DNA from: Dehalococcoidia bacterium
GTDB taxonomy: Bacteria; Chloroflexota; Dehalococcoidia; Bin125
Reading direction: 5' to 3'
DNA length: 64,000 nucleotides
Assembly: GCA_022826965.1 (NCBI GenBank)
Contig: JAJDTU010000002.1
Coordinates: 124,001 to 188,000, forward strand
Shown here: piece after piece, positions 1 through 64,000 of the stretch
Position numbering within the stretch: position 1 is the first letter of the stretch
Layout of the letters: every line of letters begins with the position of its first letter
Notes under the pieces: generated by a model
Told to the model about the DNA's origin: nothing
Seen by the model: only the letters and a program-made list of their open reading frames with translations
The model's database searches: none
Translations under genes and position numbers: made by a program

Positions 1-1
1 C

Positions 2-223
2 ATCAACACCCGCTTCGGCCTCGGCTGGGCCCTGACTGGACAGTCCACCCCCTACGGTCCCAATCCACGAGCCTTCGGCCACCCCGGAGCCGGTGGCTCC
101 CTCGGCTACGCCGACCTCGACGCCGGAATCGGCTTCGGCTACGCGATGAATCAAATGGGAACCGAAGTCGCCCACGACCCCCGCTGCGCCACCCTCATCG
201 ACGCCCTCTACGAGTCCGTCTGA
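2..223 (+). CDS. C-terminal end of a beta-lactamase-family serine hydrolase (5' end outside window)
   Basis: The frame is open from the left edge and ends at TGA 221-223, giving 73 visible residues. It contains FGHPGAGGSLGYAD, which matches the third conserved motif (His/Lys-x-Gly region) of class C beta-lactamase/EstB-like serine hydrolases, followed by the usual GIGFGYAMN strand and a short C-terminal helix. The catalytic SxxK and Tyr motifs lie upstream of the window. A second family member sits at 31854, where the same motif reads FGHAGAGG. The substrate (ester or amide) cannot be told from this fragment. Confidence 0.78.
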   Translation: MNTRFGLGWALTGQSTPYGPNPRAFGHPGAGGSLGYADLDAGIGFGYAMNQMGTEVAHDPRCATLIDALYESV

Positions 224-261
224 CCTACTCCTTGCCAGATACATACATCGCTCTTATGTGC

Positions 262-267
262 TATCCT
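262..267 (+). promoter_or_regulatory. Putative extended -10 box for the phosphoribosyltransferase/DprA pair
   Basis: TATCCT preceded by TG-C (TGTGC) forms an extended -10-like element 22 bp before the ATG at 289. No convincing -35 is visible. A GAGGAG ribosome binding site follows about 8 bp before the ATG. Confidence 0.35.
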
Positions 268-288
268 CTTCGCTGAGGAGCACACGAG

Positions 289-1143
289 ATGCCCAGGTGC
301 GGTCGAATGGATCTCATTGAGAGCAGCGAAATGCTGGGGCGATGGAGGTTCGTGGCGACAGTACTACCGCTCTCGCTTCGCACGAAACTCATGCGCACCC
401 TACAGATGGCGCTCGGAGACCAGGTCGTCGTTGCACCTGGCATGAATGCGAACGAGATAATCGTCACCTCTGGAGAGTCCGACTGGGAACGCCCAACACA
501 CCGCCTACTCAACCTCCTCGCGCAGCACGTCACGATCGAAGACGACACGGATGCCTCTCACGCTCTTGCAGTTCACACCTTGTTCGACTCTCAAGTGGAC
601 GACGGCAATGGCGTCAAGAGCTACATCGGTGAAGTGGTGAGCGACGCAAAGTACTCGCGAGATTCTTGGTCGGAGGCGCACCTTGCAGAGCTGATGACCG
701 AGTTCGTCGACTCGCACCCGCTCTTTCGCCGGGCCACTCACATCACTTGTCCACCGGGCAGCAGTGGAGGTAACAACACCTCTGGTCTGGCTCACCGCTT
801 GGTAGAACACACCAATGCCCGACTCGGATTGCAGTTTGTCACAATACAAGGAATGAGTCGTGTCCCCCGAAAGAGCAAGCGCCACTCCAACGATTGCTCG
901 GACGTCAACGGCACCTTTCAGGTCAGCCAACGTGTTGAGGGGGCAACGGTCTTGGTACTCGATGATCTGTATGGCCACGGCTGCACGGTTAACGAAGTCG
1001 CCAGGTCCCTGCGTGCCGCTCGAGTTCGGCAGGTCTTGGCACTCTCTGGCAGCAAGGATGCGACGGGCTGCGAGGGACTACCGCCGCATCAGGGCAACTG
1101 GCACGATTGGCACCCGCCAAACCTCGACTTACCATTTCAGTAA
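289..1143 (+). CDS. Phosphoribosyltransferase-domain protein paired with DprA-like gene
   Basis: This 284-residue protein has a C-terminal type I phosphoribosyltransferase signature, VLVLDDLYGHGCT (about residues 221-233): a hydrophobic strand, two acidic residues and a Gly/Thr-rich PRPP loop, as in ComF and other PRTases. The N-terminal 150 residues resemble nothing I recognise. ATG 289 follows GGAG by 8 bp. It ends 11 bp before the DprA-like gene, so the two are probably cotranscribed. Base composition looks less GC-rich than the metabolic genes nearby, which hints at transfer. Whether it binds or transfers a nucleotide is unknown; a ComF-like competence role or a nucleotide-based defence role are both possible. 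Confidence 0.7.
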   Translation: MPRCGRMDLIESSEMLGRWRFVATVLPLSLRTKLMRTLQMALGDQVVVAPGMNANEIIVTSGESDWERPTHRLLNLLAQHVTIEDDTDASHALAVHTLFDSQVDDGNGVKSYIGEVVSDAKYSRDSWSEAHLAELMTEFVDSHPLFRRATHITCPPGSSGGNNTSGLAHRLVEHTNARLGLQFVTIQGMSRVPRKSKRHSNDCSDVNGTFQVSQRVEGATVLVLDDLYGHGCTVNEVARSLRAARVRQVLALSGSKDATGCEGLPPHQGNWHDWHPPNLDLPFQ

Positions 1144-1154
1144 GGATCAGCTTC

Positions 1155-1841
1155 ATGAGACCCGATGAGCCTTGGTCTCGCTCGGCAGACGACTCTCTCC
1201 CAAATCTCGCCGGGTACGGTCGTGAGGACCTGCTTGCCACTAGGGGCATCTCGCTGTGCGGTTCTCGTGCGGCGGGCGACGTCGGGCTTGAGTTCGCGCG
1301 CGCGGTTGGTTCGTTCGCCGCGGAGTTGGGACTACCACTCGTCAGCGGGTACGCGAAGGGAGTCGACATGGCCGGCCATGTGGCCTGCGTTGAGCCGGGT
1401 GGGCACACCATCGCTGTCCTGGCCGAAGGTCTCGGACGATTCCGTCTGCGCCGAGAGATGAGTGCCGTCATGGACCCGTGGGATGACGACTTTGAACCCC
1501 ACCTCACGGTCGTATCAGAATTCGAACACAATGCCGGTTGGACCGTCTGGCGAGCGATGCAGCGAAACGCGCTCATCTGCAGTCTTGGTAGGGTTCTTGT
1601 CGCAGTCGACCCAGGAGAAAGCGGGGGCACGCTTGATGCCGTGAAGAAGGCGGTCAAACGGGACATGCCCGTTGTGATCGGTTGGTCCAACCCCGAACGG
1701 AGCCACGACCACCTGCAGAACCTGCTCACGGATCCAACAGTCAAGATCGCGACCACACTCGATGACTTGCTCGCCGGAATCGATGCGGCTCTGGAGTTCG
1801 ACAAGGTGTTGCCGGGGGTGAGTCAACCGACCTTGTTCTGA
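1155..1841 (+). CDS. DprA/Smf-like (SLOG Rossmann) protein
   Basis: I chose ATG 1155 because AAGGA lies 8 bp upstream; a longer frame reaches back to 1107 but overlaps the previous gene. The 228-residue protein carries the DprA Rossmann core: a GSRAAG loop, LVSGYAKGVDMAGH and an AVLAEGL strand, then ALICSLGRVLVAVD and ESGGT, all typical of the DNA-processing protein DprA. It lacks the N-terminal SAM and C-terminal winged-helix domains of full DprA (about 360 residues). Known DprA loads RecA on incoming DNA; stand-alone SLOG proteins are also thought to sense nucleotides. Its partner PRTase gene is 11 bp upstream. Confidence 0.78.
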   Translation: MRPDEPWSRSADDSLPNLAGYGREDLLATRGISLCGSRAAGDVGLEFARAVGSFAAELGLPLVSGYAKGVDMAGHVACVEPGGHTIAVLAEGLGRFRLRREMSAVMDPWDDDFEPHLTVVSEFEHNAGWTVWRAMQRNALICSLGRVLVAVDPGESGGTLDAVKKAVKRDMPVVIGWSNPERSHDHLQNLLTDPTVKIATTLDDLLAGIDAALEFDKVLPGVSQPTLF

Positions 1842-2135
1842 GAATTGTCGTTCAGACAGCGCCTGATCCGCCGCAACCTCGCCCGAGAACCGCAGATCCA
1901 CGGCGGCAAGAAGTCCCGCGTCGTCTTCACCGGCGACGGCGAAGCGTCGGTCCGACGCCACGACCGAGAATAGAACATCTGTCTCCCACGACACACCGCA
2001 GCCGGTTCCGGTTCCCGCCATCCTCCAACCCATCGCAGTACACTTGTGCGACATACCGCACACAAGAGGAGGACATCATGCCGTCAACGAAAACGCGGAA
2101 CCCACGAACGATCCAGGTTTTTTTCGCGGCGCCGG

Positions 2136-2164
2136 GTTCAGGTCCAGGCCGAAGAGACCTGAAC
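2136..2164. repeat. Stem-loop GTTCAGGT / ACCTGAAC
   Basis: Arms GTTCAGGT (2136-2143) and ACCTGAAC (2157-2164) are perfect inverted repeats with a 13-nt loop. The right-arm word recurs as ACCTGAAA at 2168 and ACCTGAAC at 2248. It could be an operator or a bidirectional terminator between the convergent genes, though there is no T tract. Confidence 0.4.
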
Positions 2165-2186
2165 GAAACCTGAAACTCCGGACGCA

Positions 2187-2208
2187 CGATCTCCCGTAAA
2201 ACACTGGA
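2187..2208 (+). repeat. 22-bp dispersed repeat, copy 1
   Basis: This matches the reverse complement of 31443-31464 at 21 of 22 positions; the core word is AAAACACTGGA. Both copies are in intergenic regions 29 kb apart. Read as codons both encode ISRKTL followed by D or E, so the repeat may be a conserved peptide rather than a DNA site. Confidence 0.55.
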
Positions 2209-2334
2209 CTTGCGGGCTCTGACAGCTCGAAAAAAATGTTTCCGAAAACCTGAACAGCCCGGAGGCCACGGCTCGAACGTCGAACGACCCTCGTCCAATG
2301 TCCGGGCAACACCCGCCGCCGGCCGGAGTCGCCG

Positions 2335-4998
2335 CTAGACGCTCGCCAGACCCTCCGCGATCACGCCGTCGTCCGCCAGCCGATAAATCTCCGACGTGCT
2401 CATCCCCAACAGTTGCCCCAGCACGTAGTGGTTGTCCTCGCCGTAGCACGGTGCGCCGCGATCGATCGGGCCGCCCATGAACGGAGGTGTGTGACTCCAC
2501 TTGACCGGCACTTCCTTGGTCGGCCACGCCCCCATCTCCGAGTGCTCGACCTCGGTCAGCCAGTTCAGGTGCGCAAGCTGCGGGTCGACCTCAAGCCGAT
2601 CCTGCGCGTCCTGGCAGACGCCGGCGGCCACACCGGCCTCTTGCAGGCGCTGCATCAACTCCCAGCGATCGTGCTGGCGTGTCCATTCCGAAATCCGCTC
2701 ATCCAGCTCGTCCTGGTGGGCGAGACGGTCTGAGAGGCTCGCGAATTGGTCGGCGGAGGCCCACTCGGGCTCGCCCATTAGTCGCCTCAGCGATTGCCAG
2801 TCCGACTCGTCGAAGCAGGCGATCGCAACCCAGCGGTCGCTGGACTCGACGTCGTCGCGGCAGCGGTACGCCCCGTGCGGCGCGGCCGGCTTATACGGCG
2901 AACGGTTCCCGTACCGCTGCCAGACCGTCCCATTGGCCGACCACTCCAGCACCGAGGTCCCGTTCAGGTAGATCCCCGCGTCGACCTGCGACGAGTCGAT
3001 CCACTGCCCCTTGCCGGTCCGGTCGCGGTAGTACAGCGCCGCCATCATCGCGTTGGCCAGGTTGTACGCGCCGAACCAGTCCAGGTAGCTGTAGCCCCAG
3101 CCCGCCGGCGCATACGGCTCCGGCAGACCGGACAGCTCGGAGATCGCCCCGAACGACGCCGCGATCGGCCCCACCGTCCGGTAGCGACCGTACACGCCAA
3201 CCTGCCCCATCCCTGACTGCGACAGGTAGATGATGTCCGGCTTGATCTCCTTCATCACCTCATAGCCCAAGCCCCAGCGCTCCATCACCCCTGGCGAGAA
3301 CCCCTCCGCCACAATGTCGCTCACGGCGACGAGCTGCTTGGCAATCTCCAACCCGCGCGGGTCGCGCAGGTTGAGTGAGAGCCCGCGGTGCCCCGCATGA
3401 AAGTCATTGAACTGCCCCGACCGGTTAATCGTCGAGTTGTCGGGCGGCAGCGGACCCTCGTTGATCCCCATCCCCTGCCGCGCCGCCTTGCCGCCCTGAG
3501 GAAACTGAGCCATCCCCACCCGCAAGTCCATGTTCTGGTGCCACTCAACCTTGATGTCCTCCGCCCCCAGCGCCGACAGGAATCGCGGCGCCCCACCCGA
3601 TGCAAGCCACCACGTAAAGTCGAGAATCCGGACCCCCTCAAGCGGAAACGGCGTCCCCCATCGCGACAGCGGCCCACTCTCAGGAACGCCCGCTGGGCCA
3701 CTCCCGTTCCCCTCTCCCCCCGCTCCGCGGCGGGAGATGCCGGATGCAGAGGGGGGCTTCCGGCCCGCCTCCGACCTCAGGGAGCCACCGTCCAGCTCCC
3801 CGCGGATCTCTTCATTGTGCTCGCCCAGCAGCGGAGCCCGGGGCCCCACCTTCCACGACGTCTCCGACGACACCCACTTGCTCGACGTGTAAACGAACTC
3901 CTCCTCATGCTCCGGATGCGCAACCTTGGCGAAGCTCCCCCGCTCCCACCAGTGCGGGTCGAGGACGTTCTCGTGCGGCTTGCGTAGCGGAGCCCAGAGA
4001 TGACCGAGATCCTGTGCCTCGCGCCACGGCACATCGTCGAAGCGGAACTTGCGGATCAGCCGCTGAGAGACCTCCTGCAGGTGGGCCGCAGTCTCCCCAC
4101 GAGAACGCGTGTTGGCCCCGCCGCCCTCCGCAGGCGCGTCGTTCAGGTCGGCGGCCATGCCGTAGCTGTCGAGGAAGTCAATCAACGACTGCGAGCGACC
4201 GCGCGGCAGCGCCATCACCCATCGGCCATCCTTCGTCGGACCGATCATCGGCAGCGGCGAGACCTCCTCCATCGCGTGACGGCAGGTCTGGCGATAGAAC
4301 CGCGCCCGACGGTAGACCCAGCTCATCAGGTCAAGCTCGGTGTTCTTGGCGACGGCGTCGTGGACCGATGTGTGCAGCGTCTGAGCGCGGCCCGAGCGTC
4401 CCCAGTCGATCAGAGCGCCAATGGCGTTCATCACGGTCAACTCGCCGGCGATGTGGTAGGCCTGCCACATCTGTGGCGCGATCGGTGGCGTGTCGTACGC
4501 GCCGTCGGGCTGCGGATCATAGCCGCAGTTCATCATCGGCCCACCAAGCGCGAGATGCACCAGGTCCGATCCGCGAAAGTCGGCCCACGGACCCGAATCG
4601 CCAAACGGCGTCATCCGAGCGATCACGATGTCCGGGTTGGCCTCGCGAATCGCAGCTTCGTCGGGACCATGCCGGTCAACATCCGCGTTCGGCCGGGCAT
4701 CGAGGAACAGATCTGCCGTCCCGAGGAGTTCGAGCAACCTCGATCGCCCATCCTCAGCGGTCAAATCGAGCGTGAACGATCGCTTGCCAATGCTGTAGTG
4801 CCACCAGAACAGCGACCGTTCCGGCCCCGGCTCATCCTCGTAGAACGGCCCGATGCTGCGGGTTGAGCAGCCTTCAGGCGGCTCCACCTTGATCACGTCG
4901 GCGCCCAGCCCGGCCAGCAGCTTGCCTGCATACGCCGAGACCTCACCACCGATCTCAACCACGCGGACGCCGCCGAGGAGATGTTCATCTTGGGTCAT
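2335..4998 (-). CDS. Double-domain CaiB/BaiF (family III) CoA-transferase
   Basis: The protein has 887 residues from ATG 4998; the frame runs upstream to 5088 but would overlap the helicase gene, so I take the ATG just after that gene's stop. Two tandem family III CoA-transferase domains (about 1-400 and 454-887) are joined by a Gly/Ser-rich linker. The C-terminal half has the Asp expected to carry the CoA thioester intermediate (D640 in YLDWFGA); at the equivalent place in the N-terminal half I read no Asp. Family members move CoA between carboxylic acids, classically formyl-CoA:oxalate. Single polypeptides with two domains are known, but the substrate here is unknown. It is the last gene of a tightly packed minus-strand run with an acyl-CoA dehydrogenase. 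Confidence 0.85.
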   Translation of the reverse strand: MTQDEHLLGGVRVVEIGGEVSAYAGKLLAGLGADVIKVEPPEGCSTRSIGPFYEDEPGPERSLFWWHYSIGKRSFTLDLTAEDGRSRLLELLGTADLFLDARPNADVDRHGPDEAAIREANPDIVIARMTPFGDSGPWADFRGSDLVHLALGGPMMNCGYDPQPDGAYDTPPIAPQMWQAYHIAGELTVMNAIGALIDWGRSGRAQTLHTSVHDAVAKNTELDLMSWVYRRARFYRQTCRHAMEEVSPLPMIGPTKDGRWVMALPRGRSQSLIDFLDSYGMAADLNDAPAEGGGANTRSRGETAAHLQEVSQRLIRKFRFDDVPWREAQDLGHLWAPLRKPHENVLDPHWWERGSFAKVAHPEHEEEFVYTSSKWVSSETSWKVGPRAPLLGEHNEEIRGELDGGSLRSEAGRKPPSASGISRRGAGGEGNGSGPAGVPESGPLSRWGTPFPLEGVRILDFTWWLASGGAPRFLSALGAEDIKVEWHQNMDLRVGMAQFPQGGKAARQGMGINEGPLPPDNSTINRSGQFNDFHAGHRGLSLNLRDPRGLEIAKQLVAVSDIVAEGFSPGVMERWGLGYEVMKEIKPDIIYLSQSGMGQVGVYGRYRTVGPIAASFGAISELSGLPEPYAPAGWGYSYLDWFGAYNLANAMMAALYYRDRTGKGQWIDSSQVDAGIYLNGTSVLEWSANGTVWQRYGNRSPYKPAAPHGAYRCRDDVESSDRWVAIACFDESDWQSLRRLMGEPEWASADQFASLSDRLAHQDELDERISEWTRQHDRWELMQRLQEAGVAAGVCQDAQDRLEVDPQLAHLNWLTEVEHSEMGAWPTKEVPVKWSHTPPFMGGPIDRGAPCYGEDNHYVLGQLLGMSTSEIYRLADDGVIAEGLASV

Positions 4999-5008
4999 GG
5001 AGGAATCC

Positions 5009-8000
5009 CTACGATCGCCGTCTGATCTGTGGCCTTCGATTGACTCTTGTGATCGCGCGCTCGATATGATCGCGGATTCGCGAGCCAACCCGGCTATAAC
5101 CCATCTCTTGTGCGATGTCGCGGATCAGTTCGTCGTTGGTATGCAACAGTCCGTCGGACTGAGCCCATTGCACAATGTCGTCAAGCTGGCGGTCGCTGTA
5201 CTCGACGATCGGGCGTCCTGGAATGTCTACATGAGGGCAACTACGGCGACGGTTCGGAAGCCGTTGAGAAATCGAGTAGGGTTTTTCTGCGGGCCCTGAC
5301 GATGTCTGCCGCTCTGCAGGTTGGGGCTCATCGGCATCTGCCTTGGCGACCGCACTCTTCCAGGCCCGCACAACTCTCTCCGTCTCCGCTTCAGGATTTC
5401 GGAACCATTCCGTTGACCAGATGCGACAGAAGCGCCAGCCGAGTCGCTCCAAGTGCTCTTGCCGCAACCGGTCTCGTTCCCGAGCGTTGATCGCGGAATG
5501 ATATCTGGCACCATCTGCCTCGATGGCGAGCACGGGTCGACCGGGCTGGTCGGGATGCATGGCGGCGAAGTCGATCCAGTATCCCGACGCGCCGTATTGC
5601 GCCTGCAGGGGAATGCCCGCCTCTTCCAACCGCTGCTTGATATCGATCTCAAACGGATTGAGCGGCTCAGCATCGCGCCGGGCGGCACCGAGGTCGCGAC
5701 CGGCGCTGGCGGCGTAGGCGATGTAGTCACGCAGCATTTGCGGACCTTGAGAGCGCAGGCGATCGGGATCCATGTCGGCGGCGGAGAATGCGCTGACGAT
5801 CGTCATCCGTCGCTTAGCGCGCGTGACCGCAACGTTGAGCCGGCGATACCCACCCTCGCGGTTCAGCGGTCCGAAGTTGTACCGCATCCGTCCGCTGTCG
5901 GAGCGTCCATAGCCAACCGCCAAGATGATCGCGTCGCGCTCGTCGCCCTGCACTCTTTCCAAGTTCTTGACGAAGAACGGCTCTTCGCGGTCTTCGCCAA
6001 AGAACCCATCCAGCTCCGGTCGGTCGGCGCGAGCGAGGCGCAACGTCTCTTCAATCCGGTGCGCGTGCCTGAGCCCAAACGCAATCACTCCCAACGACTC
6101 ATTCGGCCGCTGCTCAGCGTGTTCGAGGATCAAATCGACCACCTGCTGCACTTCGGCTGAGTTGGAGCCGCCGCTCGCGACGGATTCATTGCTGAAAGGG
6201 ACTTCGACATGCGTCACACAATCACCACGCATTAGTCCGGGGAACGTCGTCAGCGACCCATCGTAGATGTGGTGGTTGGAGAATGCGATCAGCCGTTCGT
6301 CGACGCTTCTATAGTGCCAGTTCAGAGTTCGCGAGTTGCCGGGCATCAATACGCTTGCGGCATCAAGCACCGATTCCACATCGCTGGTCAGTGGGCCAGT
6401 CGTGGTGTCCTCTTCCTCCTCCTCTTCGTAGTCATCCGATGTCGTGGTGAAAAATGTCGTCGGTGGCAACTGTCTCGGATCCCCGGCGATGACAGCCTGG
6501 CGTCCGCGGAGCAACGAAGGGACCGCGTCTGCCGGCAGAATCTGGGACGCTTCGTCGAAGATGATCACATCGAAGAGTTGCTCGCACGGGAGAATCTGCG
6601 GCACAAGGAGCGGACTCATCGCCCAGCACGGCTTGAGTCGAGTCAAGACGTCGGGCGCCTCTCTCACTAGTTGGCGCATCGGCTTATGTCGTGTCCTCAG
6701 CTTGGATTGATGGACGATTGATTCCTCTTGTTCGGGATGTGCGTTTCGGGCAGCAATGACTCCTTCCGCCCATGCTCGGCGCACTCTCATTGAGCCGATC
6801 GCGATATGTTCACGGTCGGATTGGCAGAAACTGTCTACTGCATGGTCAGCAAAGTGGCCCCGAAAGCGATTCACATTGGCATCACTGGTGCTGATCTCAT
6901 CAAGAATCGACTGAAGGCATGAGTGTCGCATCGCGCGCTCGGCGAACGACGCAGGCCAATCGTCAGCGGCGGCAGTTTCCAGAAATCGGCGGAAACCCCA
7001 CTTGGCTAGCATCACGCGTCGTTCGTGTAGTTGTGGCAGCGTACCTAGAGAACCTCGCCCGCTCCACAGACGGTCAATCGTTCTCACCACTTCCTGGACA
7101 TCAATTGCATCTACGTTTCCAAGATCGGTAGCCTTGCCGACCGTCGCAAGATGCTCTCGGAGGGTCTGAACTCTCTCTTCTAGCTCCTCCCTTGCCTCTC
7201 CTGAGATCGCCACATTCGGATCTGGACCGAATTCGCTCCAACGTTGGACGGCGGCCCTGAGCCGCTCTACTGCCGTATGCGGAACCCTTGCCGTCTCGCT
7301 CGGACCAAGGCGACGCAATTCGGCGAGCGCTGCTTGGAAGCTCTCTGCTGTCGTCTCGGTTAGCGATTCTGGGCCTTCAGATGTGATCGAGCGCCATCGG
7401 TCAAGTGACGCTTGAAACTGAGTCCGCTGACGCCACGAGCGCGGCGGTGGCTGCGCACCCATAATCTCACGCCACGCGTCCAGCGCCTTGTGAGCCTGGG
7501 CGATCGAATCGAGTAGGCGTCGACCGTCAATCTCGGCGTCGCGTGCCAGTGCTTGCGCTTCAGAGCGAGCGCGACGGTACTCCTTACTGAAGAGCGTGGA
7601 TGCCAGCCGAAGCACTCCCACTCGCTTGATGGGTTGCAGATCCTGTATCAGAGACTCTAGATCTACATCGAACACCGATGGCTCCAGCTGTTCTAGCGCC
7701 ACGTCGAAGCGATTCAGCGCCTCGAGCAGAGAAACCATGGTATGCATTCCGTCTGGAAGCTCCACGCCCATTTCGTTGGAGAGCGCGGCCAGGGTGCGTT
7801 CGTAGTCGGCACGAGCGGCGATGATTGAATCAACCTCACGCAACGACCTGGGTGTCGCTATACCTAACTCCTCACGAAACCTCCTTCTCTGGTCTTCGTA
7901 GGCCGAATACGTACTGAGGACATGTTGAGCATCACTGAGGGCAAGCGACCCGGCGATGCCCAACTCAGATGCGAACGCTTGGACAACGCGCTCGTATTCG

Positions 8001-9577
8001 CGCAACGCAGCCAACAGGAGTTCGAGTTCACGCAACGAGGACGGCGACTGGATGCCAGAGCGATGGCAAAAGTCATGCAGAGAATCGAAAAAATCATCGA
8101 AGGTTCCCCCCTTGAGTTCCCGAAGCGCATCGTCAATCACGCGCAACTGATCGTTGGTCGCAACCGTCGCATGGCGATGAGCGCTGGACCACGGATGATC
8201 GTGCTCCCGGTCGAGCATCGGGCCACCTTCGGCAATGTACCCACGCAGTTGTTCCACGAGCACATCGCGTCGCTGTGGATTCATTTCCTCCAAGTGGCGT
8301 CGACTCGTAATGCGGAATCTAGTGTGATACTGCCTTTCGATGCTGAGCAAGTCTCGATATATCTCGCTCAAGGAGAGCCCCCATGGCTCGCGTTTCCGGT
8401 GGAGCGCGTCCGTCGTCTGAGACAGTTCTTCACGAAGTCGACTCAGTTGGGTATGGGCGCTCTTAACATTAGGCGCTGCGGAGTGACGCGCCGTCTCGAG
8501 TGCTTTCGCCAACTGCTCCGCTGTTTGGCGGCGGCTGCGCACACCCTCATGCAAGTCAAGAACCAGGTCCTTTAGGCCAGCATTTTCCAACCGTGTGGTA
8601 ACCGCTTCGATCGCAGCGCGCTTCTCGGCCACGAACAGCGTGGATTTGCCTCTCGCTGTCAGTGTCGCGATCAGATTCGCAGTTGTCTGACTCTTACCGG
8701 TACCTGGTGGACCAACCACGACCAGATTGCGGCCATGCAGAGCGGTGTTGATTACTCGGCTCTGGGAACCGTCGGCGTCGAGAATGAGGAACTCGTCCTG
8801 CGGCGGCGGATCGTCCGGAATCGCGCCCGTTCCTTCACCGAAGCTGTCCGCAGGGACGCTCCGCAGATTGTCGCGAGCGGCAGGATCGCCGGTGAGAGCG
8901 GCGACGAGTTGATGTTGGCTAATGGCATCGTGCGCGCCTTGAAGGTCGCGGACCAGCGGAAGCTTGGCGTACGAGAATGTCCCCAGCACTACGCGATCGG
9001 CTATCTCAAGCTCAGGCACGTCTGTCGTCGCCCCCCGAAACAAGGCCAGCGCGTGGTCTATTCGCCCGCTATCAATTGCCTCTTGCAATGCACTTTCGTC
9101 GAACTCGACCTGGAACTCGCTACGCAGGTAATGGAACAGGCTCGGATTCATTTCCCAATCGTCGATACGTGAAAGCTCGAAATCGTCTCCCAGTCTGCCG
9201 AGCGCCCTGATTTCCACTGCGCTTAGAACGATTGGCGCAGCCGGCTCGCGGCCGGGCTTGTCCGACCAACTCGCGAAGAACCTGCCCAGGTAGAGCGTCC
9301 GGATACCCTGTTCCTCCTCGTGTTCGCGCGATTTCTGCCGAATTGCCCGGCCACGACGCATTATGCGGTCATCGTCCGGGACGGCGTCCGACAAACGAAC
9401 AGAGTCCCCGGCTAGCAATCTCTCGACGACGTTCTGGATGGCGTCTTCATTCGGGCGAAAGTCGATAGTGCCGCTGCGCTGCGGCTTGTAGAACAGCAGC
9501 CGGTTCCGCCCGCCAACATCGATCAACTCTTCGGCCCAACGCTCAACCGCGTTGGCGATGGCTTCGTTGTCCGGCAT
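5009..9577 (-). CDS. SF1 helicase-nuclease fusion (DUF4011-type N terminus)
   Basis: This 1522-residue protein has an N-terminal DUF4011-like segment (1-90), Walker A GPPGTGKSQ (289-297), a long largely helical insertion (about 350-850), a DEAS Walker B (1008-1011), GDPRQLPP (1032-1039), VQGDERD (1209-1215) and motif VI VAVTRAKRR (1249-1257), as in UPF1-like SF1 helicases. Residues 1305-1410 form a Vsr/DUF559-like nuclease domain with YWIDFA and AIEADGARYH as candidate metal and active-site residues, and 1455-1515 a small helical tail domain. Proteins of this build are frequent in defence islands. It starts 9 bp after the acyl-CoA dehydrogenase stop and ends 10 bp before the CoA-transferase start, with no clear ribosome binding site. 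Composition is lower in GC than its neighbours. Confidence 0.85.
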   Translation of the reverse strand: MPDNEAIANAVERWAEELIDVGGRNRLLFYKPQRSGTIDFRPNEDAIQNVVERLLAGDSVRLSDAVPDDDRIMRRGRAIRQKSREHEEEQGIRTLYLGRFFASWSDKPGREPAAPIVLSAVEIRALGRLGDDFELSRIDDWEMNPSLFHYLRSEFQVEFDESALQEAIDSGRIDHALALFRGATTDVPELEIADRVVLGTFSYAKLPLVRDLQGAHDAISQHQLVAALTGDPAARDNLRSVPADSFGEGTGAIPDDPPPQDEFLILDADGSQSRVINTALHGRNLVVVGPPGTGKSQTTANLIATLTARGKSTLFVAEKRAAIEAVTTRLENAGLKDLVLDLHEGVRSRRQTAEQLAKALETARHSAAPNVKSAHTQLSRLREELSQTTDALHRKREPWGLSLSEIYRDLLSIERQYHTRFRITSRRHLEEMNPQRRDVLVEQLRGYIAEGGPMLDREHDHPWSSAHRHATVATNDQLRVIDDALRELKGGTFDDFFDSLHDFCHRSGIQSPSSLRELELLLAALREYERVVQAFASELGIAGSLALSDAQHVLSTYSAYEDQRRRFREELGIATPRSLREVDSIIAARADYERTLAALSNEMGVELPDGMHTMVSLLEALNRFDVALEQLEPSVFDVDLESLIQDLQPIKRVGVLRLASTLFSKEYRRARSEAQALARDAEIDGRRLLDSIAQAHKALDAWREIMGAQPPPRSWRQRTQFQASLDRWRSITSEGPESLTETTAESFQAALAELRRLGPSETARVPHTAVERLRAAVQRWSEFGPDPNVAISGEAREELEERVQTLREHLATVGKATDLGNVDAIDVQEVVRTIDRLWSGRGSLGTLPQLHERRVMLAKWGFRRFLETAAADDWPASFAERAMRHSCLQSILDEISTSDANVNRFRGHFADHAVDSFCQSDREHIAIGSMRVRRAWAEGVIAARNAHPEQEESIVHQSKLRTRHKPMRQLVREAPDVLTRLKPCWAMSPLLVPQILPCEQLFDVIIFDEASQILPADAVPSLLRGRQAVIAGDPRQLPPTTFFTTTSDDYEEEEEEDTTTGPLTSDVESVLDAASVLMPGNSRTLNWHYRSVDERLIAFSNHHIYDGSLTTFPGLMRGDCVTHVEVPFSNESVASGGSNSAEVQQVVDLILEHAEQRPNESLGVIAFGLRHAHRIEETLRLARADRPELDGFFGEDREEPFFVKNLERVQGDERDAIILAVGYGRSDSGRMRYNFGPLNREGGYRRLNVAVTRAKRRMTIVSAFSAADMDPDRLRSQGPQMLRDYIAYAASAGRDLGAARRDAEPLNPFEIDIKQRLEEAGIPLQAQYGASGYWIDFAAMHPDQPGRPVLAIEADGARYHSAINARERDRLRQEHLERLGWRFCRIWSTEWFRNPEAETERVVRAWKSAVAKADADEPQPAERQTSSGPAEKPYSISQRLPNRRRSCPHVDIPGRPIVEYSDRQLDDIVQWAQSDGLLHTNDELIRDIAQEMGYSRVGSRIRDHIERAITRVNRRPQIRRRS

Positions 9578-9586
9578 GAGTGAATG

Positions 9587-10795
9587 CTAGGCCCGAGGCA
9601 ATCCCAGGCCGCGCGTCGCGATCACATTGCGCTGCACCTCGCTGGTGCCGCCTCGGATCGTGGCCGGGACCATGCCGACGTAGTTCCTCGTGAACGTGCT
9701 CGCGGGCGGCGAGTCGCTCCAGGTCTGCGCATGCAGGCCGAAGACCTTGGTCGCGGTCAGCGCCAGACGCTGACTCAGCTCCGAGGCGAACAGCTTCGCC
9801 GTTGATGCCTCATAGTTCGGCACCAGCCCGGCCGATTGCATCGAGATGATGCGGAAGCTGAACTGGTAGAGCGTCTCGGTCTCGACGTAGCGGTCGACGA
9901 TCTCCTGGCGCAGCTCCGGCGTGACCCGCTCGCGTGCGCCCTGATCGTTGTTCTGGATGTGCGTAATCAGCTGCCGCAGCTGGCGTCGAGCGGCGACAGC
10001 GCCGCCGATGTTGGAGCGCTCGAAGTCGAGCAACGTCATGCCGACGTACCAACCGCGATTGAGTTCGCCGACGAGATTGCTCGCGGGTACACGGACATCT
10101 TCGAAGAAGACCTCGTTGAAGTAATGGTCTCCGTTGATGTTGATCAACGGCCGGACAGTGATCCCCGGCGTCTTGATGTCGTCAATCATCACGAACGAAA
10201 TGCCGCGATGCTTGGGCGCGTCGGGATCGGTGCGGACGAGCGCGAACATAGCGTCCGCAGTGTGCGCAGCCGAGGTCCAGATCTTCTGACCGTTGATGAT
10301 GAAATCGTCACCGTCGCGCACGGCGCGCGTGGTCAGCGAGGCGAGATCGGAGCCGGAGCCGGGCTCGCTATAGCCCTGCGCCCACGTGACATCGCCGTCG
10401 AGAATCGGCGGCAGGTACTTGTCCTTCTGCTCGTCCGACCCGTGAACGATGAGCGTCGGGCCAAGCATATGAACGCCGGATCCGCCCACTGCGGGCGCGC
10501 CCGCTTCCGCGACTTCCTGGTTGAAGATGAACTGCTCCATGGCAGTCAGACCACCGCCGCCGTATTCGGCGGGCCAATGCGGAGCAACCCAGTGCCGCTC
10601 GGCGAGCGCGGTATGCCAGTCGACCGCCGCCTGCAATGCGACCGAGTCGTCCGACTTGCGGTCGTTCTCCCAGGCGCGCTCCGGCATCGCACCGCGCGCC
10701 GCGAAGTCTCGGTAGCGCTGCGGCAACCGCTGACCAATCAGTGTCGCCACTTCACTGCGAAAGGCGGCCTGCTCAGGCGTGTCGCGCCAATCCAT
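9587..10795 (-). CDS. Acyl-CoA dehydrogenase
   Basis: This 402-residue flavoenzyme oxidises acyl-CoA to the 2-enoyl-CoA. Visible are the N-terminal helical domain, the FAD/substrate strand region with QGYSEPGSGSDLASL and IINGQKIWTSAA, and the C-terminal GGTSEVQRNVIA that binds FAD at the dimer interface. At the place of the classical medium-chain catalytic Glu (YEGT) the sequence has Gly (RGGT), as in many FadE-type members, so the base is not assigned. ATG 10795 follows GGAGG by 5 bp. It lies 43 bp after the GPP34 gene and is followed closely by the helicase and CoA-transferase genes. Acyl chain specificity is unknown. Confidence 0.93.
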   Translation of the reverse strand: MDWRDTPEQAAFRSEVATLIGQRLPQRYRDFAARGAMPERAWENDRKSDDSVALQAAVDWHTALAERHWVAPHWPAEYGGGGLTAMEQFIFNQEVAEAGAPAVGGSGVHMLGPTLIVHGSDEQKDKYLPPILDGDVTWAQGYSEPGSGSDLASLTTRAVRDGDDFIINGQKIWTSAAHTADAMFALVRTDPDAPKHRGISFVMIDDIKTPGITVRPLININGDHYFNEVFFEDVRVPASNLVGELNRGWYVGMTLLDFERSNIGGAVAARRQLRQLITHIQNNDQGARERVTPELRQEIVDRYVETETLYQFSFRIISMQSAGLVPNYEASTAKLFASELSQRLALTATKVFGLHAQTWSDSPPASTFTRNYVGMVPATIRGGTSEVQRNVIATRGLGLPRA

Positions 10796-10838
10796 GGCGG
10801 CCTCCAGTGCGGATTCGTGGTGATCGGGCGGCCGGCGA

Positions 10839-11489
10839 CTAGAGGCCAGGTACCGCCAGAGCGACGGCGGCCTGGATCTCGTCGAGCGTGCGGTTGACGC
10901 TCATGCCAATCAGGTCCATTCTGGCCAACTGCTCAATTCGCGCCTCCACACGGTCGAGGTACTCGCGCGGCAGCAGCAACTCGAGCAGTCGGCTCGCCCG
11001 TGCGAGGCCGATCAGGGCGACCGTTTCCGGGTCGGGGATCTCATCAGAGAGCAGCGTGTCAATCAGCTTGCGCTGCACGTCCCGGACGACCTGGGGATCG
11101 GTCGGTGGGAACTTCTCCGACTTGAGCACGATCAGGCGTCGCCCGGCCTCGCGCTGGATAATCCGGCGGTCCGTCAGGTCTTCGATGATCTGCTGACGCA
11201 GGACCAGCGCGTAACGTGCGATCTCCGAGATCCAGTACGAGATCGGTTGGTTTGGCGGGCCGGAATTGATCTGATGCAGCACGCTGTCAAGTAGCGGGTT
11301 GCCGGTCCCGTCGGCCGAGATGATGAACAGGCGATTGGGGTCGGTGTCGATCCGATTCAGGAATGACAGGTCGAGCAACGAAGCACCGGCGATCGCGTAG
11401 TCCAGGCGGCCATCGTAGGGTCGGTCAAGCACGCCGTCCTCGCCCAGTCCCAACAAGACGATCTGGTCGCTGATCGATAGTTCTGCCAT
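10839..11489 (-). CDS. GPP34/GOLPH3-family phosphoprotein
   Basis: The 216-residue product begins AELSISDQIVLLGLGEDG and continues with a DYAIAGASLLDLSFLNRI helix, the hallmark of the GPP34 (GOLPH3-like) family. Eukaryotic GOLPH3 binds phosphatidylinositol-4-phosphate; the bacterial members, common in Actinobacteria and Chloroflexota, are uncharacterised. ATG 11489 is preferred over an adjacent GTG (11492) because GGGG lies 6 bp upstream. It precedes the acyl-CoA dehydrogenase by 43 bp. A membrane-associated or lipid-related role is plausible but not shown. Confidence 0.82.
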   Translation of the reverse strand: MAELSISDQIVLLGLGEDGVLDRPYDGRLDYAIAGASLLDLSFLNRIDTDPNRLFIISADGTGNPLLDSVLHQINSGPPNQPISYWISEIARYALVLRQQIIEDLTDRRIIQREAGRRLIVLKSEKFPPTDPQVVRDVQRKLIDTLLSDEIPDPETVALIGLARASRLLELLLPREYLDRVEARIEQLARMDLIGMSVNRTLDEIQAAVALAVPGL

Positions 11490-11626
11490 CACTGTCCCCT
11501 TTGTCTCTGGAGCCGACTAGGCAACGCATCGGTGTGAGCCGGCATTGCTCATAGGGCAATCCTAACGGACACCCTGCGACGGCTATGTCGCGCGTTGACC
11601 AGTCGGAGCTTTAGACCCGGTCTCGA

Positions 11627-11641
11627 TCGTCAAGTTGACGA
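11627..11641. promoter_or_regulatory. Perfect 15-bp dyad upstream of GPP34 gene
   Basis: TCGTCAA and TTGACGA flank a single central base, between the end of the permease operon and the GPP34 gene. Flanking CCGGTC/GACCGG words extend the symmetry. It could be an operator for the GPP34-acyl-CoA run or part of a terminator; there is no T tract. Confidence 0.35.
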
Positions 11642-11663
11642 CCGGCGCAGATCCGCGAGCCAT

Positions 11664-12896
11664 CTAGCGGCTGCCCCGCAATCGCGGGTCGAGCACGTCG
11701 CGTAGGGCGTCGCCCAGCACGTTGAAGCCGAACACGAGCGATGTCAATGCCAAGCCGGCCCAGAGCGACGTCCAGGGCGAGTAGACGATGAACTGGCGGC
11801 CGTCGGCGATCATCTTGCCCCAGGAGACGTCGAGCGTGCCCAGGCCGAGGAAGCTGAGCGCCGCTTCAGCCAGAATGAACGCGCCAATGGTGATCGAGAA
11901 AATCACGATCAGCGGCGCGAAGAGGTTGGGCAGAATGTGAAAGATCATGATCCGAATCGATGATGCACCGATCGTTCGAGCAGCTTCCACATACGGCATC
12001 TCGCGAATCTGAATGACGCTCCCGCGCACAATGCGGTTCGTAGGCGCGATGCCGAGCACCGACAGCGCGAGCGTCACCCACAGTGCGGACGGATCAGTCA
12101 GTGATGCGATCAGCAGCAGGAACACGATCGGCGGATACGACTGAATCGCGTCCATGATTCGGTTCACCGTCAGATCGACGGTCCCGCCCAGGGAACCAGC
12201 CACGAGTCCGATGATCGTGCCGACGCCGACGCCGATCAATGTCGCGAAGAAACCGATGTATAGAGAGAGCCTCGCCCCCTCGGTTACGCGGGAGAAGAGA
12301 TCGTGACCAGCTCGATCAGTGCCAAGCCAATGCTTGCTCGATGGTCCCTGCAGTGAGGCTGCGGTCAGCGGGTTGTCGGTGCCGGTGGCGAGCAACGCAT
12401 CGATGTCGTGAATTGTGCCGCCACGAATCTCAATCTGTTCCTCGTCGATCAATCTCTCGAGCAGGGTGCCGGCCTCGATGTGCTGGAGCGCGTAACCGAC
12501 CATCTCATGTGCGACGCCCTGATCGATGGCCGCCGATCCGTAAATCTCGGGGTCGGAGACAAGCTCGCGTAGCTCTCCATCCGAAACGTCCTCGGCCAGA
12601 CCGTCCAACGCATTGGCGAGCTTGTCATCCGCATAGGTCACGGAAGCGATCTCGAATACGTCTCGCGAGTCGTAGCGGCCGATCCCCATCCAGCCGCCTC
12701 CATCGCCAACGGTGCCGACCGCGATGACGCTCCAGAGGAACACCAGCAACACGCCGGCCGCGCCGAGCCGCTTTTGACTCATGAAGTCGGCGAACCAGCG
12801 GAGACTGCCACGGAGTCCACCGGACTCGTCAACCCGTAGACCCTGCGTCGCCGCGAACTCCTCAATGGTTCCGGCGTCGGCCGATGGCTCGCTCAT
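11664..12896 (-). CDS. DppC-like ABC permease with extended outer loop (unit 1)
   Basis: This 410-residue permease belongs to the dipeptide/nickel BPD family. TM1 is at about 46-64, and the canonical DppC entry SLQGPSSKHWLGTDRAGHD comes only at about 181-199, so an insertion of roughly 115 mainly helical residues (66-180) separates them. Ordinary DppC proteins are near 290-300 residues. The EAA loop (EMPYVEAARTIGAS, followed by ILPN) that contacts the ATPase is intact. It follows the DppB-like gene by 18 bp. The paralogue at 16695 has the same enlarged architecture. By topology of the family the insertion faces the outside, near the binding protein. Confidence 0.9.
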   Translation of the reverse strand: MSEPSADAGTIEEFAATQGLRVDESGGLRGSLRWFADFMSQKRLGAAGVLLVFLWSVIAVGTVGDGGGWMGIGRYDSRDVFEIASVTYADDKLANALDGLAEDVSDGELRELVSDPEIYGSAAIDQGVAHEMVGYALQHIEAGTLLERLIDEEQIEIRGGTIHDIDALLATGTDNPLTAASLQGPSSKHWLGTDRAGHDLFSRVTEGARLSLYIGFFATLIGVGVGTIIGLVAGSLGGTVDLTVNRIMDAIQSYPPIVFLLLIASLTDPSALWVTLALSVLGIAPTNRIVRGSVIQIREMPYVEAARTIGASSIRIMIFHILPNLFAPLIVIFSITIGAFILAEAALSFLGLGTLDVSWGKMIADGRQFIVYSPWTSLWAGLALTSLVFGFNVLGDALRDVLDPRLRGSR

Positions 12897-12914
12897 GGTG
12901 ACGTTCCAGCCGCG

Positions 12915-14396
12915 CTATGCATAGCGGATGCGCGGATCAATGAGCGCATAACTGATGTCGATGATGATGTTGACGACGATCACGAACAGGGCGAGGAAGA
13001 AGACCATCGTCGCAATCACCGGCGTATCGGCCTGGTAGATGCGCTGCAGCAGGGCCAGGCCAACACCGGGAATGTTGAACAGGACCTCGAGGATGATGTT
13101 GCCGCCAACCAGGGCAGCAACCTGCAGTCCGAAGACACTGAGCACCGGCACCAGGGCATTGCGGAAGGCGTGTCGCCGAATGACCTGGCGTTCGCGAAGC
13201 CCTTTCGACCACGCGGTGCGCACGTAGTCCTGGCGCAACACCTCAAGCAGTTCAGAGCGGGTGATGCGCATGAGTCCGGCTCCGGCGGCGATGCCGCCGG
13301 CCACCGCAGGAATGGTGTACAGGGCGAAGAATCCCGGCACCGAGGTAAAGATGCTCCGGGCCTCCTCCTCAGCCAGAGGAATCGACCATAGGCCGCCTTC
13401 GAAGAGAGAGCCCGGCGAGACGACGAAGATCAGCATGGTTGCGACCCAGAACGAGGGCGCCGCGAGAGCGAAGATGGCAAAGCCCCGCAGCAGGTAGTCG
13501 GGCAGTCGGTCCTGGCGCATGGCCGAGAACACGCCAACCGGCAGCGCCACCACAATGGCCACGATCAGGGCATACACATTGAGGTGGAGCGTGCGCGGGA
13601 GCGTGCGCAGGAAGATATCCATCGATGGTTCGTTCGTCTGGAAGGACGGCCGGAACTTGAGCCGAATCGTGTCCCAGATGAACTCCACGTACTGGATCCC
13701 GAGCGCCTTGTCGAGCCCGAGTCGATGCTTGACCGACGACTCAGTGATTTCCCGCGTGGGCGCGATGATCGTCGATCCCGGCAGCAACGGCGTGTCTGCG
13801 GTCAGTTCGCCGTCCGGGTTCGACGGCGTGCCGACCAGGTTGACATTGAGATAGTCCTCAGGGCTCACCCGGTTGACGTGAGCGAGCTCGGTGATTGTCG
13901 TACTGTCTCGCAGTTTCAGGTTGCTTCCGGCGGGAGCGAACGGCTGCCCGGCGAAGGTGGGGAAGTCGACCGCTGGGTTGCGCTCCATCAGCAAGGCGAT
14001 GCCCTGATCGACATCCTCGGGACGCGCCAGTCGCTCCTGTCTGGCGATCACGGACAACAACTGGCCGTCGATGACGATGATGCTGGAGCCGGGAATTAGC
14101 TCACTGTCGCGCGTTATCCGTGGATTCAGAGCGAGAATCTCATCCGGGCCCACGCCGTAAAAGAGCGCCAGGGAGTCGACACTGTCACCAGCCACCACGC
14201 GATGAAGCGTTCGCTCAATCTCGATCTCGCCGATGATGTCTGCGGGTTGCGTCGTCGCTCCCGAGGCTTCGAGATTGGAGAGTTTGATGGTGACGTAGTC
14301 ACCGGGCAGTAGGTTCACTCCCAGGAAGAGCAGCGAGATGACCAACCACAGGGTCGGTATCACCAGCAAGAGGCGACGAATCAGATACTTCTGCAT
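12915..14396 (-). CDS. DppB-like ABC permease with inserted LysM domain (unit 1)
   Basis: The protein has 493 residues; ATG 14396 has GGAG 6 bp upstream. TM1 (about 9-29) and PGDYVTIKLS start like DppB, but the normal loop text LGLDKALGIQYVEFIWDT only appears at about 227. Between them lies an inserted region of about 180 residues with a LysM-like repeat (64-109: HRVVAGDSVDSLALFYGV, then ILALNPRI and PGSSIIVI) and a weaker second one (157-212). Typical DppB has 305-340 residues. The EAA loop (RQDYVRTAWSKGLRER) is normal. LysM domains bind GlcNAc-containing glycans such as peptidoglycan; here they would sit on the outer face. It is preceded by a strong hairpin and the binding-protein gene at 14511. 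Confidence 0.9.
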   Translation of the reverse strand: MQKYLIRRLLLVIPTLWLVISLLFLGVNLLPGDYVTIKLSNLEASGATTQPADIIGEIEIERTLHRVVAGDSVDSLALFYGVGPDEILALNPRITRDSELIPGSSIIVIDGQLLSVIARQERLARPEDVDQGIALLMERNPAVDFPTFAGQPFAPAGSNLKLRDSTTITELAHVNRVSPEDYLNVNLVGTPSNPDGELTADTPLLPGSTIIAPTREITESSVKHRLGLDKALGIQYVEFIWDTIRLKFRPSFQTNEPSMDIFLRTLPRTLHLNVYALIVAIVVALPVGVFSAMRQDRLPDYLLRGFAIFALAAPSFWVATMLIFVVSPGSLFEGGLWSIPLAEEEARSIFTSVPGFFALYTIPAVAGGIAAGAGLMRITRSELLEVLRQDYVRTAWSKGLRERQVIRRHAFRNALVPVLSVFGLQVAALVGGNIILEVLFNIPGVGLALLQRIYQADTPVIATMVFFLALFVIVVNIIIDISYALIDPRIRYA

Positions 14397-14448
14397 CTTG
14401 CGCTCCGGACGCAACAGGCGGCGGGGGCGGCAGTGCCCTGCAGCGAAC

Positions 14449-14483
14449 GCGGGGTTCCGCTCTCAGGTTGAGCGAAACCCCGC
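14449..14483 (-). promoter_or_regulatory. Strong intercistronic stem-loop between binding protein and permease genes
   Basis: On the minus strand GCGGGGTTTCGCTC pairs with GAGCGGAACCCCGC (14 bp with one G-T pair, 7-nt loop). It lies in the 114-bp gap after the 14511 lipoprotein gene and before the permease start. There is no T run, so it looks more like an mRNA-stabilising or partial-termination element (compare malE-malF) than a full terminator. Confidence 0.65.
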
Positions 14484-14510
14484 GGCCGTGTTGCCTCGAG
14501 CCCCGGCAGC

Positions 14511-16553
14511 CTATGCCTGGAACTGCGGGTGTGTCGTGTCGAGCCAGGTCTCGTCGTGGTTGTGCGAGTCGTGCGCGAACTGCCAGGTGTCCTCATCGCG
14601 GTTGACGTAGGGCCACCAGATGGTCGGCACAACACCGTTCATCACGCCGAACCAGCTGAAGATGCCGTCCAGACCGTGATCGCTGTTCGGGTAGCCGCCG
14701 CCTTCGTCCACGCCGAGTCCGATCCGCTGCACGTTGCGCGCCATGTCGCGACGCTTCTCCGTGTCGAGCGTGACTGTCATCTCGTCGATGATGTCTTCGA
14801 CCGGCTGGTAGTTGTACTGCGTCACGTTGGAGGCGCCGCCACGCTTGAGCGCGAGACCGAACTGCGCCGTCGGGTCGAGGTCGGCCGGCGGGTTGGTCCA
14901 GGTCGGCGCGCGGCCGGGGAACGTCTTGTTGTCGAAGCGGTCCTGCATCACCGTGTAGGGCTGCAGGTCTAGTTCGACGTTGAATCCCACCGCTTCGCGG
15001 TACATGTTGCGCGTGGTCTCGGAGATGCCGGGGTAGGTCGTCTCCCAGATGTCCGGAATGTAGATCGTCACCGAGCGGCTGGTGTCGAAGCCGGAAGCGT
15101 CGATCAGCTCTCGGCAGAGTTGGATGTCGGCTTCGCGGTCGATCCGGTAGCCGGGGAAGCTGCGCAGCTCGTCTGCCGGGATTGTCCAGTAGGTCGAGAA
15201 CCAGGGGCAGTAATGAGTGCCGGACGGCTTCGCGGCGCCGAGATAGACGGCGTCGATCAACAGGTCACGGTCTACCGCGACATGCATCGCGTAGGCGAAG
15301 CGACGATCGAGATACGGGTTGCCCTGTCCATCGGAACCTTCCCAACCCGGTTCGTAGGTTCCGGTGACCGTGACGATCGTGTATCCAAATGCGCCTTCGG
15401 CAACCGGATGCTCGGGGAAGTCGGCGGTCAGCTCCTCAACCTGCACTGACGACAGCGGAAAACCGCCGATATCAATCTGCTGTCCTCGATAGGCGGCGTC
15501 AACAGCGGTCGGGTCGGTCAGGTTGACGAAATCGACAGCGTCCGGATACGGCAACTGCTGCCCGTCGGCGCCGTTCTTCCAATAGTTCGGGTTGCGCTCG
15601 AGGTAGATGCCAATGTCGGGGTCATAGCTGATCGGGAAGAACGGACCCGAGCCGGATGAGAGCTCGACGTTGGCTGTTTCATCACGCCAGCGGCTGCCGA
15701 ACTCCTGTATGCCTTCGGGCGAGGTAATCCAGGAGAACGGCCGGAGGATCGTGCCACCCAGATAGGTGGAGTCGGGACCGTCCGTCTTAGCGATGAAGGT
15801 CTGCTCGTCCGGTGATTCCTTCGACACGGTCTTGCGGAAGGCGTCCTGACCGCGGAAACGGGCGTCCGGATTGCCGTCGGCATCGAGCGCGGCGATCTGA
15901 CGATCGAAGTTGATGTCGATGTCCTGCGCGGTGACCATTCGGCCGCCCTCGGTCGGGTACCGATCCCACCAACTCGCACCTCTGTCGATGTTGAAGATGT
16001 ACGTCTCTCCGTCGGGCTGCTCCGGTAGGGAGGAGATATCCGACTCCATGATCCCCTTCTCTTTGTTCGCCCAGCGGATGAGGTAGTTCATGTAGAACCC
16101 CATCCAGTAGGTGGTGGGACCAAAGACGCCACGATGCGGGTCGAAGAAATCGTGGGTCGCGGCCGGGGTGGAAAACTTCAGGGTGCCGCCGTACGTACGT
16201 AGCGGAGCCGCCTCCTCCTGCTGCTGTTGTTGCTGTGCCTGCGCGACAGCCTGCTGTTCCTGCTGCTCGGCCTGCTGAGCGGCCTGGTCGGCCTGTTGGG
16301 GCTGCTGCTCCTGCTGCATGGCCTGCTGCTGTTGCTGCTGCATGGCCTGCTGCTGTTGCTGCATCGCCTGCTGTTGCTGTTGCTGCTGCTGCCGGGTCTG
16401 AGCGACGGCCTGTCCGTCGTCATCGTCATCGTCACCGCAGCCGACCAGTGCTAGACCAGCCGCGCCAACGCCAGCTCGGCCTGATGCTCGCAAGAGGGCA
16501 CGCCGACTCATACGATTGCGCTTCATGCGCTGCCAGTAGTTGCGATCGCTCAT
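14511..16553 (-). CDS. Family 5 extracellular solute-binding protein, Gln-rich Tat lipoprotein (SBP a)
   Basis: This 680-residue binding protein starts at ATG 16553 (AAAGGAG upstream). The N terminus has a twin-arginine motif SRRALLRAS (16-24), a short hydrophobic stretch and a lipobox ending LVGC39, so it is likely exported folded and lipid-anchored. Six Asp follow (41-46), then an extraordinary Gln-rich segment (52-112, with AMQQQQ repeats), then the SBP_bac_5 fold from about 121 (FSTPAATHDFFDPH). It probably captures peptides or similar oligomers for the permeases at 12915-14396 and 11664-12896. It carries its own -10-like box. The ligand is unknown. Confidence 0.92.
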   Translation of the reverse strand: MSDRNYWQRMKRNRMSRRALLRASGRAGVGAAGLALVGCGDDDDDDGQAVAQTRQQQQQQQQAMQQQQQAMQQQQQQAMQQEQQPQQADQAAQQAEQQEQQAVAQAQQQQQQEEAAPLRTYGGTLKFSTPAATHDFFDPHRGVFGPTTYWMGFYMNYLIRWANKEKGIMESDISSLPEQPDGETYIFNIDRGASWWDRYPTEGGRMVTAQDIDINFDRQIAALDADGNPDARFRGQDAFRKTVSKESPDEQTFIAKTDGPDSTYLGGTILRPFSWITSPEGIQEFGSRWRDETANVELSSGSGPFFPISYDPDIGIYLERNPNYWKNGADGQQLPYPDAVDFVNLTDPTAVDAAYRGQQIDIGGFPLSSVQVEELTADFPEHPVAEGAFGYTIVTVTGTYEPGWEGSDGQGNPYLDRRFAYAMHVAVDRDLLIDAVYLGAAKPSGTHYCPWFSTYWTIPADELRSFPGYRIDREADIQLCRELIDASGFDTSRSVTIYIPDIWETTYPGISETTRNMYREAVGFNVELDLQPYTVMQDRFDNKTFPGRAPTWTNPPADLDPTAQFGLALKRGGASNVTQYNYQPVEDIIDEMTVTLDTEKRRDMARNVQRIGLGVDEGGGYPNSDHGLDGIFSWFGVMNGVVPTIWWPYVNRDEDTWQFAHDSHNHDETWLDTTHPQFQA

Positions 16554-16602
16554 CGGTCTCACTCCTTTTCAGCGCTTCTGGAGATGCGCCGATAGTTGGG
16601 CA

Positions 16603-16608
16603 ATTCTA
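16603..16608 (-). promoter_or_regulatory. Putative -10 box for SBP a
   Basis: TAGAAT on the minus strand, 49 bp before the start at 16553; the -35 (GGAACG at 17 bp) is poor. It suggests that this binding-protein/permease unit is transcribed separately from the upstream permease pair. Confidence 0.35.
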
Positions 16609-16694
16609 GCCGAACCGCTGTGTATCGTTCCATTCCCGCACCCTTGTCAGGCCGAGCGACCAGATAACACCGCCGTCATCACTCGAGAGTCGGC

Positions 16695-17939
16695 CTAGCG
16701 GGTTCCCCGGAGGCGTGGATCAAACACGTCTCGCAGGGCGTCTCCCAAGACATTGAAGCCGAAGACCAGGCTGGTCAGCGCAAGGCCGGCGAAGAGCGAT
16801 GTCCATGGCGACTGGACGATGAACTGGCGTCCGTCGGCGATCATCTTGCCCCAGGAGACATCCAGCGTGCCCAGACCGAGGAAGCTGAGCGCCGCTTCGG
16901 CGAGGATGAACGCGCCGATCGTGATCGAGAAGATCACGATCAATGGGGCGACGATGTTGGGCAGGATGTGCAGCATCATGATGCGCGCGTTGGTTGCGCC
17001 GAGCGTGCGGGCCGCCTCGACGAACGGCATTTCGCGGAGTGCGATTACCGCGCCGCGCACAATTCGCTGCACCGGCGCGATCGCCAGTACGGAGAGCGCG
17101 AGCGTCACCCAGATTGCCGACGGCTCGGTGACTGAGCGAAGGAGCAGCAGCAGCACGATCGGCGGGAACGACAGCAGCGCATCTACCAGGCGGCTGATCG
17201 CCAGGTCGATGTTGCCGCCCAGGCCACCAGCGATCAGACCCAACGCCGTACCAGCAACCACGCCAATCAGCGTGGCGAAGAACCCGATGTAGAGCGATAG
17301 CCGCGCGCCTTCGGTGACCCTCGAGAAGAGGTCGTGTCCGGCCCGGTCGGTGCCGAACCAGTGCTTGGCGGACGGCCCCTGAAGCGAGGCGGTCGTCAAC
17401 GGCGTGTTGGTCCCGGTCGCGAGTAGATCGTCGACATCCGTGATCGTGCCGTTGGCGATCTCAATCTGGGCCGGATCGATGTCTTCCGACAGGTGGGTCA
17501 ACACCGTGCCGGTTTCAATCAGTCCCTCAACGTACGCGAGCATGTCGTCCAGCACGCCGGACTCCTGGGCGAGTTCTCCGTAGACCTCGGGGGCAAGCAA
17601 CAGCTCTCGCAGCCGGGCGTCGGAGATGTCGGCCGGCTCACCGTCCAAAGCGTTGGCCATCTTGTCGTCGGCGAAGCTGGAGTTGGCGACCTTGAAGACG
17701 TCTTGGGAGTCGTAGCGCCCGATTCCGAGCCAACCACCGCCTGAACCGACCGTGCCGACGGCGACGATCGACCAGACAACGACGAGCACGAGGCCAGCCG
17801 CGCCCAATGGTTTGGTCCTGAAGAAGGAAATCAGCGCGCTGGTGACCAGCTGGAGCGTGGTGCGTTGTTCGACGCGCAGACCTTGTGCCTGCGCGAACTC
17901 TTCGAGTTCTCTGGCGGTCGTTTGACGTTCGTCGCTCAT
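16695..17939 (-). CDS. DppC-like ABC permease with extended outer loop (unit 2)
   Basis: This 414-residue paralogue of the 11664 permease has the same plan: N-terminal EEFAQAQGLRVEQ, TM1, GSGGGWLGIGRYDSQDVF, then about 110 mostly helical residues before SLQGPSAKHWFGTDRAGHD, where normal DppC sequence resumes. The EAA loop (EMPFVEAARTLGATNARI) is intact. ATG 17939 has GGGAG about 8 bp upstream and lies 23 bp after the partner DppB-like gene. The transmembrane and EAA regions are nearly identical to unit 1, while the outer insertion has diverged. Confidence 0.9.
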   Translation of the reverse strand: MSDERQTTARELEEFAQAQGLRVEQRTTLQLVTSALISFFRTKPLGAAGLVLVVVWSIVAVGTVGSGGGWLGIGRYDSQDVFKVANSSFADDKMANALDGEPADISDARLRELLLAPEVYGELAQESGVLDDMLAYVEGLIETGTVLTHLSEDIDPAQIEIANGTITDVDDLLATGTNTPLTTASLQGPSAKHWFGTDRAGHDLFSRVTEGARLSLYIGFFATLIGVVAGTALGLIAGGLGGNIDLAISRLVDALLSFPPIVLLLLLRSVTEPSAIWVTLALSVLAIAPVQRIVRGAVIALREMPFVEAARTLGATNARIMMLHILPNIVAPLIVIFSITIGAFILAEAALSFLGLGTLDVSWGKMIADGRQFIVQSPWTSLFAGLALTSLVFGFNVLGDALRDVFDPRLRGTR

Positions 17940-17962
17940 GATGCGTCTCCCGCTCGACCCGA

Positions 17963-19588
17963 TTAGGTGTATCGAATACGCGGATCGATCACCGCGTAGG
18001 AGATGTCGATGATGATGTTGGTGATGATGATGAAGAGCGCGAAGAAGAACACCATCGTTTGGACGACCGGCAGGTCGGCCTGGTTGATTCGCTGAATCAG
18101 CAGCAGGCCGATACCCGGGATGTTGAAGAGCAGCTCAAGAATGATGTTGCCGCCGACGAGCGCAGCGATCTGCAGACCGAGCACGCTCATCACATTGACC
18201 AGCGCGTTGCGCATGGCGTGTCGACGTATCACGGTGCGCTCGCGCAGACCCTTGGACCACGCGGTCCGCACGTAGTCCTGGCGCAGGACCTCGAGCAACT
18301 CAGACCTCGTGATCCGCATCAGGCCGGCCCCCGCTGCAATCCCGCCGGCGACGGCCGGAATCGAGTAGAGCGCCAGCGCGCCGGTGAACGAGCTAAAGAC
18401 CGAACGCGCCTCCTCCGATGTCAGGGGAATCGACCAGATGCCGCTCTCGGAGATGCCGCCCGGCGTCACGACGAAGATCAGCATCGTCGCAATCCAGAAC
18501 GAGGGCGCGGCCAGTGCCAGGATGGCGAAGCCGCGCAGCGCGTAGTCGAGCGGACGGTCCTGGCGCATCGCTGAGAGAATCCCGACGGGCAGCGCGATAA
18601 CCAGGGCCACGATCAAGGAATACACGTTGAGATGCAACGTGCGAGGCAGCGCGCGCAGGAAGATGTCGAGCGAACCTTCCTGGGTCTGGAATGACGGACG
18701 GAACTTGAGCCGAACCGTCTCCCAGAGGAAATCGATGTACTGCGTGCCCAGCGGCTTGTCGATCCCAAGCCGATGGCGGATATTGGCCTCCGTGATCTTG
18801 GTCGTCGGCGTGACGATCTTGTCCGACGGGATCAGGACTTCCGCGCCCGCCTCGAGTGGTTCGGAGGCATCGACTCCGCGGTTCGCGTCGGTCATGTCAT
18901 CGATGTTGCGCCCGAAGGCAGCCGCAATCGCTTCGAGCGTGTCGCCCTCCTCGGCGATCACCAGCGCGGTGGGCACCAACTGGGTATCGGCGGTCAAGTT
19001 ACCGTCGGGGTTGCTCGCGCTTCCGGTCGGATTGACGGCGAGGATGTCGCCGGCCTCAATCCGGTTGACGTGCGCCAACTCTTCCAGCGTGAGGCTCGTG
19101 CGGATCGTCAGAAACGTTCCGGCCTCCGCGTACGGTTTGCCCTGATACAACGGAAAGTCGACATCGGGATTGCGATCAATCAGCAGTTGAACGCCCTCCT
19201 GGGCTTCTTCAGGCAGAGACACTTTCTCCGCGACCGCAATCGTCTCCAGTAACTGACCGGGGATCACCGCCACTCTGGTACCAGGCCGCAACTCGCCTCC
19301 GGTGTCGAGGTCGGGATTCGTCGCGAGGATTTCCGAAACCGTGGTGTTGTTCTCCGCGGCAATCGACTCCAGCGTGTCGCCGGAGATCACGCGATGCAAC
19401 GTCTCTTCGACCGCGATGTAGCCAGTGATTTCCGATTCACGCTGCTCGGCGCCCTGGTTCTCGAGATTCGAGAGCTTGCGCGTGACGAAGTCGCCCGGCA
19501 GGGCGCGAAGCGCCAGGAAGAGCAACGAGACAACCAACCACAGCGTCGGGATCACCAGAAGTATGCGCTGGAGGAGGTATCGCTGCAT
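17963..19588 (-). CDS. DppB-like ABC permease with two or three LysM-like repeats (unit 2)
   Basis: The protein has 541 residues, about 200 more than usual DppB. TM1 (9-29) is followed by an inserted outer region from about 40 to 270. LysM-like repeats are at 64-109 (HRVISGDTLESIAAENNT, ILATNPDL, PGTRVAVI) and 210-254 (VIAEEGDTLEAIAAAFGR, then LEAGAEVLIPS), with a degenerate one at 158-209 (LTLEELAHVNRIEAGDIL). The normal loop resumes at RHRLGIDKPLGTQYIDFLW. The EAA loop is intact. ATG 19588 follows GGGAG by 6 bp. It forms a unit with the binding protein at 19645 and the permease at 16695. The LysM part probably faces outward and may bind cell-wall or substrate glycans. Confidence 0.92.
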   Translation of the reverse strand: MQRYLLQRILLVIPTLWLVVSLLFLALRALPGDFVTRKLSNLENQGAEQRESEITGYIAVEETLHRVISGDTLESIAAENNTTVSEILATNPDLDTGGELRPGTRVAVIPGQLLETIAVAEKVSLPEEAQEGVQLLIDRNPDVDFPLYQGKPYAEAGTFLTIRTSLTLEELAHVNRIEAGDILAVNPTGSASNPDGNLTADTQLVPTALVIAEEGDTLEAIAAAFGRNIDDMTDANRGVDASEPLEAGAEVLIPSDKIVTPTTKITEANIRHRLGIDKPLGTQYIDFLWETVRLKFRPSFQTQEGSLDIFLRALPRTLHLNVYSLIVALVIALPVGILSAMRQDRPLDYALRGFAILALAAPSFWIATMLIFVVTPGGISESGIWSIPLTSEEARSVFSSFTGALALYSIPAVAGGIAAGAGLMRITRSELLEVLRQDYVRTAWSKGLRERTVIRRHAMRNALVNVMSVLGLQIAALVGGNIILELLFNIPGIGLLLIQRINQADLPVVQTMVFFFALFIIITNIIIDISYAVIDPRIRYT

Positions 19589-19644
19589 CGCTGCTCCCGA
19601 TCAGTTGACTACAAGCGCCACTGAGGTCCGTGCGAAGGTGCACA

Positions 19645-21660
19645 CTAGGCGGGGTAATCCGGGTGGTTCACGTCGAGCCATGCGTCGTCGTACCGATGTG
19701 AGGCGTGGGCGAACTGCAACGTGTCATCGGGGCGCTGGACGTACGGCCACCAGAGTGCAGGCGAGATGCCGTTCATCACCGCCGGAGCGAAACCAAGACC
19801 CTCGACGCCGTGATCCGGGTGCGTGCCCAGCAAGATGCGCTGCGCCTCGAAGGCCATGTCACGCCGCTCCTCGCTGTCCAGGGTGACGCGCATGGTGTTG
19901 GCGATGTCGGTCATCGGCTGGAAGTCGTAGGACAGGTTGTTGGTCGCTCCGCCGGGCGTCAGGTTCTGCAGGTACGACGTCGTCGGGTCGAGGTCGTCCG
20001 GTGGGTTCGTCCACTGCGGTCCGCCGCCCGGGTAGGTCTTCGATACCCAGCGCTGCAACAGCACGGTGTAGGGCTGGATGTTGAATTCGATCTCAATCCC
20101 CAGCGCCTCCTCGTACATGTTCTTCTCGGTCTCGAGGATGCCCTGGTACGTCTGCTCCCAGATGTCGGGCGCATAGAGGATCATCTTGCGATCCTTGTCG
20201 TAGCCCGACGCATCGAGAGCCGCGCGGGCATCGGCGATGTCGGCATCGCGGTCGGGCCGATAGCCCGGTGTTGAGAGCAGTTCCTCTTCAGGAATCGCCC
20301 AGTACTTGTTGAACCAGGGCGTGTGCTCTTGACCGCTCGGCTTGCCCGAACCGAGGTAGACAGCGTCGATCATCAGGTACCGGTCGACGGCCAGATGGAG
20401 CGCGTAGCAGAACCGCCGGTCGAGGTAGGGATTGCCCAGCCCGTCTTCGCCCGGCCAATCCGGGTTGTAGTTGAAGATGCCGGTGATGATCGTGAAGCCG
20501 AACGCGATCTGACCCTGGGGATGATCGGGGAAGTCGGCGCCGATCGATTCGGCCTGCAGGCTCGAAAGCGGGAAGCCGCCCACGTCGATCTCGCCGTTGC
20601 GGTAGGCCGTTTCGACCACCGTTGGATCGTCCATGCTTGCGATGCCGATGCCGTCCATGTAGGGCAGCGGTTGGCCATCGGCGCCCATCTTCCAGTAGTC
20701 GTCGTTGCGGACCATGTCCACGCCGATGTCGGGGTCATAGAAGGTTGGAATGTACGGCCCGGTTCCGGAGGACAGCTCAACGTTGGTTGCCTCGTCGCGC
20801 CAGCGATCGCCGAACTCACTGATGGCCTCCGGCGACGTGATCCACGAGAAGGGCCGAAGAACGGGGCTGCCCAGATACGTGGCGTCGATTCCGTCCGTCT
20901 TGGCGATGAACGTCACGTCGTCCGGCGTTTCCATGAACGCCGTCTTGCGGAATGCCGACGCTCCCAGGTACGTGCCATCCTCGGAGCCGCTGGCGTCGAC
21001 CGCATCGATCTGACGCTGGAAGTTGGCCTCGATGTCCTGCGCAGTGACTAGACGTCCGCCCTCGGTCGGGTACTGATCCCAGTACCGTGCGCCACGGTCA
21101 ATCGAGAAGATGTAGGTCTCCTCGTCGGGCGTCTCGGGAAGTGACGCTACATCGGCCTCGAGGATTCCCTGTTCCTTGTTGCGCCAGCGGATGAGGTAGT
21201 TCATGTAGAACCCCATCCAGAACTGGGTAGGTCCGAACACGGCTCGATGCGGATCGAAGTAGTCGTGGGTCCGCGCAGGACTGGAGAAGCGCAACGTGCC
21301 GCCGCGGGTGATGTCGGACACCGCTGCCTGTTGCTGTTGATCGACCTCGTCGGCCGTCTGTTCCTGCTGGTCCGCCTGCTGCGCCTGTTGGGTCGCGGCC
21401 GCATCCTGTTGGGCCTGCTGGCCTTGTTGCGCCGACTGCTGCTGCATGGCCTGCTGTTGCTGTTGCTGCGCGGCCTGCTGCTGCATCGCCTGCTGTTGTT
21501 GCTGCGTGGTTCGCGCGACGCTGTCCTCGTCGTCGTCGCCTCCGCAGCCAACCAACGCCATACCGGCGGCGCCCACCCCCGCCCGACCCGACGCTCGCAG
21601 GAGCGCACGCCGGCTCATCCGATTCCGCCTTATGCGTTGCCAGTAGTTGCGTTCAGTCAT
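19645..21660 (-). CDS. Family 5 solute-binding protein, Gln-rich Tat lipoprotein (SBP b)
   Basis: This 671-residue product is read from ATG 21660 (GGAG 6 bp upstream). It has the same N terminus as SBP a: SRRALLRAS, then lipobox LVGC39, an Asp/Glu cluster and a Gln-rich segment (about 53-115). The SBP_bac_5 domain starts near RGGTLRFSSP. Its gene is 56 bp upstream of the LysM permease gene of unit 2, so it is the likely dedicated receptor of that unit. Membrane-anchored on the outer side of the cytoplasmic membrane; ligand unknown. Confidence 0.92.
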   Translation of the reverse strand: MTERNYWQRIRRNRMSRRALLRASGRAGVGAAGMALVGCGGDDDEDSVARTTQQQQQAMQQQAAQQQQQQAMQQQSAQQGQQAQQDAAATQQAQQADQQEQTADEVDQQQQAAVSDITRGGTLRFSSPARTHDYFDPHRAVFGPTQFWMGFYMNYLIRWRNKEQGILEADVASLPETPDEETYIFSIDRGARYWDQYPTEGGRLVTAQDIEANFQRQIDAVDASGSEDGTYLGASAFRKTAFMETPDDVTFIAKTDGIDATYLGSPVLRPFSWITSPEAISEFGDRWRDEATNVELSSGTGPYIPTFYDPDIGVDMVRNDDYWKMGADGQPLPYMDGIGIASMDDPTVVETAYRNGEIDVGGFPLSSLQAESIGADFPDHPQGQIAFGFTIITGIFNYNPDWPGEDGLGNPYLDRRFCYALHLAVDRYLMIDAVYLGSGKPSGQEHTPWFNKYWAIPEEELLSTPGYRPDRDADIADARAALDASGYDKDRKMILYAPDIWEQTYQGILETEKNMYEEALGIEIEFNIQPYTVLLQRWVSKTYPGGGPQWTNPPDDLDPTTSYLQNLTPGGATNNLSYDFQPMTDIANTMRVTLDSEERRDMAFEAQRILLGTHPDHGVEGLGFAPAVMNGISPALWWPYVQRPDDTLQFAHASHRYDDAWLDVNHPDYPA

Positions 21661-21711
21661 TCCAGGCTCCATCAAGTCAGCGACACGTCGCACTCGATTG
21701 CGACTTGGCAG

Positions 21712-21742
21712 AGTGTAAGCGAATTGACATTGCGGGTGTCGA
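21712..21742 (-). promoter_or_regulatory. Putative promoter of SBP b
   Basis: On the minus strand TCGACA (-35, 21742-21737), a 19-bp spacer and TACACT (-10, 21717-21712) precede the start at 21660. The -35 lies inside the loop of the hairpin at 21730-21750. A similar GCTTACACT word precedes SBP c. Confidence 0.4.
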
Positions 21743-21750
21743 GCCCGCAA
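21730..21750. terminator. Hairpin TTGCGGG / CCCGCAA
   Basis: Perfect 7-bp arms with a 7-nt loop in the gap between the SBP c and SBP b genes, just beyond the larger hairpin at 21767-21805. It could assist termination of SBP c or act in the SBP b promoter region. Confidence 0.4.
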
Positions 21751-21766
21751 TAGACGAGAGGCGTAC

Positions 21767-21805
21767 TGCCCAGCGCCGAGCGAACGTTCGGGTCGGCGCC
21801 GGGCA
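21767..21805 (-). terminator. Terminator-like hairpin after SBP c
   Basis: Downstream of the SBP c stop, TGCCCGGCGCCGA and CGGCGCTGGGCA form a long GC-rich stem (one G-T pair). No T run follows, which is common in GC-rich genomes. Confidence 0.5.
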
Positions 21806-21814
21806 ATCTCGCGC

Positions 21815-23842
21815 TTATGCCGGGTAGTCCTCGTGGGCCGTGTCGAGCCACATGTCCTCGACGATCTTGTGGCCCTGGTGCGCAAACTGGTAGCCGTCGG
21901 GCTGGACGTGGTAGTACGGCCAGGCCGCCTCGTTCGAGACCGGGTTCATCACGCCGAGGCCTGGCGAGAGCGATTCCCAACCCCAATCGGGGTGGATGCC
22001 GAGTTGGAGCTGAACCATCTCCTCGGCCAGCACGCCCTTGGCCTCAAGGTCGAGCGTGATCTTCATCTCCTCGGCGATTTCGGTCACGCGCGGGTTCTCG
22101 TAGCTGTAGAAGTTGGCCGACGCTCCCGGGATCCGGCCATTGAGCCAGTAGCTGGTCGGGTCGAGGTCGGACGGCGGGTTCGTCCAGCAGGGGACCTGAC
22201 CCTGGAATGTGCCATCGACCAACCGCTGCAGAAGCACCGTGTACGGGTCGATGCCGATCTCGACCGAGATCCCCATCGCCGACTCGTACATGTTCTTCTG
22301 CGTCTCCACAATGCCGGGGTAACGCTGCTCCCAGACATCCGGCGCGAAGAGCCCAATGGTGCGTCCTTCATCGCGGAAGCCGCTGGCGTCCATCAACTCG
22401 TTGACGAGCTGAAGATCGGCGTCGCGATCCGGACGGAAGCCGGGGATCGCGGCCATCTCTTCCTGGCTGGGCGACCAGAAGGTCGAGAACCAGGGAATCT
22501 CCTCGAGGGCCGACGGCTTGGCCGAGCCGAGGTAAACCGTGTCGATCATCAGGTATCGGTCGGTGGCCACGTGGAACGCGGCCGCCACTCGCCGATCGAG
22601 CCAGGGGTTTCCGAGTCCGTCCTCGCCGGGCCAGTCCGGGTTGTAGTTGGTGCGGATCATGATGGTGAATCCGCCGCCGACCGTATTGCGCTGCATCTGA
22701 GGGAAGTCATTGAGCAGTGACTCGACGCGGCTGATGTTCAGCCAGGCGCCGTCCAGCTCTTTCGAACGGACCGCGGTCTCAATCGCCGTTTCGTCGAACA
22801 GGTTGTAGTACTCAAAGCGGTCGACGTATGGCAGCTGACCGCCCCACTGGTCGTCCTTCCAATAGTTCGGATTGCGATTGGCGATGAACACCTCGGTCGG
22901 CTCAAAGCTCTCGGCAATGAAGGGACCGGACCCGGCCACGCGCAGGGTGGTCGGGTCGTCGCGCCAGACATCCGAGTCGGTGCCCCACTCGCGGATGCCT
23001 TCGGGCGAGGCCATCCAACCGAATGGGCGCAGGAAGGTCGCGGACAGATAGGTCGAGTCGATGCCTTCCGACGTGGTCCGCAGGGTGTGATCGTCAACCG
23101 CTTCCGCCGTCGCGATCTTGCGCCAACTCGACAGCCCCAGGAATGTGCCATCCTCGGCGCCGGTCGAATCGACCCCGGCCGTGTTGCGCTCGACATTGAC
23201 GGCGATGTCCTCGGCCGTGATGTTGCGTCCGCCCTCGGTCGGATAGGCGTCGTGCCACGCCGCGCGCGGGTTGATGTTGAAGACGTAGGTCGTCGGGTCG
23301 GGGATTTCGGGCAGGGACGCGATGTCCGCCTCCATCTCCGCCTTTTCCTTGTTCTTCCAGCGGATCAGATTGTTGTAGAGCAGGGAGTGCATGAACTGGG
23401 TGGGGCCGAAGACGCCGCGGTGCGGGTCCCAGTAGTCGTGCGTCTCGATCGTGGAGGCGCGGCGCACGGTGCCGCCGTACTGCGGCTGGTTTTCCGGGCT
23501 GACCTGCGCGGCCGCCTGCTGTTGTTGCTGCTGCTCGGCGTCGGCGACCGCCTGTTGCTCCTGCTGGTCAGCCTGTTGCGCGGCCTGATCCGCAGCCTGC
23601 TGCTGCTCTTGCTGCTGCATGGCCTGCTGCTGTTGTTGCTGCTGGCCCTGCTGCTCCATCGCCTGTTGTTGTTGCTGCTGTTGCTGCCGAACCTGGGCGA
23701 CGCTGTCGTCATCGTCATCGTCGCCGCAACCGACCAGCGCGAGGCCTGCAGCCCCTACGCCGGCCCGCCCGGAAGCGCGCAAGAGGGCACGCCGGCTCAT
23801 CCGATTGCGCCGCATGCGTTGCCAGTAGTTTCGCTCGCTCAT
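21815..23842 (-). CDS. Family 5 solute-binding protein, Gln-rich Tat lipoprotein (SBP c)
   Basis: The 675-residue protein starts at ATG 23842 with AAAGGAG 7 bp upstream. SRRALLRAS, LVGC39, six Asp and a Gln-rich tract (about 52-112) are as in SBP a, followed by QPQYGGTVRRAST and the SBP_bac_5 domain. In the ligand domain it is the most distinct of the set (for example WGTDSDVWRDDPTT and a VFIANRNPNYW loop), so it probably binds a different ligand. No permease gene follows it directly; it may share the two permease pairs downstream. Confidence 0.92.
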   Translation of the reverse strand: MSERNYWQRMRRNRMSRRALLRASGRAGVGAAGLALVGCGDDDDDDSVAQVRQQQQQQQQAMEQQGQQQQQQQAMQQQEQQQAADQAAQQADQQEQQAVADAEQQQQQQAAAQVSPENQPQYGGTVRRASTIETHDYWDPHRGVFGPTQFMHSLLYNNLIRWKNKEKAEMEADIASLPEIPDPTTYVFNINPRAAWHDAYPTEGGRNITAEDIAVNVERNTAGVDSTGAEDGTFLGLSSWRKIATAEAVDDHTLRTTSEGIDSTYLSATFLRPFGWMASPEGIREWGTDSDVWRDDPTTLRVAGSGPFIAESFEPTEVFIANRNPNYWKDDQWGGQLPYVDRFEYYNLFDETAIETAVRSKELDGAWLNISRVESLLNDFPQMQRNTVGGGFTIMIRTNYNPDWPGEDGLGNPWLDRRVAAAFHVATDRYLMIDTVYLGSAKPSALEEIPWFSTFWSPSQEEMAAIPGFRPDRDADLQLVNELMDASGFRDEGRTIGLFAPDVWEQRYPGIVETQKNMYESAMGISVEIGIDPYTVLLQRLVDGTFQGQVPCWTNPPSDLDPTSYWLNGRIPGASANFYSYENPRVTEIAEEMKITLDLEAKGVLAEEMVQLQLGIHPDWGWESLSPGLGVMNPVSNEAAWPYYHVQPDGYQFAHQGHKIVEDMWLDTAHEDYPA

Positions 23843-23884
23843 CTGCCCGCTCCTTTGCTCATGGTGTCGGCAGGAGATTCGCGA

Positions 23885-23890
23885 AGTGTA
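23885..23890 (-). promoter_or_regulatory. Putative -10 box for SBP c
   Basis: TACACT within GCGCTTACACTT on the minus strand, 42 bp before the start at 23842, resembling the box before SBP b. No good -35 is visible. Confidence 0.33.
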
Positions 23891-23958
23891 AGCGCGATTA
23901 CACCCTAGGTACCAGCGATACAACGGAATGTCGAAACATCTGTGGCGCGGAACGAGCG

Positions 23959-23992
23959 GGCGGCCCGCGATGGGAATCCATCGCGGGCCGCC
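23959..23992 (-). terminator. 15-bp perfect hairpin after SBP d
   Basis: GGCGGCCCGCGATGG and CCATCGCGGGCCGCC are perfect inverted repeats around a 4-nt loop, 21 bp after the SBP d stop. This is the strongest hairpin in the window and probably ends or protects the SBP d transcript; it lacks a T tract. Confidence 0.7.
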
Positions 23993-24013
23993 TATGGCTG
24001 CGCCAGTGCGGGA

Positions 24014-26026
24014 CTAGGCCGGGTAGTCGGGGTGGTTGACGTCGATCCAGGTCTCGTCGTAGCGGTGGCTGGCGTGAGCGAACTGCAGCGTGTCCTCGCT
24101 GTGGTGCACGAACGGCCACCAGAGCACCGGCGAGATGCCATTCATCACACCGGGGATCGTGGTGATTCCGTCCAGACCGTGATCGGGGTGGGTACCAAGC
24201 AGCAGGCGCTGGGCATCTTGCGCCATCGCCCAACGCTCTTCGCGGTCGAGGGTGACGCGCATCTTGTACGCGATCTCGGCCATCGGCGGGTAGTCGTAAG
24301 ACAGTGTGTTCACCGACCCTTCCGGGGTGAAGAAGTCGTTGTAGGGCGCGGTCGGGTCGAGTTCGGCGGGCGGGTTGCCCCACTGCGGGCCGCTGCCTGG
24401 GTAGGTGCCGTCGACGAAGCGCTGCAGGATGACGGTGTAGGGCTGCACGTCGAATTCGACATCGAGGTCGAGCGCGTTCTTGTACATGCCGACTTCGGTT
24501 TCGAGTACGCCGGGATAGGACGCTTCCCAAAGGTCGGGCGCGATCATGCGCAGGCCGCGGCTCTTGTCGTAGCCGGAGGCCTCGAGCAGGGCCCGCGCTT
24601 CGGCGACGTCGGTGTCGCGGTCGGGGCGGAAGCCGGGCGTTTGCAACAGTTCTTCCTCAGGGAGCGCCCAGTACGAGCTGTACCACGGGGTGTCGTGCAG
24701 ACCGGTCGGCTTGCCTGAACCGAGGTAGACCGTGTCGATCATCAGGTACGGGTCAACGGCCATGCCGAGCGCCTTGGCGAAGCGCCGGTCGACCCAGGGG
24801 TTGCCCAGGCCGTCCTCACCGGGCCAGTCGGGGTTGTAGTTGACCAGCGTGATGATCGTGAAGCCGAAGGCGATTTGTCCGTAGTTGTGGTCGGGGAAGT
24901 CCTCAGCGATGCCCTCGGCTTGCAGGGTGGTCAGCGGGAAGCGCCCGTTGAGGATTTCTTTGCTGCGGTAGGCGGCGTCAACTGTGGTCGGGTCCTCCAT
25001 GTTGGCCAGCGTGACCTCGTCGTAGTAGGGCAGCGGCTGGCCGTCAACGCCCATTTTCCAGTAGTTGGGGTTGCGCGACATGCCGATCCCGATGTCGGGG
25101 TCATAGCTGTGGGGGATGAAGGGGCCGGTGCCGCTGGACAGTTCAAGGTTGCCGGCTTCGTCGCGCCAGCGGTCGCCGAATTCCGAGATCGCTTCGGGCG
25201 AGGTGATCCAACTGAAGGGGCGCAGCGGGACACCGAGCCAAGTGGCGTCGGGGCCGTCGGTCTTGGCGATCCAGGTCTCGTCGTCAGGCACGTCCATCGA
25301 GGCGGTGCGGCGGAACGCGCCGGCGGAGAGGTAGGTGCCGTCGTCGGCGCCACTGGCGTCCTTGGCCTCGATCTGGCGCTCGTAGTTGACGCGGATATCT
25401 TCGGAGGTCACCAACCGACCGCCTTCGGTCGGATACTGGTCCCAGAAGCGCGCACCCTGATCGATCTTGAAGATGTAGGTCTCGTCGTCGGGGATTTCGG
25501 GCAGCGAGGCGATGTCGGGCTCGGCGATGTCCTGTTCCTTGTTGCGGTAGCGGATGAGGTAGTTCATGTAGAACCCCATCCAGAACTGCGTAGGACCGAA
25601 CACCCCGCGGCCGGGATCGAAATAGTCGTGCGTTGCGGCCGGGGTCGAGAAGGTCAGGTTGCCGCCGCGCACGATCTCCGCGACTGCGGCTTGCTGTTGC
25701 TCCTCGGCATCGGCAGCGGACTGCTCCTGTTGCTCGGCCTGCCCGGCCTGCGAGTCGGCCGCTGCTTCCTGCTGGCCTTGCTGGCCCTGCTGTTGCATGG
25801 CCTGCTGTTGTTGCTGCTGCTGCCCCTGTTGCTGCATCGCCTGCTGTTGCTGCTGCCGCTGGGCCGCGGCCTGGGCGGCCGACTGCTGGCCGTCGTCGTC
25901 ATCATCGCCGCAGCCGACCAGCGCCAGTCCCGCCGCGCCGACACCGGCGCGACCGGAGGCGCGCAACAGCGCGCGCCGACTCATCTGCTTGCGTCGCATG
26001 CGCTGCCAGTAGTTTCGCTCAGCCAT
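24014..26026 (-). CDS. Family 5 solute-binding protein, Gln-rich Tat lipoprotein (SBP d)
   Basis: This 670-residue protein is read from ATG 26026 (GGAGAGG upstream). It has SRRALLRAS, lipobox LVGC39, five Asp and a Gln/Ala-rich tract (about 47-115). The SBP_bac_5 domain begins at RGGNLTFSTPAATHDYFDPG. It is close to SBP b in the ligand domain. It is flanked by its own -10-like words (26071-26085) and a strong 3' hairpin, so it appears to be a single-gene unit. Its permease partner is inferred to be one of the downstream pairs. Confidence 0.92.
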   Translation of the reverse strand: MAERNYWQRMRRKQMSRRALLRASGRAGVGAAGLALVGCGDDDDDGQQSAAQAAAQRQQQQQAMQQQGQQQQQQQAMQQQGQQGQQEAAADSQAGQAEQQEQSAADAEEQQQAAVAEIVRGGNLTFSTPAATHDYFDPGRGVFGPTQFWMGFYMNYLIRYRNKEQDIAEPDIASLPEIPDDETYIFKIDQGARFWDQYPTEGGRLVTSEDIRVNYERQIEAKDASGADDGTYLSAGAFRRTASMDVPDDETWIAKTDGPDATWLGVPLRPFSWITSPEAISEFGDRWRDEAGNLELSSGTGPFIPHSYDPDIGIGMSRNPNYWKMGVDGQPLPYYDEVTLANMEDPTTVDAAYRSKEILNGRFPLTTLQAEGIAEDFPDHNYGQIAFGFTIITLVNYNPDWPGEDGLGNPWVDRRFAKALGMAVDPYLMIDTVYLGSGKPTGLHDTPWYSSYWALPEEELLQTPGFRPDRDTDVAEARALLEASGYDKSRGLRMIAPDLWEASYPGVLETEVGMYKNALDLDVEFDVQPYTVILQRFVDGTYPGSGPQWGNPPAELDPTAPYNDFFTPEGSVNTLSYDYPPMAEIAYKMRVTLDREERWAMAQDAQRLLLGTHPDHGLDGITTIPGVMNGISPVLWWPFVHHSEDTLQFAHASHRYDETWIDVNHPDYPA

Positions 26027-26070
26027 GGAACCTCTCCTCGAAATCGAATCAACCAACTCTCGGTCGCAGA

Positions 26071-26085
26071 ATGCTAGAGAGTCTA
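26071..26085 (-). promoter_or_regulatory. Putative -10 words for SBP d
   Basis: Two candidate -10 boxes, TAGACT (26085-26080) and TAGCAT (26076-26071), lie 45-59 bp before the start at 26026. Neither has a clear -35, so this is a weak call. Confidence 0.25.
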
Positions 26086-26114
26086 GAGCAACACCGTCGC
26101 CGGGCCCCGGGCAC

Positions 26115-28139
26115 CTAGGCCGGGTAGTCGGGATGGCTGACGTCGAGCCAGGTGTCGTCGTGGCGGTGCGAGTCGTGAGCGAACTGCATGGAATCCTCAC
26201 CGCGGTGGACGAACGGCCACCAGATCGCCGGCGCGATGCCGTTCATCACGCCCGGAGTCGGCGACATGCCCTCGAGACCATGGTCGGGATGCGTACCAAG
26301 GGCGATGCGTTGCGCATCGTGAGCGAGGTCGCGGCGAACGTCCTGGTCGATCGTGATCCGCATTCGCTGCACTATCTCCGCCATCGGTTCGTAGTCGTAG
26401 TGGAAGTAGTTCCAACTGCCGCCCGGGATGAAGCGGTTGTGGTAGGCGGTCGTCGGATCCAGCTCGATCGGCGCATTCGACCACTGCGGTCCCGAGCCCG
26501 GGTAGCTGCCGTCGATCAGTCGCTGCAGGATGACCGGGAACGGCTCCGTCTCGAACTGCACTTCAACTCCCAGGGCCTCTGTGTACATGGCGCGCTCGGT
26601 CTCAAGCACACCCGGGTATGTGACCTCCCAGAACTCCGGGGCAATGAGTTTGACGGGACGGTTGACGTCGTAGCCGGATGCGTCGAGCAGCGCTCGTGCT
26701 TCCTTGATGTCGGTTTCTCGGTCGGGGCGGAAACCGGGAACCGTCAGCAGTTCTTCCTCGGGGATCGCCCAGTAGGCGTTGTACCAGGGCGTGTCCTCCT
26801 GGCCCGTGGGCTTGGCCGAGCCGAGATAGACCGTATCGATCATCAGATAGCGATCGACAGCCAGATGCATCGCCTGGCAAAAGCGACGATCGAGATAGGG
26901 GTTGCCCAGCCCGTCCCAGCCGGGCCAATCGCGGTTGAAGTTGAACCACCCGGTGATGATCGGGTAACCGAAGGGCACGCTGCCGGTCGGGTGGTCGGGG
27001 AAGTCCGACGAGATCGACTCCACCTGAATCGAGGTGAGCGGAAAGCCGCCGATCGAGATTTCGCGGCCGCGATAGGCCGTCTCGATCGCGGTTGGATCCT
27101 GCATGCTGGCGAACGTCACCTGCTCGAAGTACGGCAGCGGCAGACCGTCGACGCCCACTTTCCAGAAGCCTGGGTTGCGCTCGAGTTCGATCCCGATATC
27201 GGGGTCGTACGAGCGCGGGATCGTCATGCCGGTGCCGCTGGACAGCTCGATGTTGGTCGGATCGTCGCGCCAGCGGTCGCCGAACGCCGCGATTGCTTCG
27301 GGCGACGTGATCCAGCCGAACGGCCCCAGGGGCACGCCCAACCAGGTTGCGTCGGGACCGTCGGTACGGGCGATGAAGGTCAGGTCGTCGGGCGCGTCCA
27401 TCGAGTGCGTCTTCGCGTAGGAATCGCGATGCGGGAACGTACCGTCCTCGGCGCCGGTCGCGTCTCGGCCTTCGATGTGGCGCTGGAAGTTGACGCGAAT
27501 GTCCTCCGCCGTGACCGGTCGGCCGCCTTCGGTGGGGAACTGGTCCCAGAAGCGCGCGCCCTGATCCACGCGGAACAGATAGGTCTGTTCATCGGGCGTC
27601 TCCGGCAGGCTGCAGATGTCGGCCTCCATGACCGCCTGCGCCTTGTTGCGCCAGCGAATTATGTTGTTCATGTAGAACCCCATCCAGTACTGCGTCGTGC
27701 CAAAGACGGCGCGATGGGGATCGAAGTAGTCGTGTGCGTGGGCGGGCGTGGAGAGGCGCAGGTCGCCGCCGCGCACCACCTGTGTGACGGCAACCTGTTC
27801 CTGCTGCTGGTGCTGGGCAGACTGCTGACTTTGCTGGCGAGATTCCTGCTGATTTGCCGGAGCTTGTTGCTGGCGCTCGACCTGTTCCGCCTGCCGTTCT
27901 GCCTGGTCTTGCTGTTGCTGCGCGGTTGGACTGTCGGGTTGTCGAACCCGCGGGCGCGGAGCGACAGCCTGCTGAGCGTCGGACTGGACCACGAGCAGCG
28001 CATCGTCGTCGTCATCGTCTCCGCAGCCGACCAGCGCCAGTCCGGCGATGCCGACGCCCGCACGTCCAGCGGCCCGCAGCAACGCACGGCGGCGCAGGCG
28101 TTTGGTGTTCAGCAGCTGCCAGTCGTTGCGCTCGTCCAT
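26115..28139 (-). CDS. Family 5 solute-binding protein, Gln-rich Tat lipoprotein (SBP e)
   Basis: This 674-residue protein is the first of the array. ATG 28139 has GGAG 6 bp upstream. The twin-arginine region is RRRALLRAAG and the lipobox again ends at LVGC39, followed by six Asp. Its linker is Gln-rich but more mixed (Ser, Glu, Pro, Arg) than in the others, so it is the most diverged N terminus. SBP_bac_5 starts at RGGDLRLSTPAHAHDYFDPH. It shares the conserved MGFYMNN entry and C-terminal D-TWLDVSHPDYPA ending with its paralogues. Ligand unknown. Confidence 0.92.
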   Translation of the reverse strand: MDERNDWQLLNTKRLRRRALLRAAGRAGVGIAGLALVGCGDDDDDDALLVVQSDAQQAVAPRPRVRQPDSPTAQQQQDQAERQAEQVERQQQAPANQQESRQQSQQSAQHQQQEQVAVTQVVRGGDLRLSTPAHAHDYFDPHRAVFGTTQYWMGFYMNNIIRWRNKAQAVMEADICSLPETPDEQTYLFRVDQGARFWDQFPTEGGRPVTAEDIRVNFQRHIEGRDATGAEDGTFPHRDSYAKTHSMDAPDDLTFIARTDGPDATWLGVPLGPFGWITSPEAIAAFGDRWRDDPTNIELSSGTGMTIPRSYDPDIGIELERNPGFWKVGVDGLPLPYFEQVTFASMQDPTAIETAYRGREISIGGFPLTSIQVESISSDFPDHPTGSVPFGYPIITGWFNFNRDWPGWDGLGNPYLDRRFCQAMHLAVDRYLMIDTVYLGSAKPTGQEDTPWYNAYWAIPEEELLTVPGFRPDRETDIKEARALLDASGYDVNRPVKLIAPEFWEVTYPGVLETERAMYTEALGVEVQFETEPFPVILQRLIDGSYPGSGPQWSNAPIELDPTTAYHNRFIPGGSWNYFHYDYEPMAEIVQRMRITIDQDVRRDLAHDAQRIALGTHPDHGLEGMSPTPGVMNGIAPAIWWPFVHRGEDSMQFAHDSHRHDDTWLDVSHPDYPA

Positions 28140-28165
28140 CGCCGGCTCCGGTAGGAAGTTGCGCG

Positions 28166-28171
28166 AGTATA
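28166..28171 (-). promoter_or_regulatory. Putative -10 box for SBP e
   Basis: TATACT on the minus strand, 26 bp before the start at 28139, in the 98-bp divergent gap shared with the methyltransferase gene. The -35 region is weak. Confidence 0.4.
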
Positions 28172-28237
28172 CGAACTTCGCCGGACGTCTCCTGTTCGCT
28201 CGGATACCACGACCGGCGAGCGGACTACCCTGCGCGC

Positions 28238-29065
28238 ATGAGTCAGCAACGCCCGCAGCCACCGCCCGATCCGGACGCGATGATCGCGCAGTTGCGCCAG
28301 CAGGTGCTGGACGGCTGGGAGCAGGGCGCTGATTTCTTCGACCAGCGCTGGGGCGATCAGGGCGATGAGTTCCACCACGATGTCTTCGCGCCGGCCGCTG
28401 AGCGGATGCTCGGTCTCGAGCGCGGAGCCAAGGTGATCGAGTTCGCTTGCGGCAACGGCGCGTTCGCCCGGCGGCTTGGACGCGCCGGAATGACCGTGCT
28501 GGCTACCGATCTCTCACCCGCCCTGATCGCCCACGCCGAACGGCGCACCGAGACAATCTCCGACCAGGCGGTTGACGTCACGTACCAGACGGTCGATGCG
28601 ACTGACGAGCGCGCCATCATCAACTGCGGCGGGCCGTTCGATGCGGCCGTCTGCATCATGGGCGTGATGTCGATGCCGCTGCTCCGCCCGATGTTCGGCG
28701 GGGCCTGGCGCGTACTCCGGCCGCGCGGCGCCTTCGTCGTGGTCACCCTGCATCCCGGCTACGCCACCGCCGGCTACAAGCTGGCCAAGTCGGAGGAGGA
28801 CGGCGAGCCACACGGTCTGACGATCACCCGCTACCTCTCGCGTTACGTCACGCACGGCGTGACCAATACCGCGCAGAAGCAGCCGCAGATCTACTTCCAC
28901 CGGCCGATGAGCGAACTGCTGGCGGACGCGTTTGCATCCGGACTGGTGCTCGATGGGATGGAGGAGCTGGCCGCCCCGCAGCAGCCGCTCGAGGAGGCCA
29001 AGCTGATGTGGAACTTCCTGCCGGAGATCCCGATGGCGGTCGCGCTGCGGTTCCGCCGCGTCTGA
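28238..29065 (+). CDS. Class I SAM-dependent methyltransferase
   Basis: The 275-residue protein has motif I VIEFACGNGAFARRL (67-81), an acidic end of strand 2 (LATDLS) and FDAAVCIMGVM as motif IV, followed by GGAWRVLRPRGAFVVVTLHPG. This is the small-molecule type methyltransferase (UbiE/SAM-11-like). ATG 28238 begins a typical soluble start; the frame is open further upstream but that part opposes SBP e. It is divergent from SBP e and 13 bp upstream of a small membrane protein gene. The methyl acceptor is unknown. Confidence 0.85.
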   Translation: MSQQRPQPPPDPDAMIAQLRQQVLDGWEQGADFFDQRWGDQGDEFHHDVFAPAAERMLGLERGAKVIEFACGNGAFARRLGRAGMTVLATDLSPALIAHAERRTETISDQAVDVTYQTVDATDERAIINCGGPFDAAVCIMGVMSMPLLRPMFGGAWRVLRPRGAFVVVTLHPGYATAGYKLAKSEEDGEPHGLTITRYLSRYVTHGVTNTAQKQPQIYFHRPMSELLADAFASGLVLDGMEELAAPQQPLEEAKLMWNFLPEIPMAVALRFRRV

Positions 29066-29078
29066 TGGGAGACACGCC

Positions 29079-29549
29079 ATGATGGTGATCGGGCTGGGCG
29101 AGATTCTGGTGGTTGCCCTGGTCCGGCCGTTGCGCTTCCTGCTCGGCGGCGAACGCACTGCGCTGGGTCGCGGCATCCTGCGCTTCGAGAACTGGATCCT
29201 CCGGCATCTGCACGTGATGGGCGCAGAATCGCGTCTGCGCCACGAGCTGGAGATGCACGGCCAGGCATCGAGCTTCCTGGCGGAGGGGATGAGCGATCAC
29301 GCCAAGGCGATCCCCAGCGTCGGTAGCACCCTTGAACGGGTGCGCGACGAGACCGGCGCCAACCTTGAGGCGCGTCAGAGGTCGACGAAGCTGCAAGGTC
29401 AAACCGAGCTCCGGCGCGGCCAACGTCAGGTGGAGTCGAGCGGCGGCGACCGTTCCGATGAGATTCACGAGGCGATGTTGGAGGCGCAGCGCCGCCGGAA
29501 TCAGTTGGTGGAACGCGAGCGGCGGCACAACCTGCGACGACAGCGCTAG
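29079..29549 (+). CDS. Hypothetical membrane-anchored coiled protein
   Basis: I do not recognise this 156-residue protein. Residues 1-22 form one hydrophobic segment (MVIGLGEILVVALV), followed by a highly charged, Arg/Glu/Gln-rich, probably helical tail. GGGAG lies about 8 bp before ATG 29079, and the methyltransferase gene ends 13 bp upstream, so the two may be coexpressed. Its stop codon overlaps the convergent ABC-2 permease stop by 4 bp (CTAG). Confidence 0.6.
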   Translation: MMVIGLGEILVVALVRPLRFLLGGERTALGRGILRFENWILRHLHVMGAESRLRHELEMHGQASSFLAEGMSDHAKAIPSVGSTLERVRDETGANLEARQRSTKLQGQTELRRGQRQVESSGGDRSDEIHEAMLEAQRRRNQLVERERRHNLRRQR

Positions 29550-30369
29550 CCCGAGCGGTCCCATTTGAAGGTGAGGATCGAGAGGCCGAGGCCGGCGACG
29601 ATCCAGACCCCGAGCACGAGTGCGGCCAGCTCGAGCTGCCAGCTCATGCCGGGTTCGGCGAACTTGTAGGCGTCGGGCAGGAAGACCGAACGCAACCCCT
29701 GCGCCAGCCAGCGCAAGGGGAAGACGCCGGCGACCCACTGGAGCCAGGTGGGCAACGAGGCGAGGGTGAAGAATACGCCCGAGATGAACTGCAGAATGAT
29801 GAACGGCGCCTGAATGACCGCAGGCGCGGCGTTGGCGGATGGAATGATCTTGGTGATCGCGATGCCGAGCACGCAGCCGGCCGGCACGCCGAGCAGGATG
29901 ATCCAGATCAACGTGAGCCAACCCTCGGCGTCGGGCAGCTCGACGCCGTAGGCGACCACGCCGAGGATGATCATGATGATCAGTTGCAGGATCGTGTAGG
30001 CCAGCGCGGTGCCGACCAGGCCCATGAAGAACGAGGCCTTGGGCAACGGAGTGGCCGCCAGTTGCTTGAGCGTGCCGTCGAACTGCTGGATCGACAGCGA
30101 CGTGCCCAAGAGATTGAAGGACGTGCCGAAGACCGCCACGGCCACGATCCCGGCGACGAAGTACTGGCTGAACTTGACGACCGGGACGTGTGCGCCCGCC
30201 TCTTCGGGAATGCCGATCTCGAAGGTCAGCAGAGAGGAGAAGATGACGAGGAACATGATCGGGAAGGCGACGACGAAGAAGAGCGCGGCCGGTTGCCGAT
30301 AGATCGTCTTGAGGTTGAGCAACATGTAGAAGAAGCCGAGGCGCAGCGTGCGCGCGATGTCCGCGGTGT

Positions 30370-30373
<4 letters not shown>
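29546..30373 (-). CDS. ABC-2 type transporter permease
   Basis: This 275-residue membrane protein has six predicted hydrophobic segments and the ABC-2 layout: N-terminal helix ending KTIYRQPAALFFVVAFPIMF, an outer loop, and a C-terminal PFIILQFISGVFF and PLRWLAQGLRSV region typical of exporters for drugs or lipids. ATG 30373 overlaps the stop of the ATPase gene (ATGA), so translation is coupled. I rejected a 249-bp longer frame because it covers the ATPase gene end and has no membrane-protein character. Confidence 0.9.
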
Positions 30374-31305
<932 letters not shown>

Positions 31306-31429
31306 GGGCGACAGGCTACGCGACCGCATCGAGCTGGTTCGTCCGGGTTGGCGCTCTGGCGCGCCCTGTTCCGGGGAGCGAGGGTTTCGCCGCCGGCCGA
31401 CCGATTCGAGGAAAAAACTCTTCGGTCGT

Positions 31430-31516
31430 TCATGCGCGGATCTCCAGTGTTTTGCGGGAGATCGCGCGATCAGGGTGGTCAATTTTGATCAATTTCGGAA
31501 GGTTTTGAGCGGTCAT
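31430..31516 (-). CDS. Possible 28-residue leader/small protein (ISRKTL family)
   Basis: The frame starts ATG 31516 and ends TGA 31430, 125 bp before the ABC ATPase start. It encodes NLPKLIKIDHPDRAISRKTL and then EIRA. The ISRKTL part is shared at codon level with 2189-2218. No good ribosome binding site is visible and the frame extends upstream to 31630. Low-confidence call. Confidence 0.2.
   Translation of the reverse strand: MTAQNLPKLIKIDHPDRAISRKTLEIRA
31443..31464 (-). repeat. 22-bp dispersed repeat, copy 2
   Basis: This is the reverse complement match (21 of 22) of 2187-2208, inside the small frame at 31430-31516. Confidence 0.55.
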
Positions 31517-31520
31517 CGCT

Positions 31521-31566
31521 GTTCGGGTTTGTTCGATTCTGTTCGGTCCCGTTCGGGTTGGATTCG
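31521..31566. repeat. GTTCG direct repeats with 10-bp phase
   Basis: GTTCGG, GTTCGA, GTTCGG and GTTCGG begin at 31521, 31531, 31541 and 31551, with a degenerate ATTCG at 31562. The one-helical-turn spacing suggests a cooperative regulator-binding array upstream of the exporter or the hydrolase. Confidence 0.5.
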
Positions 31567-31853
31567 CACGCGGACGGCGCCAAAACCGGGTTCGATCTCC
31601 TGCGAACGGCCGGCTCTGTTGAGCGAGCATGAGGCGGCTCCGCTTCGGGCGACTGATTCAAGCACAAATGTACTGTATTGTCTGGCGAATGCCAACCGGA
31701 GCGTCGAGATCTGTGTCATCTACGCGGCACCAGACCAGCGGCGCGCAGCCCTGCAACGTGGGGACGGGAGAGGCCGATGGCGGGGAGTCGGTGGAGTTGC
31801 ACAGGCCCTAGACTTGCCAGAGCCCGGGACCGACAGAAGGGGCGGAGCGCAGT

Positions 31854-32984
31854 ATGACTTCCATCAATCAGGACAAACTCAACGACCTCTTCGATTATGT
31901 CGAGGGCATCGTCGAAGACGGCAAGGTGCCCGCCGCGCAGGTTGCGATCGGGCACGACGGAGCGTTGGCGGGAATGCGCACGTTCGGCAGCGCGCATCAC
32001 GGCCGGTCGGTGGGGCCGGCGGCGGATGACTCGCTGTTTTGCATGTTCTCGTCGACCAAGGCGATCGTCGGGATCGGCGTCTGGAAGCTGCTCGACGAGG
32101 GCTTGCTCGACCTCGACGAGCGCGTGGTCGACATCATCCCGGGCTGGTGCGCCGAGGGGAACGGCGAGGCGTCGTACGCCGACGTGACCGTGCGCAACGT
32201 GATGCTGCACACCGGCGGATTCCCGCACGCGCCGATGAACCCTCGGCTGTGGGAGGATCGCGAGGCGCGGCTGCGGCGGATGATGGGCTGGCGGCTGAAC
32301 TGGACGCCGGACACGCAGTGGGAGTACCACGCGACTTCGGCGCACTGGGTGCTGGCCGAGATCATCGAGCAGAAGACGGGCGAGGACTTCCGCGACTGGC
32401 TGCGAGCCAACCTGCTCGACCCGATGGGGATGGAGAACCTGTTCGTCGGGCTGCCGAACGAGGAGCACGAACGCGCGGCGTCGATTGTCTACACCGAGGA
32501 GCCGCTGCCGGTCGACGGCGGCGAGGTGTTCCCGCAAACGATCCTGCACTTCAATCTCGCCTCGCAACGACGAGCCGGATGTCCGGGCGGCGGCGCATTT
32601 GCCAACGCTGCGGACGTGGCGATGTTCTACCAGCAGGTGATCAATCCGTCGGACGACGGTCCGCTGAGCAAGAGTGCGGTTGAGCTCGGTACGACCGTGA
32701 TGACCAATCCGGATCGACACACCGACCCGTTGAGCGGGATCCACGTCAACCGCGCGTTGACGGTGGTGGTGGCCGGGGACGACGGGCTCGCGGACGAACG
32801 CGGCTTCGGCCGGGGCGCCTCGCCGAGCGCGTTCGGGCACGCCGGCGCCGGCGGTCAGATCGCCTGGGGGGACCCGGAGACAGGCCTGTCAGTCGGGTTC
32901 CTGACCAACGGCTTCCAGCAGGACGAAAACGTCCGCGAACGCACGTGGACGATCGGCACGATGGCCGCGGCCTGCGTCGAGTAA
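31854..32984 (+). CDS. Beta-lactamase-family serine hydrolase
   Basis: The 376-residue protein has the SxxK motif SSTK (66-69), a YHATS motif near residue 160 (Tyr general base) and FGHAGAGGQ near 330. It belongs to the class C beta-lactamase/EstB esterase family. GGAG lies 6 bp before ATG 31854. No signal peptide is visible, so it is probably cytoplasmic and acts on an ester, lactone or amide. It resembles the truncated gene at the left edge. Confidence 0.9.
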   Translation: MTSINQDKLNDLFDYVEGIVEDGKVPAAQVAIGHDGALAGMRTFGSAHHGRSVGPAADDSLFCMFSSTKAIVGIGVWKLLDEGLLDLDERVVDIIPGWCAEGNGEASYADVTVRNVMLHTGGFPHAPMNPRLWEDREARLRRMMGWRLNWTPDTQWEYHATSAHWVLAEIIEQKTGEDFRDWLRANLLDPMGMENLFVGLPNEEHERAASIVYTEEPLPVDGGEVFPQTILHFNLASQRRAGCPGGGAFANAADVAMFYQQVINPSDDGPLSKSAVELGTTVMTNPDRHTDPLSGIHVNRALTVVVAGDDGLADERGFGRGASPSAFGHAGAGGQIAWGDPETGLSVGFLTNGFQQDENVRERTWTIGTMAAACVE

Positions 32985-33002
32985 CGGGGAGTAGGCGGGC
33001 CG

Positions 33003-33956
33003 CTACTCGGCCTCGGTTCCGGGAAGCAGCGGCCCCTCTGAGATGGCGGGAAGGGCGCGCGTGACGGCGAGCGCGGCGTCGGTGTCGGCGAAGCCGAGAC
33101 GCTGAATTGTGGTCCAGTCATCCGAGGCCCAGCGTTCACGCAGCCGCTCGCCCTCAGGCAGTCTGCGGCAGACCACATCGATCAGATGATCGAGCAATCG
33201 GTCGAGCCAGCGGCACATGCCCAGCATTGAGGCGTCGATGGCCTCGGCGGCGGCGATGGTCTGGTTTGCGGAGGCCTTGAGCGCCGCCTGTCGCTGATCG
33301 GAATCGGCACGCTCGAAGTTGCGATGGTTGGTGATGATGTAGAGGTTTGGATCGTTCGCCAGGGGCAACGCTGAGAAGTCGGACTCGCTTCCGACGGCCG
33401 CGGCGGCGAGCGTCTCCGCCCAGTCGGGAAGACGGCCTCCCGGCGCCACGAGTTCGGCCAGCGTCGGATCGACGTCCGCCAACGGACGCTGAGCCAGACG
33501 TCGCAGGCTGCCTCGCGCTTCGAGCAACGGCGCTCCGGCTCCTGCGTAACAGGAGGGAACAATCGTGGCGACGTGATCGAGCAGATCTGCGATGTAGCGG
33601 GCCACGAGATCGACGTGAAGCGGCGTCTGCTCGACGAGCTCCCGTGTCAGCTCCTCCTCAATCGCGCCGACGGTTCGATTCTTGACGTCTTCGAGCGGCA
33701 CCTGCATCGCCTGCAGGGCCAGTACGAGCTTGGGACCAAGTTGTCGCAGCCGCACGGCGGCGTCGGTGAAGGCATCGTCGGGCTCGAGATAGGCCATCAC
33801 CTCGGACGGCCAGAGTCCGATGCCGAAGCGAATCTCGGGGTTGGGCAGCTTCGAGACGTCGCGCTCGCGTCCGGCGGCGACGAACGTGCCTCTGGCAGGC
33901 ATCCCGATGCCGTGGCGCTGAGGAACCGCGGGGACCTCGGCCTCAGTAGCCGGCAT
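33003..33956 (-). CDS. Hypothetical protein coupled to hydroxyacid dehydrogenase
   Basis: I do not recognise this 317-residue, mostly helical, acidic protein. ATG 33956 lies 14 bp inside the end of the upstream dehydrogenase gene, so translation is probably coupled; an alternative ATG at 33902 would avoid the overlap. Visible features are PNPEIRFGIGLWPSEVMAYL near the start and a repeated amphipathic-helix pattern. No signal peptide or membrane span. A role linked to the 2-hydroxyacid dehydrogenase substrate is only an inference from coupling. Confidence 0.65.
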   Translation of the reverse strand: MPATEAEVPAVPQRHGIGMPARGTFVAAGRERDVSKLPNPEIRFGIGLWPSEVMAYLEPDDAFTDAAVRLRQLGPKLVLALQAMQVPLEDVKNRTVGAIEEELTRELVEQTPLHVDLVARYIADLLDHVATIVPSCYAGAGAPLLEARGSLRRLAQRPLADVDPTLAELVAPGGRLPDWAETLAAAAVGSESDFSALPLANDPNLYIITNHRNFERADSDQRQAALKASANQTIAAAEAIDASMLGMCRWLDRLLDHLIDVVCRRLPEGERLRERWASDDWTTIQRLGFADTDAALAVTRALPAISEGPLLPGTEAE

Positions 33957-34965
33957 GTCGATCGACGATGTCGTGGAGCGGCTCGTTGTTGATGAAGCGA
34001 TGTAGATTCTCGGCGAAGCGGTGGGCGGCCTTGCCGAAGTAGTTGGGTTGCAGGCCGCTGTTGTGTGGAGTGATGAAGAGACTCGGAACACTCCACAACG
34101 GGTGTCCGTCGGGCAAGGGCTCGGGCGCTGTCACGTCGGTGTAGGAGGCTCGCAATCGTCCACTGTCGAGAGCAGCGACCTGGGCGTCCCAGTCGACGAC
34201 TTCGCCTCGAGCGATGTTGATCAGGGCGGCTCCGGGTTTCATCTGAGCCAGTTCGTGTTCGCCGATCAGGTGATGCGTGTCCTGGGTCAGGGGGACGGCC
34301 AGCACGACGTAGTCGGACTCGCTCAGCACATCGTCGAGGCGCTCGGGCGGCCAGACGTAGGCGACTGATTCCGGCGCGCCCGGCGGCGGCGTGCCGTCGC
34401 CGGAGGCTCGTCGCCGGATACCGACGACGCGTGCGCCGAAGGCGTCGCAGAAACGCGCGATTTCGGAACCGATCGCGCCATAGCCGATGATTCCGACGGT
34501 GGCGCCCTCCAGCGTCTGGGGATCGGAACGGGCCCAGGTGCCCTGTCGATGCGCCTCGATCAGGCGGATCATGCGCTTGGCGTCCATGAGCATGAAGGCC
34601 AGCACCCACTCGCCGATCACGCGGGCGGCGAGACCGGGCATCTTGGTGATCACGACGTCCTCGCCGATTGGCCGGTCGAGGATCTGATTCACGCCAGCGG
34701 AGGCCAGCGCGATCCATTCCAACGCCGAGGCTTCGCCGGCCAGGTCGCCGCTGAAGAACGTGAACCAGATCCGATCGCGTTGCTGGATTTCCGCGCCTTC
34801 TTCGAGCGCCGCTTTGAGATCGATCTGTGGATGCCCTGGGTCGCGCATATGGCGGGCCAGGTTCTGAGAGACGTTGTGGATCTCGACCCGCGGGTCGACG
34901 GCTCGAATCACATCCAGGGCCGAATCGGGCACCTGCAAGAAGTTCGCGATATGAATGGTGTCCAT
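33943..34965 (-). CDS. D-2-hydroxyacid dehydrogenase
   Basis: The 340-residue NAD(P)-dependent enzyme has the nucleotide-binding loop GIIGYGAIGSEIA (158-170), the active-site Arg in INIARGEVVD, and the catalytic His in FITPHNSG, which together define the D-isomer 2-hydroxyacid dehydrogenase family (reduction of 2-oxoacids). The GxGxxG reads GYGAIG. It overlaps the following hypothetical gene by 14 bp. It is divergent from tsaE. Substrate unknown. Confidence 0.9.
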   Translation of the reverse strand: MDTIHIANFLQVPDSALDVIRAVDPRVEIHNVSQNLARHMRDPGHPQIDLKAALEEGAEIQQRDRIWFTFFSGDLAGEASALEWIALASAGVNQILDRPIGEDVVITKMPGLAARVIGEWVLAFMLMDAKRMIRLIEAHRQGTWARSDPQTLEGATVGIIGYGAIGSEIARFCDAFGARVVGIRRRASGDGTPPPGAPESVAYVWPPERLDDVLSESDYVVLAVPLTQDTHHLIGEHELAQMKPGAALINIARGEVVDWDAQVAALDSGRLRASYTDVTAPEPLPDGHPLWSVPSLFITPHNSGLQPNYFGKAAHRFAENLHRFINNEPLHDIVDRHAGY

Positions 34966-35002
34966 GACTTCAGAATACGTCGTCTACCGATAAGCTGGCC
35001 CC

Positions 35003-35524
35003 ATGCCGAATGCACAGCCAACACTTCGACTGACCTGCGATGACGCGGAATCGACGCGCGAGGTGGGGGCGGCCGTTGGCCGGTTCGCGCCGGCGGGCAC
35101 GGTGGTTCTGCTGCAAGGCGACCTCGGGGCTGGCAAGACGGTCTTTGCGCAGGGGGTTGGTCGAGGGCTGGAAGCGCCGACCGTCGTCAACTCGCCGACC
35201 TTCGTGCTCGTCAACGAGCATCTGGGCGGCCGCCTGCCGCTGCGTCACGCCGACCTGTATCGGCTGGACGATCTCGACCTGATCGCCGAACTTGGTCTCG
35301 ACCAGGCGGCGATCGGCGGCATGTTGCTCGTCGAATGGCCGGAACGGGGCGAAGGCGTCCTGCCCGCCGACCACTTGCATGTGCAGATTGTGCCGCTCGA
35401 GGAGGACGTCGCCGAAGACGCCCTGGACGCTTCTCCACGAGGACTCGTCCTGACGGCGTCCGGCGAGCAGGCTGAGCTGCTGCTCAGCAGACTGACCGAA
35501 CAGTTCGCTCCGGTTCCCGCCTGA
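35003..35524 (+). CDS. tsaE: tRNA t6A synthesis ATPase TsaE
   Basis: The 173-residue P-loop protein (GDLGAGKT, 39-46) also has NSPTFVLVNEH, HADLYRLDD and LVEWPERG, the TsaE signature set. With TsaB and TsaD it makes the threonylcarbamoyl-adenosine at tRNA position 37. Its stop overlaps the tsaB start by 1 bp (TGATG), so the two are coupled. The C-terminal extension after about residue 130 is longer than in E. coli TsaE. Confidence 0.95.
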   Translation: MPNAQPTLRLTCDDAESTREVGAAVGRFAPAGTVVLLQGDLGAGKTVFAQGVGRGLEAPTVVNSPTFVLVNEHLGGRLPLRHADLYRLDDLDLIAELGLDQAAIGGMLLVEWPERGEGVLPADHLHVQIVPLEEDVAEDALDASPRGLVLTASGEQAELLLSRLTEQFAPVPA

Positions 35525-36255
35525 TGGAACTCTCAATCGACACTGTCGGCGAGCAGTCCAGCGTCGCGGTGAGCGAGCGTGGGCGCGTCCTGACCGAGAT
35601 TAGCTGGCACTCGGGACGGCGGCACACGCCGTCGTTGACGCCGATGATCGAACTCGCGTGCCGTCAGACGGGTAACACCGAAGTCGTCAAGCGGGAGCTG
35701 GAAGCGGTGTTCGTGGATGTCGGCCCCGGCGCGTACGGTGGGATTCGCTCGGGCATGGCCGCGGCGGAAGGGTTGGCCGTGGCCCTCGATCTGCAATGCG
35801 TCGGCGTCGGTCGACTGGAGATCGAGGCCTATCAGCATGCCTCGAGCGGTCTGGCTGCAGCGATTCATCGAGCTTCGCGGACGACCTGGGCCTGGCAGAT
35901 CTTCTGGGGCCCGCTCGATCGCTGGCGTGAGCTCGAACCGCCGAAGACCGGCGCAACATACGAACTGCAGCGCGCGCTGGCCGACGCGAAGCGATTTGCC
36001 GGCCGGTCGGGGATCATCTGCGGCGAGCCGGAGCGGCTCGATGACGAAGCATCGGGTTCGCTGCGGGACGAGGGCTGGATGCTCTCGCCGCCTTCGTTGA
36101 ACGCTCGACGCGCTGGGATCCTGGCGGAGCTCGGTTGGAGACGGCTGCAGGACGGTCACGGGGTTCCGCCGGCTGCCCTCGAACCTCTCTACCTGCGCGA
36201 ACCGGCGATCGGCCCCCAGCCATCTGAACAGCCATCTGAACAGCCATCTCAATAG
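35524..36255 (+). CDS. tsaB: tRNA t6A synthesis protein TsaB
   Basis: The 243-residue protein of the ASKHA fold starts LSIDTVGEQSSVAV and has DVGPGAYGGIRSGMAAAEGL, the diagnostic TsaB motif. It is the scaffold partner of TsaD. It overlaps tsaE and precedes ndk by 14 bp. The C terminus ends in a short repeat, PSEQPSEQPSQ, encoded by a 12-bp tandem repeat just before the stop. tsaD is not in the window. Confidence 0.93.
   Translation: MELSIDTVGEQSSVAVSERGRVLTEISWHSGRRHTPSLTPMIELACRQTGNTEVVKRELEAVFVDVGPGAYGGIRSGMAAAEGLAVALDLQCVGVGRLEIEAYQHASSGLAAAIHRASRTTWAWQIFWGPLDRWRELEPPKTGATYELQRALADAKRFAGRSGIICGEPERLDDEASGSLRDEGWMLSPPSLNARRAGILAELGWRRLQDGHGVPPAALEPLYLREPAIGPQPSEQPSEQPSQ
36220..36255 (+). 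repeat. 12-bp tandem repeat at the end of tsaB
   Basis: CCATCTGAACAG occurs twice exactly (36220, 36232), and a third degenerate copy (36244) contains the stop codon. It encodes PSEQ units and could vary in copy number by slippage. Confidence 0.8.
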
Positions 36256-36269
36256 TTCTGGAGCATCGC

Positions 36270-36725
36270 ATGTCGACTGAGCGCACCCTGGTCCTGGTCA
36301 AGCCCGACGGCGTGCAGCGCGGACTGATCGGAGAGGTCCTGGGTCGTCTGGAGCGACGCGGACTGAAACTGATCGGCCTCAAGCTGATGCAGATGGACGA
36401 GGCGCTGGCCAACCAGCATTACGCCGAACACGTGGAGAAGCCGTTCTTCCCCGGCCTGCGCGACTTCATTACCTCGGGTCCGCTCGTCGCGGCGGCGTTT
36501 GAGGGGTCGAACGCGGTGCAGCTCGTGCGTAACACGATGGGCGCGACGAACCCTCTCGATGCGACGCCGGGCAGCATCCGGGCGGACTTCGGCGTGGACC
36601 TCGGCCGCAACGTGATTCACGGTTCGGACTCGCCGGAGTCGGGCGAGCGTGAACTGGCGCTCTTTTTCGCGCCGTCGGAGTTGGTGAGCTGGAGCCGCGA
36701 CGTCGAGGGCTGGATCTACGAGTAA
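36270..36725 (+). CDS. ndk: Nucleoside diphosphate kinase
   Basis: The 151-residue enzyme (typical length 140-150) has TLVLVKPDGVQRGLIGEV and the active-site His117 in NVIHGSDSPESG. It phosphorylates nucleoside diphosphates with ATP through a phosphohistidine. It follows tsaB by 14 bp, and is probably in the same transcript. Confidence 0.97.
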   Translation: MSTERTLVLVKPDGVQRGLIGEVLGRLERRGLKLIGLKLMQMDEALANQHYAEHVEKPFFPGLRDFITSGPLVAAAFEGSNAVQLVRNTMGATNPLDATPGSIRADFGVDLGRNVIHGSDSPESGERELALFFAPSELVSWSRDVEGWIYE

Positions 36726-36736
36726 CTCTCGGACGG

Positions 36737-37153
36737 CTATTCGACGCGCAGCAGCGTGTCGGTGTGCGACCAGAGGCCGTCGAGGTCGTAGTAGTCGCGG
36801 GTTTCGCGGTCGAAGATGTGGACCACGACTGAGCCGTAGTCGCAGAGCAGCCAGCCGCCCTCGGCGGTGCCCTCGCGACGCGGGAAGTTGGCGTCGGGGA
36901 CGTGCCTGAGCGCATCCTCGAGCGCGCCGAACTGGCGCCTGGAGGTTGCGGAGGCGATGACGAAGTAGTCGGCGAGGTCGGTGTGCGGGCCCACGTCGAG
37001 CAGGACGATCGCCTCGGCCTGGCGCTCGTCGAGCTGTTCGACGATTGCGCGGGCGAGCCGCTCGGCATCTTCCCTGGTCGTACGAATTGGCCTCGACGCG
37101 GATAGGCTGAGATCCGTTGCGGAGGTCGTCACGTGGACAATGGTAGCGCCCAT
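36737..37153 (-). CDS. rsfS: Ribosomal silencing factor RsfS
   Basis: The 138-residue protein has AIVLLDVGPHTDLADYFVIA, GGWLLCDYGSVVVHIF and REYYDL-like text (RDYYDLDGLW), the RsfS/Iojap signature. It binds ribosomal protein uL14 and blocks subunit joining in starved cells. I list ATG 37153, but no ribosome binding site is seen; GTG 37132 or a later start would be closer to the usual N terminus. The ATG here shares bases with the divergent mnmA start. Confidence 0.9.
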   Translation of the reverse strand: MGATIVHVTTSATDLSLSASRPIRTTREDAERLARAIVEQLDERQAEAIVLLDVGPHTDLADYFVIASATSRRQFGALEDALRHVPDANFPRREGTAEGGWLLCDYGSVVVHIFDRETRDYYDLDGLWSHTDTLLRVE

Positions 37154-38204
37154 GGCTGAGCGCGTTGTGGTCGGGATGAGCGGCGGAGTGGACTCGTCTG
37201 TCGCTGCCGCGTTGCTGGTCGAGCAGGGCTATGACGTGATCGGGATCACGATGCGTCTGTGGACGGAGGCGCGGCCCGAGGACTACACGGGGCGCAGCCA
37301 GTGCTGTGCGATCGAGGACATTGGCGACGCCCGGCGGGTCGCGCAGCGGCTCGGTGTTCCGCATTACACGCTCAACCTGGAGCGTCCGTTCCGGCGGTTC
37401 GTGGTGGACCAGTTCATCGACGAGTACGCCAACGGGCGGACGCCGAATCCGTGCCTGAACTGCAACACCTTCATCAAGTTCGACGCATTCCTCGAGCGGG
37501 CGCGGGCGCTCGGAGCGGACTGGATCGCGACCGGGCACTACGCCAGAACCGCCAGCGGCGCGGACGGGCGTCCGCAACTGTTGCGCGGAGTCGACGGCGA
37601 GAAGGATCAGTCGTACTTCCTCTACACGCTGACGGCCGAAGCGCTGGCGATGACCCTGTTCCCGGTCGGCGGGTTGCAGAAGGCGGACGTGCGAGCTGTC
37701 GCCGAGCGTCACAACCTCGCGGTCGCCGACAAGCCGGAGAGCGCCGACATCTGTTTCGTTCCCGGCGGCGATTACCGGGCCGTGGTGGGCACGAAGGTCG
37801 CCGATCGGCTGGGGCTGATGCTCGACATCGAGGGCCGAGAGGTCGGGCAGCACCAGGGCGTGCAGCACTTCACGATCGGCCAGCGCAAGGGTCTGCAGAT
37901 CGGGGGCGGCGGCGAGCGGCGGTTCGTCACCGCGATCGATGCTGCGACGAACGTCGTCACGATTGGCGGGGCCGACGACCTGCTGGTCGAGCGGATCGAA
38001 CTGTCGGATGTGCGCTGGCTCGCGGAGCCGACTGACCGTTTGCAGGTGCAACTGCGGTATCGCTCGGCGCCGCTGGCAGCGGGCTTGAGCGGCGACACGT
38101 TGTCGCTCGACGAGCCGGCGCGAGCGGTCGCGCCCGGGCAGGCCGCGGTCTTCTACGACGGCGATCGGGTGCTGGGCGGGGGCACGGTGGAATCGACGGC
38201 GTAG
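37152..38204 (+). CDS. mnmA: tRNA-specific 2-thiouridylase MnmA
   Basis: The 350-residue enzyme has the PP-loop GMSGGVDSSVAAALL (8-22), an NPCLNCN motif with the catalytic Cys, ATGHYAR, and a second Cys in DKPESADICF. It adds sulphur to U34 of tRNA-Lys, -Glu and -Gln. GQRKGLQIGGG is family-typical. ATG 37152 is the family start but overlaps the divergent rsfS start. Confidence 0.96.
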   Translation: MAERVVVGMSGGVDSSVAAALLVEQGYDVIGITMRLWTEARPEDYTGRSQCCAIEDIGDARRVAQRLGVPHYTLNLERPFRRFVVDQFIDEYANGRTPNPCLNCNTFIKFDAFLERARALGADWIATGHYARTASGADGRPQLLRGVDGEKDQSYFLYTLTAEALAMTLFPVGGLQKADVRAVAERHNLAVADKPESADICFVPGGDYRAVVGTKVADRLGLMLDIEGREVGQHQGVQHFTIGQRKGLQIGGGGERRFVTAIDAATNVVTIGGADDLLVERIELSDVRWLAEPTDRLQVQLRYRSAPLAAGLSGDTLSLDEPARAVAPGQAAVFYDGDRVLGGGTVESTA

Positions 38205-38218
38205 GTTACGCTCAGGTC

Positions 38219-38548
38219 ATGCCGCTGAGCACGATCACCGACATCAGGGACATCGTCATCATCGTCGCCGGCCTGCTCAGCGTGATTGCGCTGATCGTGA
38301 TGATCCTGGCCACGATCATCGTGGGTTTCCTCTCGTTCCGCCTGCTCCGCGCCGCGCGCAAGACCTTCCAGGAAGGCGTGCCGCCGCTGCTCGAGAGCGC
38401 ACAGGAGACCGTCAAATCGGTCAAGGGAACCGCCGAGTACCTCGGCGACTCGGCCGCGGAGCCCGTGATCCGCGCCTACGCCACCGCCTCGAGGATCCAG
38501 CGGATGTTCGACGTGCTGAGCGGCAACTTCCGCCAGAGAGACAGCTGA
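38219..38548 (+). CDS. Hypothetical single-span membrane protein
   Basis: The 109-residue protein has a long hydrophobic segment (about 12-42) followed by an amphipathic helical tail (RLLRAARKTFQEGVPPLLES), like DUF948-type or methyl-accepting-style envelope proteins. It starts 14 bp after mnmA and ends 1 bp before the next small gene. Function unknown. Confidence 0.7.
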   Translation: MPLSTITDIRDIVIIVAGLLSVIALIVMILATIIVGFLSFRLLRAARKTFQEGVPPLLESAQETVKSVKGTAEYLGDSAAEPVIRAYATASRIQRMFDVLSGNFRQRDS

Positions 38549-38549
38549 A

Positions 38550-38762
38550 ATGGGCTTCTGGAGAGGCCTGAGGTGGGGCCTGTTTCTCGGGGTGATCGCG
38601 GCGCTGGTCGGTCGGGTGATGAGCGGCGACGACAACAAGGAAAACTGGGAGCAGGCCAAGGTCGCGGGAGATATCGCCGCCGCCAAGGCCGAGGTCGAGC
38701 AGCGGGAAAAGTTCGAGCGAACTCGTCGGGGCAACGGCCCGCAAGAGTCGATCAGCTGTTAG
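38550..38762 (+). CDS. Small YtxH-like membrane protein
   Basis: The 70-residue product has an N-terminal hydrophobic span (GLFLGVIAALVGRVM) and a charged helical tail rich in Lys, Glu and Ala, resembling YtxH/gas-vesicle-type small proteins. The start is 1 bp after the previous stop, so the two are coupled. Its stop overlaps that of the convergent TcmP-like gene by 4 bp. Confidence 0.55.
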   Translation: MGFWRGLRWGLFLGVIAALVGRVMSGDDNKENWEQAKVAGDIAAAKAEVEQREKFERTRRGNGPQESISC

Positions 38763-39619
38763 TCGAGGCGCATACGTCGCTGTAGCCCGCTGGCGGCGTC
38801 GAACACTCCTCTAGCGATGCGAACTGCTAAGTCAGCTGCGCCAGGGTTCGATGCCCCAAACACCAACGTGAAAAGGGAACCATCTTCAGCACTTCCTAAA
38901 GTCCGTTGAGGATCAACGACTTCGGCAAAGATCCCTTTCATTCGTCCGGCGTACGCTTCAACGATCTCTCTATCTCCGCCCTCGCGGATCACTGAATCGC
39001 CACCCGTCGAATAGAGGATTCTCCACGAGTCGTCACCGAAGAATCGATTCAGCGCGGTCTGGTGTTCAAGAGTGGGCCAGCCGTCTCTTTTCAGGTTGCG
39101 CCTGAGTGACATCAAAGGGAAGAGCATCAGCAAGTCAGCCCTCTTGGTTGCTGCAATCGCCTCGATGGTCGTCCAATCAACCTCCATGGCGAACGGATCT
39201 ACGAACACAAATGCTCTGACCATCCGTCCATGGCGACTGCCCAACCACGAACAGAATGCTGGAATCTCTTCATTCGCATCGGCATTCCTGACAGCGGTCC
39301 GGTGACCGTCATGTCGTTCAGCGACTATCTGCTCAAGCCGCTCGCAGTTCTTAAGATCTCTATCAATGAACAACAATCGATCGAACGGCCGATCGATTGT
39401 GTCAAGAGCTTGCAGCGCCGACCCAGGGACAATCTCGCTGCTGTTTCGAAGTCGTACGAACCCTTCCCCAGCGAACGCGTCAACGTATTGAAGGGTGAAG
39501 CGATCATCCTTGCGAGGCCGGTCTCGTAGCGCTCTGGTGAACGCATCCGCGTATCGACGATGGGCATCGAGCTTCTCGACAGTTGCCCCACTGCCGTACC
39601 TGCTGACTTCATTCGCCAC
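38759..39619 (-). CDS. tcmP: Three-Cys-motif partner protein TcmP
   Basis: I choose GTG 39619 because GGAG lies 6 bp upstream and it overlaps the partner gene stop by 11 bp; the protein then has 286 residues. YVDAFAGEG, followed by a FDRLLFIDRD strand, and FVFVDPFAMEVDW match the TcmP family, which looks like a Rossmann methyltransferase-type fold and occurs beside DUF5131 (Gp37/Gp68) proteins. The biochemical role of the pair is not established. GC content is clearly below that of nearby genes, suggesting recent acquisition. Confidence 0.8.
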   Translation of the reverse strand: MANEVSRYGSGATVEKLDAHRRYADAFTRALRDRPRKDDRFTLQYVDAFAGEGFVRLRNSSEIVPGSALQALDTIDRPFDRLLFIDRDLKNCERLEQIVAERHDGHRTAVRNADANEEIPAFCSWLGSRHGRMVRAFVFVDPFAMEVDWTTIEAIAATKRADLLMLFPLMSLRRNLKRDGWPTLEHQTALNRFFGDDSWRILYSTGGDSVIREGGDREIVEAYAGRMKGIFAEVVDPQRTLGSAEDGSLFTLVFGASNPGAADLAVRIARGVFDAASGLQRRMRLD

Positions 39620-40349
39620 GGTCAACTCCGAGGGGAAGCTCCTCGTACAAGTCGCCGTCCAGCTGACGACCCGCTTTTCTTTTGCCGACGCGAAGTCCAT
39701 CGCAATCGTGCGCGCCCCACTGCTTGAAAAAGAAGGGAACGTCAGCTTTGCTGCATTGATCTCGTATTCCCCTGATCCAGTTCGGATCCATCGCACGAGC
39801 ACCGGGGCCGCTCTCGCCGCCTGCGATGACCCAGTGGATATTCTTCAGATTCAGCTCAAGCGACCCCAATAGCGGCTCACAGCTCAGGAACCGGACTCTG
39901 GCGGGTACCGCTCGAAGGTCGTCGACTCGACGTGCGAACCGCTGATTCTCGACCGACACACCCATCCACACGTTTTCAGGCCAGGGCAAGGACGGCGCGA
40001 GCGCTGCAAGCCGCTCCGACCGCTTCGTCAACACCTGGAATCGGTGTTGCTCTGCGGACTCCATCACGTGAAAGACCTCCTGGATGTAGTCGTCCGGCAC
40101 GTCTTCGTGAAACAGGTCGCTCATCGAGTTGACGAAGATGGTCCGCGGCTTCTTCCAACGCAGTGGCTGATCCAGGCGCTCAGGTCTCAGCTGGAGGTCG
40201 AAACCGTTCTCGTAGGGATGCCCCGGCACCCCTCGAAAGCGCTCTGCGAATGTCTTCGCGTAACAGTGGGCGCAGCCTGGGCTGACCTCCTTGCAGCCGG
40301 TCACCGGATTCCAGGTCGCCTCAGTCCACTCAATTGAAGAACGCTGCAT
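39609..40349 (-). CDS. DUF5131 (phage Gp37/Gp68-like) three-Cys protein
   Basis: ATG 40349 has GGAGG 6 bp upstream, giving 246 residues. The N terminus SSIEWTEATWNPVTGC and GCKEVSPGCAHCYA (Cys-x6-Cys-x2-Cys) are the hallmark of the Gp37/Gp68 family, which resembles radical SAM proteins and is often carried by phages and mobile DNA. FVNSMSDLFHEDVP, GVSVENQ and WVIAGGESG are further family motifs. The downstream TcmP gene overlaps it by 11 bp. An iron-sulphur cluster is likely; the substrate is unknown. Confidence 0.88.
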   Translation of the reverse strand: MQRSSIEWTEATWNPVTGCKEVSPGCAHCYAKTFAERFRGVPGHPYENGFDLQLRPERLDQPLRWKKPRTIFVNSMSDLFHEDVPDDYIQEVFHVMESAEQHRFQVLTKRSERLAALAPSLPWPENVWMGVSVENQRFARRVDDLRAVPARVRFLSCEPLLGSLELNLKNIHWVIAGGESGPGARAMDPNWIRGIRDQCSKADVPFFFKQWGAHDCDGLRVGKRKAGRQLDGDLYEELPLGVDRGE

Positions 40350-40360
40350 CAACGACCTCC

Positions 40361-40418
40361 GTGTCCACTTTATCCACAGTCTCCACAATAGAACACATAT
40401 GCTTACTTTGTCCACTTC
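40361..40418. promoter_or_regulatory. DnaA-box-like and GTCCAC/ATCCAC repeats upstream of the DUF5131 gene
   Basis: TTATCCACA (40370-40378) is a perfect match to the DnaA box. Related words TGTCCACTT (40362) and TTTGTCCACTT (40407) and TCTCCACA (40380) repeat the motif in the same orientation. The cluster lies 12-70 bp before the minus-strand ATG 40349, where an operator would be expected. Confidence 0.45.
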
Positions 40419-40498
40419 GTCAGTCGAGTGAGATCGCCATCGCATCATTAGCATGGCGAGCGACTTCGACACGGCGCATGACAGGAGCGGACTCAACC

Positions 40499-41410
40499 AT
40501 GATCCCTGCGGACGAGACCTTCGACGGCACATTTCCCTTCGAGCCGCACTTCAGCGATGCGCCCGGTTTCCGCATGCACTACGTCGACGAGGGCGAGGGC
40601 GAGGGCGAGCCGGTGATCCTGCTACACGGCGAGCCGACCTGGGGCTATCTGTATCGCAACTTCATTCCCGGCCTGTCGGAGACGAATCGGGTGATCGTGC
40701 CCGACCACATGGGCTTCGGCAAGAGCGAGACGCCCCAAGATCGCGAGTACACGCTGCGCACGCATGTCGGCAATCTGGCCGCGTTGATTGAGGAGCTCGA
40801 TCTGCACGACATCACGTTCGTGATGCAGGACTGGGGCGGTCCGATGGGCTCGCAGTACGCCGTGCGCCATCTCGATCGGGTGAAGCGGATGTGCGTGCTG
40901 AACACGCTCATTCCGGGCTCACGGCGGGAACCGCCGAACGCGCCGGTGACGCCGTGGTTCCAGTGGATCGGCAAGCATCATGAGGCGGGCACGCTGCAGG
41001 AGACGCTGGGGCATCTTGGGAGCAACGTGTTGAGCGTGATGAAGATCATCGGGTTCGAGAACTCAGAGGCCGTGGACGACGCCTGGATCCGTGCCTATTC
41101 GGCGCCGTTTCCGGACAAGGAGTCATGCATCGGCGCGATCGAGTTCCCGCTCGATGCGTACCTCGGCCGGATCAGAGACTTCGTTTTCGAGGAGATCGCC
41201 AACGTGCCGGAGCTGGCGTCGATGCCGGCGATGATGGTCGAGGGGATGCAGGACCACGCGATTGATCCTGAGCGCGCGATCGGCGGGTTCCGGGCGCTGT
41301 ACCCGGATGCGCCAGTCACCGTGCTGCCCGATGCGGGGCACTTCTGCCAGGAAGATGCGCCCGAGATCATCGTGCCGCTGATCCGGCAGTTCCTGAGATT
41401 GACGACGTAG
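40499..41410 (+). CDS. Haloalkane dehalogenase-like alpha/beta hydrolase (DhlA type)
   Basis: The 303-residue protein (DhlA has 310) has LLHGEPTWGYLYRN with Glu45, nucleophile Asp111 in QDWGGPMG, AYSAPFPDKES in the cap, Asp252 in VEGMQDHAID and His281 in PDAGHFCQED. Nucleophile Asp followed by Trp, HGE-Trp, and the placement of the acid Asp after the last strand are as in haloalkane dehalogenase subfamily I. The halide-binding Trp in the cap cannot be assigned by eye. ATG 40499 has AGGAG 12 bp away, which is a weak fit; ATG 40478 is an alternative. A fluoroacetate or other substrate is possible. Confidence 0.82.
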   Translation: MIPADETFDGTFPFEPHFSDAPGFRMHYVDEGEGEGEPVILLHGEPTWGYLYRNFIPGLSETNRVIVPDHMGFGKSETPQDREYTLRTHVGNLAALIEELDLHDITFVMQDWGGPMGSQYAVRHLDRVKRMCVLNTLIPGSRREPPNAPVTPWFQWIGKHHEAGTLQETLGHLGSNVLSVMKIIGFENSEAVDDAWIRAYSAPFPDKESCIGAIEFPLDAYLGRIRDFVFEEIANVPELASMPAMMVEGMQDHAIDPERAIGGFRALYPDAPVTVLPDAGHFCQEDAPEIIVPLIRQFLRLTT

Positions 41411-41424
41411 TCGGGGCTCGTTGC

Positions 41425-41514
41425 TGGCGGAGAGGGTGGGATTCGAACCCACGAGGGCCTTGCAGCCCTACACGCTTTCCAGGCGTGCCTGATCGTCCAC
41501 TCCAGCACCTCTCC
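41425..41514 (-). tRNA. tRNA-Ser (anticodon GGA)
   Basis: The minus strand folds as a class II tRNA: acceptor GGAGAGG/CCTCTCC, anticodon stem CACGC/GCGTG with loop CTGGAAA (anticodon GGA), a long variable arm and T arm GTGGGTTCGAATCCCAC. CCA is encoded. It reads UCC and UCU codons. Confidence 0.95.
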
Positions 41515-41534
41515 GGGGAGTCGGCCGAGTTCGG

Positions 41535-41630
<96 letters not shown>

Positions 41631-41768
41631 AATTTGAGTATACGCAGCGGCCCTATCAGTTCCGCATCGTGATCGACAGGCGACTGACAGGTGCCTGACA
41701 ATACGCTGTATCTCGTGCGGCGCATTTGACCGGTCGTTCGTGCCGCTATTCGTTCGTCGGGAGACCCC

Positions 41769-43304
41769 GTGACCCAGCCAACCTCCGATGCCAGAACCAT
41801 CTCCGAACTGCTCGCTCCGTTGGACGGCGAAGCCTCCGCGCTCGGCGCTCCGGGGCGGCCCGATCTGACATTCGACGGGCTTCGCGACCAGATCGCCAAG
41901 ACCGGCGAGCAGCTCAACGGCTTCGGGCTCGGACGCGAGGACGGTATCGCGATCGTGCTGCCCAACGGCGCGGAGATGGCGGCGGCGTTCCTCGGCGTCG
42001 CCAACGCTGCGACGGCCGCGCCGCTCAACCCCGGATATCGCGCCGACGAGTTCGAGTTCTACCTGCAAGACCTCGAGGCGAAGGCGGTCGTTGTGCAGGA
42101 CGGCGTCGACTCGCCCGTCCGCGAGGTCGCGCAAGGTCTGAACATCCCGCTGGTTGAGCTGCACCCGGAGTCCGAAGGTCCGGCTGGGGTGTTCAGCCTG
42201 TCGGCTGAGATTCGCGGCGCCGCCGCGTTGCCCGGGGAAGCGGGGGCGGACGATGTCGGTCTCGTCCTGCACACGTCAGGCACGACCTCACGGCCCAAGA
42301 TTGTGCCGCTGCGTCAGCGCAACCTGACGGCGACCGCGCACAACATTCGTCACACGCTCAACCTCAGCTCCGAGGATCGCTGCCTCAACATCATGCCGCT
42401 GTTCCACATTCATGGGGTGATGGCCGGCATCCTGGCCAGCGTCGGGGCGGGCGGCTGCACCTGGTGCTCGCCGGGCTTCAATGCGATGCAGGTGTTCGGT
42501 TGGCTGCGCGAGTCGAGGCCGTCCTGGTACACAGCGGTTCCGACGATGCACCAGCTCATCCTCACGCGGGCCTCGCGCAACGCGGATGTGCTGGCAGAGA
42601 CTAATTTGCGCTTCATCCGCTCGTCTTCGTCCTCGCTGCCGCCGACCGTCATGGCCGAGCTTGAGGACACCTTCGACGCACCGGTGATCGAGTCATACGG
42701 CATGACCGAGGCGGCACACCAGATGAGCTCAAACCCATTGCCTCCGCTGGAGCGGAAGCCGGGCAGTGTGGGGCTGCCGGCCGGTCCCGAGATCGCGATC
42801 ATGGACGAAGACGGCGCGTTGCTCGCCATGGGACAGCGCGGCGAGGTCGTGATCCGCGGCGCGAACGTCACCGACGGCTACCGCAACAACCCCGAGGCGA
42901 ACGCCACCGCGTACACCCGAGGCTGGTTCCGCACCGGCGACCAGGGCGTGCTCGACGACGACGGTTACCTGACGATCACCGGCCGGCTGAAGGAGATCAT
43001 CAACCGGGGCGGTGAGAAGATCTCACCGCGTGAGGTCGACGAGGCGCTGCTCCAGCATCCCGCGGTGGCACAGGCCGTGACGTTCGCGATGCCCCATGAT
43101 CGACTGGGCGAGGAGGTCGCGGCTGCGGTCGTGTTGCGGGATGGGGAGGACTCGGATGAACGGGCGATCCGGAGGTTCGTTGGCGAACGGGTCGCCGACT
43201 TCAAGACGCCGCGCCGGGTGGTGATCCTCGATGAGATTCCGAAGGGTGCGACGGGGAAGGTCCAGCGCATCGGCCTGGCGGAGAAACTGGGCCTGACCAA
43301 GTAG
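41769..43304 (+). CDS. AMP-forming acyl-CoA ligase, oxalyl-CoA synthetase-like (AAE3/Pcs60 group)
   Basis: The 511-residue enzyme starts at GTG 41769 (GGGAG upstream). It has the P-loop HTSGTTSRPK (168-177), SWYTAVPTMHQLIL, ESYGMTEAAHQMSSNPLPP, GWFRTGDQGVLDDDGYL and the C-terminal PKGATGKVQR Lys. The SSNPLPP and TAVPT text is very like plant AAE3 and yeast Pcs60, which activate oxalate; the match is from memory and should be tested. A family III CoA-transferase, the usual oxalate partner, is encoded at 2335 but far away. It lies just after the two tRNA genes. Confidence 0.85.
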   Translation: MTQPTSDARTISELLAPLDGEASALGAPGRPDLTFDGLRDQIAKTGEQLNGFGLGREDGIAIVLPNGAEMAAAFLGVANAATAAPLNPGYRADEFEFYLQDLEAKAVVVQDGVDSPVREVAQGLNIPLVELHPESEGPAGVFSLSAEIRGAAALPGEAGADDVGLVLHTSGTTSRPKIVPLRQRNLTATAHNIRHTLNLSSEDRCLNIMPLFHIHGVMAGILASVGAGGCTWCSPGFNAMQVFGWLRESRPSWYTAVPTMHQLILTRASRNADVLAETNLRFIRSSSSSLPPTVMAELEDTFDAPVIESYGMTEAAHQMSSNPLPPLERKPGSVGLPAGPEIAIMDEDGALLAMGQRGEVVIRGANVTDGYRNNPEANATAYTRGWFRTGDQGVLDDDGYLTITGRLKEIINRGGEKISPREVDEALLQHPAVAQAVTFAMPHDRLGEEVAAAVVLRDGEDSDERAIRRFVGERVADFKTPRRVVILDEIPKGATGKVQRIGLAEKLGLTK

Positions 43305-43310
43305 TGGGAC

Positions 43311-43844
43311 CTAGGTCTTCGAGTCGATGCTCTTGAGCAAGTCTCGTATCTCGAGCAGCAGTTCGTTGTCGCTGGATGCAGTCGTCGACGTGGCTGCCGC
43401 TGGCGCGCCGCCCTCCTGCAGGATCTCGCGCTGACGCAGTACTGCATCGCGGAAGGCTGCCGCGTTGACGACTCCGATCAGGTTGCCTTCCGCTCCGGTC
43501 GCACCGGACTGTCCGGCCGTCTCGACCTTCAGGCCCTGGATGCCGCTGAACCGCATCAGCGGATCGTCGTGCAGCCGCACGTCGGTGATCCGGTCGAGCG
43601 GGATCGTGCTGTCGCTGCGGAAGTAGACGCCTCTCGTTAACTCCAGCGAGCTCGGCGTGAGGCGGGCGCTGAAGCGGTCGTAGGCGCGCGGCAGATAGGA
43701 AACGCTCCAGATCAGCCAGAACGGGATCAGCGGGATGCCCGCCACCATGACGAGCAGCAACAGACTGACAGCCAGCCGTCCATAGCCCATCACCCGGCGG
43801 TCGAACTCCGCTTCCAGCAGGATTTCGTCTCTCGAAGAGGTCAT
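43311..43844 (-). CDS. Bacterial PH-domain membrane protein
   Basis: The 177-residue protein from ATG 43844 (GGAG 8 bp upstream) has a hydrophobic hairpin (about 22-46) and then a PH-like domain: SARLTPSSLELTRGVYF, STIPLDRITDVRL and IQGLKVETAG. This is the bPH2/YdbS type. The tail is Ala/Thr-rich and ends in a short helix. It is convergent with the acyl-CoA ligase gene. Role unknown. Confidence 0.8.
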   Translation of the reverse strand: MTSSRDEILLEAEFDRRVMGYGRLAVSLLLLVMVAGIPLIPFWLIWSVSYLPRAYDRFSARLTPSSLELTRGVYFRSDSTIPLDRITDVRLHDDPLMRFSGIQGLKVETAGQSGATGAEGNLIGVVNAAAFRDAVLRQREILQEGGAPAAATSTTASSDNELLLEIRDLLKSIDSKT

Positions 43845-43931
43845 CGTTCTCTCTCCAGAACGGTTGGTGTCGAATGATGCTGGCTGCAACGATAGGTCAA
43901 CGACCTCGCAATCACGGTGAAGGAGGAAGAG

Positions 43932-44870
43932 ATGGAGTTCGGCATCCACCTGGTGCAGCAGAATGTGACGATTGGCGAGTGCCGCGAGCTCTGGGGCTGG
44001 GCCGACACCGCCGGATTCACCTGGGTCGACGTATCCGACCATTTCTATGAGTCACCGATGACCGAGAAGCGCGGCCCGTACCTCGAGTGTCTCGCTTCGC
44101 TGGCCGCGCTCGCCGTCGACACGGAACGCGTTCGAGTCGGCACCTGCGTCCTGGCGATTGACTATCGTCATCCGGCCGTGCTGGCCAACGCGCTGTCGAC
44201 GATCGACCACCTTGCGGACGGTCGCCTTGATGTTGGTCTCGGAGCCGGCTGGAATGTTCAGGAGTATTCGGCGTACGGCATTCCGTTCGAGCGAATCGGG
44301 CAACGGCTCGACCGGCTTGAGGAGGGCATCCAGGTGCTCCGCGCGCTCTGGGAGGAGCCCGAAGCCAACTACACCGGAGACCACTTCCGATTGACCGACG
44401 CGCTCTGCGAACCCAAGCCCCTGCAGTCTCGTGTTCCGATCTGGATCGGCGGCGTGGGAGAGCGACGGACGCTGCAACTCGTGGCCCGCTACGCGGACGG
44501 CTGGAATGCGCCCTACCTGACGGTTGAGGATTGGTTGCGCCTCTCCGGCATCCTCGACGAGTGGTGCGAGCGGGTTGGACGCGACCCCGGTGAGATTCAA
44601 CGCGATGTCAACCTGTCGTTTCACCTGGCGGCCACGGAAGGGGATCGGCCGAAAGCGGTCGCTCACTTCGAAGAGGTCTTCGGTCCCGCCGGGGACGCGT
44701 TTCGCCAACGCGGCGCCATCCTCGGCACCCCGTCGGATGCGATCGATGTCCTCGCTCCCTATGCCGAGGCGGGAGTGAATCGGGTCAACATCACCCTTCG
44801 ACCGCCGTGGGATTGGGATGCGCTGCGCGCGTTCGCAATGGAGGTGGTCCCCGCCTTCTCCGACAGTTAG
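43932..44870 (+). CDS. LLM-class flavin/F420-dependent oxidoreductase
   Basis: The 312-residue protein from ATG 43932 (AGGAGG upstream) is a luciferase-like TIM-barrel: FGIHLVQQNVTIGECRELW, RVRVGTCVLAIDYRHPAVLA, GLGAGWNVQEYSAYGIPF and PIWIGGVGERRTLQLVARYADGWN. It uses FMNH2 or F420; the cofactor cannot be told. The following acyl-CoA carboxylase gene lies 114 bp downstream. A second, more distant member is at 62295. Confidence 0.9.
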   Translation: MEFGIHLVQQNVTIGECRELWGWADTAGFTWVDVSDHFYESPMTEKRGPYLECLASLAALAVDTERVRVGTCVLAIDYRHPAVLANALSTIDHLADGRLDVGLGAGWNVQEYSAYGIPFERIGQRLDRLEEGIQVLRALWEEPEANYTGDHFRLTDALCEPKPLQSRVPIWIGGVGERRTLQLVARYADGWNAPYLTVEDWLRLSGILDEWCERVGRDPGEIQRDVNLSFHLAATEGDRPKAVAHFEEVFGPAGDAFRQRGAILGTPSDAIDVLAPYAEAGVNRVNITLRPPWDWDALRAFAMEVVPAFSDS

Positions 44871-44984
44871 TTCGGCGCGGGGGCAGGCCATCATGGGCCT
44901 TGCATTCGATGGCCGCATCCGGCCTGGCGATAAACTGCCAGCGAACCCCAAATGGGTCCGATGATGCCGACTGAGAGGCCAGAT

Positions 44985-46586
44985 ATGCCCGTAGACCAGA
45001 CGCGCGAATCGTGGAAGCCGGGACAGGACTGGCAGGGCGCGATCGACGAAATCAACTACATCAAGGAACTTGGCCGCGAGATGGGCGGCGAGTACGGCGT
45101 CGCCCGACAGCACCGCGGCGGCCGTTACACGATCCGGGAGCGGATCGACAAGTTCCTTGACCCAGACTCGTTCTTCGAGGCCGGCCCCCTGGTCGGCGGT
45201 TACGAGTACGACGACAACGGTGACCTGCGCGATTTCACGCCCGGCGCATTCGTGATGGGCATGGGCCAGATCGACGGGCGCAACATTGTGATCGGCGGGG
45301 ACGACTTCACCATCTCCGGCGGATCGCCGCACAACGTGTCCAAGGGCGCCTCGCAGTTCGCCACGCCGCTTGCCTCGCAGTACGGCCTGCCCTACGTCCA
45401 GCTGATCGAGGGCGTCGGCCACAGTGCGAAGCGGGACGAGGAAGAGGGTCGCATGGCCCTGCCCGGCGGTCAGACGTGGTGGCGGCACATCAACCTGCTG
45501 AACAAGGTGCCGGTCGCCTCGGGGATCATGGGCTCGGTCGCCGGCGCGCCGGCGGCGTTCGCGCTGCTCTCCCACTTCACCGTGATGATCAAGGGTCAAT
45601 CACAGATATTCCCGTCGGGACCGCCGGTTGTCCGTCGCGCGATCGGCGAGACCTTCAACAAGGAGGAACTCGGAGGCTCGGCCGTTCACGTCTACCAGAG
45701 CGGCCAGGTTGACAACGAGGCGGAGTCGGAGGAAGACGCCTTCGACCAGATCAAGAAGTTCCTCTCCTACCTGCCCGACACGACCAGCGACGTTACAGAG
45801 CGCGTGCATAACGGCGACGATCCGAACCGCCGAGTCGAAGAGTTGCTGAGGATCATCCCGGAGAATCGCAAGCGCGGATACAACCCGCGCAAGCTCGTCA
45901 AGCTGGTCGTCGACAACGGCGAGTTCTTCGAGATGCGGCCGCACTGGGGCGGTGCAATCATCACCGGCTTCGCGCGGGTCGGCGGTTACGCCGTCGGCGT
46001 CGTGGCCAGCGACCCGTATGTCATGGCCGGCGCGATGAACGGCGACGCGGCAGACAAGTTCACCCACTTCGTCGACCTCTGCGACGGCTTCAATCTGCCC
46101 ATGTTGATCTTCCTCGACATGCCCGGCTTCATGCTGGGTTCGCAGGCCGAACTCAACCAGACCATGCGGCGCGGCACGCGCGCACTGATCGCCGCCTACG
46201 AGGCCGACGTGCCCAAGGTCGAGTTCAACATCCGCAAGAGCTACGGCGTCGCCGCCGACGCGCCCAACAGCATGGGCGAACCGGGCGGGGTCAACATGCG
46301 CTTCGGCTGGCCCGCCGGCGAGTGGGGCGGGATCCCGATCGAGGGCGGCGTCGCGGCCGCCTACCGGCGTGAGATCGAGTCGGCGGAGAATCCCGAGGCG
46401 CATCGCGAGATGATCGAGAACCGGCTGCTGCGCCTGCGCAGTCCGATGAAGGCGGCCCACAACTTCGACGTGATCGACCTGATTGATCCGAGGGATACGC
46501 GCCGGATCGCGTTCCGCTTCATTGACGCCGCGCAACCGATGCTCAAGCGCCTGGCGCAGCGCCCGAAGCGAATCATCCGGCCCTAA
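44985..46586 (+). CDS. Acyl-CoA carboxylase, carboxyltransferase subunit
   Basis: I favour ATG 44985 (GAGAGG 6 bp upstream) over ATG 44952; the protein then has 533 residues. It is the biotin-dependent carboxyltransferase beta type, with GGDDFTISGGS, SGPPVVRRAIGETFNKEELGG in the N half, and GDAADKFTHFVDLCDGFNLP plus IFLDMPGFMLGSQAE in the C half. These enzymes carboxylate acetyl-, propionyl- or methylcrotonyl-CoA together with a biotin carboxylase, which is not in the window. It is followed 47 bp later by the sulfatase gene. Confidence 0.92.
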   Translation: MPVDQTRESWKPGQDWQGAIDEINYIKELGREMGGEYGVARQHRGGRYTIRERIDKFLDPDSFFEAGPLVGGYEYDDNGDLRDFTPGAFVMGMGQIDGRNIVIGGDDFTISGGSPHNVSKGASQFATPLASQYGLPYVQLIEGVGHSAKRDEEEGRMALPGGQTWWRHINLLNKVPVASGIMGSVAGAPAAFALLSHFTVMIKGQSQIFPSGPPVVRRAIGETFNKEELGGSAVHVYQSGQVDNEAESEEDAFDQIKKFLSYLPDTTSDVTERVHNGDDPNRRVEELLRIIPENRKRGYNPRKLVKLVVDNGEFFEMRPHWGGAIITGFARVGGYAVGVVASDPYVMAGAMNGDAADKFTHFVDLCDGFNLPMLIFLDMPGFMLGSQAELNQTMRRGTRALIAAYEADVPKVEFNIRKSYGVAADAPNSMGEPGGVNMRFGWPAGEWGGIPIEGGVAAAYRREIESAENPEAHREMIENRLLRLRSPMKAAHNFDVIDLIDPRDTRRIAFRFIDAAQPMLKRLAQRPKRIIRP

Positions 46587-46633
46587 CGTTCCGTGGATGA
46601 GTCGCAGCGGCTACGGCAGACAGGGCACTTCAC

Positions 46634-48952
46634 ATGTCAGAACAGTTCGAAGATTTCGAGGGCAACGTCGGTCTGACCGTCGATGATTCGGAACCGTGGT
46701 GGCCGCTGCTGCCGGAATATGAGCACGGGCCGCGACCGAACGTCTTGATCATCCTGTTCGACGACATGGGATTCGCCCACCTCAACTGCTACGGCTCGAC
46801 GATTGACACGCCGAACATCAACCGGCTCGCAGCCGAAGGTCTGCGCTACTCCAACTTCCACGTCACGCCGCTGTGTTCTCCGACGCGCGCGTCGCTGATG
46901 ACCGGTCGCAACCACCATGCGGTCGGGATGCGCACGATCGCCAACTACCACGACACCGGATTCACCAATATGCGGGCGGCGGTGTCACGTCATTCGGCGA
47001 CGCTCGCCGAGATCCTGCAAGCGCGCGGCTACGCGACGTACATGGTCGGCAAGTGGCATCTCAGCCCGGCCGAGGAGAACGGTCCGGCCGGTCCCTACGA
47101 CAACTGGCCTCTGCAGCGCGGATTCGATCGGTACTACGGCTTCCTCTCGGGTGCGACGGATCAGTTCTATCCGGAACTGACCCAGGACAACCACCACATC
47201 CTTCCTCCCAAGTCGCCGGAGGACGGGTATCACGTCACCGGAGATCTGGTTGACCAGGGAATCTCGTTCCTCAGGGACAAGCAGTCGCATCGGCCCGATC
47301 AGCCGTTCTTCATGTACTTCGGGCTCGGCGCCGTACACGAGCCTCACCAGTCGCCGCCGGAATACGTCGAGAAGTACCGCGGCCATTTCGACGCCGGCTG
47401 GGATGCGGTGCGTCAGGAGTGGTTCGAGCGGCAGCTCGCCAGTGGGATCATCCCGCCCGACACTGAGCTGGCGGAGCGAAACCCCGGCGTCAAACGCTGG
47501 GAAGACCTGTCGGACAACGGCCGGCGCTTCGCGGCACGGCTCTTTGAGGCGTTTGCCGGCTTCCTCGATCACACCGACGCACAGCTCGGGCGGCTGTTCC
47601 AACACCTGGAACAGTCCGGGCAACTCGACAATACGATCGTGATCCTGACGTCGGATAACGGCGCGTCGGGCATGGGCGGGCCGATGGGGATGCTCAGTAT
47701 CGTCGCCGGCGGCAACGGCATCTCGACCAATGAGGGTGAGCTACTCCGGCGGGGGCCAGGCCAGCCGCCGTCGACCGAGGAGGCGGAGCGGCTGGAAGCG
47801 TGGCAATCGCGGCTCGATGACATCGGCGGACCGCGCAGCTGGACCGACGTGCCCTGGGGTTGGGCTCAGGTCGCCAACACGCCGCTGCGCTGGTACAAGA
47901 GCGACGCCTACGGCGGCGGCGTTCGCGTGCCGCTGATCATGCGCTGGCCCGGGCGCGTTCCGCAGGGCCAGATTCGCGATCAGTTCCACTACGTCACGGA
48001 CATCGTGCCGACGGTCCTCGATGTCCTGGGTGAGTCAGCGCCCGATACGTACAAAGGTCTCGCACAGATGCCGGTCCACGGCAAGAGCATGGCCTACAGC
48101 TTCGACGATCCCGATGCGGCTTCCAACAAGGGCGTGCAGTACTTCGAGATGCGGGGGCACCGCGCGATCTGGGTGGACGGCTGGAAGGCGGTCACCCGCC
48201 ATTTCCGCGGCACGCCGTATGAGGACGATGAGTGGGAGCTGTTCAATCTCGCCGAGGACTTCTCGGAGACGAACAACCTGGCCGAGCGGGAACCGGAACG
48301 CCTGCAGCGGATGATCGACCGCTGGTGGATCGAGGCGGGCCGCTACAACGTTCTGCCGCTCGACGACCGGATCCGGGCCGGCGGGCCGAGTCAACGCCCG
48401 GGCAATCCGCACGATGGTCTGCACTATCGCTACTACCCACCGACCGCGCACCTGCACGGCCGGGTCTCGCCGATGCTCCAGCTCGGCGACTGGACGATCA
48501 CGGTCGAGGTCGAACGCGCCAGCGCCAAAGACGACGGCGTGCTCTTCGCGCACGGCAGTATGGCCGGCGGTGTCTCGTTCTACATCCAGAACAACCGGCT
48601 CTGCCTGGACTTCAACTCACGGGAAGATGTCACAGTCGGCCGCAGTGATTCAGAGCTTCCGACGGGAAGGTTGACTCTGGCAGCCGCAATCTCGTCCGGC
48701 GCCGACAAGTCCGGCGTCGTCACCCTGTCCGTGAACGGCGAAGCAGCAGGGACGATTGCAATTCCGGACACCAGCGGCATCGCGGTGCGAGGCGGCGCCG
48801 ACGTTGGTGCCGACCACTACTCGCCCGTGACCGGTAGCTATGACGCACCGTTCGAGTTCAGCGGAACTATCCACGTGCTCGACGTGCAGATTGAGCCAAG
48901 GGTGAGATTGCCGAGGGCGATGTCGGCGGAGGAGGCGTCGGAGGCGGGCTAG
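46634..48952 (+). CDS. Type I sulfatase (formylglycine-dependent)
   Basis: The 772-residue enzyme has metal-binding FDDMGFAHLNCYGS and the CSPTRASLMTGR motif whose Cys81 is converted to formylglycine, then HVTGDLVDQG and IVILTSDNGASGMGGP. A C-terminal beta-rich extension (about 610-760) follows the catalytic domain, as in the larger AtsA-like sulfatases. No signal peptide is visible, so it is likely cytoplasmic and acts on aryl or alkyl sulfate esters. The activating enzyme is not in this window. Its stop overlaps the convergent gene stop by 4 bp. Confidence 0.93.
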   Translation: MSEQFEDFEGNVGLTVDDSEPWWPLLPEYEHGPRPNVLIILFDDMGFAHLNCYGSTIDTPNINRLAAEGLRYSNFHVTPLCSPTRASLMTGRNHHAVGMRTIANYHDTGFTNMRAAVSRHSATLAEILQARGYATYMVGKWHLSPAEENGPAGPYDNWPLQRGFDRYYGFLSGATDQFYPELTQDNHHILPPKSPEDGYHVTGDLVDQGISFLRDKQSHRPDQPFFMYFGLGAVHEPHQSPPEYVEKYRGHFDAGWDAVRQEWFERQLASGIIPPDTELAERNPGVKRWEDLSDNGRRFAARLFEAFAGFLDHTDAQLGRLFQHLEQSGQLDNTIVILTSDNGASGMGGPMGMLSIVAGGNGISTNEGELLRRGPGQPPSTEEAERLEAWQSRLDDIGGPRSWTDVPWGWAQVANTPLRWYKSDAYGGGVRVPLIMRWPGRVPQGQIRDQFHYVTDIVPTVLDVLGESAPDTYKGLAQMPVHGKSMAYSFDDPDAASNKGVQYFEMRGHRAIWVDGWKAVTRHFRGTPYEDDEWELFNLAEDFSETNNLAEREPERLQRMIDRWWIEAGRYNVLPLDDRIRAGGPSQRPGNPHDGLHYRYYPPTAHLHGRVSPMLQLGDWTITVEVERASAKDDGVLFAHGSMAGGVSFYIQNNRLCLDFNSREDVTVGRSDSELPTGRLTLAAAISSGADKSGVVTLSVNGEAAGTIAIPDTSGIAVRGGADVGADHYSPVTGSYDAPFEFSGTIHVLDVQIEPRVRLPRAMSAEEASEAG

Positions 48953-49218
48953 TCGTTGCGGATCTCGGCCATCGTCTGGTCGAGATTCTTGTCGAGCATC
49001 TCGGCGATTTCGGGTGGCGAATAGAAATAGCGGGAGTGCGTGCGGCGCAGCATCTCTTCGGATTCGGTCAGAAACAGCACGACCTCATCTGACTCCGGCT
49101 TGCCGCGCTCTGCTTCATTCAGCGCCTCAAACGCTTCGCTCTGTTGCGATTCGTCAAACTCGCGCAGGGTCACGCCGCCGCCGTTCGCGTGGTCGCAGCG
49201 CAGCAGGATCCATTTCAT
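48949..49218 (-). CDS. Hypothetical protein coupled to the alarmone-synthetase-like gene
   Basis: This 89-residue protein starts MKWILLRCDHANGG and is acidic and helical (ESEEMLRRTHSRYF). I do not recognise it. Its ATG overlaps the TGA of a tiny upstream frame (ATGA), so it is translationally linked to the RelA/SpoT-like gene. It might be an antitoxin or an accessory factor. Confidence 0.6.
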   Translation of the reverse strand: MKWILLRCDHANGGGVTLREFDESQQSEAFEALNEAERGKPESDEVVLFLTESEEMLRRTHSRYFYSPPEIAEMLDKNLDQTMAEIRND

Positions 49219-49343
49219 CGTTCGTCCCGATCGGTTTCTGGCTGCAGTGCCGCCATGAGCGTAATGAGCGCTTCCCTGACCCGTTCACACAGGATATCGG
49301 TTATGCGCAGCGAATCGCGGAAGTCGGAGACCGCCTCGCTCAA
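49215..49343 (-). CDS. Possible 42-residue small protein or C-terminal continuation of the RelA-like protein
   Basis: After the TAG of the RelA-like gene (49352-49350), the same frame continues for 45 codons, with TTG 49343 as a possible start and TGA 49217-49215. The predicted segment is amphipathic (SEAVSDFRDSLRITDILCER). Because it is in frame and overlaps the next gene by ATGA, it may be an extension lost by a recent stop, a readthrough product or a small gene. Confidence 0.35.
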   Translation of the reverse strand: MSEAVSDFRDSLRITDILCERVREALITLMAALQPETDRDER

Positions 49344-49349
49344 CCTGCC

Positions 49350-50036
49350 CTATGCGGCGCTGGCACCGGCGTCGTCGAAGTCTCGCTGAATCGGATCGCT
49401 CAGTTCTTCGACCAGGTCTCTGGTCGCGCGAAGTTGCTCCAGCAAGGAATCGACCAGCCAACCTCGATGCGAGAGCGTCAGCAGTCGGCGACGGACGTCT
49501 GGCGGCCCGCCGCCCGCCTTGATCAATCGGTCGATGCTATAGGCGAGCTGTTCGGACAGGTTCGCCCAGGCGTGCTGCACCTCAGTGCGAATCTGAATCT
49601 CCGCGTATCGACCGCTACTGGTGACCACGATCAGGTGAACGGCTCGATAGCCGCCCTTCTGACCCCGGCGCGTGTAGTCCTTCTCACGTTCAATTGTGAG
49701 GCGGACACGCAGCCAGCGAGTAGCGGTTCGCAGATCGGCCAACGTGGGAACAGTGAGTCTGCATCCCGCGATGTCTTGCATTGTGGAGAGCGGGGTCTCC
49801 TTGCGCCGCAGCTTGGCAACCACGGAGTCAATGGCCTTGATCCGGGACCCGACTTCCGTTCGGCGGCCTGCCAACGCTGTGCCACTACAGCGACTCAGTG
49901 CTTCCGTGACTTCGGACAACGCACCGGCGAACCCCGTTCGGAAGGCTTGATAGTCGGCCTCGTTCAGGTCGTTGAGGCCGGCGGCGGCGAGCCGCCGGCC
50001 CAACTCATCTATCGCTTCGGCGTCTCCCTCGGTCAT
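49350..50036 (-). CDS. RelA/SpoT-domain protein (small alarmone-synthetase-like)
   Basis: This 228-residue protein has the synthetase core: EVGSRIKAIDSVVAKLRR (61-78), MQDIAGCRLTV (86-96), GGYRAVHLIV (128-137), YAEIQIRT (144-151) with the catalytic Glu146, and QHAWA (154-158). It lacks the HD hydrolase and TGS domains, so it is a single-domain SAS or a toxic relative (toxSAS). It lies 24 bp after the first amidohydrolase gene. No antitoxin is proven, but two small coupled frames follow. Confidence 0.85.
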   Translation of the reverse strand: MTEGDAEAIDELGRRLAAAGLNDLNEADYQAFRTGFAGALSEVTEALSRCSGTALAGRRTEVGSRIKAIDSVVAKLRRKETPLSTMQDIAGCRLTVPTLADLRTATRWLRVRLTIEREKDYTRRGQKGGYRAVHLIVVTSSGRYAEIQIRTEVQHAWANLSEQLAYSIDRLIKAGGGPPDVRRRLLTLSHRGWLVDSLLEQLRATRDLVEELSDPIQRDFDDAGASAA

Positions 50037-50060
50037 ACGTCGAGCGTACCTCGATCCGGC

Positions 50061-51791
50061 CTAGCCCCGGCCGTGGCGGAGGAGCTTTCCGGGGGTGGCT
50101 CCGGTTTCCTTGCCGTCCTGCATCGTGACCTCGCCGTTGACGAGGATCCACTTGTAGCCGTGCGGCTTCTGGACTCGGCGCCATTCGCCGCCGGGGAAGT
50201 CGTAGACGATCTCGCCCTGGAACTCGGGATCGAGCTTCAGTTCGCCGAGGTCGTAGACGACCACGTCTGCCGGGGCGCCCTCGACCAGCGATCCTCGATT
50301 GCTGAATCCGCCTGCTCGAGCCGGCAGATACGACAACCGGTAGTGCGCTTCCTCAAGCGTGATCTTGCCCGTGTCGCGGACCATCCACATGAGGAAGTCG
50401 GTGGGGTACGAGCCCGCCGTCAGGAACTTGGTGTGCGCGCCGCCGTCCGAAACGCCCGGAATCGTGTACGGCGATTCCATGATCTCGGCCATGTGGTCTT
50501 CGTTCGCATTGGTGACCTCAGTCAGGAACTCCGCCTTGAGGTCGGTAGCGAGGGCCAGATCGAGCATGGCGTCGATCGGGTGCTTGCCCATCTTCTCGCC
50601 GACCTGGGCGAGCGTCAGTCCGACGTACTCCTCGAGCTCTGGCTTCGCCTCAAGGTGCTGGATCATGACCCTTTCGATCGAGCCGCCGATGGCCTGAGTC
50701 TGCCCCAGCTTCTCGATCGCGTCGTCCATCTCCGACTTGAGACGCTCGCGGACCTCGGGGTCGGCGAACTTCTGCATCTTCTCTTCGATCGTGCCCGTGG
50801 TGGCGTAGTTCCACGCGGGCGACGAGTCGTAGAGGTTCCAGTCTTCGAGCGTGTAGGCGAAGGCCGAGCGGATCGTGAAGGCTTGACCGAAGATGCGCTC
50901 GCCGCGGTCGTTGGCCTCGTGCAGCCACTTGAGCGACTTCGTGTGCGAGTCGGGGCGCTGGCTGCTGGGCGCGATCACGTTGTGCAGGATCGGCCGTCCG
51001 GAAACCTCGGCCAGCTTTGCCTCGAAGGCGAGGTCGGACTTGATGTCGCCGGTCGCCTGGGTGATCTGGATGAAGCCCTCGTCGCGGTCGCGCAGGACTT
51101 CGGCCAGCGCCAGACACTCGTTGTCCGACATGATGTCGGTCACCATCGGCGTGCCGTCGTAGTCGGCCTGGACCGAGTTCTCACCCAGCCGCTGCGTCGA
51201 CCAGCCGCAGGCGCCGGCGTCCATCGCCTCATGCAGCAGACGCTGCATCTCGGCGATCTCGTCGTCGGTCGCGCGCCGGCTCTTGGCCGCCTCGAGGCCC
51301 ATCACCCAGATCATCAGCGGGGCGATCGGCATGTAGGAGAGGCAGTTCACGCCCTTCGGGATACGGTCGAGCGTGTCGAGCCACTCGGGGAAAGAGATCC
51401 AGTCCCAGATCATTCCTTCCTTCATCGAGTCGAACGGGATCGCCTCGGTGCGGGACATGGTCAGCATCGAGCGATCGCGCTCTTCCGGTCGCACCGGTGC
51501 GAAGCCGAAGCCGCAGTTGCCCAGCACGACCGAGGTCACGCCGTGCCAGCCGGAGATCGTGCAGTACGGGTCCCACTGGATCTGCGCGTCGTAGTGCGTG
51601 TGCAGGTCGACGAAACCCGGCGCCACGATCATGCCGTCGGCTTCGAGGAGTTGATCGGCGTCGGCGGGGTCCATCTTGCCGCCAATCTGGGCTACCACCC
51701 CATCCTTGATCCCGACATCGGCGACAAATCGCGGGACACGAGTCCCGTCCACGACCGTGCCGCCGCGAATCAGTACGTCAAACTTCGCCAT
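50061..51791 (-). CDS. N-acyl-D-amino-acid deacylase-type amidohydrolase (copy 1)
   Basis: The 576-residue enzyme has metal His64 and His66 in VDLHTHYDAQ, Cys93 in GNCGFGFAPV, and a SDGGAHTKFL motif, as in D-aminoacylase/dihydroorotase-like enzymes of the amidohydrolase superfamily. It probably hydrolyses N-acylated or cyclic amides. AAGGAG lies 6 bp before ATG 51791. It is a tandem paralogue of the gene at 51840, 48 bp upstream. Substrate unknown. Confidence 0.93.
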   Translation of the reverse strand: MAKFDVLIRGGTVVDGTRVPRFVADVGIKDGVVAQIGGKMDPADADQLLEADGMIVAPGFVDLHTHYDAQIQWDPYCTISGWHGVTSVVLGNCGFGFAPVRPEERDRSMLTMSRTEAIPFDSMKEGMIWDWISFPEWLDTLDRIPKGVNCLSYMPIAPLMIWVMGLEAAKSRRATDDEIAEMQRLLHEAMDAGACGWSTQRLGENSVQADYDGTPMVTDIMSDNECLALAEVLRDRDEGFIQITQATGDIKSDLAFEAKLAEVSGRPILHNVIAPSSQRPDSHTKSLKWLHEANDRGERIFGQAFTIRSAFAYTLEDWNLYDSSPAWNYATTGTIEEKMQKFADPEVRERLKSEMDDAIEKLGQTQAIGGSIERVMIQHLEAKPELEEYVGLTLAQVGEKMGKHPIDAMLDLALATDLKAEFLTEVTNANEDHMAEIMESPYTIPGVSDGGAHTKFLTAGSYPTDFLMWMVRDTGKITLEEAHYRLSYLPARAGGFSNRGSLVEGAPADVVVYDLGELKLDPEFQGEIVYDFPGGEWRRVQKPHGYKWILVNGEVTMQDGKETGATPGKLLRHGRG

Positions 51792-51839
51792 CTCAGACTC
51801 CTTGTGCTGCTGGTTCCCGTTTCAGGTGATTATGAGCGA

Positions 51840-53570
51840 TTAGCCGCGACCGTGTCGCAGCAGTTTGCCCGGCGTGCTGCCGGTCGATTCTCCGTCCTCG
51901 AACGTGACCTCGCCGTTGACCAGGATCCAGCGGTAGCCGTCCGGTCGTTGGACGCGACGCCATTCGCCTCCGGGGAAGTCGTAGACAACTTCGCCCGTCC
52001 ACTCCGGCGTGATGTTGAGCGCGTCGAGGTCATAGACGACCACGTCGGCCGGCGCGCCTTCGACCAGCGTGCCGCGGTCGCGGAAGCCCGCGGCTCGGGC
52101 GGGCAGATTGCTCAGCCGGTAGTGCGCCTCTTCCAACGTAAGTTGGCCGGTGTCACGGACCAGCCACATCAGGAAGTCGGTCGGATACGAGCCGGCGGTC
52201 AGGAACTTGGTGTGCGCGCCGCCGTCGGAGACGCCGGGGATGCAGTACGGCGAAGTGATCATCTCCGCCGTCCACTCGTCGTTCTGCTCGCGCATCGGCG
52301 TGAGGAACTCGGCCTGCAGGTCGGTCTCGAGGGCGAGGTCGAGCATCGCGTGGACCGGGTGGTAGCCGCGGATCTCGGCGACCTGTCCGACGGTCATGCC
52401 GACGAACTCTTCCAGCTCGTCCTGGTGAGCAAGATCCTGGATCAGCAGTTCCTCGATCGGACCGCCCAGCGCTTGAGTCTGGCCGAGCTTCTTCACCGCC
52501 TCGTCGATTTCGGCGATGATGCGCTCGCGTACATCGGGATCGGCCATCTTGGCCTTGCGCTCCTCGCGAGTGCCGGTCGTGGCGTAGTTCCAGGCCGGCG
52601 ACGAGTCGTACAGGTTCCAGTCCTCGAGGGTGAACGTGAAGGCGGCGCGAATTGTTGCAGCCTGGCCGAAGATGCGCTCGCCGCGGGCGTTGCATTCCTC
52701 CAGCCACTTCATCCGCTTGCGGTGCAGGTCCGGGTTCTTCGGGTTGACCGCGATCAGGTTGTGCAGGATCGGTCGCTTCGCCGCAGCCGCGAGCTCGGAT
52801 TGAAACTCGAGGTCCTTATCCAGGTCGCCGGTGAACTGCGTGATCTGGATGAAGCCTTCGTCGCGTTCGGCCAGCACTTCCGCCAATGCCAGACACTCGC
52901 TGTCCGACATGATGTCGGTGACCATCGGCGTGCCGTCATAGTCGGCCTGGACCGAGTTCTCGCCCAGCCGCTGCGTCGACCAGCCGCAGGCGCCAGCATC
53001 CATCGCCTCGTTGAGCAGGCGCTTCATCTCGCCGATCTCGTCGTCGTTGGCGCGCCGTGACTTGGCCGCCTCAAGCCCCATCACCCACGTCATCAACGGC
53101 GCCAACGGCATGTACGAGAGACAGTTGACACCCTTCGGGATGCGGTCGAGCGTGTCGAGGAACTCGGGGAAGGTGACCCAGTCCCAGATCATCCCCTCTT
53201 TCATCGAGTCGAAGGGAATCGCCTCGGTGCGCGACATGGTCAACATCGCGCGGTCGCGCTCCTCGACACGGACGGGAGCGAAGCCGAAGCCGCAGTTGCC
53301 CAGCACCACCGACGTGACGCCATGCCAGCCCGAGATCGTGCAGTAGGGGTCCCACTGGATCTGAGCGTCGTAGTGCGTGTGCAGGTCGACGAAGCCAGGC
53401 GCAACGATGAGTCCGTCCGCGTCCAGCAGCTGGTCGGCGTCGATAGGGTCTATCTTGCCGCCAATCTGGGCGACGCGGCCGTCCTTGATGCCGACATCGG
53501 CGACAAACCGGGGAACGCTGGTCCCGTCGACGACGGTGCCGCCGCGGATGAGAACGTCGAATTTTGCCAT
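51840..53570 (-). CDS. N-acyl-D-amino-acid deacylase-type amidohydrolase (copy 2)
   Basis: This 576-residue paralogue has the same length and start text (MAKFDVLIRGGTVVDGTSVP). The metal-site motifs LHTHYD, GNCGFGFAPV and SDGGAHTKF are unchanged. Differences concentrate in residues around 250-400, which probably shape the substrate pocket. ATG 53570 has GGAG 6 bp upstream. Both genes are adjacent on the minus strand, a clear tandem duplication. Confidence 0.93.
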   Translation of the reverse strand: MAKFDVLIRGGTVVDGTSVPRFVADVGIKDGRVAQIGGKIDPIDADQLLDADGLIVAPGFVDLHTHYDAQIQWDPYCTISGWHGVTSVVLGNCGFGFAPVRVEERDRAMLTMSRTEAIPFDSMKEGMIWDWVTFPEFLDTLDRIPKGVNCLSYMPLAPLMTWVMGLEAAKSRRANDDEIGEMKRLLNEAMDAGACGWSTQRLGENSVQADYDGTPMVTDIMSDSECLALAEVLAERDEGFIQITQFTGDLDKDLEFQSELAAAAKRPILHNLIAVNPKNPDLHRKRMKWLEECNARGERIFGQAATIRAAFTFTLEDWNLYDSSPAWNYATTGTREERKAKMADPDVRERIIAEIDEAVKKLGQTQALGGPIEELLIQDLAHQDELEEFVGMTVGQVAEIRGYHPVHAMLDLALETDLQAEFLTPMREQNDEWTAEMITSPYCIPGVSDGGAHTKFLTAGSYPTDFLMWLVRDTGQLTLEEAHYRLSNLPARAAGFRDRGTLVEGAPADVVVYDLDALNITPEWTGEVVYDFPGGEWRRVQRPDGYRWILVNGEVTFEDGESTGSTPGKLLRHGRG

Positions 53571-53654
53571 GGGAGTCTCCAAGCGATCCTGGGCGCGGGG
53601 CTACGCGCTACCTTCGGTTGCTCGGAGGATAAGGAAATCAGCTCGCACCTGTCG

Positions 53655-54704
53655 TCAAGTCGTTGGGTCGTCCTCCACTGTGTCATCGCATAGCGCGTCA
53701 GACAGTTCCCTCATCCTTGCGACCACATCAGCCAAGACGAAGCCAAAATCAGCACCCGGTGAGGCGTTCACAGGTGTCCAGCAGTACTTGCCGCTTTGGT
53801 CTTCGACAGTTTCGGGCAGCCTTTGGCGACCTTCCCAATCTTCCGTCCGCGTCATCAGCCACAGTGGAGTTCGTTGATAGCGACTCTCGCGGTACTCGAT
53901 GCTCAGGGCCACCCATGGCGCACTCGTGCCCTTGAGACTGAAGTAGCGACGACAGTACGAGCTCGTGACGCCCCATTGGAGACGATCTCTGCGAATCCAA
54001 CCTTCACGCTTTCCAGTGTCGACGGCTTCCGCCGCAAGCAAACGTAGGCGCGCATCTCGTTCAGCGAAGTCTTCGGCGTCCAGATCAGGTGTCAGCGGCG
54101 CGAAGCCTTGATCATTGAGTGTTTCTGTGAGCCCTCTGAGCTGTCGAATGTCCGACAACACTGCGTCGTTGTCCGCACGGGACGCCATTTCGTCGAGCAG
54201 CGACCGCCAACTCACGAGTGCGACGCGCTTACCAAGCGACGTCAACTGCAGACACGGAAGCCCGTTGTGCCTGGGAACGGTCTCGTACTCCAGAGACGCC
54301 ACGTCTAGTTGTTTCTTCACGTCACGCCAGAGAGACTCTTCCCGCCGGTGAGGGCAGAGGAAAAGCAACACGCCGGGTTCCTTGCCCTCTAGGAGTGTGA
54401 CGTACTCGCTTACCTGTCCGTCGCTCAAGCTGGCCCAGAACTTCGCTTCGATAAGCAGCCGTCTGTTCTTTTCGCTGTCATAGCCAACGAGATCCAATCT
54501 CGCTGTCGGACTCAGCGATTCCTCAGCAGTCAAGCGGACAATCGGCTCCACGGCGAACCCATCCGTACTGAGCAGACCATCAAGCGCTGTCCGGCAACTG
54601 GGGGACTTGTTCAAGATGAATGTCAGGGAACGGGTAGCAGCAACTTCCACTTGGCTCGTAAGCCACGGAATCATATGGGCCAGCAGAGTCTCGTTCTCAG
54701 TCAT
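53655..54704 (-). CDS. PD-(D/E)XK-type nuclease-like protein
   Basis: The 349-residue protein has a putative PD-(D/E)XK core at LDLVGYD (Asp71) and LLIEAKFW (Glu86, Lys88), the arrangement seen in RecB-like and restriction-type nucleases. The rest is unrecognised, with a C-terminal helical part. It starts 3 bp after the upstream small gene. GC content is lower than in the flanking amidohydrolases. Such pairs turn up as uncharacterised putative defence units. Confidence 0.7.
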   Translation of the reverse strand: MTENETLLAHMIPWLTSQVEVAATRSLTFILNKSPSCRTALDGLLSTDGFAVEPIVRLTAEESLSPTARLDLVGYDSEKNRRLLIEAKFWASLSDGQVSEYVTLLEGKEPGVLLFLCPHRREESLWRDVKKQLDVASLEYETVPRHNGLPCLQLTSLGKRVALVSWRSLLDEMASRADNDAVLSDIRQLRGLTETLNDQGFAPLTPDLDAEDFAERDARLRLLAAEAVDTGKREGWIRRDRLQWGVTSSYCRRYFSLKGTSAPWVALSIEYRESRYQRTPLWLMTRTEDWEGRQRLPETVEDQSGKYCWTPVNASPGADFGFVLADVVARMRELSDALCDDTVEDDPTT

Positions 54705-54707
54705 CGA

Positions 54708-55106
54708 TCAGCTCCCACCTTCGTTGCCAGCGCGTCGGAGCGCCGGCTCCGACGGATAATCCCGCGCCCGACCCGTATCCCCCTCCTGGATGACGAAGTC
54801 GCGGCGATCTCGGTAGAGCGGGGCCCGATTGATTGCGTAGTTGTCCTGGTCGAAGTAGGGGTCGATCTTCTCGTAGTGGGTCATCAGCCAGTACTTGTAG
54901 CTGCCGATGAACAGGTAGGTGTTCTCCATCTTGAAGAAGCGGCCCGGGACTCCCTCTCCCGCTCGGAAGCGGTCGCAGATTGCGGCGAGCAGCTCTCGCT
55001 GGTGCTGGCTGGAGCTCATCACGTATTCGTGCGGCCAGGTCTCGCGAAACATGACTGCCTCACGCCAGGGCGCCTGTTCGATCAGTTGGATCAGCCTGGT
55101 CTTCAC
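54708..55106 (-). CDS. Conserved hypothetical protein, partner of the PD-(D/E)XK gene
   Basis: I choose GTG 55106, which has GGAGGAGGGG about 6 bp upstream, giving 132 residues; a longer frame to 55382 lacks such a site. EAVMFRETWPHEYVM, FLGSYKYWLM-like text (FIGSYKYWLMTHYEKID) and NRAPLYRDRRDFVIQEGDTG look like a conserved family whose function is not known. The next gene starts 3 bp after the stop. It is only inferred that the two proteins act together. Confidence 0.7.
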   Translation of the reverse strand: MKTRLIQLIEQAPWREAVMFRETWPHEYVMSSSQHQRELLAAICDRFRAGEGVPGRFFKMENTYLFIGSYKYWLMTHYEKIDPYFDQDNYAINRAPLYRDRRDFVIQEGDTGRARDYPSEPALRRAGNEGGS

Positions 55107-55254
55107 GTCGGTCCCCTCCTCCGCCGGTCGATCTTGGCATAGCCACAGCGGTTTGTCACCAGGAGCTCGCGGGGCGTTCTCTATCGAGAACGGCCCGCTC
55201 GACGGACCAGACGCCAAGGGCATGACTAGAGAACGATGCCGTTGATAGAGTGGA

Positions 55255-55285
55255 TTGTGAATCGGAGAAGTGGAAGGCCTATACT
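55255..55285 (+). promoter_or_regulatory. Putative leuA promoter
   Basis: TTGTGA (55255-55260), a 19-bp spacer and TATACT (55280-55285). The -10 is good; the spacing is long. The predicted transcript start falls close to an ATG at 55292. Confidence 0.4.
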
Positions 55286-55321
55286 GCCGCCATGACGCAG
55301 TGTGTGCTTGGGGGAGTTGAA

Positions 55322-55341
55322 CCGCGGGCTGTTGCCCGCGG
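55322..55341 (+). promoter_or_regulatory. leuA leader hairpin 1
   Basis: CCGCGGGC, loop TGTT, GCCCGCGG: a perfect 8-bp stem. It is preceded by GAGTTGAACCGCG, which matches most of the T-box consensus but lacks the UGG bulge needed to pair with the tRNA end. Confidence 0.5.
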
Positions 55342-55362
55342 GGTGCTCGGGGCCTGATGAGG

Positions 55363-55380
55363 GGCCGCCGATCGGTGGCC
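55363..55380 (+). promoter_or_regulatory. leuA leader hairpin 2
   Basis: GGCCGCC, loop GATC, GGTGGCC form a 7-bp stem with one G-T pair, 49 bp before the leuA ATG. Confidence 0.45.
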
Positions 55381-55429
55381 ATGTCTCTGTCTTCTTCCGA
55401 TCCTTGTTCCGACCACAGGAGTTCCCGCT

Positions 55430-56983
55430 ATGGCTGATCGAGTCCGAATCTTTGATACCACCCTGCGCGACGGCGAACAGGCCGCCGGCGTCTCCTTCTC
55501 TGCGGAGGAGAAGCTGCAGATCGCTAAGCTGCTCGAGCGCATGGGCGTCGACTGCATCGAGGCCGGCTTTGCCGCTGCCTCGCCGGCCGATTTCGACGCC
55601 GTCAACCGCATCGCCCGTGAAGTGCGCGGCACGCAGATCGCGTCGCTCTGCCGCGCCGTGCCCAACGATGTCGACCAGGGCTGGGAGGCGATCCGTGATG
55701 CGGAGAATCCGCGCATCCACGTCTTTCTGTCCTCGTCCGACATCCACATCGCGCACCAACTGCGCAAGGACCGAGAGTCGGTGCTGCAGCAGGCGCGCGA
55801 GATGGTCGCAAGGGCCAAACAGTACACCAGCGACGTCGAGTTTTCGCCGATGGACGCAACGCGGTCGGACGTTGACTTCGTGCGCCGCATGCTGCGCGAG
55901 GTGATCGAGGCCGGCGCGACCACGATCAACATTCCCGACACCGTCGGCTACGCCATCCCCGACGAGTTCGCACGCTTCATTCAAGGCATCCTTGAGGACG
56001 TGCCCGGCGCCGACAACGTGGTCGTCTCGGTGCACTGCCACAACGACCTGGGCCTCTCAACGGCCAACTCTCTCGCCGCCGTCGGCGCCGGGGCGCGACA
56101 GGTCGAATGCACGATCAACGGACTCGGCGAGCGCGCCGGCAACACCTCGCTCGAAGAAACCGTGATGGCGATCCGCACGCGCGCCGACCACCTCGGCGTC
56201 GAGATCGGCGTGGACCCGCAATACCTGGTCCCGGCGTCGCGCATGGTCCAGGAGTTTGCCGGCATGCACGTGCAGCCGAACAAGGCGATCGTCGGGCTCA
56301 ACGCGTTCCGTCACCAGTCCGGGATCCACCAGGATGGCGTGGTCAAGATGCGCGAGACCTACGAGATCATGGACCCCAAGGAAGTCGGCTGGGTCGAGGG
56401 CTCGCAGTTCGTGCTCTCCAAGCTGTCCGGCCGCGCGGGATTCCGCTCGCGCCTCGAAGACCTCGGTTACGAACTGGACGCCGACGAGTTGAAGGCCGCC
56501 TTCGACCGCTTCCAGCAGCTCGCCGACCGTAAGACGGTCGTTGACGACCGCGACCTCGAAGCGATCGTGATGGACCGACTCGGTCAACCAACCGAGGGCT
56601 GGCAGCTCGTCTCAATCGACATCTCCGCCGGCACGACCTCGACACCGTCGGCGACTGTTTCGCTGCGCTCGCCTGAGGGCGAGGAGCGCTCCGGGACCAA
56701 GACCGGCACGGGGCCCGTCGATGCGATTTACCAGACCATCCGCGAGCTGACCGGGGTGGCCGACGAGCTCGAGGAGTACAGCGTTTCCAGCATCACCGAG
56801 GGCCTTGACGCCCAGGGCGACGTCACGATTCGCATCCTGATCGACGGCGCCACGCACACGGGTCGCGCTGCGGACCAGGACATCCTCGTCGCATCTGCTC
56901 GGGCCTACCTGAACGCGATCAACCGCCACGTCGGCGGAGCGACCGGGGCGATGGCCGCAGCGACGCAGGAACGGACGCCTTAG
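55430..56983 (+). CDS. leuA: 2-isopropylmalate synthase
   Basis: This 517-residue enzyme condenses acetyl-CoA with 2-oxoisovalerate, the first step of leucine synthesis. It has IFDTTLRDGEQAAGVSFS, NIPDTVGYAIPDEF, VSVHCHNDLGLSTANS and the C-terminal regulatory domain (about 390-510). The conserved KHSGR near residue 340 reads KLSGR. AGGAG lies 8 bp before ATG 55430. leuC is 0.7 kb downstream with a toxin-antitoxin-like pair between them; leuB and leuD are not visible. Citramalate synthase is a less likely alternative. Confidence 0.93.
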   Translation: MADRVRIFDTTLRDGEQAAGVSFSAEEKLQIAKLLERMGVDCIEAGFAAASPADFDAVNRIAREVRGTQIASLCRAVPNDVDQGWEAIRDAENPRIHVFLSSSDIHIAHQLRKDRESVLQQAREMVARAKQYTSDVEFSPMDATRSDVDFVRRMLREVIEAGATTINIPDTVGYAIPDEFARFIQGILEDVPGADNVVVSVHCHNDLGLSTANSLAAVGAGARQVECTINGLGERAGNTSLEETVMAIRTRADHLGVEIGVDPQYLVPASRMVQEFAGMHVQPNKAIVGLNAFRHQSGIHQDGVVKMRETYEIMDPKEVGWVEGSQFVLSKLSGRAGFRSRLEDLGYELDADELKAAFDRFQQLADRKTVVDDRDLEAIVMDRLGQPTEGWQLVSIDISAGTTSTPSATVSLRSPEGEERSGTKTGTGPVDAIYQTIRELTGVADELEEYSVSSITEGLDAQGDVTIRILIDGATHTGRAADQDILVASARAYLNAINRHVGGATGAMAAATQERTP

Positions 56984-57009
56984 CTCCATCGGCAGCGCCG
57001 CGACGCGGT

Positions 57010-57294
57010 TCAGCGAATGAATCCGTCGCGGCGCAGCATGGCTTCGTAGTCGGCTTGAGAGAGTCGGCAGTCGATCAGGTCGTCAAACTGGCGGCGGGTG
57101 AGGTGAAGCTGACGGGCCATGTGGGCGAGAAGTCGGTCATCAAGGTCGCGGACCGAGCCGTGAGACATGATCGTCACGACGTTCGTCCGATCGCCGTCCA
57201 GTTTGTAGTAGCGAAAGCGGCGATGCCGAGACTCCGTCAGTAAGAACCCTCTCCGCAACAGCCCTCGAAGGACAGCCCGGGTGCTACGAGGCAT
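57010..57294 (-). CDS. HicA-like small basic protein
   Basis: The 94-residue basic protein has RRGFLLTESRHRRFRYYKLDGDR and IMSHGSVRDLDDRLLAHM, which resemble the double-stranded RNA-binding-like fold of HicA toxins (Ser-His-His/Arg-like core, here SRHRRFRYY). The start ATG 57294 overlaps the end of the partner gene by 11 bp. A long C-terminal helix (HLTRRQFDDLIDCRLSQADY) is not typical of HicA, so the assignment is tentative. Confidence 0.45.
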   Translation of the reverse strand: MPRSTRAVLRGLLRRGFLLTESRHRRFRYYKLDGDRTNVVTIMSHGSVRDLDDRLLAHMARQLHLTRRQFDDLIDCRLSQADYEAMLRRDGFIR

Positions 57295-57613
57295 CCGGTA
57301 CCAGCTTGAAGCGCGCCCGCAATTCCGCGCCGAACTCTACTGCGACGCCATCCATACCCACGGGGTCGCCCTCCGCATATTCCCGCCACATCCAGCTCAG
57401 CGAGTCGTCGATCAAGTCCCAGCACTCTTCGCGCGTCGCCGCGCCGTGCATAATGTTGTACTCCCCCTCAAAGAGGTAGAGGCCAACGCCGTCTTCCACC
57501 GCGTATTCGAAGGTGAAGATGAGCGGCTTGTCCGTTCGGTAGCGCTGCCCATTGGAGACGAACTCAGTGAAGACCATCGGGCTGACATCGATGTCTGAGG
57601 CGGGCGTTGCCAT
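57284..57613 (-). CDS. HicB-like hypothetical protein, upstream partner
   Basis: ATG 57613 has GGAGG 5 bp upstream, giving 109 residues. It has a beta-rich core (YRTDKPLIFTFEYAVEDG, GEYNIMHGAATREECWDLID) similar in style to HicB-type antitoxin domains, but no DNA-binding domain. It overlaps the HicA-like gene by 11 bp. I am not sure of the family; an immunity protein or a small enzyme is possible. Confidence 0.45.
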   Translation of the reverse strand: MATPASDIDVSPMVFTEFVSNGQRYRTDKPLIFTFEYAVEDGVGLYLFEGEYNIMHGAATREECWDLIDDSLSWMWREYAEGDPVGMDGVAVEFGAELRARFKLVPDAS

Positions 57614-57720
57614 GCCGTCCTCCGCTTCTGGAATCTCAGGATATCCCCGCGCGCGGGCCTCAGCGGTTACTGCGCGTAAGATGACTCGTGAGACCGACAT
57701 TCCAGAGCAGGGAGACGACG

Positions 57721-59121
57721 ATGGCCGGACGTACTGTTGCCCAGAAAATCTGGGAAGAGCACCTGATTCGCAGCGCGGAGGGCCAGCCTGATCTGCTGTA
57801 CATCGACCTGCACCTCGTGCATGAGGTGACCTCGCCGCAGGCGTTCGAGGGCCTCCGGCTGAGTGGACGGACAGTGCGCCGCCCCGATTTGACCCTCGCC
57901 ACGCAGGACCACAACGTCCCGACTGACACGCGGATTGAGCCGTATGCCGACCCGCTCTCGCAGCAGCAAGTCGAGTCGCTGCGCGCCAACTGCGAAGAGT
58001 TCGGCGTGCCGCTCTACGACACGCTCGACCCGCGCCAGGGCATCGTTCACATCATCGGCCCGGAGCAGGGTCTGACCCAGCCCGGTCTGACCATCGTCTG
58101 CGGCGACAGCCACACGTCGACCCACGGCGCGCTCGGTGCGCTGGCCTTCGGAATTGGTACGTCCGAGGTCGAGCACGTACTCGCCACGCAGACGCTGCCG
58201 CAGGCGCCGCTCAAGCAGATGTCGGTTGAAGTCACAGGCGAACTGCCGGACGGCTGCTCAGCCAAAGATGTGATCCTGACGATCCTCAACACGATTGGCA
58301 CGGGCGGCGGCGTGGGTCACGTGATCGAGTACCGCGGCGATGTGATCCGTAACCTCTCGATGGACGGCCGGATGACGGTCTGCAACATGACCATCGAGGG
58401 CGGCGCCCGCGCGGGTCTGGTCGCCCCGGACGAGACGACGATTAGCTACGTCCAGGGTCGACCGCACGCGCCGCAGGGCGAAGACTGGGACGCGGCGGTT
58501 GAGCGCTGGAGCGAACTCGTCACCGACGACGACGCAGTGTTCGACAAGGAAGTCGTGATCGACGGCGCAGAGATCGCGCCGTTCGTCACCTGGGGCACCA
58601 ATCCTGCTCAGAGCGCTCCGGTCACGGGATCGATCCCCGACCCGGCCAGCCTGGCGACGGCATCGGCGCAGGAGTCGGCGGAGCGGGCGCTCGCGTACCA
58701 GGGCTTGACCGCCGGTACAGCGATCTCCGACATCGCGATCGACCGCGTGTTCATCGGTTCGTGCACCAACGGCCGGATCGAAGACCTGCGCGCGGCGGCC
58801 GCTGCGATCTCCGGCGGCCACGTCGCTGATGGAGTCAATGCGATGGTGGTTCCGGGATCGGGACTGGTGAAAGTTCAGGCGGAGGAAGAAGGTCTGGCCG
58901 ACATCTTCCGCGACGCCGGCTTCGAATGGCGCGACGCCGGCTGCTCGATGTGCCTGGGCATGAATCCCGACATCCTTAGCCCACAAGAGCGCTGCGCCTC
59001 GACCAGCAACCGAAACTTCGAAGGTCGGCAAGGACCCGGCGGTCGGACGCACCTGGTCAGCCCGGCCATGGCCGCGGCGGCGGCGGTCGCGGGTCACTTC
59101 GTCGATGTGCGGAGCCTGTAG
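57721..59121 (+). CDS. leuC: 3-isopropylmalate dehydratase large subunit
   Basis: The 466-residue iron-sulphur enzyme has [33 protein letters not shown] and [11 protein letters not shown] with the three Cys ligands of the [4Fe-4S] cluster. It isomerises 2-isopropylmalate in leucine synthesis with LeuD. ATG 57721 has GGGAG 6 bp upstream. No leuD follows; the next gene is convergent. Confidence 0.95.
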
Positions 59122-59130
59122 CGACGTTTC

Positions 59131-60666
59131 TTAGCGCCAGAGGGCGAGTTCTTCGTCACGCTCCTCGGTGACTGTTCGCACGTCTGGGCCGAAGACCATG
59201 GTGTAGGGGCGGTCGGCTCGATACTGCGGCCAGCCCGGGAGGGCGTTGGTGGTGGGATTGCCGGTTCGGGCGAAGTTGATCCAGGCGTCCATCATGAAGC
59301 CGCTGAGCTGGTCGACCTGCGGATCGTCCCCGACGAAGTCGCGCATCAGGTCGTTTGTACCCCAGATGAGGGGCACATCGAGTGCGTGTGGGGCGCCGAG
59401 CCGACCCTCGAACATCGGCGATTGCTGCTCAACCAGGTAGGAGTACGTGCGGCCCGGTGCGGCCGCATGGGTGTCGAGCAGGAGGCGTGTCGAGCCACGG
59501 TACTGACGATCGGTCATGACGGCGTTGTAGACCGCGAGCGGATCGGTCCGTCCGCTGCGCTGAATGCGGAGCGTTCGATACGTCTCGTAGCACTCGCCGG
59601 CCCGCTCGCTGCCGCCGACCAACGGCGCGAGCAACTCCAGGGCGCGTTCCTCGTTCAGATCCGTCAGACCGCTCATCGCCGCGAGCAACGTGAACTCGTT
59701 GCGCATCGTGCCCGCGAGCAGGTCGACATTCGCGCTGCGGCCGTTCCGCACGGCGTCCAGCGGGACTGCATCGAGGAACTCGCCCTCGATCACGGCGTTG
59801 AAGATCCCGTGCAGACCGGCGGCGGGATTGACAGCCGGATCTGCGCCTGCGAGCGCAACCTGAGCTTGCAACAGGTCGTCAGCCGGCAGCTGGCGCAGGT
59901 CGTCGGCCGTCGGTTGCTCGATCCCAAGTTCGCGGTAGTAGAAGGGCAGCATCTCGGCGACCGACTCGCGCGAGTGCAAGCGGTCGGCAGCGCCGCTCTG
60001 GATGATCGCGTGATGAACGAGGCTTTCCGCGAGCGGTGATGCGAGCAGGATCGCGACGGCGATGCCGCCGGCGGACTCGCCGAAGATCGTCACATTGTTC
60101 GGGTCACCGCCGAACGCGGCGATTTCGTCCTGTACCCACTGCAGCGAGGCAAGCATGTCGTGGAAGCCGAAGTTGCCCTCTGCTTCGTGCCCATCGGCGA
60201 GCGCCGGGTCGGGCAGATAGCCGAGCGCGCCCAGTCGGTAGTTGATCGTAACCACCACCACGTCGCCGCGTGCGGCGAGCGATGCGCCGTCGTACGCGGG
60301 CGACGATCCGGATCCGCTGAACAACCCGCCACCGTGGATCCAGACCATGACCGGCCGTCGGGCGTCATCGAGTCCGGACGTCCAGACGTTGAGATAGAGA
60401 CAGTCTTCCGACATCCGCTCCTGGCTGTGACCCATGATCCCGGCGAACGGTCCGGCCGCCGGCCGCGACGGCTGAATGGAGACTGGCCCGAACTCCAGCG
60501 CGTCGCGGACGCCGTCCCAGGGTGCAAGCGGCTGCGGCCGACGCCAGCGCAGCTCGCCGACGGGAGGCTGAGCAAAGGGGACGCCGCGAAAGACGTGAAC
60601 TTCGTCTTCTAGCTGCCCTCGCAGCGCTCCCTGTTGCGTCTGGGCGGTCGTCAGATTCGACGACAT
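59131..60666 (-). CDS. Type B carboxylesterase (copy 1)
   Basis: The 511-residue alpha/beta hydrolase has the oxyanion motif HGGG (111-114), catalytic Ser198 in FGESAGGIAV and typical EDCLYLNVWTSG. The C-terminal His-containing region (LPGWPQYRADRPYTMVFG) is normal. It acts on esters; the substrate is unknown. AGGAG lies 7 bp before ATG 60666. Its stop is 9 bp from the convergent leuC stop, and the paralogue at 60676 lies 9 bp upstream. Confidence 0.93.
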   Translation of the reverse strand: MSSNLTTAQTQQGALRGQLEDEVHVFRGVPFAQPPVGELRWRRPQPLAPWDGVRDALEFGPVSIQPSRPAAGPFAGIMGHSQERMSEDCLYLNVWTSGLDDARRPVMVWIHGGGLFSGSGSSPAYDGASLAARGDVVVVTINYRLGALGYLPDPALADGHEAEGNFGFHDMLASLQWVQDEIAAFGGDPNNVTIFGESAGGIAVAILLASPLAESLVHHAIIQSGAADRLHSRESVAEMLPFYYRELGIEQPTADDLRQLPADDLLQAQVALAGADPAVNPAAGLHGIFNAVIEGEFLDAVPLDAVRNGRSANVDLLAGTMRNEFTLLAAMSGLTDLNEERALELLAPLVGGSERAGECYETYRTLRIQRSGRTDPLAVYNAVMTDRQYRGSTRLLLDTHAAAPGRTYSYLVEQQSPMFEGRLGAPHALDVPLIWGTNDLMRDFVGDDPQVDQLSGFMMDAWINFARTGNPTTNALPGWPQYRADRPYTMVFGPDVRTVTEERDEELALWR

Positions 60667-60675
60667 GATTCACTC

Positions 60676-62214
60676 CTACTCGAGTAGATCTGTGCTCCAG
60701 ATCTCCCTCTCGGTCTCGCGGTCCTCGCGGATCGTTTTGACGTCGGGCCCGAGGACCATCGTGTAGCGCTGGTCGGCGCGGTACTCGGGCCAGCCGGGCA
60801 GCGCATTGGTGGTGGGATTGCCGGTTCGGGCGAAGTTGATCCAGGCATCCATGGCAAAGCCGGAGAGCTGATCGGTCTGCGGATCGTTGCCGATAAAGGC
60901 TCGCATATGGTCCCCGGTGCCCCAGACGAAGGGGATGTCGATTGCGTGGGGCGCGCGCAGACGACCGTCCATCGCCGGCGACTGCTGGTTGAACATGTAT
61001 CCGTACGTCTTGCCCGACCCGTCGAGCGCGCTGTGCGCATCGAGCAGGCGGTCGGAAGGAATACGGAAGACGTAGTCGGTCATCACCGAGTCGTAGACGG
61101 TCAGCGGGTCGGAACCGTCGCCGCGAGCAGCCCTTGCGTCCCGATAGTGGTCGTAGAGTCGGTTGGCGGCATCCGCATCGCCGGCGGTTATCGCCAAGGC
61201 GCCTCGCGCGCTGGCTTCATCCATCTCGTTGACGCCCTGGAGCGCTGCCAGCAGCGTCCACTCGTCCTCGATCGTGCCGCAGAGCAGGTCGACATCCTTG
61301 CTGCGTCCGTTGCGGACCGCTTCGATCGGCAGGGTCTCGAGGAAGCCGCCCTCGACCACCGGCGAGAAGGCCATCAGGAAGCGCCCGGTCAGTGCGTTGG
61401 TTTCCGGGTCGGCCATCAGGGCGTTCTGAGCGTCGAGCATGTCCTGCGCGGGGATGCTGCGCAGAGAGGCGGCGTCGTCAGGGCTGACCTCGAGGACGGC
61501 GCAGTAACGTCGGCAGACTTCCTCGGCGATGTCGGTGGGCAGGGAGTGATGGGCTGCGCCGGACTGCGGGATCGCGCGATGGAAGAGGCCTTCGGCCTCG
61601 GCCGCGCCCATCAACACGCCGACACTCATGCCGCCGGCCGACTCGCCAAAGATCGTGACGTTGTTGGGGTCGCCGCCGAAGGCGCTGATATGGTCGCGGA
61701 CCCATTGCAAGGCTGCGACCTGGTCGCGCATCCCGTAGTTGCCGGAGTCCGGGTCGTCGCCATCGGTCAGAGCCTGGTTGTAGAGATAGCCGAGCGCCCC
61801 GAGCCGGTAGTTGATTGTGACGACGACCACGTCGCCGCGACGCGCGAGGTGCTGCCCGTCGTAGATCGGTGTGGCGCCTGAGCCGCCGGAGAATCCACCG
61901 CCGTGGATCCAGAACATGACAGGGCGCCTGGCGTCGTCCAGTCCCGGAGTCCAGATGTTCAGGGAGAGGCAGTCCTCGTCAACCGGCATTTCCCAAGCGC
62001 CCAGCAGCTCCAGTCCCTGGATGAACGTCTGCATCGAACCGGGACCGACCTCGTTTGCTTCCTTGATCCCGTCCCAGGGCTCGGGTGGTCTCGGCGCACG
62101 GAAACGCAGGTCACCAACCGGCGGCGCGGCGAAGGGAATGCCGCGGAAGACGCTCAAGTCGTCCTCGGTTTGTCCCTGCAGTCGGCCGTACTTCGTATCG
62201 ACGATGGGAGGCAT
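60676..62214 (-). CDS. Type B carboxylesterase (copy 2)
   Basis: The 512-residue paralogue of the gene at 59131 has HGGGFSGG (about 104-111) and catalytic Ser192 in FGESAGGMSV. AAGGA precedes ATG 62214. The two genes are directly adjacent and similar over the whole length, an obvious tandem duplication. No signal peptide is seen. Substrate unknown. Confidence 0.93.
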   Translation of the reverse strand: MPPIVDTKYGRLQGQTEDDLSVFRGIPFAAPPVGDLRFRAPRPPEPWDGIKEANEVGPGSMQTFIQGLELLGAWEMPVDEDCLSLNIWTPGLDDARRPVMFWIHGGGFSGGSGATPIYDGQHLARRGDVVVVTINYRLGALGYLYNQALTDGDDPDSGNYGMRDQVAALQWVRDHISAFGGDPNNVTIFGESAGGMSVGVLMGAAEAEGLFHRAIPQSGAAHHSLPTDIAEEVCRRYCAVLEVSPDDAASLRSIPAQDMLDAQNALMADPETNALTGRFLMAFSPVVEGGFLETLPIEAVRNGRSKDVDLLCGTIEDEWTLLAALQGVNEMDEASARGALAITAGDADAANRLYDHYRDARAARGDGSDPLTVYDSVMTDYVFRIPSDRLLDAHSALDGSGKTYGYMFNQQSPAMDGRLRAPHAIDIPFVWGTGDHMRAFIGNDPQTDQLSGFAMDAWINFARTGNPTTNALPGWPEYRADQRYTMVLGPDVKTIREDRETEREIWSTDLLE

Positions 62215-62294
62215 GGCTTGGTCCTTTCCCGACGGTGATTTGATTGGCGATAGCCTGCTCGGGCAGGCTGGCAGTCATGATAAGGCGGGGCAAG

Positions 62295-63326
62295 ATGGCA
62301 ATCGGACAGGTGGGGCTGGGACTGGACTTCTCACTGGGGATGACGTTCGAGAATCAGCAGACGCTGGCGACGGAAGCCGCGGAGCTGGGCTACGAATCGC
62401 TCTGGACGCCCGAGGGCGCGGGGCTGGATTCATTCCATCTGTGCGCAATGCGCAATCAGGCGAGCGGACTGGCGACGGGCATCGGCGTCTGCCCGATCGC
62501 CTATCGATCGCCGGTCGCGTTCGCGATGTCGGCGGGGACCGTGTCGGCGATGAGCGGCGGCAAGTTCTCGCTGGGCATCGGCTCCGGCGGCATCTACCGG
62601 GCCGATACGCGTCGACAGCTGGGACTGCCACGCCGCTCGACGCTCGGCGTGATGCGCGAGTACACCGCCGCGGTGAAAGGGCTCCTGGCAGGCGAATCTG
62701 TCACCATCAAGGGCGAGGCGTTCCAGTACGAGGGCGTGCAACTCGGCTTCCAGCCGCCGCCAACGCCGGTGCTGGTCGGCGCGCTGGGACCGCAGATGAT
62801 CCAGCTTGGCGCTGAAGTCGGCGACGGCGTTGTACTCAACTGGTGCGACCCCGAGCGGGTGGGCTGGAGCCGCGACCGGCTCAATGAAGGCGCCGCCCGG
62901 GCGGGCAAGGGTCCCGAGGACGTGCAGCTCGTGGAGTACATCCGCATCTGCGTCGACGAGGATGTCGAGACGGCGCGGATGTCGTACGCGAAGTCGATGC
63001 TCGGCTACGCGCTGGGCCAGGAGGTTCCCTCGGAGCGGCTACGCAAGTTTGCCTATCGAGCGCACTTCGAGCGGATGGGATTCGCCGAGGAGTTGGCGTC
63101 GCTCGACGACATGCGCCGCCGCGGGGCGTCGGCCGACGAGGTCGCGGCGGCCGCGTCGGAGGAGTTGCTGACGAGGGTCGGCTACTACGGCAACGCGTCG
63201 GGGGCAAAGGCAGCGTTCGAGGCGCTGGCTGACGGCCTGGACACGGCGATCGTCCGTGTCGTCGCGGCAAAGCCGGGCCTGGATGCGGTCAGAGCCGTGA
63301 TGCGCGCCTGCGCGCCTCAGGGCTAA
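62295..63326 (+). CDS. LLM-class flavin/F420-dependent oxidoreductase
   Basis: I favour ATG 62295 (MAIGQVGLGLDF start); ATG 62277 is possible. The 343-residue protein has LGYESLWTPEGAGLDSFHL, KFSLGIGSGGIYRADTRRQL and GALGPQMIQLGAEVGDGVVLNW, all typical of luciferase-like monooxygenases. Cofactor and substrate are unknown. It is divergent from the esterase pair. The stop overlaps the convergent phosphotransferase stop by 4 bp. Confidence 0.9.
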   Translation: MAIGQVGLGLDFSLGMTFENQQTLATEAAELGYESLWTPEGAGLDSFHLCAMRNQASGLATGIGVCPIAYRSPVAFAMSAGTVSAMSGGKFSLGIGSGGIYRADTRRQLGLPRRSTLGVMREYTAAVKGLLAGESVTIKGEAFQYEGVQLGFQPPPTPVLVGALGPQMIQLGAEVGDGVVLNWCDPERVGWSRDRLNEGAARAGKGPEDVQLVEYIRICVDEDVETARMSYAKSMLGYALGQEVPSERLRKFAYRAHFERMGFAEELASLDDMRRRGASADEVAAAASEELLTRVGYYGNASGAKAAFEALADGLDTAIVRVVAAKPGLDAVRAVMRACAPQG

Positions 63327-64000
63327 GTGCCGCCGTTCGACAAGCGGGCCAGAGACTGGACGGCGTTGTCGACCAGCACTGGATGGGTGCCGCGCGGCAA
63401 GTAATGGGCAATCTGGATGACGGCGATCGAGAGTGCCCAGGCCCGACCGCGTGCCCAGGTATGCTCATCGATTTCGGCCGCGTCGCGCAGTGCTTCGCGA
63501 GCCTCGGGCGCGGCCCAACCCCAGGCAACATGCAGCTCGGCGGCTGGATCACCAGCGCCGGCCATGCCCCAGTCGATCACGGCGCTCAATCGGCCGTCGA
63601 TCGCGAGCATGTTGCCCGCATGGAGATCGAAATGGCACCAGCGTGGGGGTTGTTGATACTCGGGTATCCGCAATGCGTTGTCCCAGACGCGCTCCAGTCT
63701 CGGAAGGTCGAGCATGTGATCGAGCTGAGGCATCGCGGCCATCTCGCGCAGCGCCCGTCGCGTGAGTTGGTCCCGCGCGCCGAGCGGCAGCCCTCGCCCG
63801 CCGGTGTCCGGGCCACTTCGCGGAGCGCCGGCCGCGTCGACCCGGCGCAGCGCGACCAGGAACTCTCCCAGCATCGTTGCGGCGACTGCTGGGTCGGCGA
63901 GACGGTCGCGCGACGCTTCCTCACCATCGATCCAATCCATCACTGACCAGACCCAGGGATACTCGGCTGCTGGCCGGCCCTCGCCGCGGATGCGTGGGAC
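63323..64000 (-). CDS. Aminoglycoside phosphotransferase-family kinase (5' end outside window)
   Basis: The 225 visible residues (open to the right edge) hold the Brenner motif WCHFDLHAGNML with catalytic Asp and Asn, and SAVIDWGMAGAGDPAAEL with the metal-binding Asp. This is the APH/choline-kinase-like fold. Upstream text VPRIRGEGRPAAEYPWVWSV also fits the family, so the ATG at 63940 is internal. The substrate is unknown; many such proteins are not resistance enzymes. Confidence 0.88.
   Translation of the reverse strand, partial: VPRIRGEGRPAAEYPWVWSVMDWIDGEEASRDRLADPAVAATMLGEFLVALRRVDAAGAPRSGPDTGGRGLPLGARDQLTRRALREMAAMPQLDHMLDLPRLERVWDNALRIPEYQQPPRWCHFDLHAGNMLAIDGRLSAVIDWGMAGAGDPAAELHVAWGWAAPEAREALRDAAEIDEHTWARGRAWALSIAVIQIAHYLPRGTHPVLVDNAVQSLARLSNGGT

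Follow-up and report, generated by a model that had tools for sequence, protein, structure and literature searches.

Background

The permeases described here belong to the same family as those of the Escherichia coli Dpp importer (DppBCDF and DppABCDF, PDB 8z1v-8z1z), with which they share the channel domain, an alignable first transmembrane helix (TM1) and an EAA region in both proteins. The scoop of E. coli DppB is a periplasmic region comprising residues 32-62, and two residues of its loop, E41 and R42, extend into the cleft of DppA, the binding protein, and contact it (PMC12136057). The family also comprises the Mycobacterium tuberculosis importers DppABCD and OppABCD (8wd9, 8j5q), in which the binding protein is a membrane-anchored lipoprotein (PMC12136057) and whose permease chains show no LysM insert in sequence alignments.

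Outside this family, two systems offer working precedents for the functions considered below, one for the docking of binding proteins and one for anchoring to the cell wall. The precedent for docking is the P2 loop of MalF, a large extracytoplasmic loop domain in the permease of the maltose ABC importer (MalFGK2) that reportedly contacts the binding protein (Daus 2009 and Grote 2009, listed by title in the references of PMC3328499); it lies between other transmembrane helices, is not a LysM domain and is no relative of the insert analyzed here. The precedent for anchoring is FimV of Pseudomonas aeruginosa, an inner-membrane protein with a periplasmic LysM motif that is tied to peptidoglycan and required for the placement of an envelope machine (PMC5285504), although FimV is not a transporter and has a single motif. 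LysM domains bind GlcNAc-containing polymers, and that of AtlA from Enterococcus faecalis uses an aromatic side chain for stacking on the sugar, with binding mediated mostly by main-chain atoms (PMC4083421). Cell-wall-binding modules have been described in enzymes, in adhesins and in scaffolds of the envelope. In the present permeases they are built into a mobile loop of the importer channel, at a site that normally inserts into the cleft of a binding protein.

Results

Two DppB permeases with LysM modules

The window analyzed is a stretch of 64,000 nucleotides from a Dehalococcoidia bacterium (contig JAJDTU010000002.1), and coordinates refer to it unless a locus is named. Its reverse strand encodes two DppB/OppB-family permeases with a LysM insert: a long form of 541 aa (17963..19588) and a short form of 493 aa (12915..14396). 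The open reading frame of the latter was called at 12915-14414, and its likely start was placed at the ATG at 14396 (MQKYL...) because this agrees with all orthologues in the alignment. Both proteins are clear members of the permease family, with matches to the BPD_transp_1 channel domain (PF00528) of 129 bits for the long form and 132 bits for the short form, against a cut-off of 26.4 bits. The channel domain of the long form (residues 332-539, 17972..18595, reverse strand) has an intact EAA coupling region, and the coupling motif EVLRQDYVRTAWSKGL is present in both permeases. None of the NCBIfam DppB/OppB equivalogs reached its cut-off, the best being Opp2B at 235-237 bits versus 350.

The first-pass annotation had proposed LysM repeats at residues 64-109 of both permeases and 210-254 of the longer one, in addition to degenerate copies, and the profile search it called for bears this out. 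PF01476 matches two stretches of the long form (64.2 bits, E 1e-17) and residues 65-108 of the short form (30.3 bits, E 4e-7; 14073..14204, reverse strand), above the curated gathering cut-off of 20.9 bits. The profile was also matched in all 16 homologues scanned, and the order survey returned a dozen orthologues that match the long form over its full length, with 78-92% identity across the N-terminal 300 aa. A gene-fusion or frameshift artefact is ruled out by the recurrence of the in-frame architecture across many independent MAGs, and the E-values, the conservation and the dN/dS of the insert (~0.12-0.15) exclude chance. Across the whole assembly PF01476 yields 19 matches, three of which fall in the two permeases (31-39 bits, among the weaker of the 19), and the genome holds several other LysM-protein frames. 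The insert is restricted to 2 of the ~23 OppB-like permeases of the genome.

An AlphaFold2 model of residues 1-300 of the long form, built with 24 sequences (mean pLDDT 79.9), resolves the degenerate copies into a tandem array of four beta-alpha-alpha-beta modules with the LysM fold, at about residues 61-110, 111-158, 159-211 and 212-256 (pLDDT mostly 85-95 in 51-260). The top fold matches of the model (Foldseek and VIA-align) are LysM domains, including structural parts of contractile-injection systems and phage baseplates, and their Z-scores of 4-6 are those expected for a domain of ~45 residues. LysM1 (19259..19408, reverse strand, as are all modules) is canonical, with a Pfam match at residues 65-106 and an rmsd of 1.1-1.7 A over 47-50 residues to solved LysM domains. 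It has in common with PF01476 domains such as the AtlA LysM and the LysM pair of Thermus thermophilus NlpC/P60 (4uz2) the fold and the G-D-T and N-P hallmarks, which most copies keep. LysM2 (19115..19258; invariant G132, L136, N140 and P141) is visible only in the model, and LysM3 (18956..19114) holds R176, D181, N186 and N193-x-D195-G196-x-L198 in 24 of 24 sequences; unlike those domains, both have diverged past Pfam detection, and the whole array sits in a permease loop. LysM4 (18821..18955) corresponds to the second Pfam stretch, is also matched in the genome scan and superimposes on the AtlA LysM at 2.5 A. By alignment the short form lacks LysM4 and has degenerate LysM2 and LysM3 at about residues 111-205 (13782..14066). 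LysM1 is devoid of aromatic residues, LysM4 is strongly acidic, and no conserved aromatic sugar platform is retained in the modules.

Insertion within the scoop

The position of the array can be read from the alignment with E. coli DppB (phmmer versus PDB chains, 8z1v_A). Residues 2-35 of the long form align with DppB 2-35 (a weak match of 4.9 bits, in register) and residues 268-540 with DppB 50-337, so that the 14 residues 36-49 of the E. coli protein are replaced by ~232 residues bearing the LysM modules. As anticipated in the first-pass annotation, the insert thus lies between TM1 and the ordinary DppB core, spanning from about residue 36 or 49 to residue 267, just before the 'LG.D' helix. 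Taken together with the extent of the scoop region (32-62), these breakpoints place the LysM block within the scoop, where it separates the two short helices, and the short uninterrupted scoop that marks DppB/OppB permeases between TM1 and the next helix is lacking. Scoop helix 1 (residues 31-48, PGDFVTRKLSNLENQGAE; 19445..19498, reverse strand) aligns with its E. coli counterpart as far as residue 35 and is retained (PGDFVTRKLSNLENQG) as the most conserved extracellular stretch of the protein, with an entropy over 24 sequences of 0.59 versus 1.1-1.4 for LysM1-3. Scoop helix 2, the 'LGIDKPLG' helix (residues 267-296; 18701..18790, reverse strand), is where ordinary DppB homology resumes. That the insert faces the outside of the cell, as had been assumed, follows from the topology of DppB as given by homology to the solved structures (PMC12136057).

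Distribution and selection

A survey of other genomes found the architecture in 16 members of the order out of 20, spread over three of the five genera of a single family. In the 393 genomes sampled from the class and the 400 sampled from the phylum it was not observed elsewhere, the remaining matches being confined to TM1 and adjacent residues or to a single short end. The carriers in a GenBank scan are Chloroflexi/Dehalococcoidia MAGs (e.g. SB0664, RHO1-3, IRC2 and bin125), whose isolate names, in our reading, suggest a largely sponge-derived set. A 511-aa frame in one genome (G664) was discarded as an independent long DppB, since it is an upstream frame extension of an ordinary permease. 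All four members of the order without the architecture have mraY. A recent insert-free ancestor in these four was rejected, as only distant permeases (39-48% identity) were found in them. Our partial coverage of the literature returned no described LysM-permease fusion. Within the genome collections surveyed, the architecture is a genuine domain insertion, specific to one clade, in a transporter of known type.

Median dN/dS values (Nei-Gojobori; rough, since dS is near 1) are 0.12-0.15 for the insert and 0.04-0.06 for the channel, and judged by these ratios the LysM-DppB architecture is under purifying selection. Conservation is uneven along the insert, with the canonical LysM1 being more variable and the strictest constraint falling on scoop helix 1 and the degenerate LysM2 and LysM3, in which E127, G132, N140, P141, R176, D181, N186, N193, D195 and G196 are invariant wherever these modules are present.

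The genetic makeup of the organism is that of a murein producer. It has a dcw operon (ftsZ, ddl, murB, murC, a murG-like gene, ftsW, murD, mraY and murF) and four PBP loci, and mraY occurs in every one of the order's 20 genomes. Sponge SAR202 genomes have been reported to be devoid of peptidoglycan (PMC6306507), a condition that these murein pathway genes reject for the present genome. As read from its genes, the organism makes peptidoglycan, and murein is available to the modules as a ligand.

DppC partners and the surrounding array

Each LysM-DppB is accompanied on the same strand by a long DppC, of 414 aa beside the long form (16695..17939, PF00528) and of 410 aa beside the short form (11664..12896). 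Homology to ordinary DppC starts only at about residue 183-189; the partner of the long form resembles the E. coli and M. tuberculosis proteins from residue 183 on, with the alignment to E. coli DppC beginning at residue 186. The difference is due to an extra insert of ~100 aa in the TM1-TM2 loop (about residues 76-182 of the partner of the long form; 17394..17714), shared by both DppC and modelled as helical with one hairpin (AlphaFold2 pLDDT ~71-88 over residues 91-170, 36-42 from about residue 171). No Pfam or PDB sequence match was obtained for this insert, and the fold search list was occupied by matches to the channel domain. By DppC topology it, too, would face outside. Long DppC occur only next to LysM-DppB (in both pairs of the array versus none of ~20 other permeases of the genome) and adjoin it again in the relatives' loci read, the two pairs being syntenic wherever both could be read.

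The array also encodes five SBP_bac_5 lipoproteins on the reverse strand, one between the two permease pairs (14511..16562; Tat-like RR, LVGC lipobox and Q-rich linker) and four beyond them (19645-21885, 21815-23923, 24014-26200 and 26115-28262, with unrefined ORF starts). In contrast with the E. coli system, this array of several binding proteins comes without adjacent ATPase genes, none being present among the neighbours scanned, and the ATPases are therefore expected from elsewhere in the genome. An OppD/OppF-like pair sits on another contig (C4). Only three oligo_HPY ATPase domains were found in the genome, in this adjacent pair (G000:C4:130374-131859, L145) and at G000:C14:243253-243456, which suggests that ATPases are shared among its ~21 OppB/OppC-type permease pairs.

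A third pair in related genomes

Five relatives (G004, G009, G010, G011 and G015) have a third LysM-type DppB, absent from the window genome. In each of the four loci read, it adjoins a third long DppC, with intact reading frames (L046:5590-8237, L048:3554-6117, L050:3218-5856 and L047:17162-19509). The EAA stretch (EVLRQDYVRTAWSKGLRERTVIRR) is missing from all four third DppB read, as is the corresponding stretch from both third DppC aligned. By Pfam the channel domain of the third DppB appears as two separate pieces, and none is detected in the two third DppC tested. The canonical LysM1 is below Pfam detection in these paralogues and absent from one. The transmembrane helices and the extracellular inserts are nevertheless kept, and across three genomes the third DppB shows a dN/dS of ~0.28. 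Judging from this pair, the extracellular parts would seem able to serve a purpose even when uncoupled from ATP, slow decay being a possible alternative.

Discussion

Our preferred reading, held tentatively, is that the window encodes transport-competent importer pairs of the peptide type whose scoop, on the outside of the cell, has become a platform for docking and anchoring on the wall side. The two scoop helices would form its stalk; the conserved core of LysM2 and LysM3, together with the DppC insert, would widen the surface on which the array's several lipoprotein binding proteins dock; and the canonical LysM1, as well as LysM4 where present, would hold the platform against the glycan strands of peptidoglycan. 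ATPase subunits would be supplied from elsewhere in the genome, and the family of the binding proteins points to oligopeptides or similar solutes, possibly wall-derived peptides, as likely substrates. This reading is supported by the identification of LysM through both Pfam and fold, the insertion in the scoop, the intact channel and EAA region, the co-occurrence with the long DppC, the selection acting on the insert and the murein genes. It is weakened by the rank of the permease modules among the genome's LysM matches, by the lack of an aromatic in LysM1 and the acidity of LysM4, by the fading of LysM1 in the third paralogues and by the four members of the order that hold mraY without the architecture. 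In addition, so large an array at the tip of the scoop could equally hinder the docking of binding proteins.

The interruption of the scoop, the insert of DppC itself and the concentration of invariant residues outside the canonical LysM1 make protein docking a serious competitor of glycan binding. The LysM fold could have become a pure protein-protein scaffold in the manner of MalF P2, docking or capping five binding proteins on two permease pairs, and we consider this nearly as likely as the anchoring platform, the balance between them being close. Its seat in the very motif that contacts the binding protein (PMC12136057), the loss or degeneration of LysM1 in paralogues, the optional nature of LysM4 and the structural use of LysM folds in baseplates all speak for it; on the other hand, a pure scaffold need not preserve the hallmarks that most copies of LysM1 keep, and murein and other LysM proteins are at hand in the same organism. 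With a full murein pathway, wall anchoring or the hand-over of glycans, both raised in the first-pass annotation, are possible in principle. The latter, in which the array catches glycans or muropeptides (from turnover of its own wall, the wall of prey or the chitin of a sponge host) and passes them or their peptides to the channel, is in our judgement quite improbable. Oligopeptide importers of the Dpp/Opp family can take murein peptides, the record names of several relatives hint at sponges, and LysM domains do bind GlcNAc polymers (PMC4083421), but importers of this class receive their substrates through the binding protein rather than the permease, the modules are devoid of a conserved aromatic platform and no glycan hydrolase was seen among the neighbours scanned. 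Less probable still is an apparatus acting chiefly as sensor or receptor, with the permease part as a membrane anchor for which transport is not required. The persistence of the inserts in the third pair under a dN/dS of ~0.28 fits such a role, but the two pairs of the window have an intact EAA region, the third is absent from this genome and none of the array neighbours scanned was identified as a signalling gene.

Returning to the platform, its wider implications depend on the ligand. If wall glycan is bound, the uptake of nutrients would be physically coupled to peptidoglycan, giving a new and testable connection of transport with the wall; if only binding proteins are docked, LysM would have been recruited as an importer interface resembling MalF P2 and evolved independently of it. 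The coupling-dead third pair is a natural experiment on whether the extracellular part functions in the absence of ATP-driven transport. A broader scheme, in which the importer is fixed to the wall or reads it through the LysM modules of its scoop while the coupling-dead paralogue serves as an ATP-independent extracellular receptor or scaffold, seems to us somewhat unlikely.

In most SBP_bac_5 lipoproteins of the genome (window 14511-28262, L168-L197), an LVGC lipobox with an RR motif close by is accompanied by a stretch rich in Q (typically 24-40 per 60 residues), and the Q-rich linkers were for this reason rejected as part of a special LysM system. Another DppC-like permease, of 474 aa (L166:523-1947), has a different large insertion within the channel region. 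Finally, a protein of the Golgi phosphoprotein 3 family (GPP34; window 10839-11492), with an acyl-CoA dehydrogenase beside its gene, adjoins the array and keeps this position in most of the relatives' loci read.

Follow-up and report, generated by a model that had tools for sequence, protein, structure and literature searches.

A small conserved protein gene adjoining exchangeable nuclease genes points to a modular, defence-like pattern

CBASS-type defence systems are modular sensor-effector systems in which a fixed sensor is combined with an exchangeable effector. Among restriction enzymes, GmrSD belongs to the type IV (modification-dependent) family, GmrS has a ParB/Srx fold, and DUF4268 is most often associated with DUF262 and DUF1524, according to the sections of PMC4619093 drawn on here. 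The modification loci of Dnd systems have been reported to carry diverse decoupled nucleases (PMC10853773), and the portion of this reappraisal used here describes no protein of the kind reported below. Nor is such a protein described in the consulted extracts of the literature on its partner nucleases, ParB/PAPS reductase, IbrA/IbrB and phosphorothioation, where an unnamed family would escape a text search. The protein is encoded in a window (the whole stretch of 64,000 nucleotides that was analysed) on contig 13 of genome G000 (3.0 Mb, 97% complete), in which two adjoining genes, A and B, were delimited as follows:

54708..55106, minus strand: gene A, 132 aa, family undescribed; start GTG at 55106, stop TGA at 54708-54710
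55113..55122, minus strand: ribosome-binding site (RBS) of gene A, GGAGGAGGGG, 6 nt ahead of the GTG, as read from the sequence
53655..54704, minus strand: gene B, 349 aa, PD-(D/E)XK nuclease-like; ATG at 54704, stop ending at 53655
54712..54716, minus strand: RBS of gene B, GGGAG, within the 3' end of gene A, read likewise
54177..54650, minus strand: PD-(D/E)XK core of B, residues 19-176, with E20, D71, E86-x-K88, Q97 and Y101, from alignment and fold matches
53685..54101, minus strand: C-terminal domain of B, residues 202-340; top matches T4 MotA DNA-binding domain and E2-like Atg10

The two genes form an operon-like pair, in which a gap of 3 nt separates the stop codon of gene A from the ATG of gene B, both genes have a good RBS, and the start codon of gene A agrees with those of its homologues in the alignment. 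The original prediction of a 132-residue protein with a strong RBS, placed 3 bp before a putative nuclease, was borne out for both open reading frames. A sigma-70 promoter scan of positions 53400-55450 found none. GC3 is 0.83 in gene A, 0.81-0.88 in the neighbours and 0.64 in gene B. On one side the unit is flanked by a gene that we take, by its sequence, to be leuA-like (55430-56983, plus strand), and on the other by a tandem pair of genes, presumably amidohydrolase-like and named in the same way (50061-53582, minus strand), which are very similar to each other; a frame of 1348 aa opposite this pair is probably an artefact of high GC3. The 228-aa product of 49350-50036 (minus strand) presumably resembles a small RelA/SpoT-type alarmone synthetase. 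Two small overlapping genes (57010-57294 and 57284-57700, minus strand) lie between the leuA- and leuC-like genes, and their relatives were found near leuA at two other loci (L002 and L020).

No match to A at E<=1 was found in Pfam, NCBIfam, PADLOC or PHROGs. A scan of the genome contig collection yielded 19 loci in metagenome-assembled genomes (MAGs) of several phyla, labelled Chloroflexota/Dehalococcoidia, Gemmatimonadota, Latescibacterota, Alpha-/Gammaproteobacteria and Bacteroidota, these being the labels of the records, in which errors of MAG binning are possible; the closest matches came from MAGs labelled Dehalococcoidia or Chloroflexota. The gene was present in 10 of 301 genomes of the phylum, 15 of 393 of its own class and all six of family f41 (one as a scrap only), and in 3/64, 1/293 and 2/246 genomes of three other samples. 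In 329 genomes from the phylum to which G304 belongs, profile A2 recovered the starting genome alone, indicating that A is not common there. The homologues (n=26) are 53-82% identical to the window protein, and 31 positions are invariant in the alignment of 27 rows. The conserved text singled out in the original prediction is real, since WPHEY, KYW.MT and NRA.LYRDRRDF are invariant or nearly so across 27 homologues that come from several phyla. A dN/dS of 0.05-0.26 (nine pairs) shows purifying selection on A and marks it as a selected protein-coding gene. The AF2 model (pLDDT 76.5, pTM 0.70) predicts an alpha/beta protein with a confident core. Known folds were sought and rejected: Foldseek against the PDB gave a best E of 0.2, which amounts to nothing, VIA-align a top Z of 4.2, and sequence profiles only E 0.8-1.5. 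Against a viral structure library the model had one clear match, A0A516LRX9, an unnamed viral protein of 93 aa (E 8.5e-5, TM 0.70 on the target), which supports the predicted fold and names no function.

Gene B carries the signature of a nuclease. E20, T24, D71, E86, K88, Q97 and Y101 are invariant in all 13 rows of B homologues, and D71, E86 and K88 correspond to the catalytic pattern D ... (D/E)-x-K. In the AF2 model (pLDDT 81.2, pTM 0.61), the strand-helix order of a restriction-endonuclease-like core surrounds these invariant residues. Fold comparison of the core gave Z values all below 8 (EndoMS 6.4, EcoT38I 6.4, BstEII 6.2, PaqCI 6.0, MspJI 5.5, HindIII 5.3), and Foldseek matched the model to EcoT38I with a probability of 0.96 but an E of 6.9e-3. 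The N-terminal matches were mostly restriction-like (EndoMS/NucS, EcoT38I, BstEII, PaqCI, Can2, MspJI, HindIII, LmuA, McrBC and Cap4) over a Z range of 4.2-6.4, the lower ones including the unrelated Rag GTPases and S-adenosylhomocysteinase. The matches of the C-terminal part to the T4 MotA DNA-binding domain (Z 7.2) and Atg10 (Z 7.1) are too weak to settle its nature. Searches with B found no sequence-related solved structure and no matching PADLOC model; against Pfam PDDEXK_4 (PF14281) it scored 18.2 bits, below the gathering score of 22.3, and a distant relative in Rhizobium scored 20.9 bits. The invariant residues and the predicted fold support the reading of B as a PD-(D/E)XK-type nuclease-like protein, and the identity originally proposed for it is thereby upheld.

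The survey of partners took in 36 A loci, with duplicates removed and the A gene whole or almost whole, from MAGs labelled with several different phyla; the A scraps L010b, L020, L046, L083, L096, L098 and L099 fall outside this set. Ten of these loci represent only two orthologous sites, one with six members in genus g1 and one with four in genus g53, so the 36 are not all independent. A nuclease gene of one of five families adjoins A at 30 of them: the B type at 14 (of which one is cut or truncated and another has a stop in A), the DUF4268 type at nine (seven downstream of A, two upstream), PDDEXK_4 at three (one truncated), GmrSD at two, and a NucS-like type at two (one 286 nt off). An Ssp operon abuts A at a further two loci, and four have no recognised partner (L008, L015, L016 and L084). 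Pfam identified NucS_C (L007, L019), GmrSD_N with GmrSD_C (L009, L042), PDDEXK_4 (L017, L036) and DUF4268 (L044 and L088, with L090 just under the cut-off) among the partners, and PADLOC assigned the families other than B to known or candidate defence genes. The arrangement is regular, with A as the first gene in 28 of the 30 pairs and a median gap of 12 nt (<=24 nt in 22 of 27 measured). One locus has two tandem A cassettes (A-B and A-NucS, L007), and another has A-B plus a scrap of A (L010). An absence of linkage in other genomes had been named as what would speak against the pair; as B adjoins A at 14 of the 36 loci, that objection fails.

The two-gene unit stands, but it is not exclusive: four further nuclease families serve as partners of A, and B has no adjoining A at 19 of 25 places in 301 genomes of the same phylum. 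In that sample B occurred in 21 genomes at these 25 places (26 rows, two being one gene). A adjoins it at six, and the other 19, mostly belonging to other B subclades, have no A-type open reading frame within ~1.5 kb; A itself occurred at 13 places (14 rows, two being one frameshifted gene), six of them with B. On the B tree the with-A and without-A labels need 4 changes versus ~9 in shuffles, in a sampling that is uneven (with-A rows from A searches, without-A rows from the B search) and includes one poor row (L129, 9 stops in the stretch given) and one long branch (L104). Linkage to A is thus clustered on the B tree, although its exact history is unsure. The A-less B homologues (L125-L143) are often followed by a gene that starts MSLRIVNWNVQ and is presumably of endonuclease/exonuclease/phosphatase type; B and this gene make up a further recurrent nuclease pair.

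The nuclease has been exchanged repeatedly while A was kept. The A tree, which has 34 of the 36 loci (L013 and L041, with a stop or frameshift in A, were omitted), requires at least 8 changes of partner label with 'none' rows excluded; the six rows labelled 'none' include L089, which has a DUF4268 gene directly upstream, and L014, which follows SspA. The seven rows with downstream DUF4268 form one A clade together with L084 (support 99/100), which indicates that swapping is real but not random. At the genus g53 site (G033, G157, G221 and G117) the flanking oxidoreductases are 80-87% identical and A is 84-89% identical; G033 and G157 have B as partner (80% identical mutually), G221 a B of 37% identity, and G117 GmrSD. 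Behind the new B of G221 lie pieces of 44 and 69 nt of the old A/B junction and the old B (91% and 83%), which read as the scar of an insertion directly behind A. A weak PDDEXK_4-type open reading frame (L038:8574-10043, minus strand) lies on the opposite strand beside a swapped B and an old-B relic. In genus g1 leuA is 96-99% identical, the flanks 89-99%, A 69-83% and B 32-43%, a sign that change or replacement runs much faster in the cassette than around it. In each of 55 pairs A was better conserved than B, and at 20 of 21 loci A had a higher GC3 than its partner. In a sister species (L020:5314-6727) the B site behind a truncated A holds what we take to be a RelE/HigBA-like toxin-antitoxin and an ImmA-like gene, which marks it as a turnover site.

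Distant relatives of A were reached only by the wider profile A2 together with the distant member L083, in plasmids of Rhizobium and Butyrivibrio and in 15 IMG/VR contigs. The direct search with A (P0001) in phages and plasmids, A1 in IMG/VR, the A2 profile and L083 in phage records, and L083 alone in IMG/VR all gave no match. The Butyrivibrio plasmid protein aligned to A with an hhalign probability of 95 (E 3.7e-8), and its gene adjoins McrBC, WYL and HIRAN genes. The Rhizobium plasmid protein is 41% identical to the Butyrivibrio one and tied to A through it, and a relative of B (E 1e-12) lies 51 bp from its gene, divergently oriented. Among the IMG/VR contigs, L104 is closely related to the Rhizobium locus. 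The remaining 14 (L105-L118), of which three pairs are near duplicates and whose viral status is the prediction of the collection, all have a ParB-like gene, which immediately precedes A in 11 of them, and a PAPS-reductase-like gene is present in 12, as named by PHROGs. We presume this cassette to be comparable to IbrB/IbrA. It also carries variable transferase or methylase-like genes, and some viral A-type contigs hold a DPPW-motif gene that is presumably methylase-like.

A link to phosphorothioation was seen at two loci. In G305, the gene of an SspA-type cysteine desulfurase is followed after 9 nt by the start of A, and SspB (DUF4007), SspC, SspD and a DUF262 gene are found beside it, along with genes of the PbeA and PbeC types; in G149, SspD is followed after 332 nt by an A with a frameshift. 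Four of 30 A genomes carry DUF4007, at 5 places of which two adjoin A, versus none of 26 comparison genomes, which were picked by hand. Phosphorothioate as a general requirement was rejected, because 26 of the 30 A genomes, G000 among them, have no SspB (DUF4007). As the link was also found post hoc, it serves as a lead only.

We propose, with a probability of about 0.5, a modular defence built on nucleases, in which A would be the conserved subunit acting as adaptor or sensor. The small alpha/beta protein would work with whichever DNA endonuclease is encoded directly behind it, in the window B, putatively of the PD-(D/E)XK type, whose C-terminal domain may bind DNA. A may bind its partner or the target DNA, deciding when or where the nuclease cuts; the target could be foreign or modified DNA, so that the unit would defend the cell. 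The effector would be exchangeable and A constant, a division of roles known from other modular defences. A defence role is plausible given the partner families and the two loci joined to Ssp operons, and since A has no known fold, we infer the role of adaptor or sensor from context alone. The persistence of B without A at 19 of 25 places and the four of 36 A loci with no recognised partner speak against it. Alternatively, A could be a hyperpromiscuous antitoxin that neutralises a toxic nuclease encoded behind it and evolves to counter different ones, by a logic like that of PanA/Panacea. Such an antitoxin would suit a small first gene with a tight gap, partners swapped inside A clades and the existence of A remnants lacking a nuclease (e.g. 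L020, L096, L098), and there is a precedent in one antitoxin domain swapped over unrelated toxins (PMC8832971, as far as the sections used here go). However, the B proteins encoded without A at those 19 places, mostly of other subclades, would need no A antidote, which makes it less likely that every B depends on A in this way; moreover, A is far more conserved than B, its pI values (4.9-8.8) are not acidic throughout, and A-type genes stand by Ssp operons and viral ParB/PAPS genes with no such nuclease toxin directly adjoining. We consider an antitoxin possible but somewhat unlikely.

The Ssp and viral neighbours could instead mean that A takes part in DNA modification, as a small enzyme or specificity factor for a sulfur or base mark, the nuclease cutting DNA that either lacks or carries this mark, as in restriction-modification. 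The ParB-like (14/14) and PAPS-reductase-like (12/14) genes of the viral A-type contigs, the presumably methylase-like DPPW-motif gene in some of them and the positions of A after SspA (9 nt, G305) and SspD (332 nt, G149) fit this, but A has 90-130 aa and no recognised catalytic family, most A-nuclease pairs stand without a modification gene, and the Ssp link is post hoc, which makes a part in modification quite unlikely. That A merely accumulates as a bystander beside nucleases in defence islands, without cooperating, would explain why the partner families are defence-island genes and why four of the 36 loci have no nuclease; it is very improbable in view of the fixed order (A first in 28/30) and spacing (22/27 gaps <=24 nt), of one A clade keeping one partner family, of the A-B link recurring in Rhizobium, and of a chance of ~1e-24 for 30 of 36 if one in ten genes were such nucleases, a rough figure for loci that are not independent. 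Least probable of all, with nothing in the results tipping towards it, is the DNA-repair unit that had originally been suggested as the alternative to defence: one partner family is NucS/EndoMS-like and the B core resembles EndoMS, yet the patchy presence (15/393 genomes of its own class), the replacement in situ, the pseudogenes and the GmrSD and DUF4268 partners are unlike housekeeping.

A broader version of the adaptor or sensor reading is speculative and rather unlikely, namely that A founds a superfamily of small proteins with a reader or licensing role at modified (e.g. sulfur-containing) DNA. On this view one module would serve viral ParB/PAPS cassettes, Ssp phosphorothioation operons and, in bacteria, as the constant half of a plug-and-play restriction system that has taken up nucleases of at least five families downstream of the 3' end of A. 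If the adaptor or sensor proposal is true, one small unannotated protein would mark nuclease two-gene systems that are now annotated as unrelated orphan nucleases, and it would offer a handle on the control of DUF4268, PDDEXK_4, NucS-like and GmrSD proteins. The swap loci, in which flanks and A are kept and the nuclease is exchanged, would be a natural experiment on the constant part of the system, and the Ssp-operon and viral ParB/PAPS links would give a testable guess at the recognition target of A.

Compared with known systems, the observations point to A/B as one case of a wider, undescribed, modular and defence-like pattern. A is like PanA (Panacea, DUF4065) in being one small conserved domain in two-gene loci with many unrelated partners and frequent exchange within clades (PMC8832971, in the part used here); unlike PanA, it has no Panacea (DUF4065) match in Pfam at E<=1, its observed partners are all nuclease-like, and B occurs without it. 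The type IV restriction enzymes GmrSD/SspE are related to the pattern through GmrSD, one partner family of A, whereas B is a putative PD-(D/E)XK protein and no A-like accessory appears in the sections of PMC4619093 drawn on. Two A genes joined to Ssp operons recall the Ssp/Dnd phosphorothioation systems (PMC10853773, in part), whereas the window and 26 of 30 A genomes are without SspB/DUF4007; in the same portion of that source PbeB is a rapidly evolving small protein, whereas A is strongly conserved. The partner nucleases of A score in the PADLOC candidates PDC-S11, PDC-S26 and HEC-06, which are single models, whereas neither A nor B matches any PADLOC model. By analogy only, the A system resembles CBASS in joining a fixed part to an exchangeable effector.
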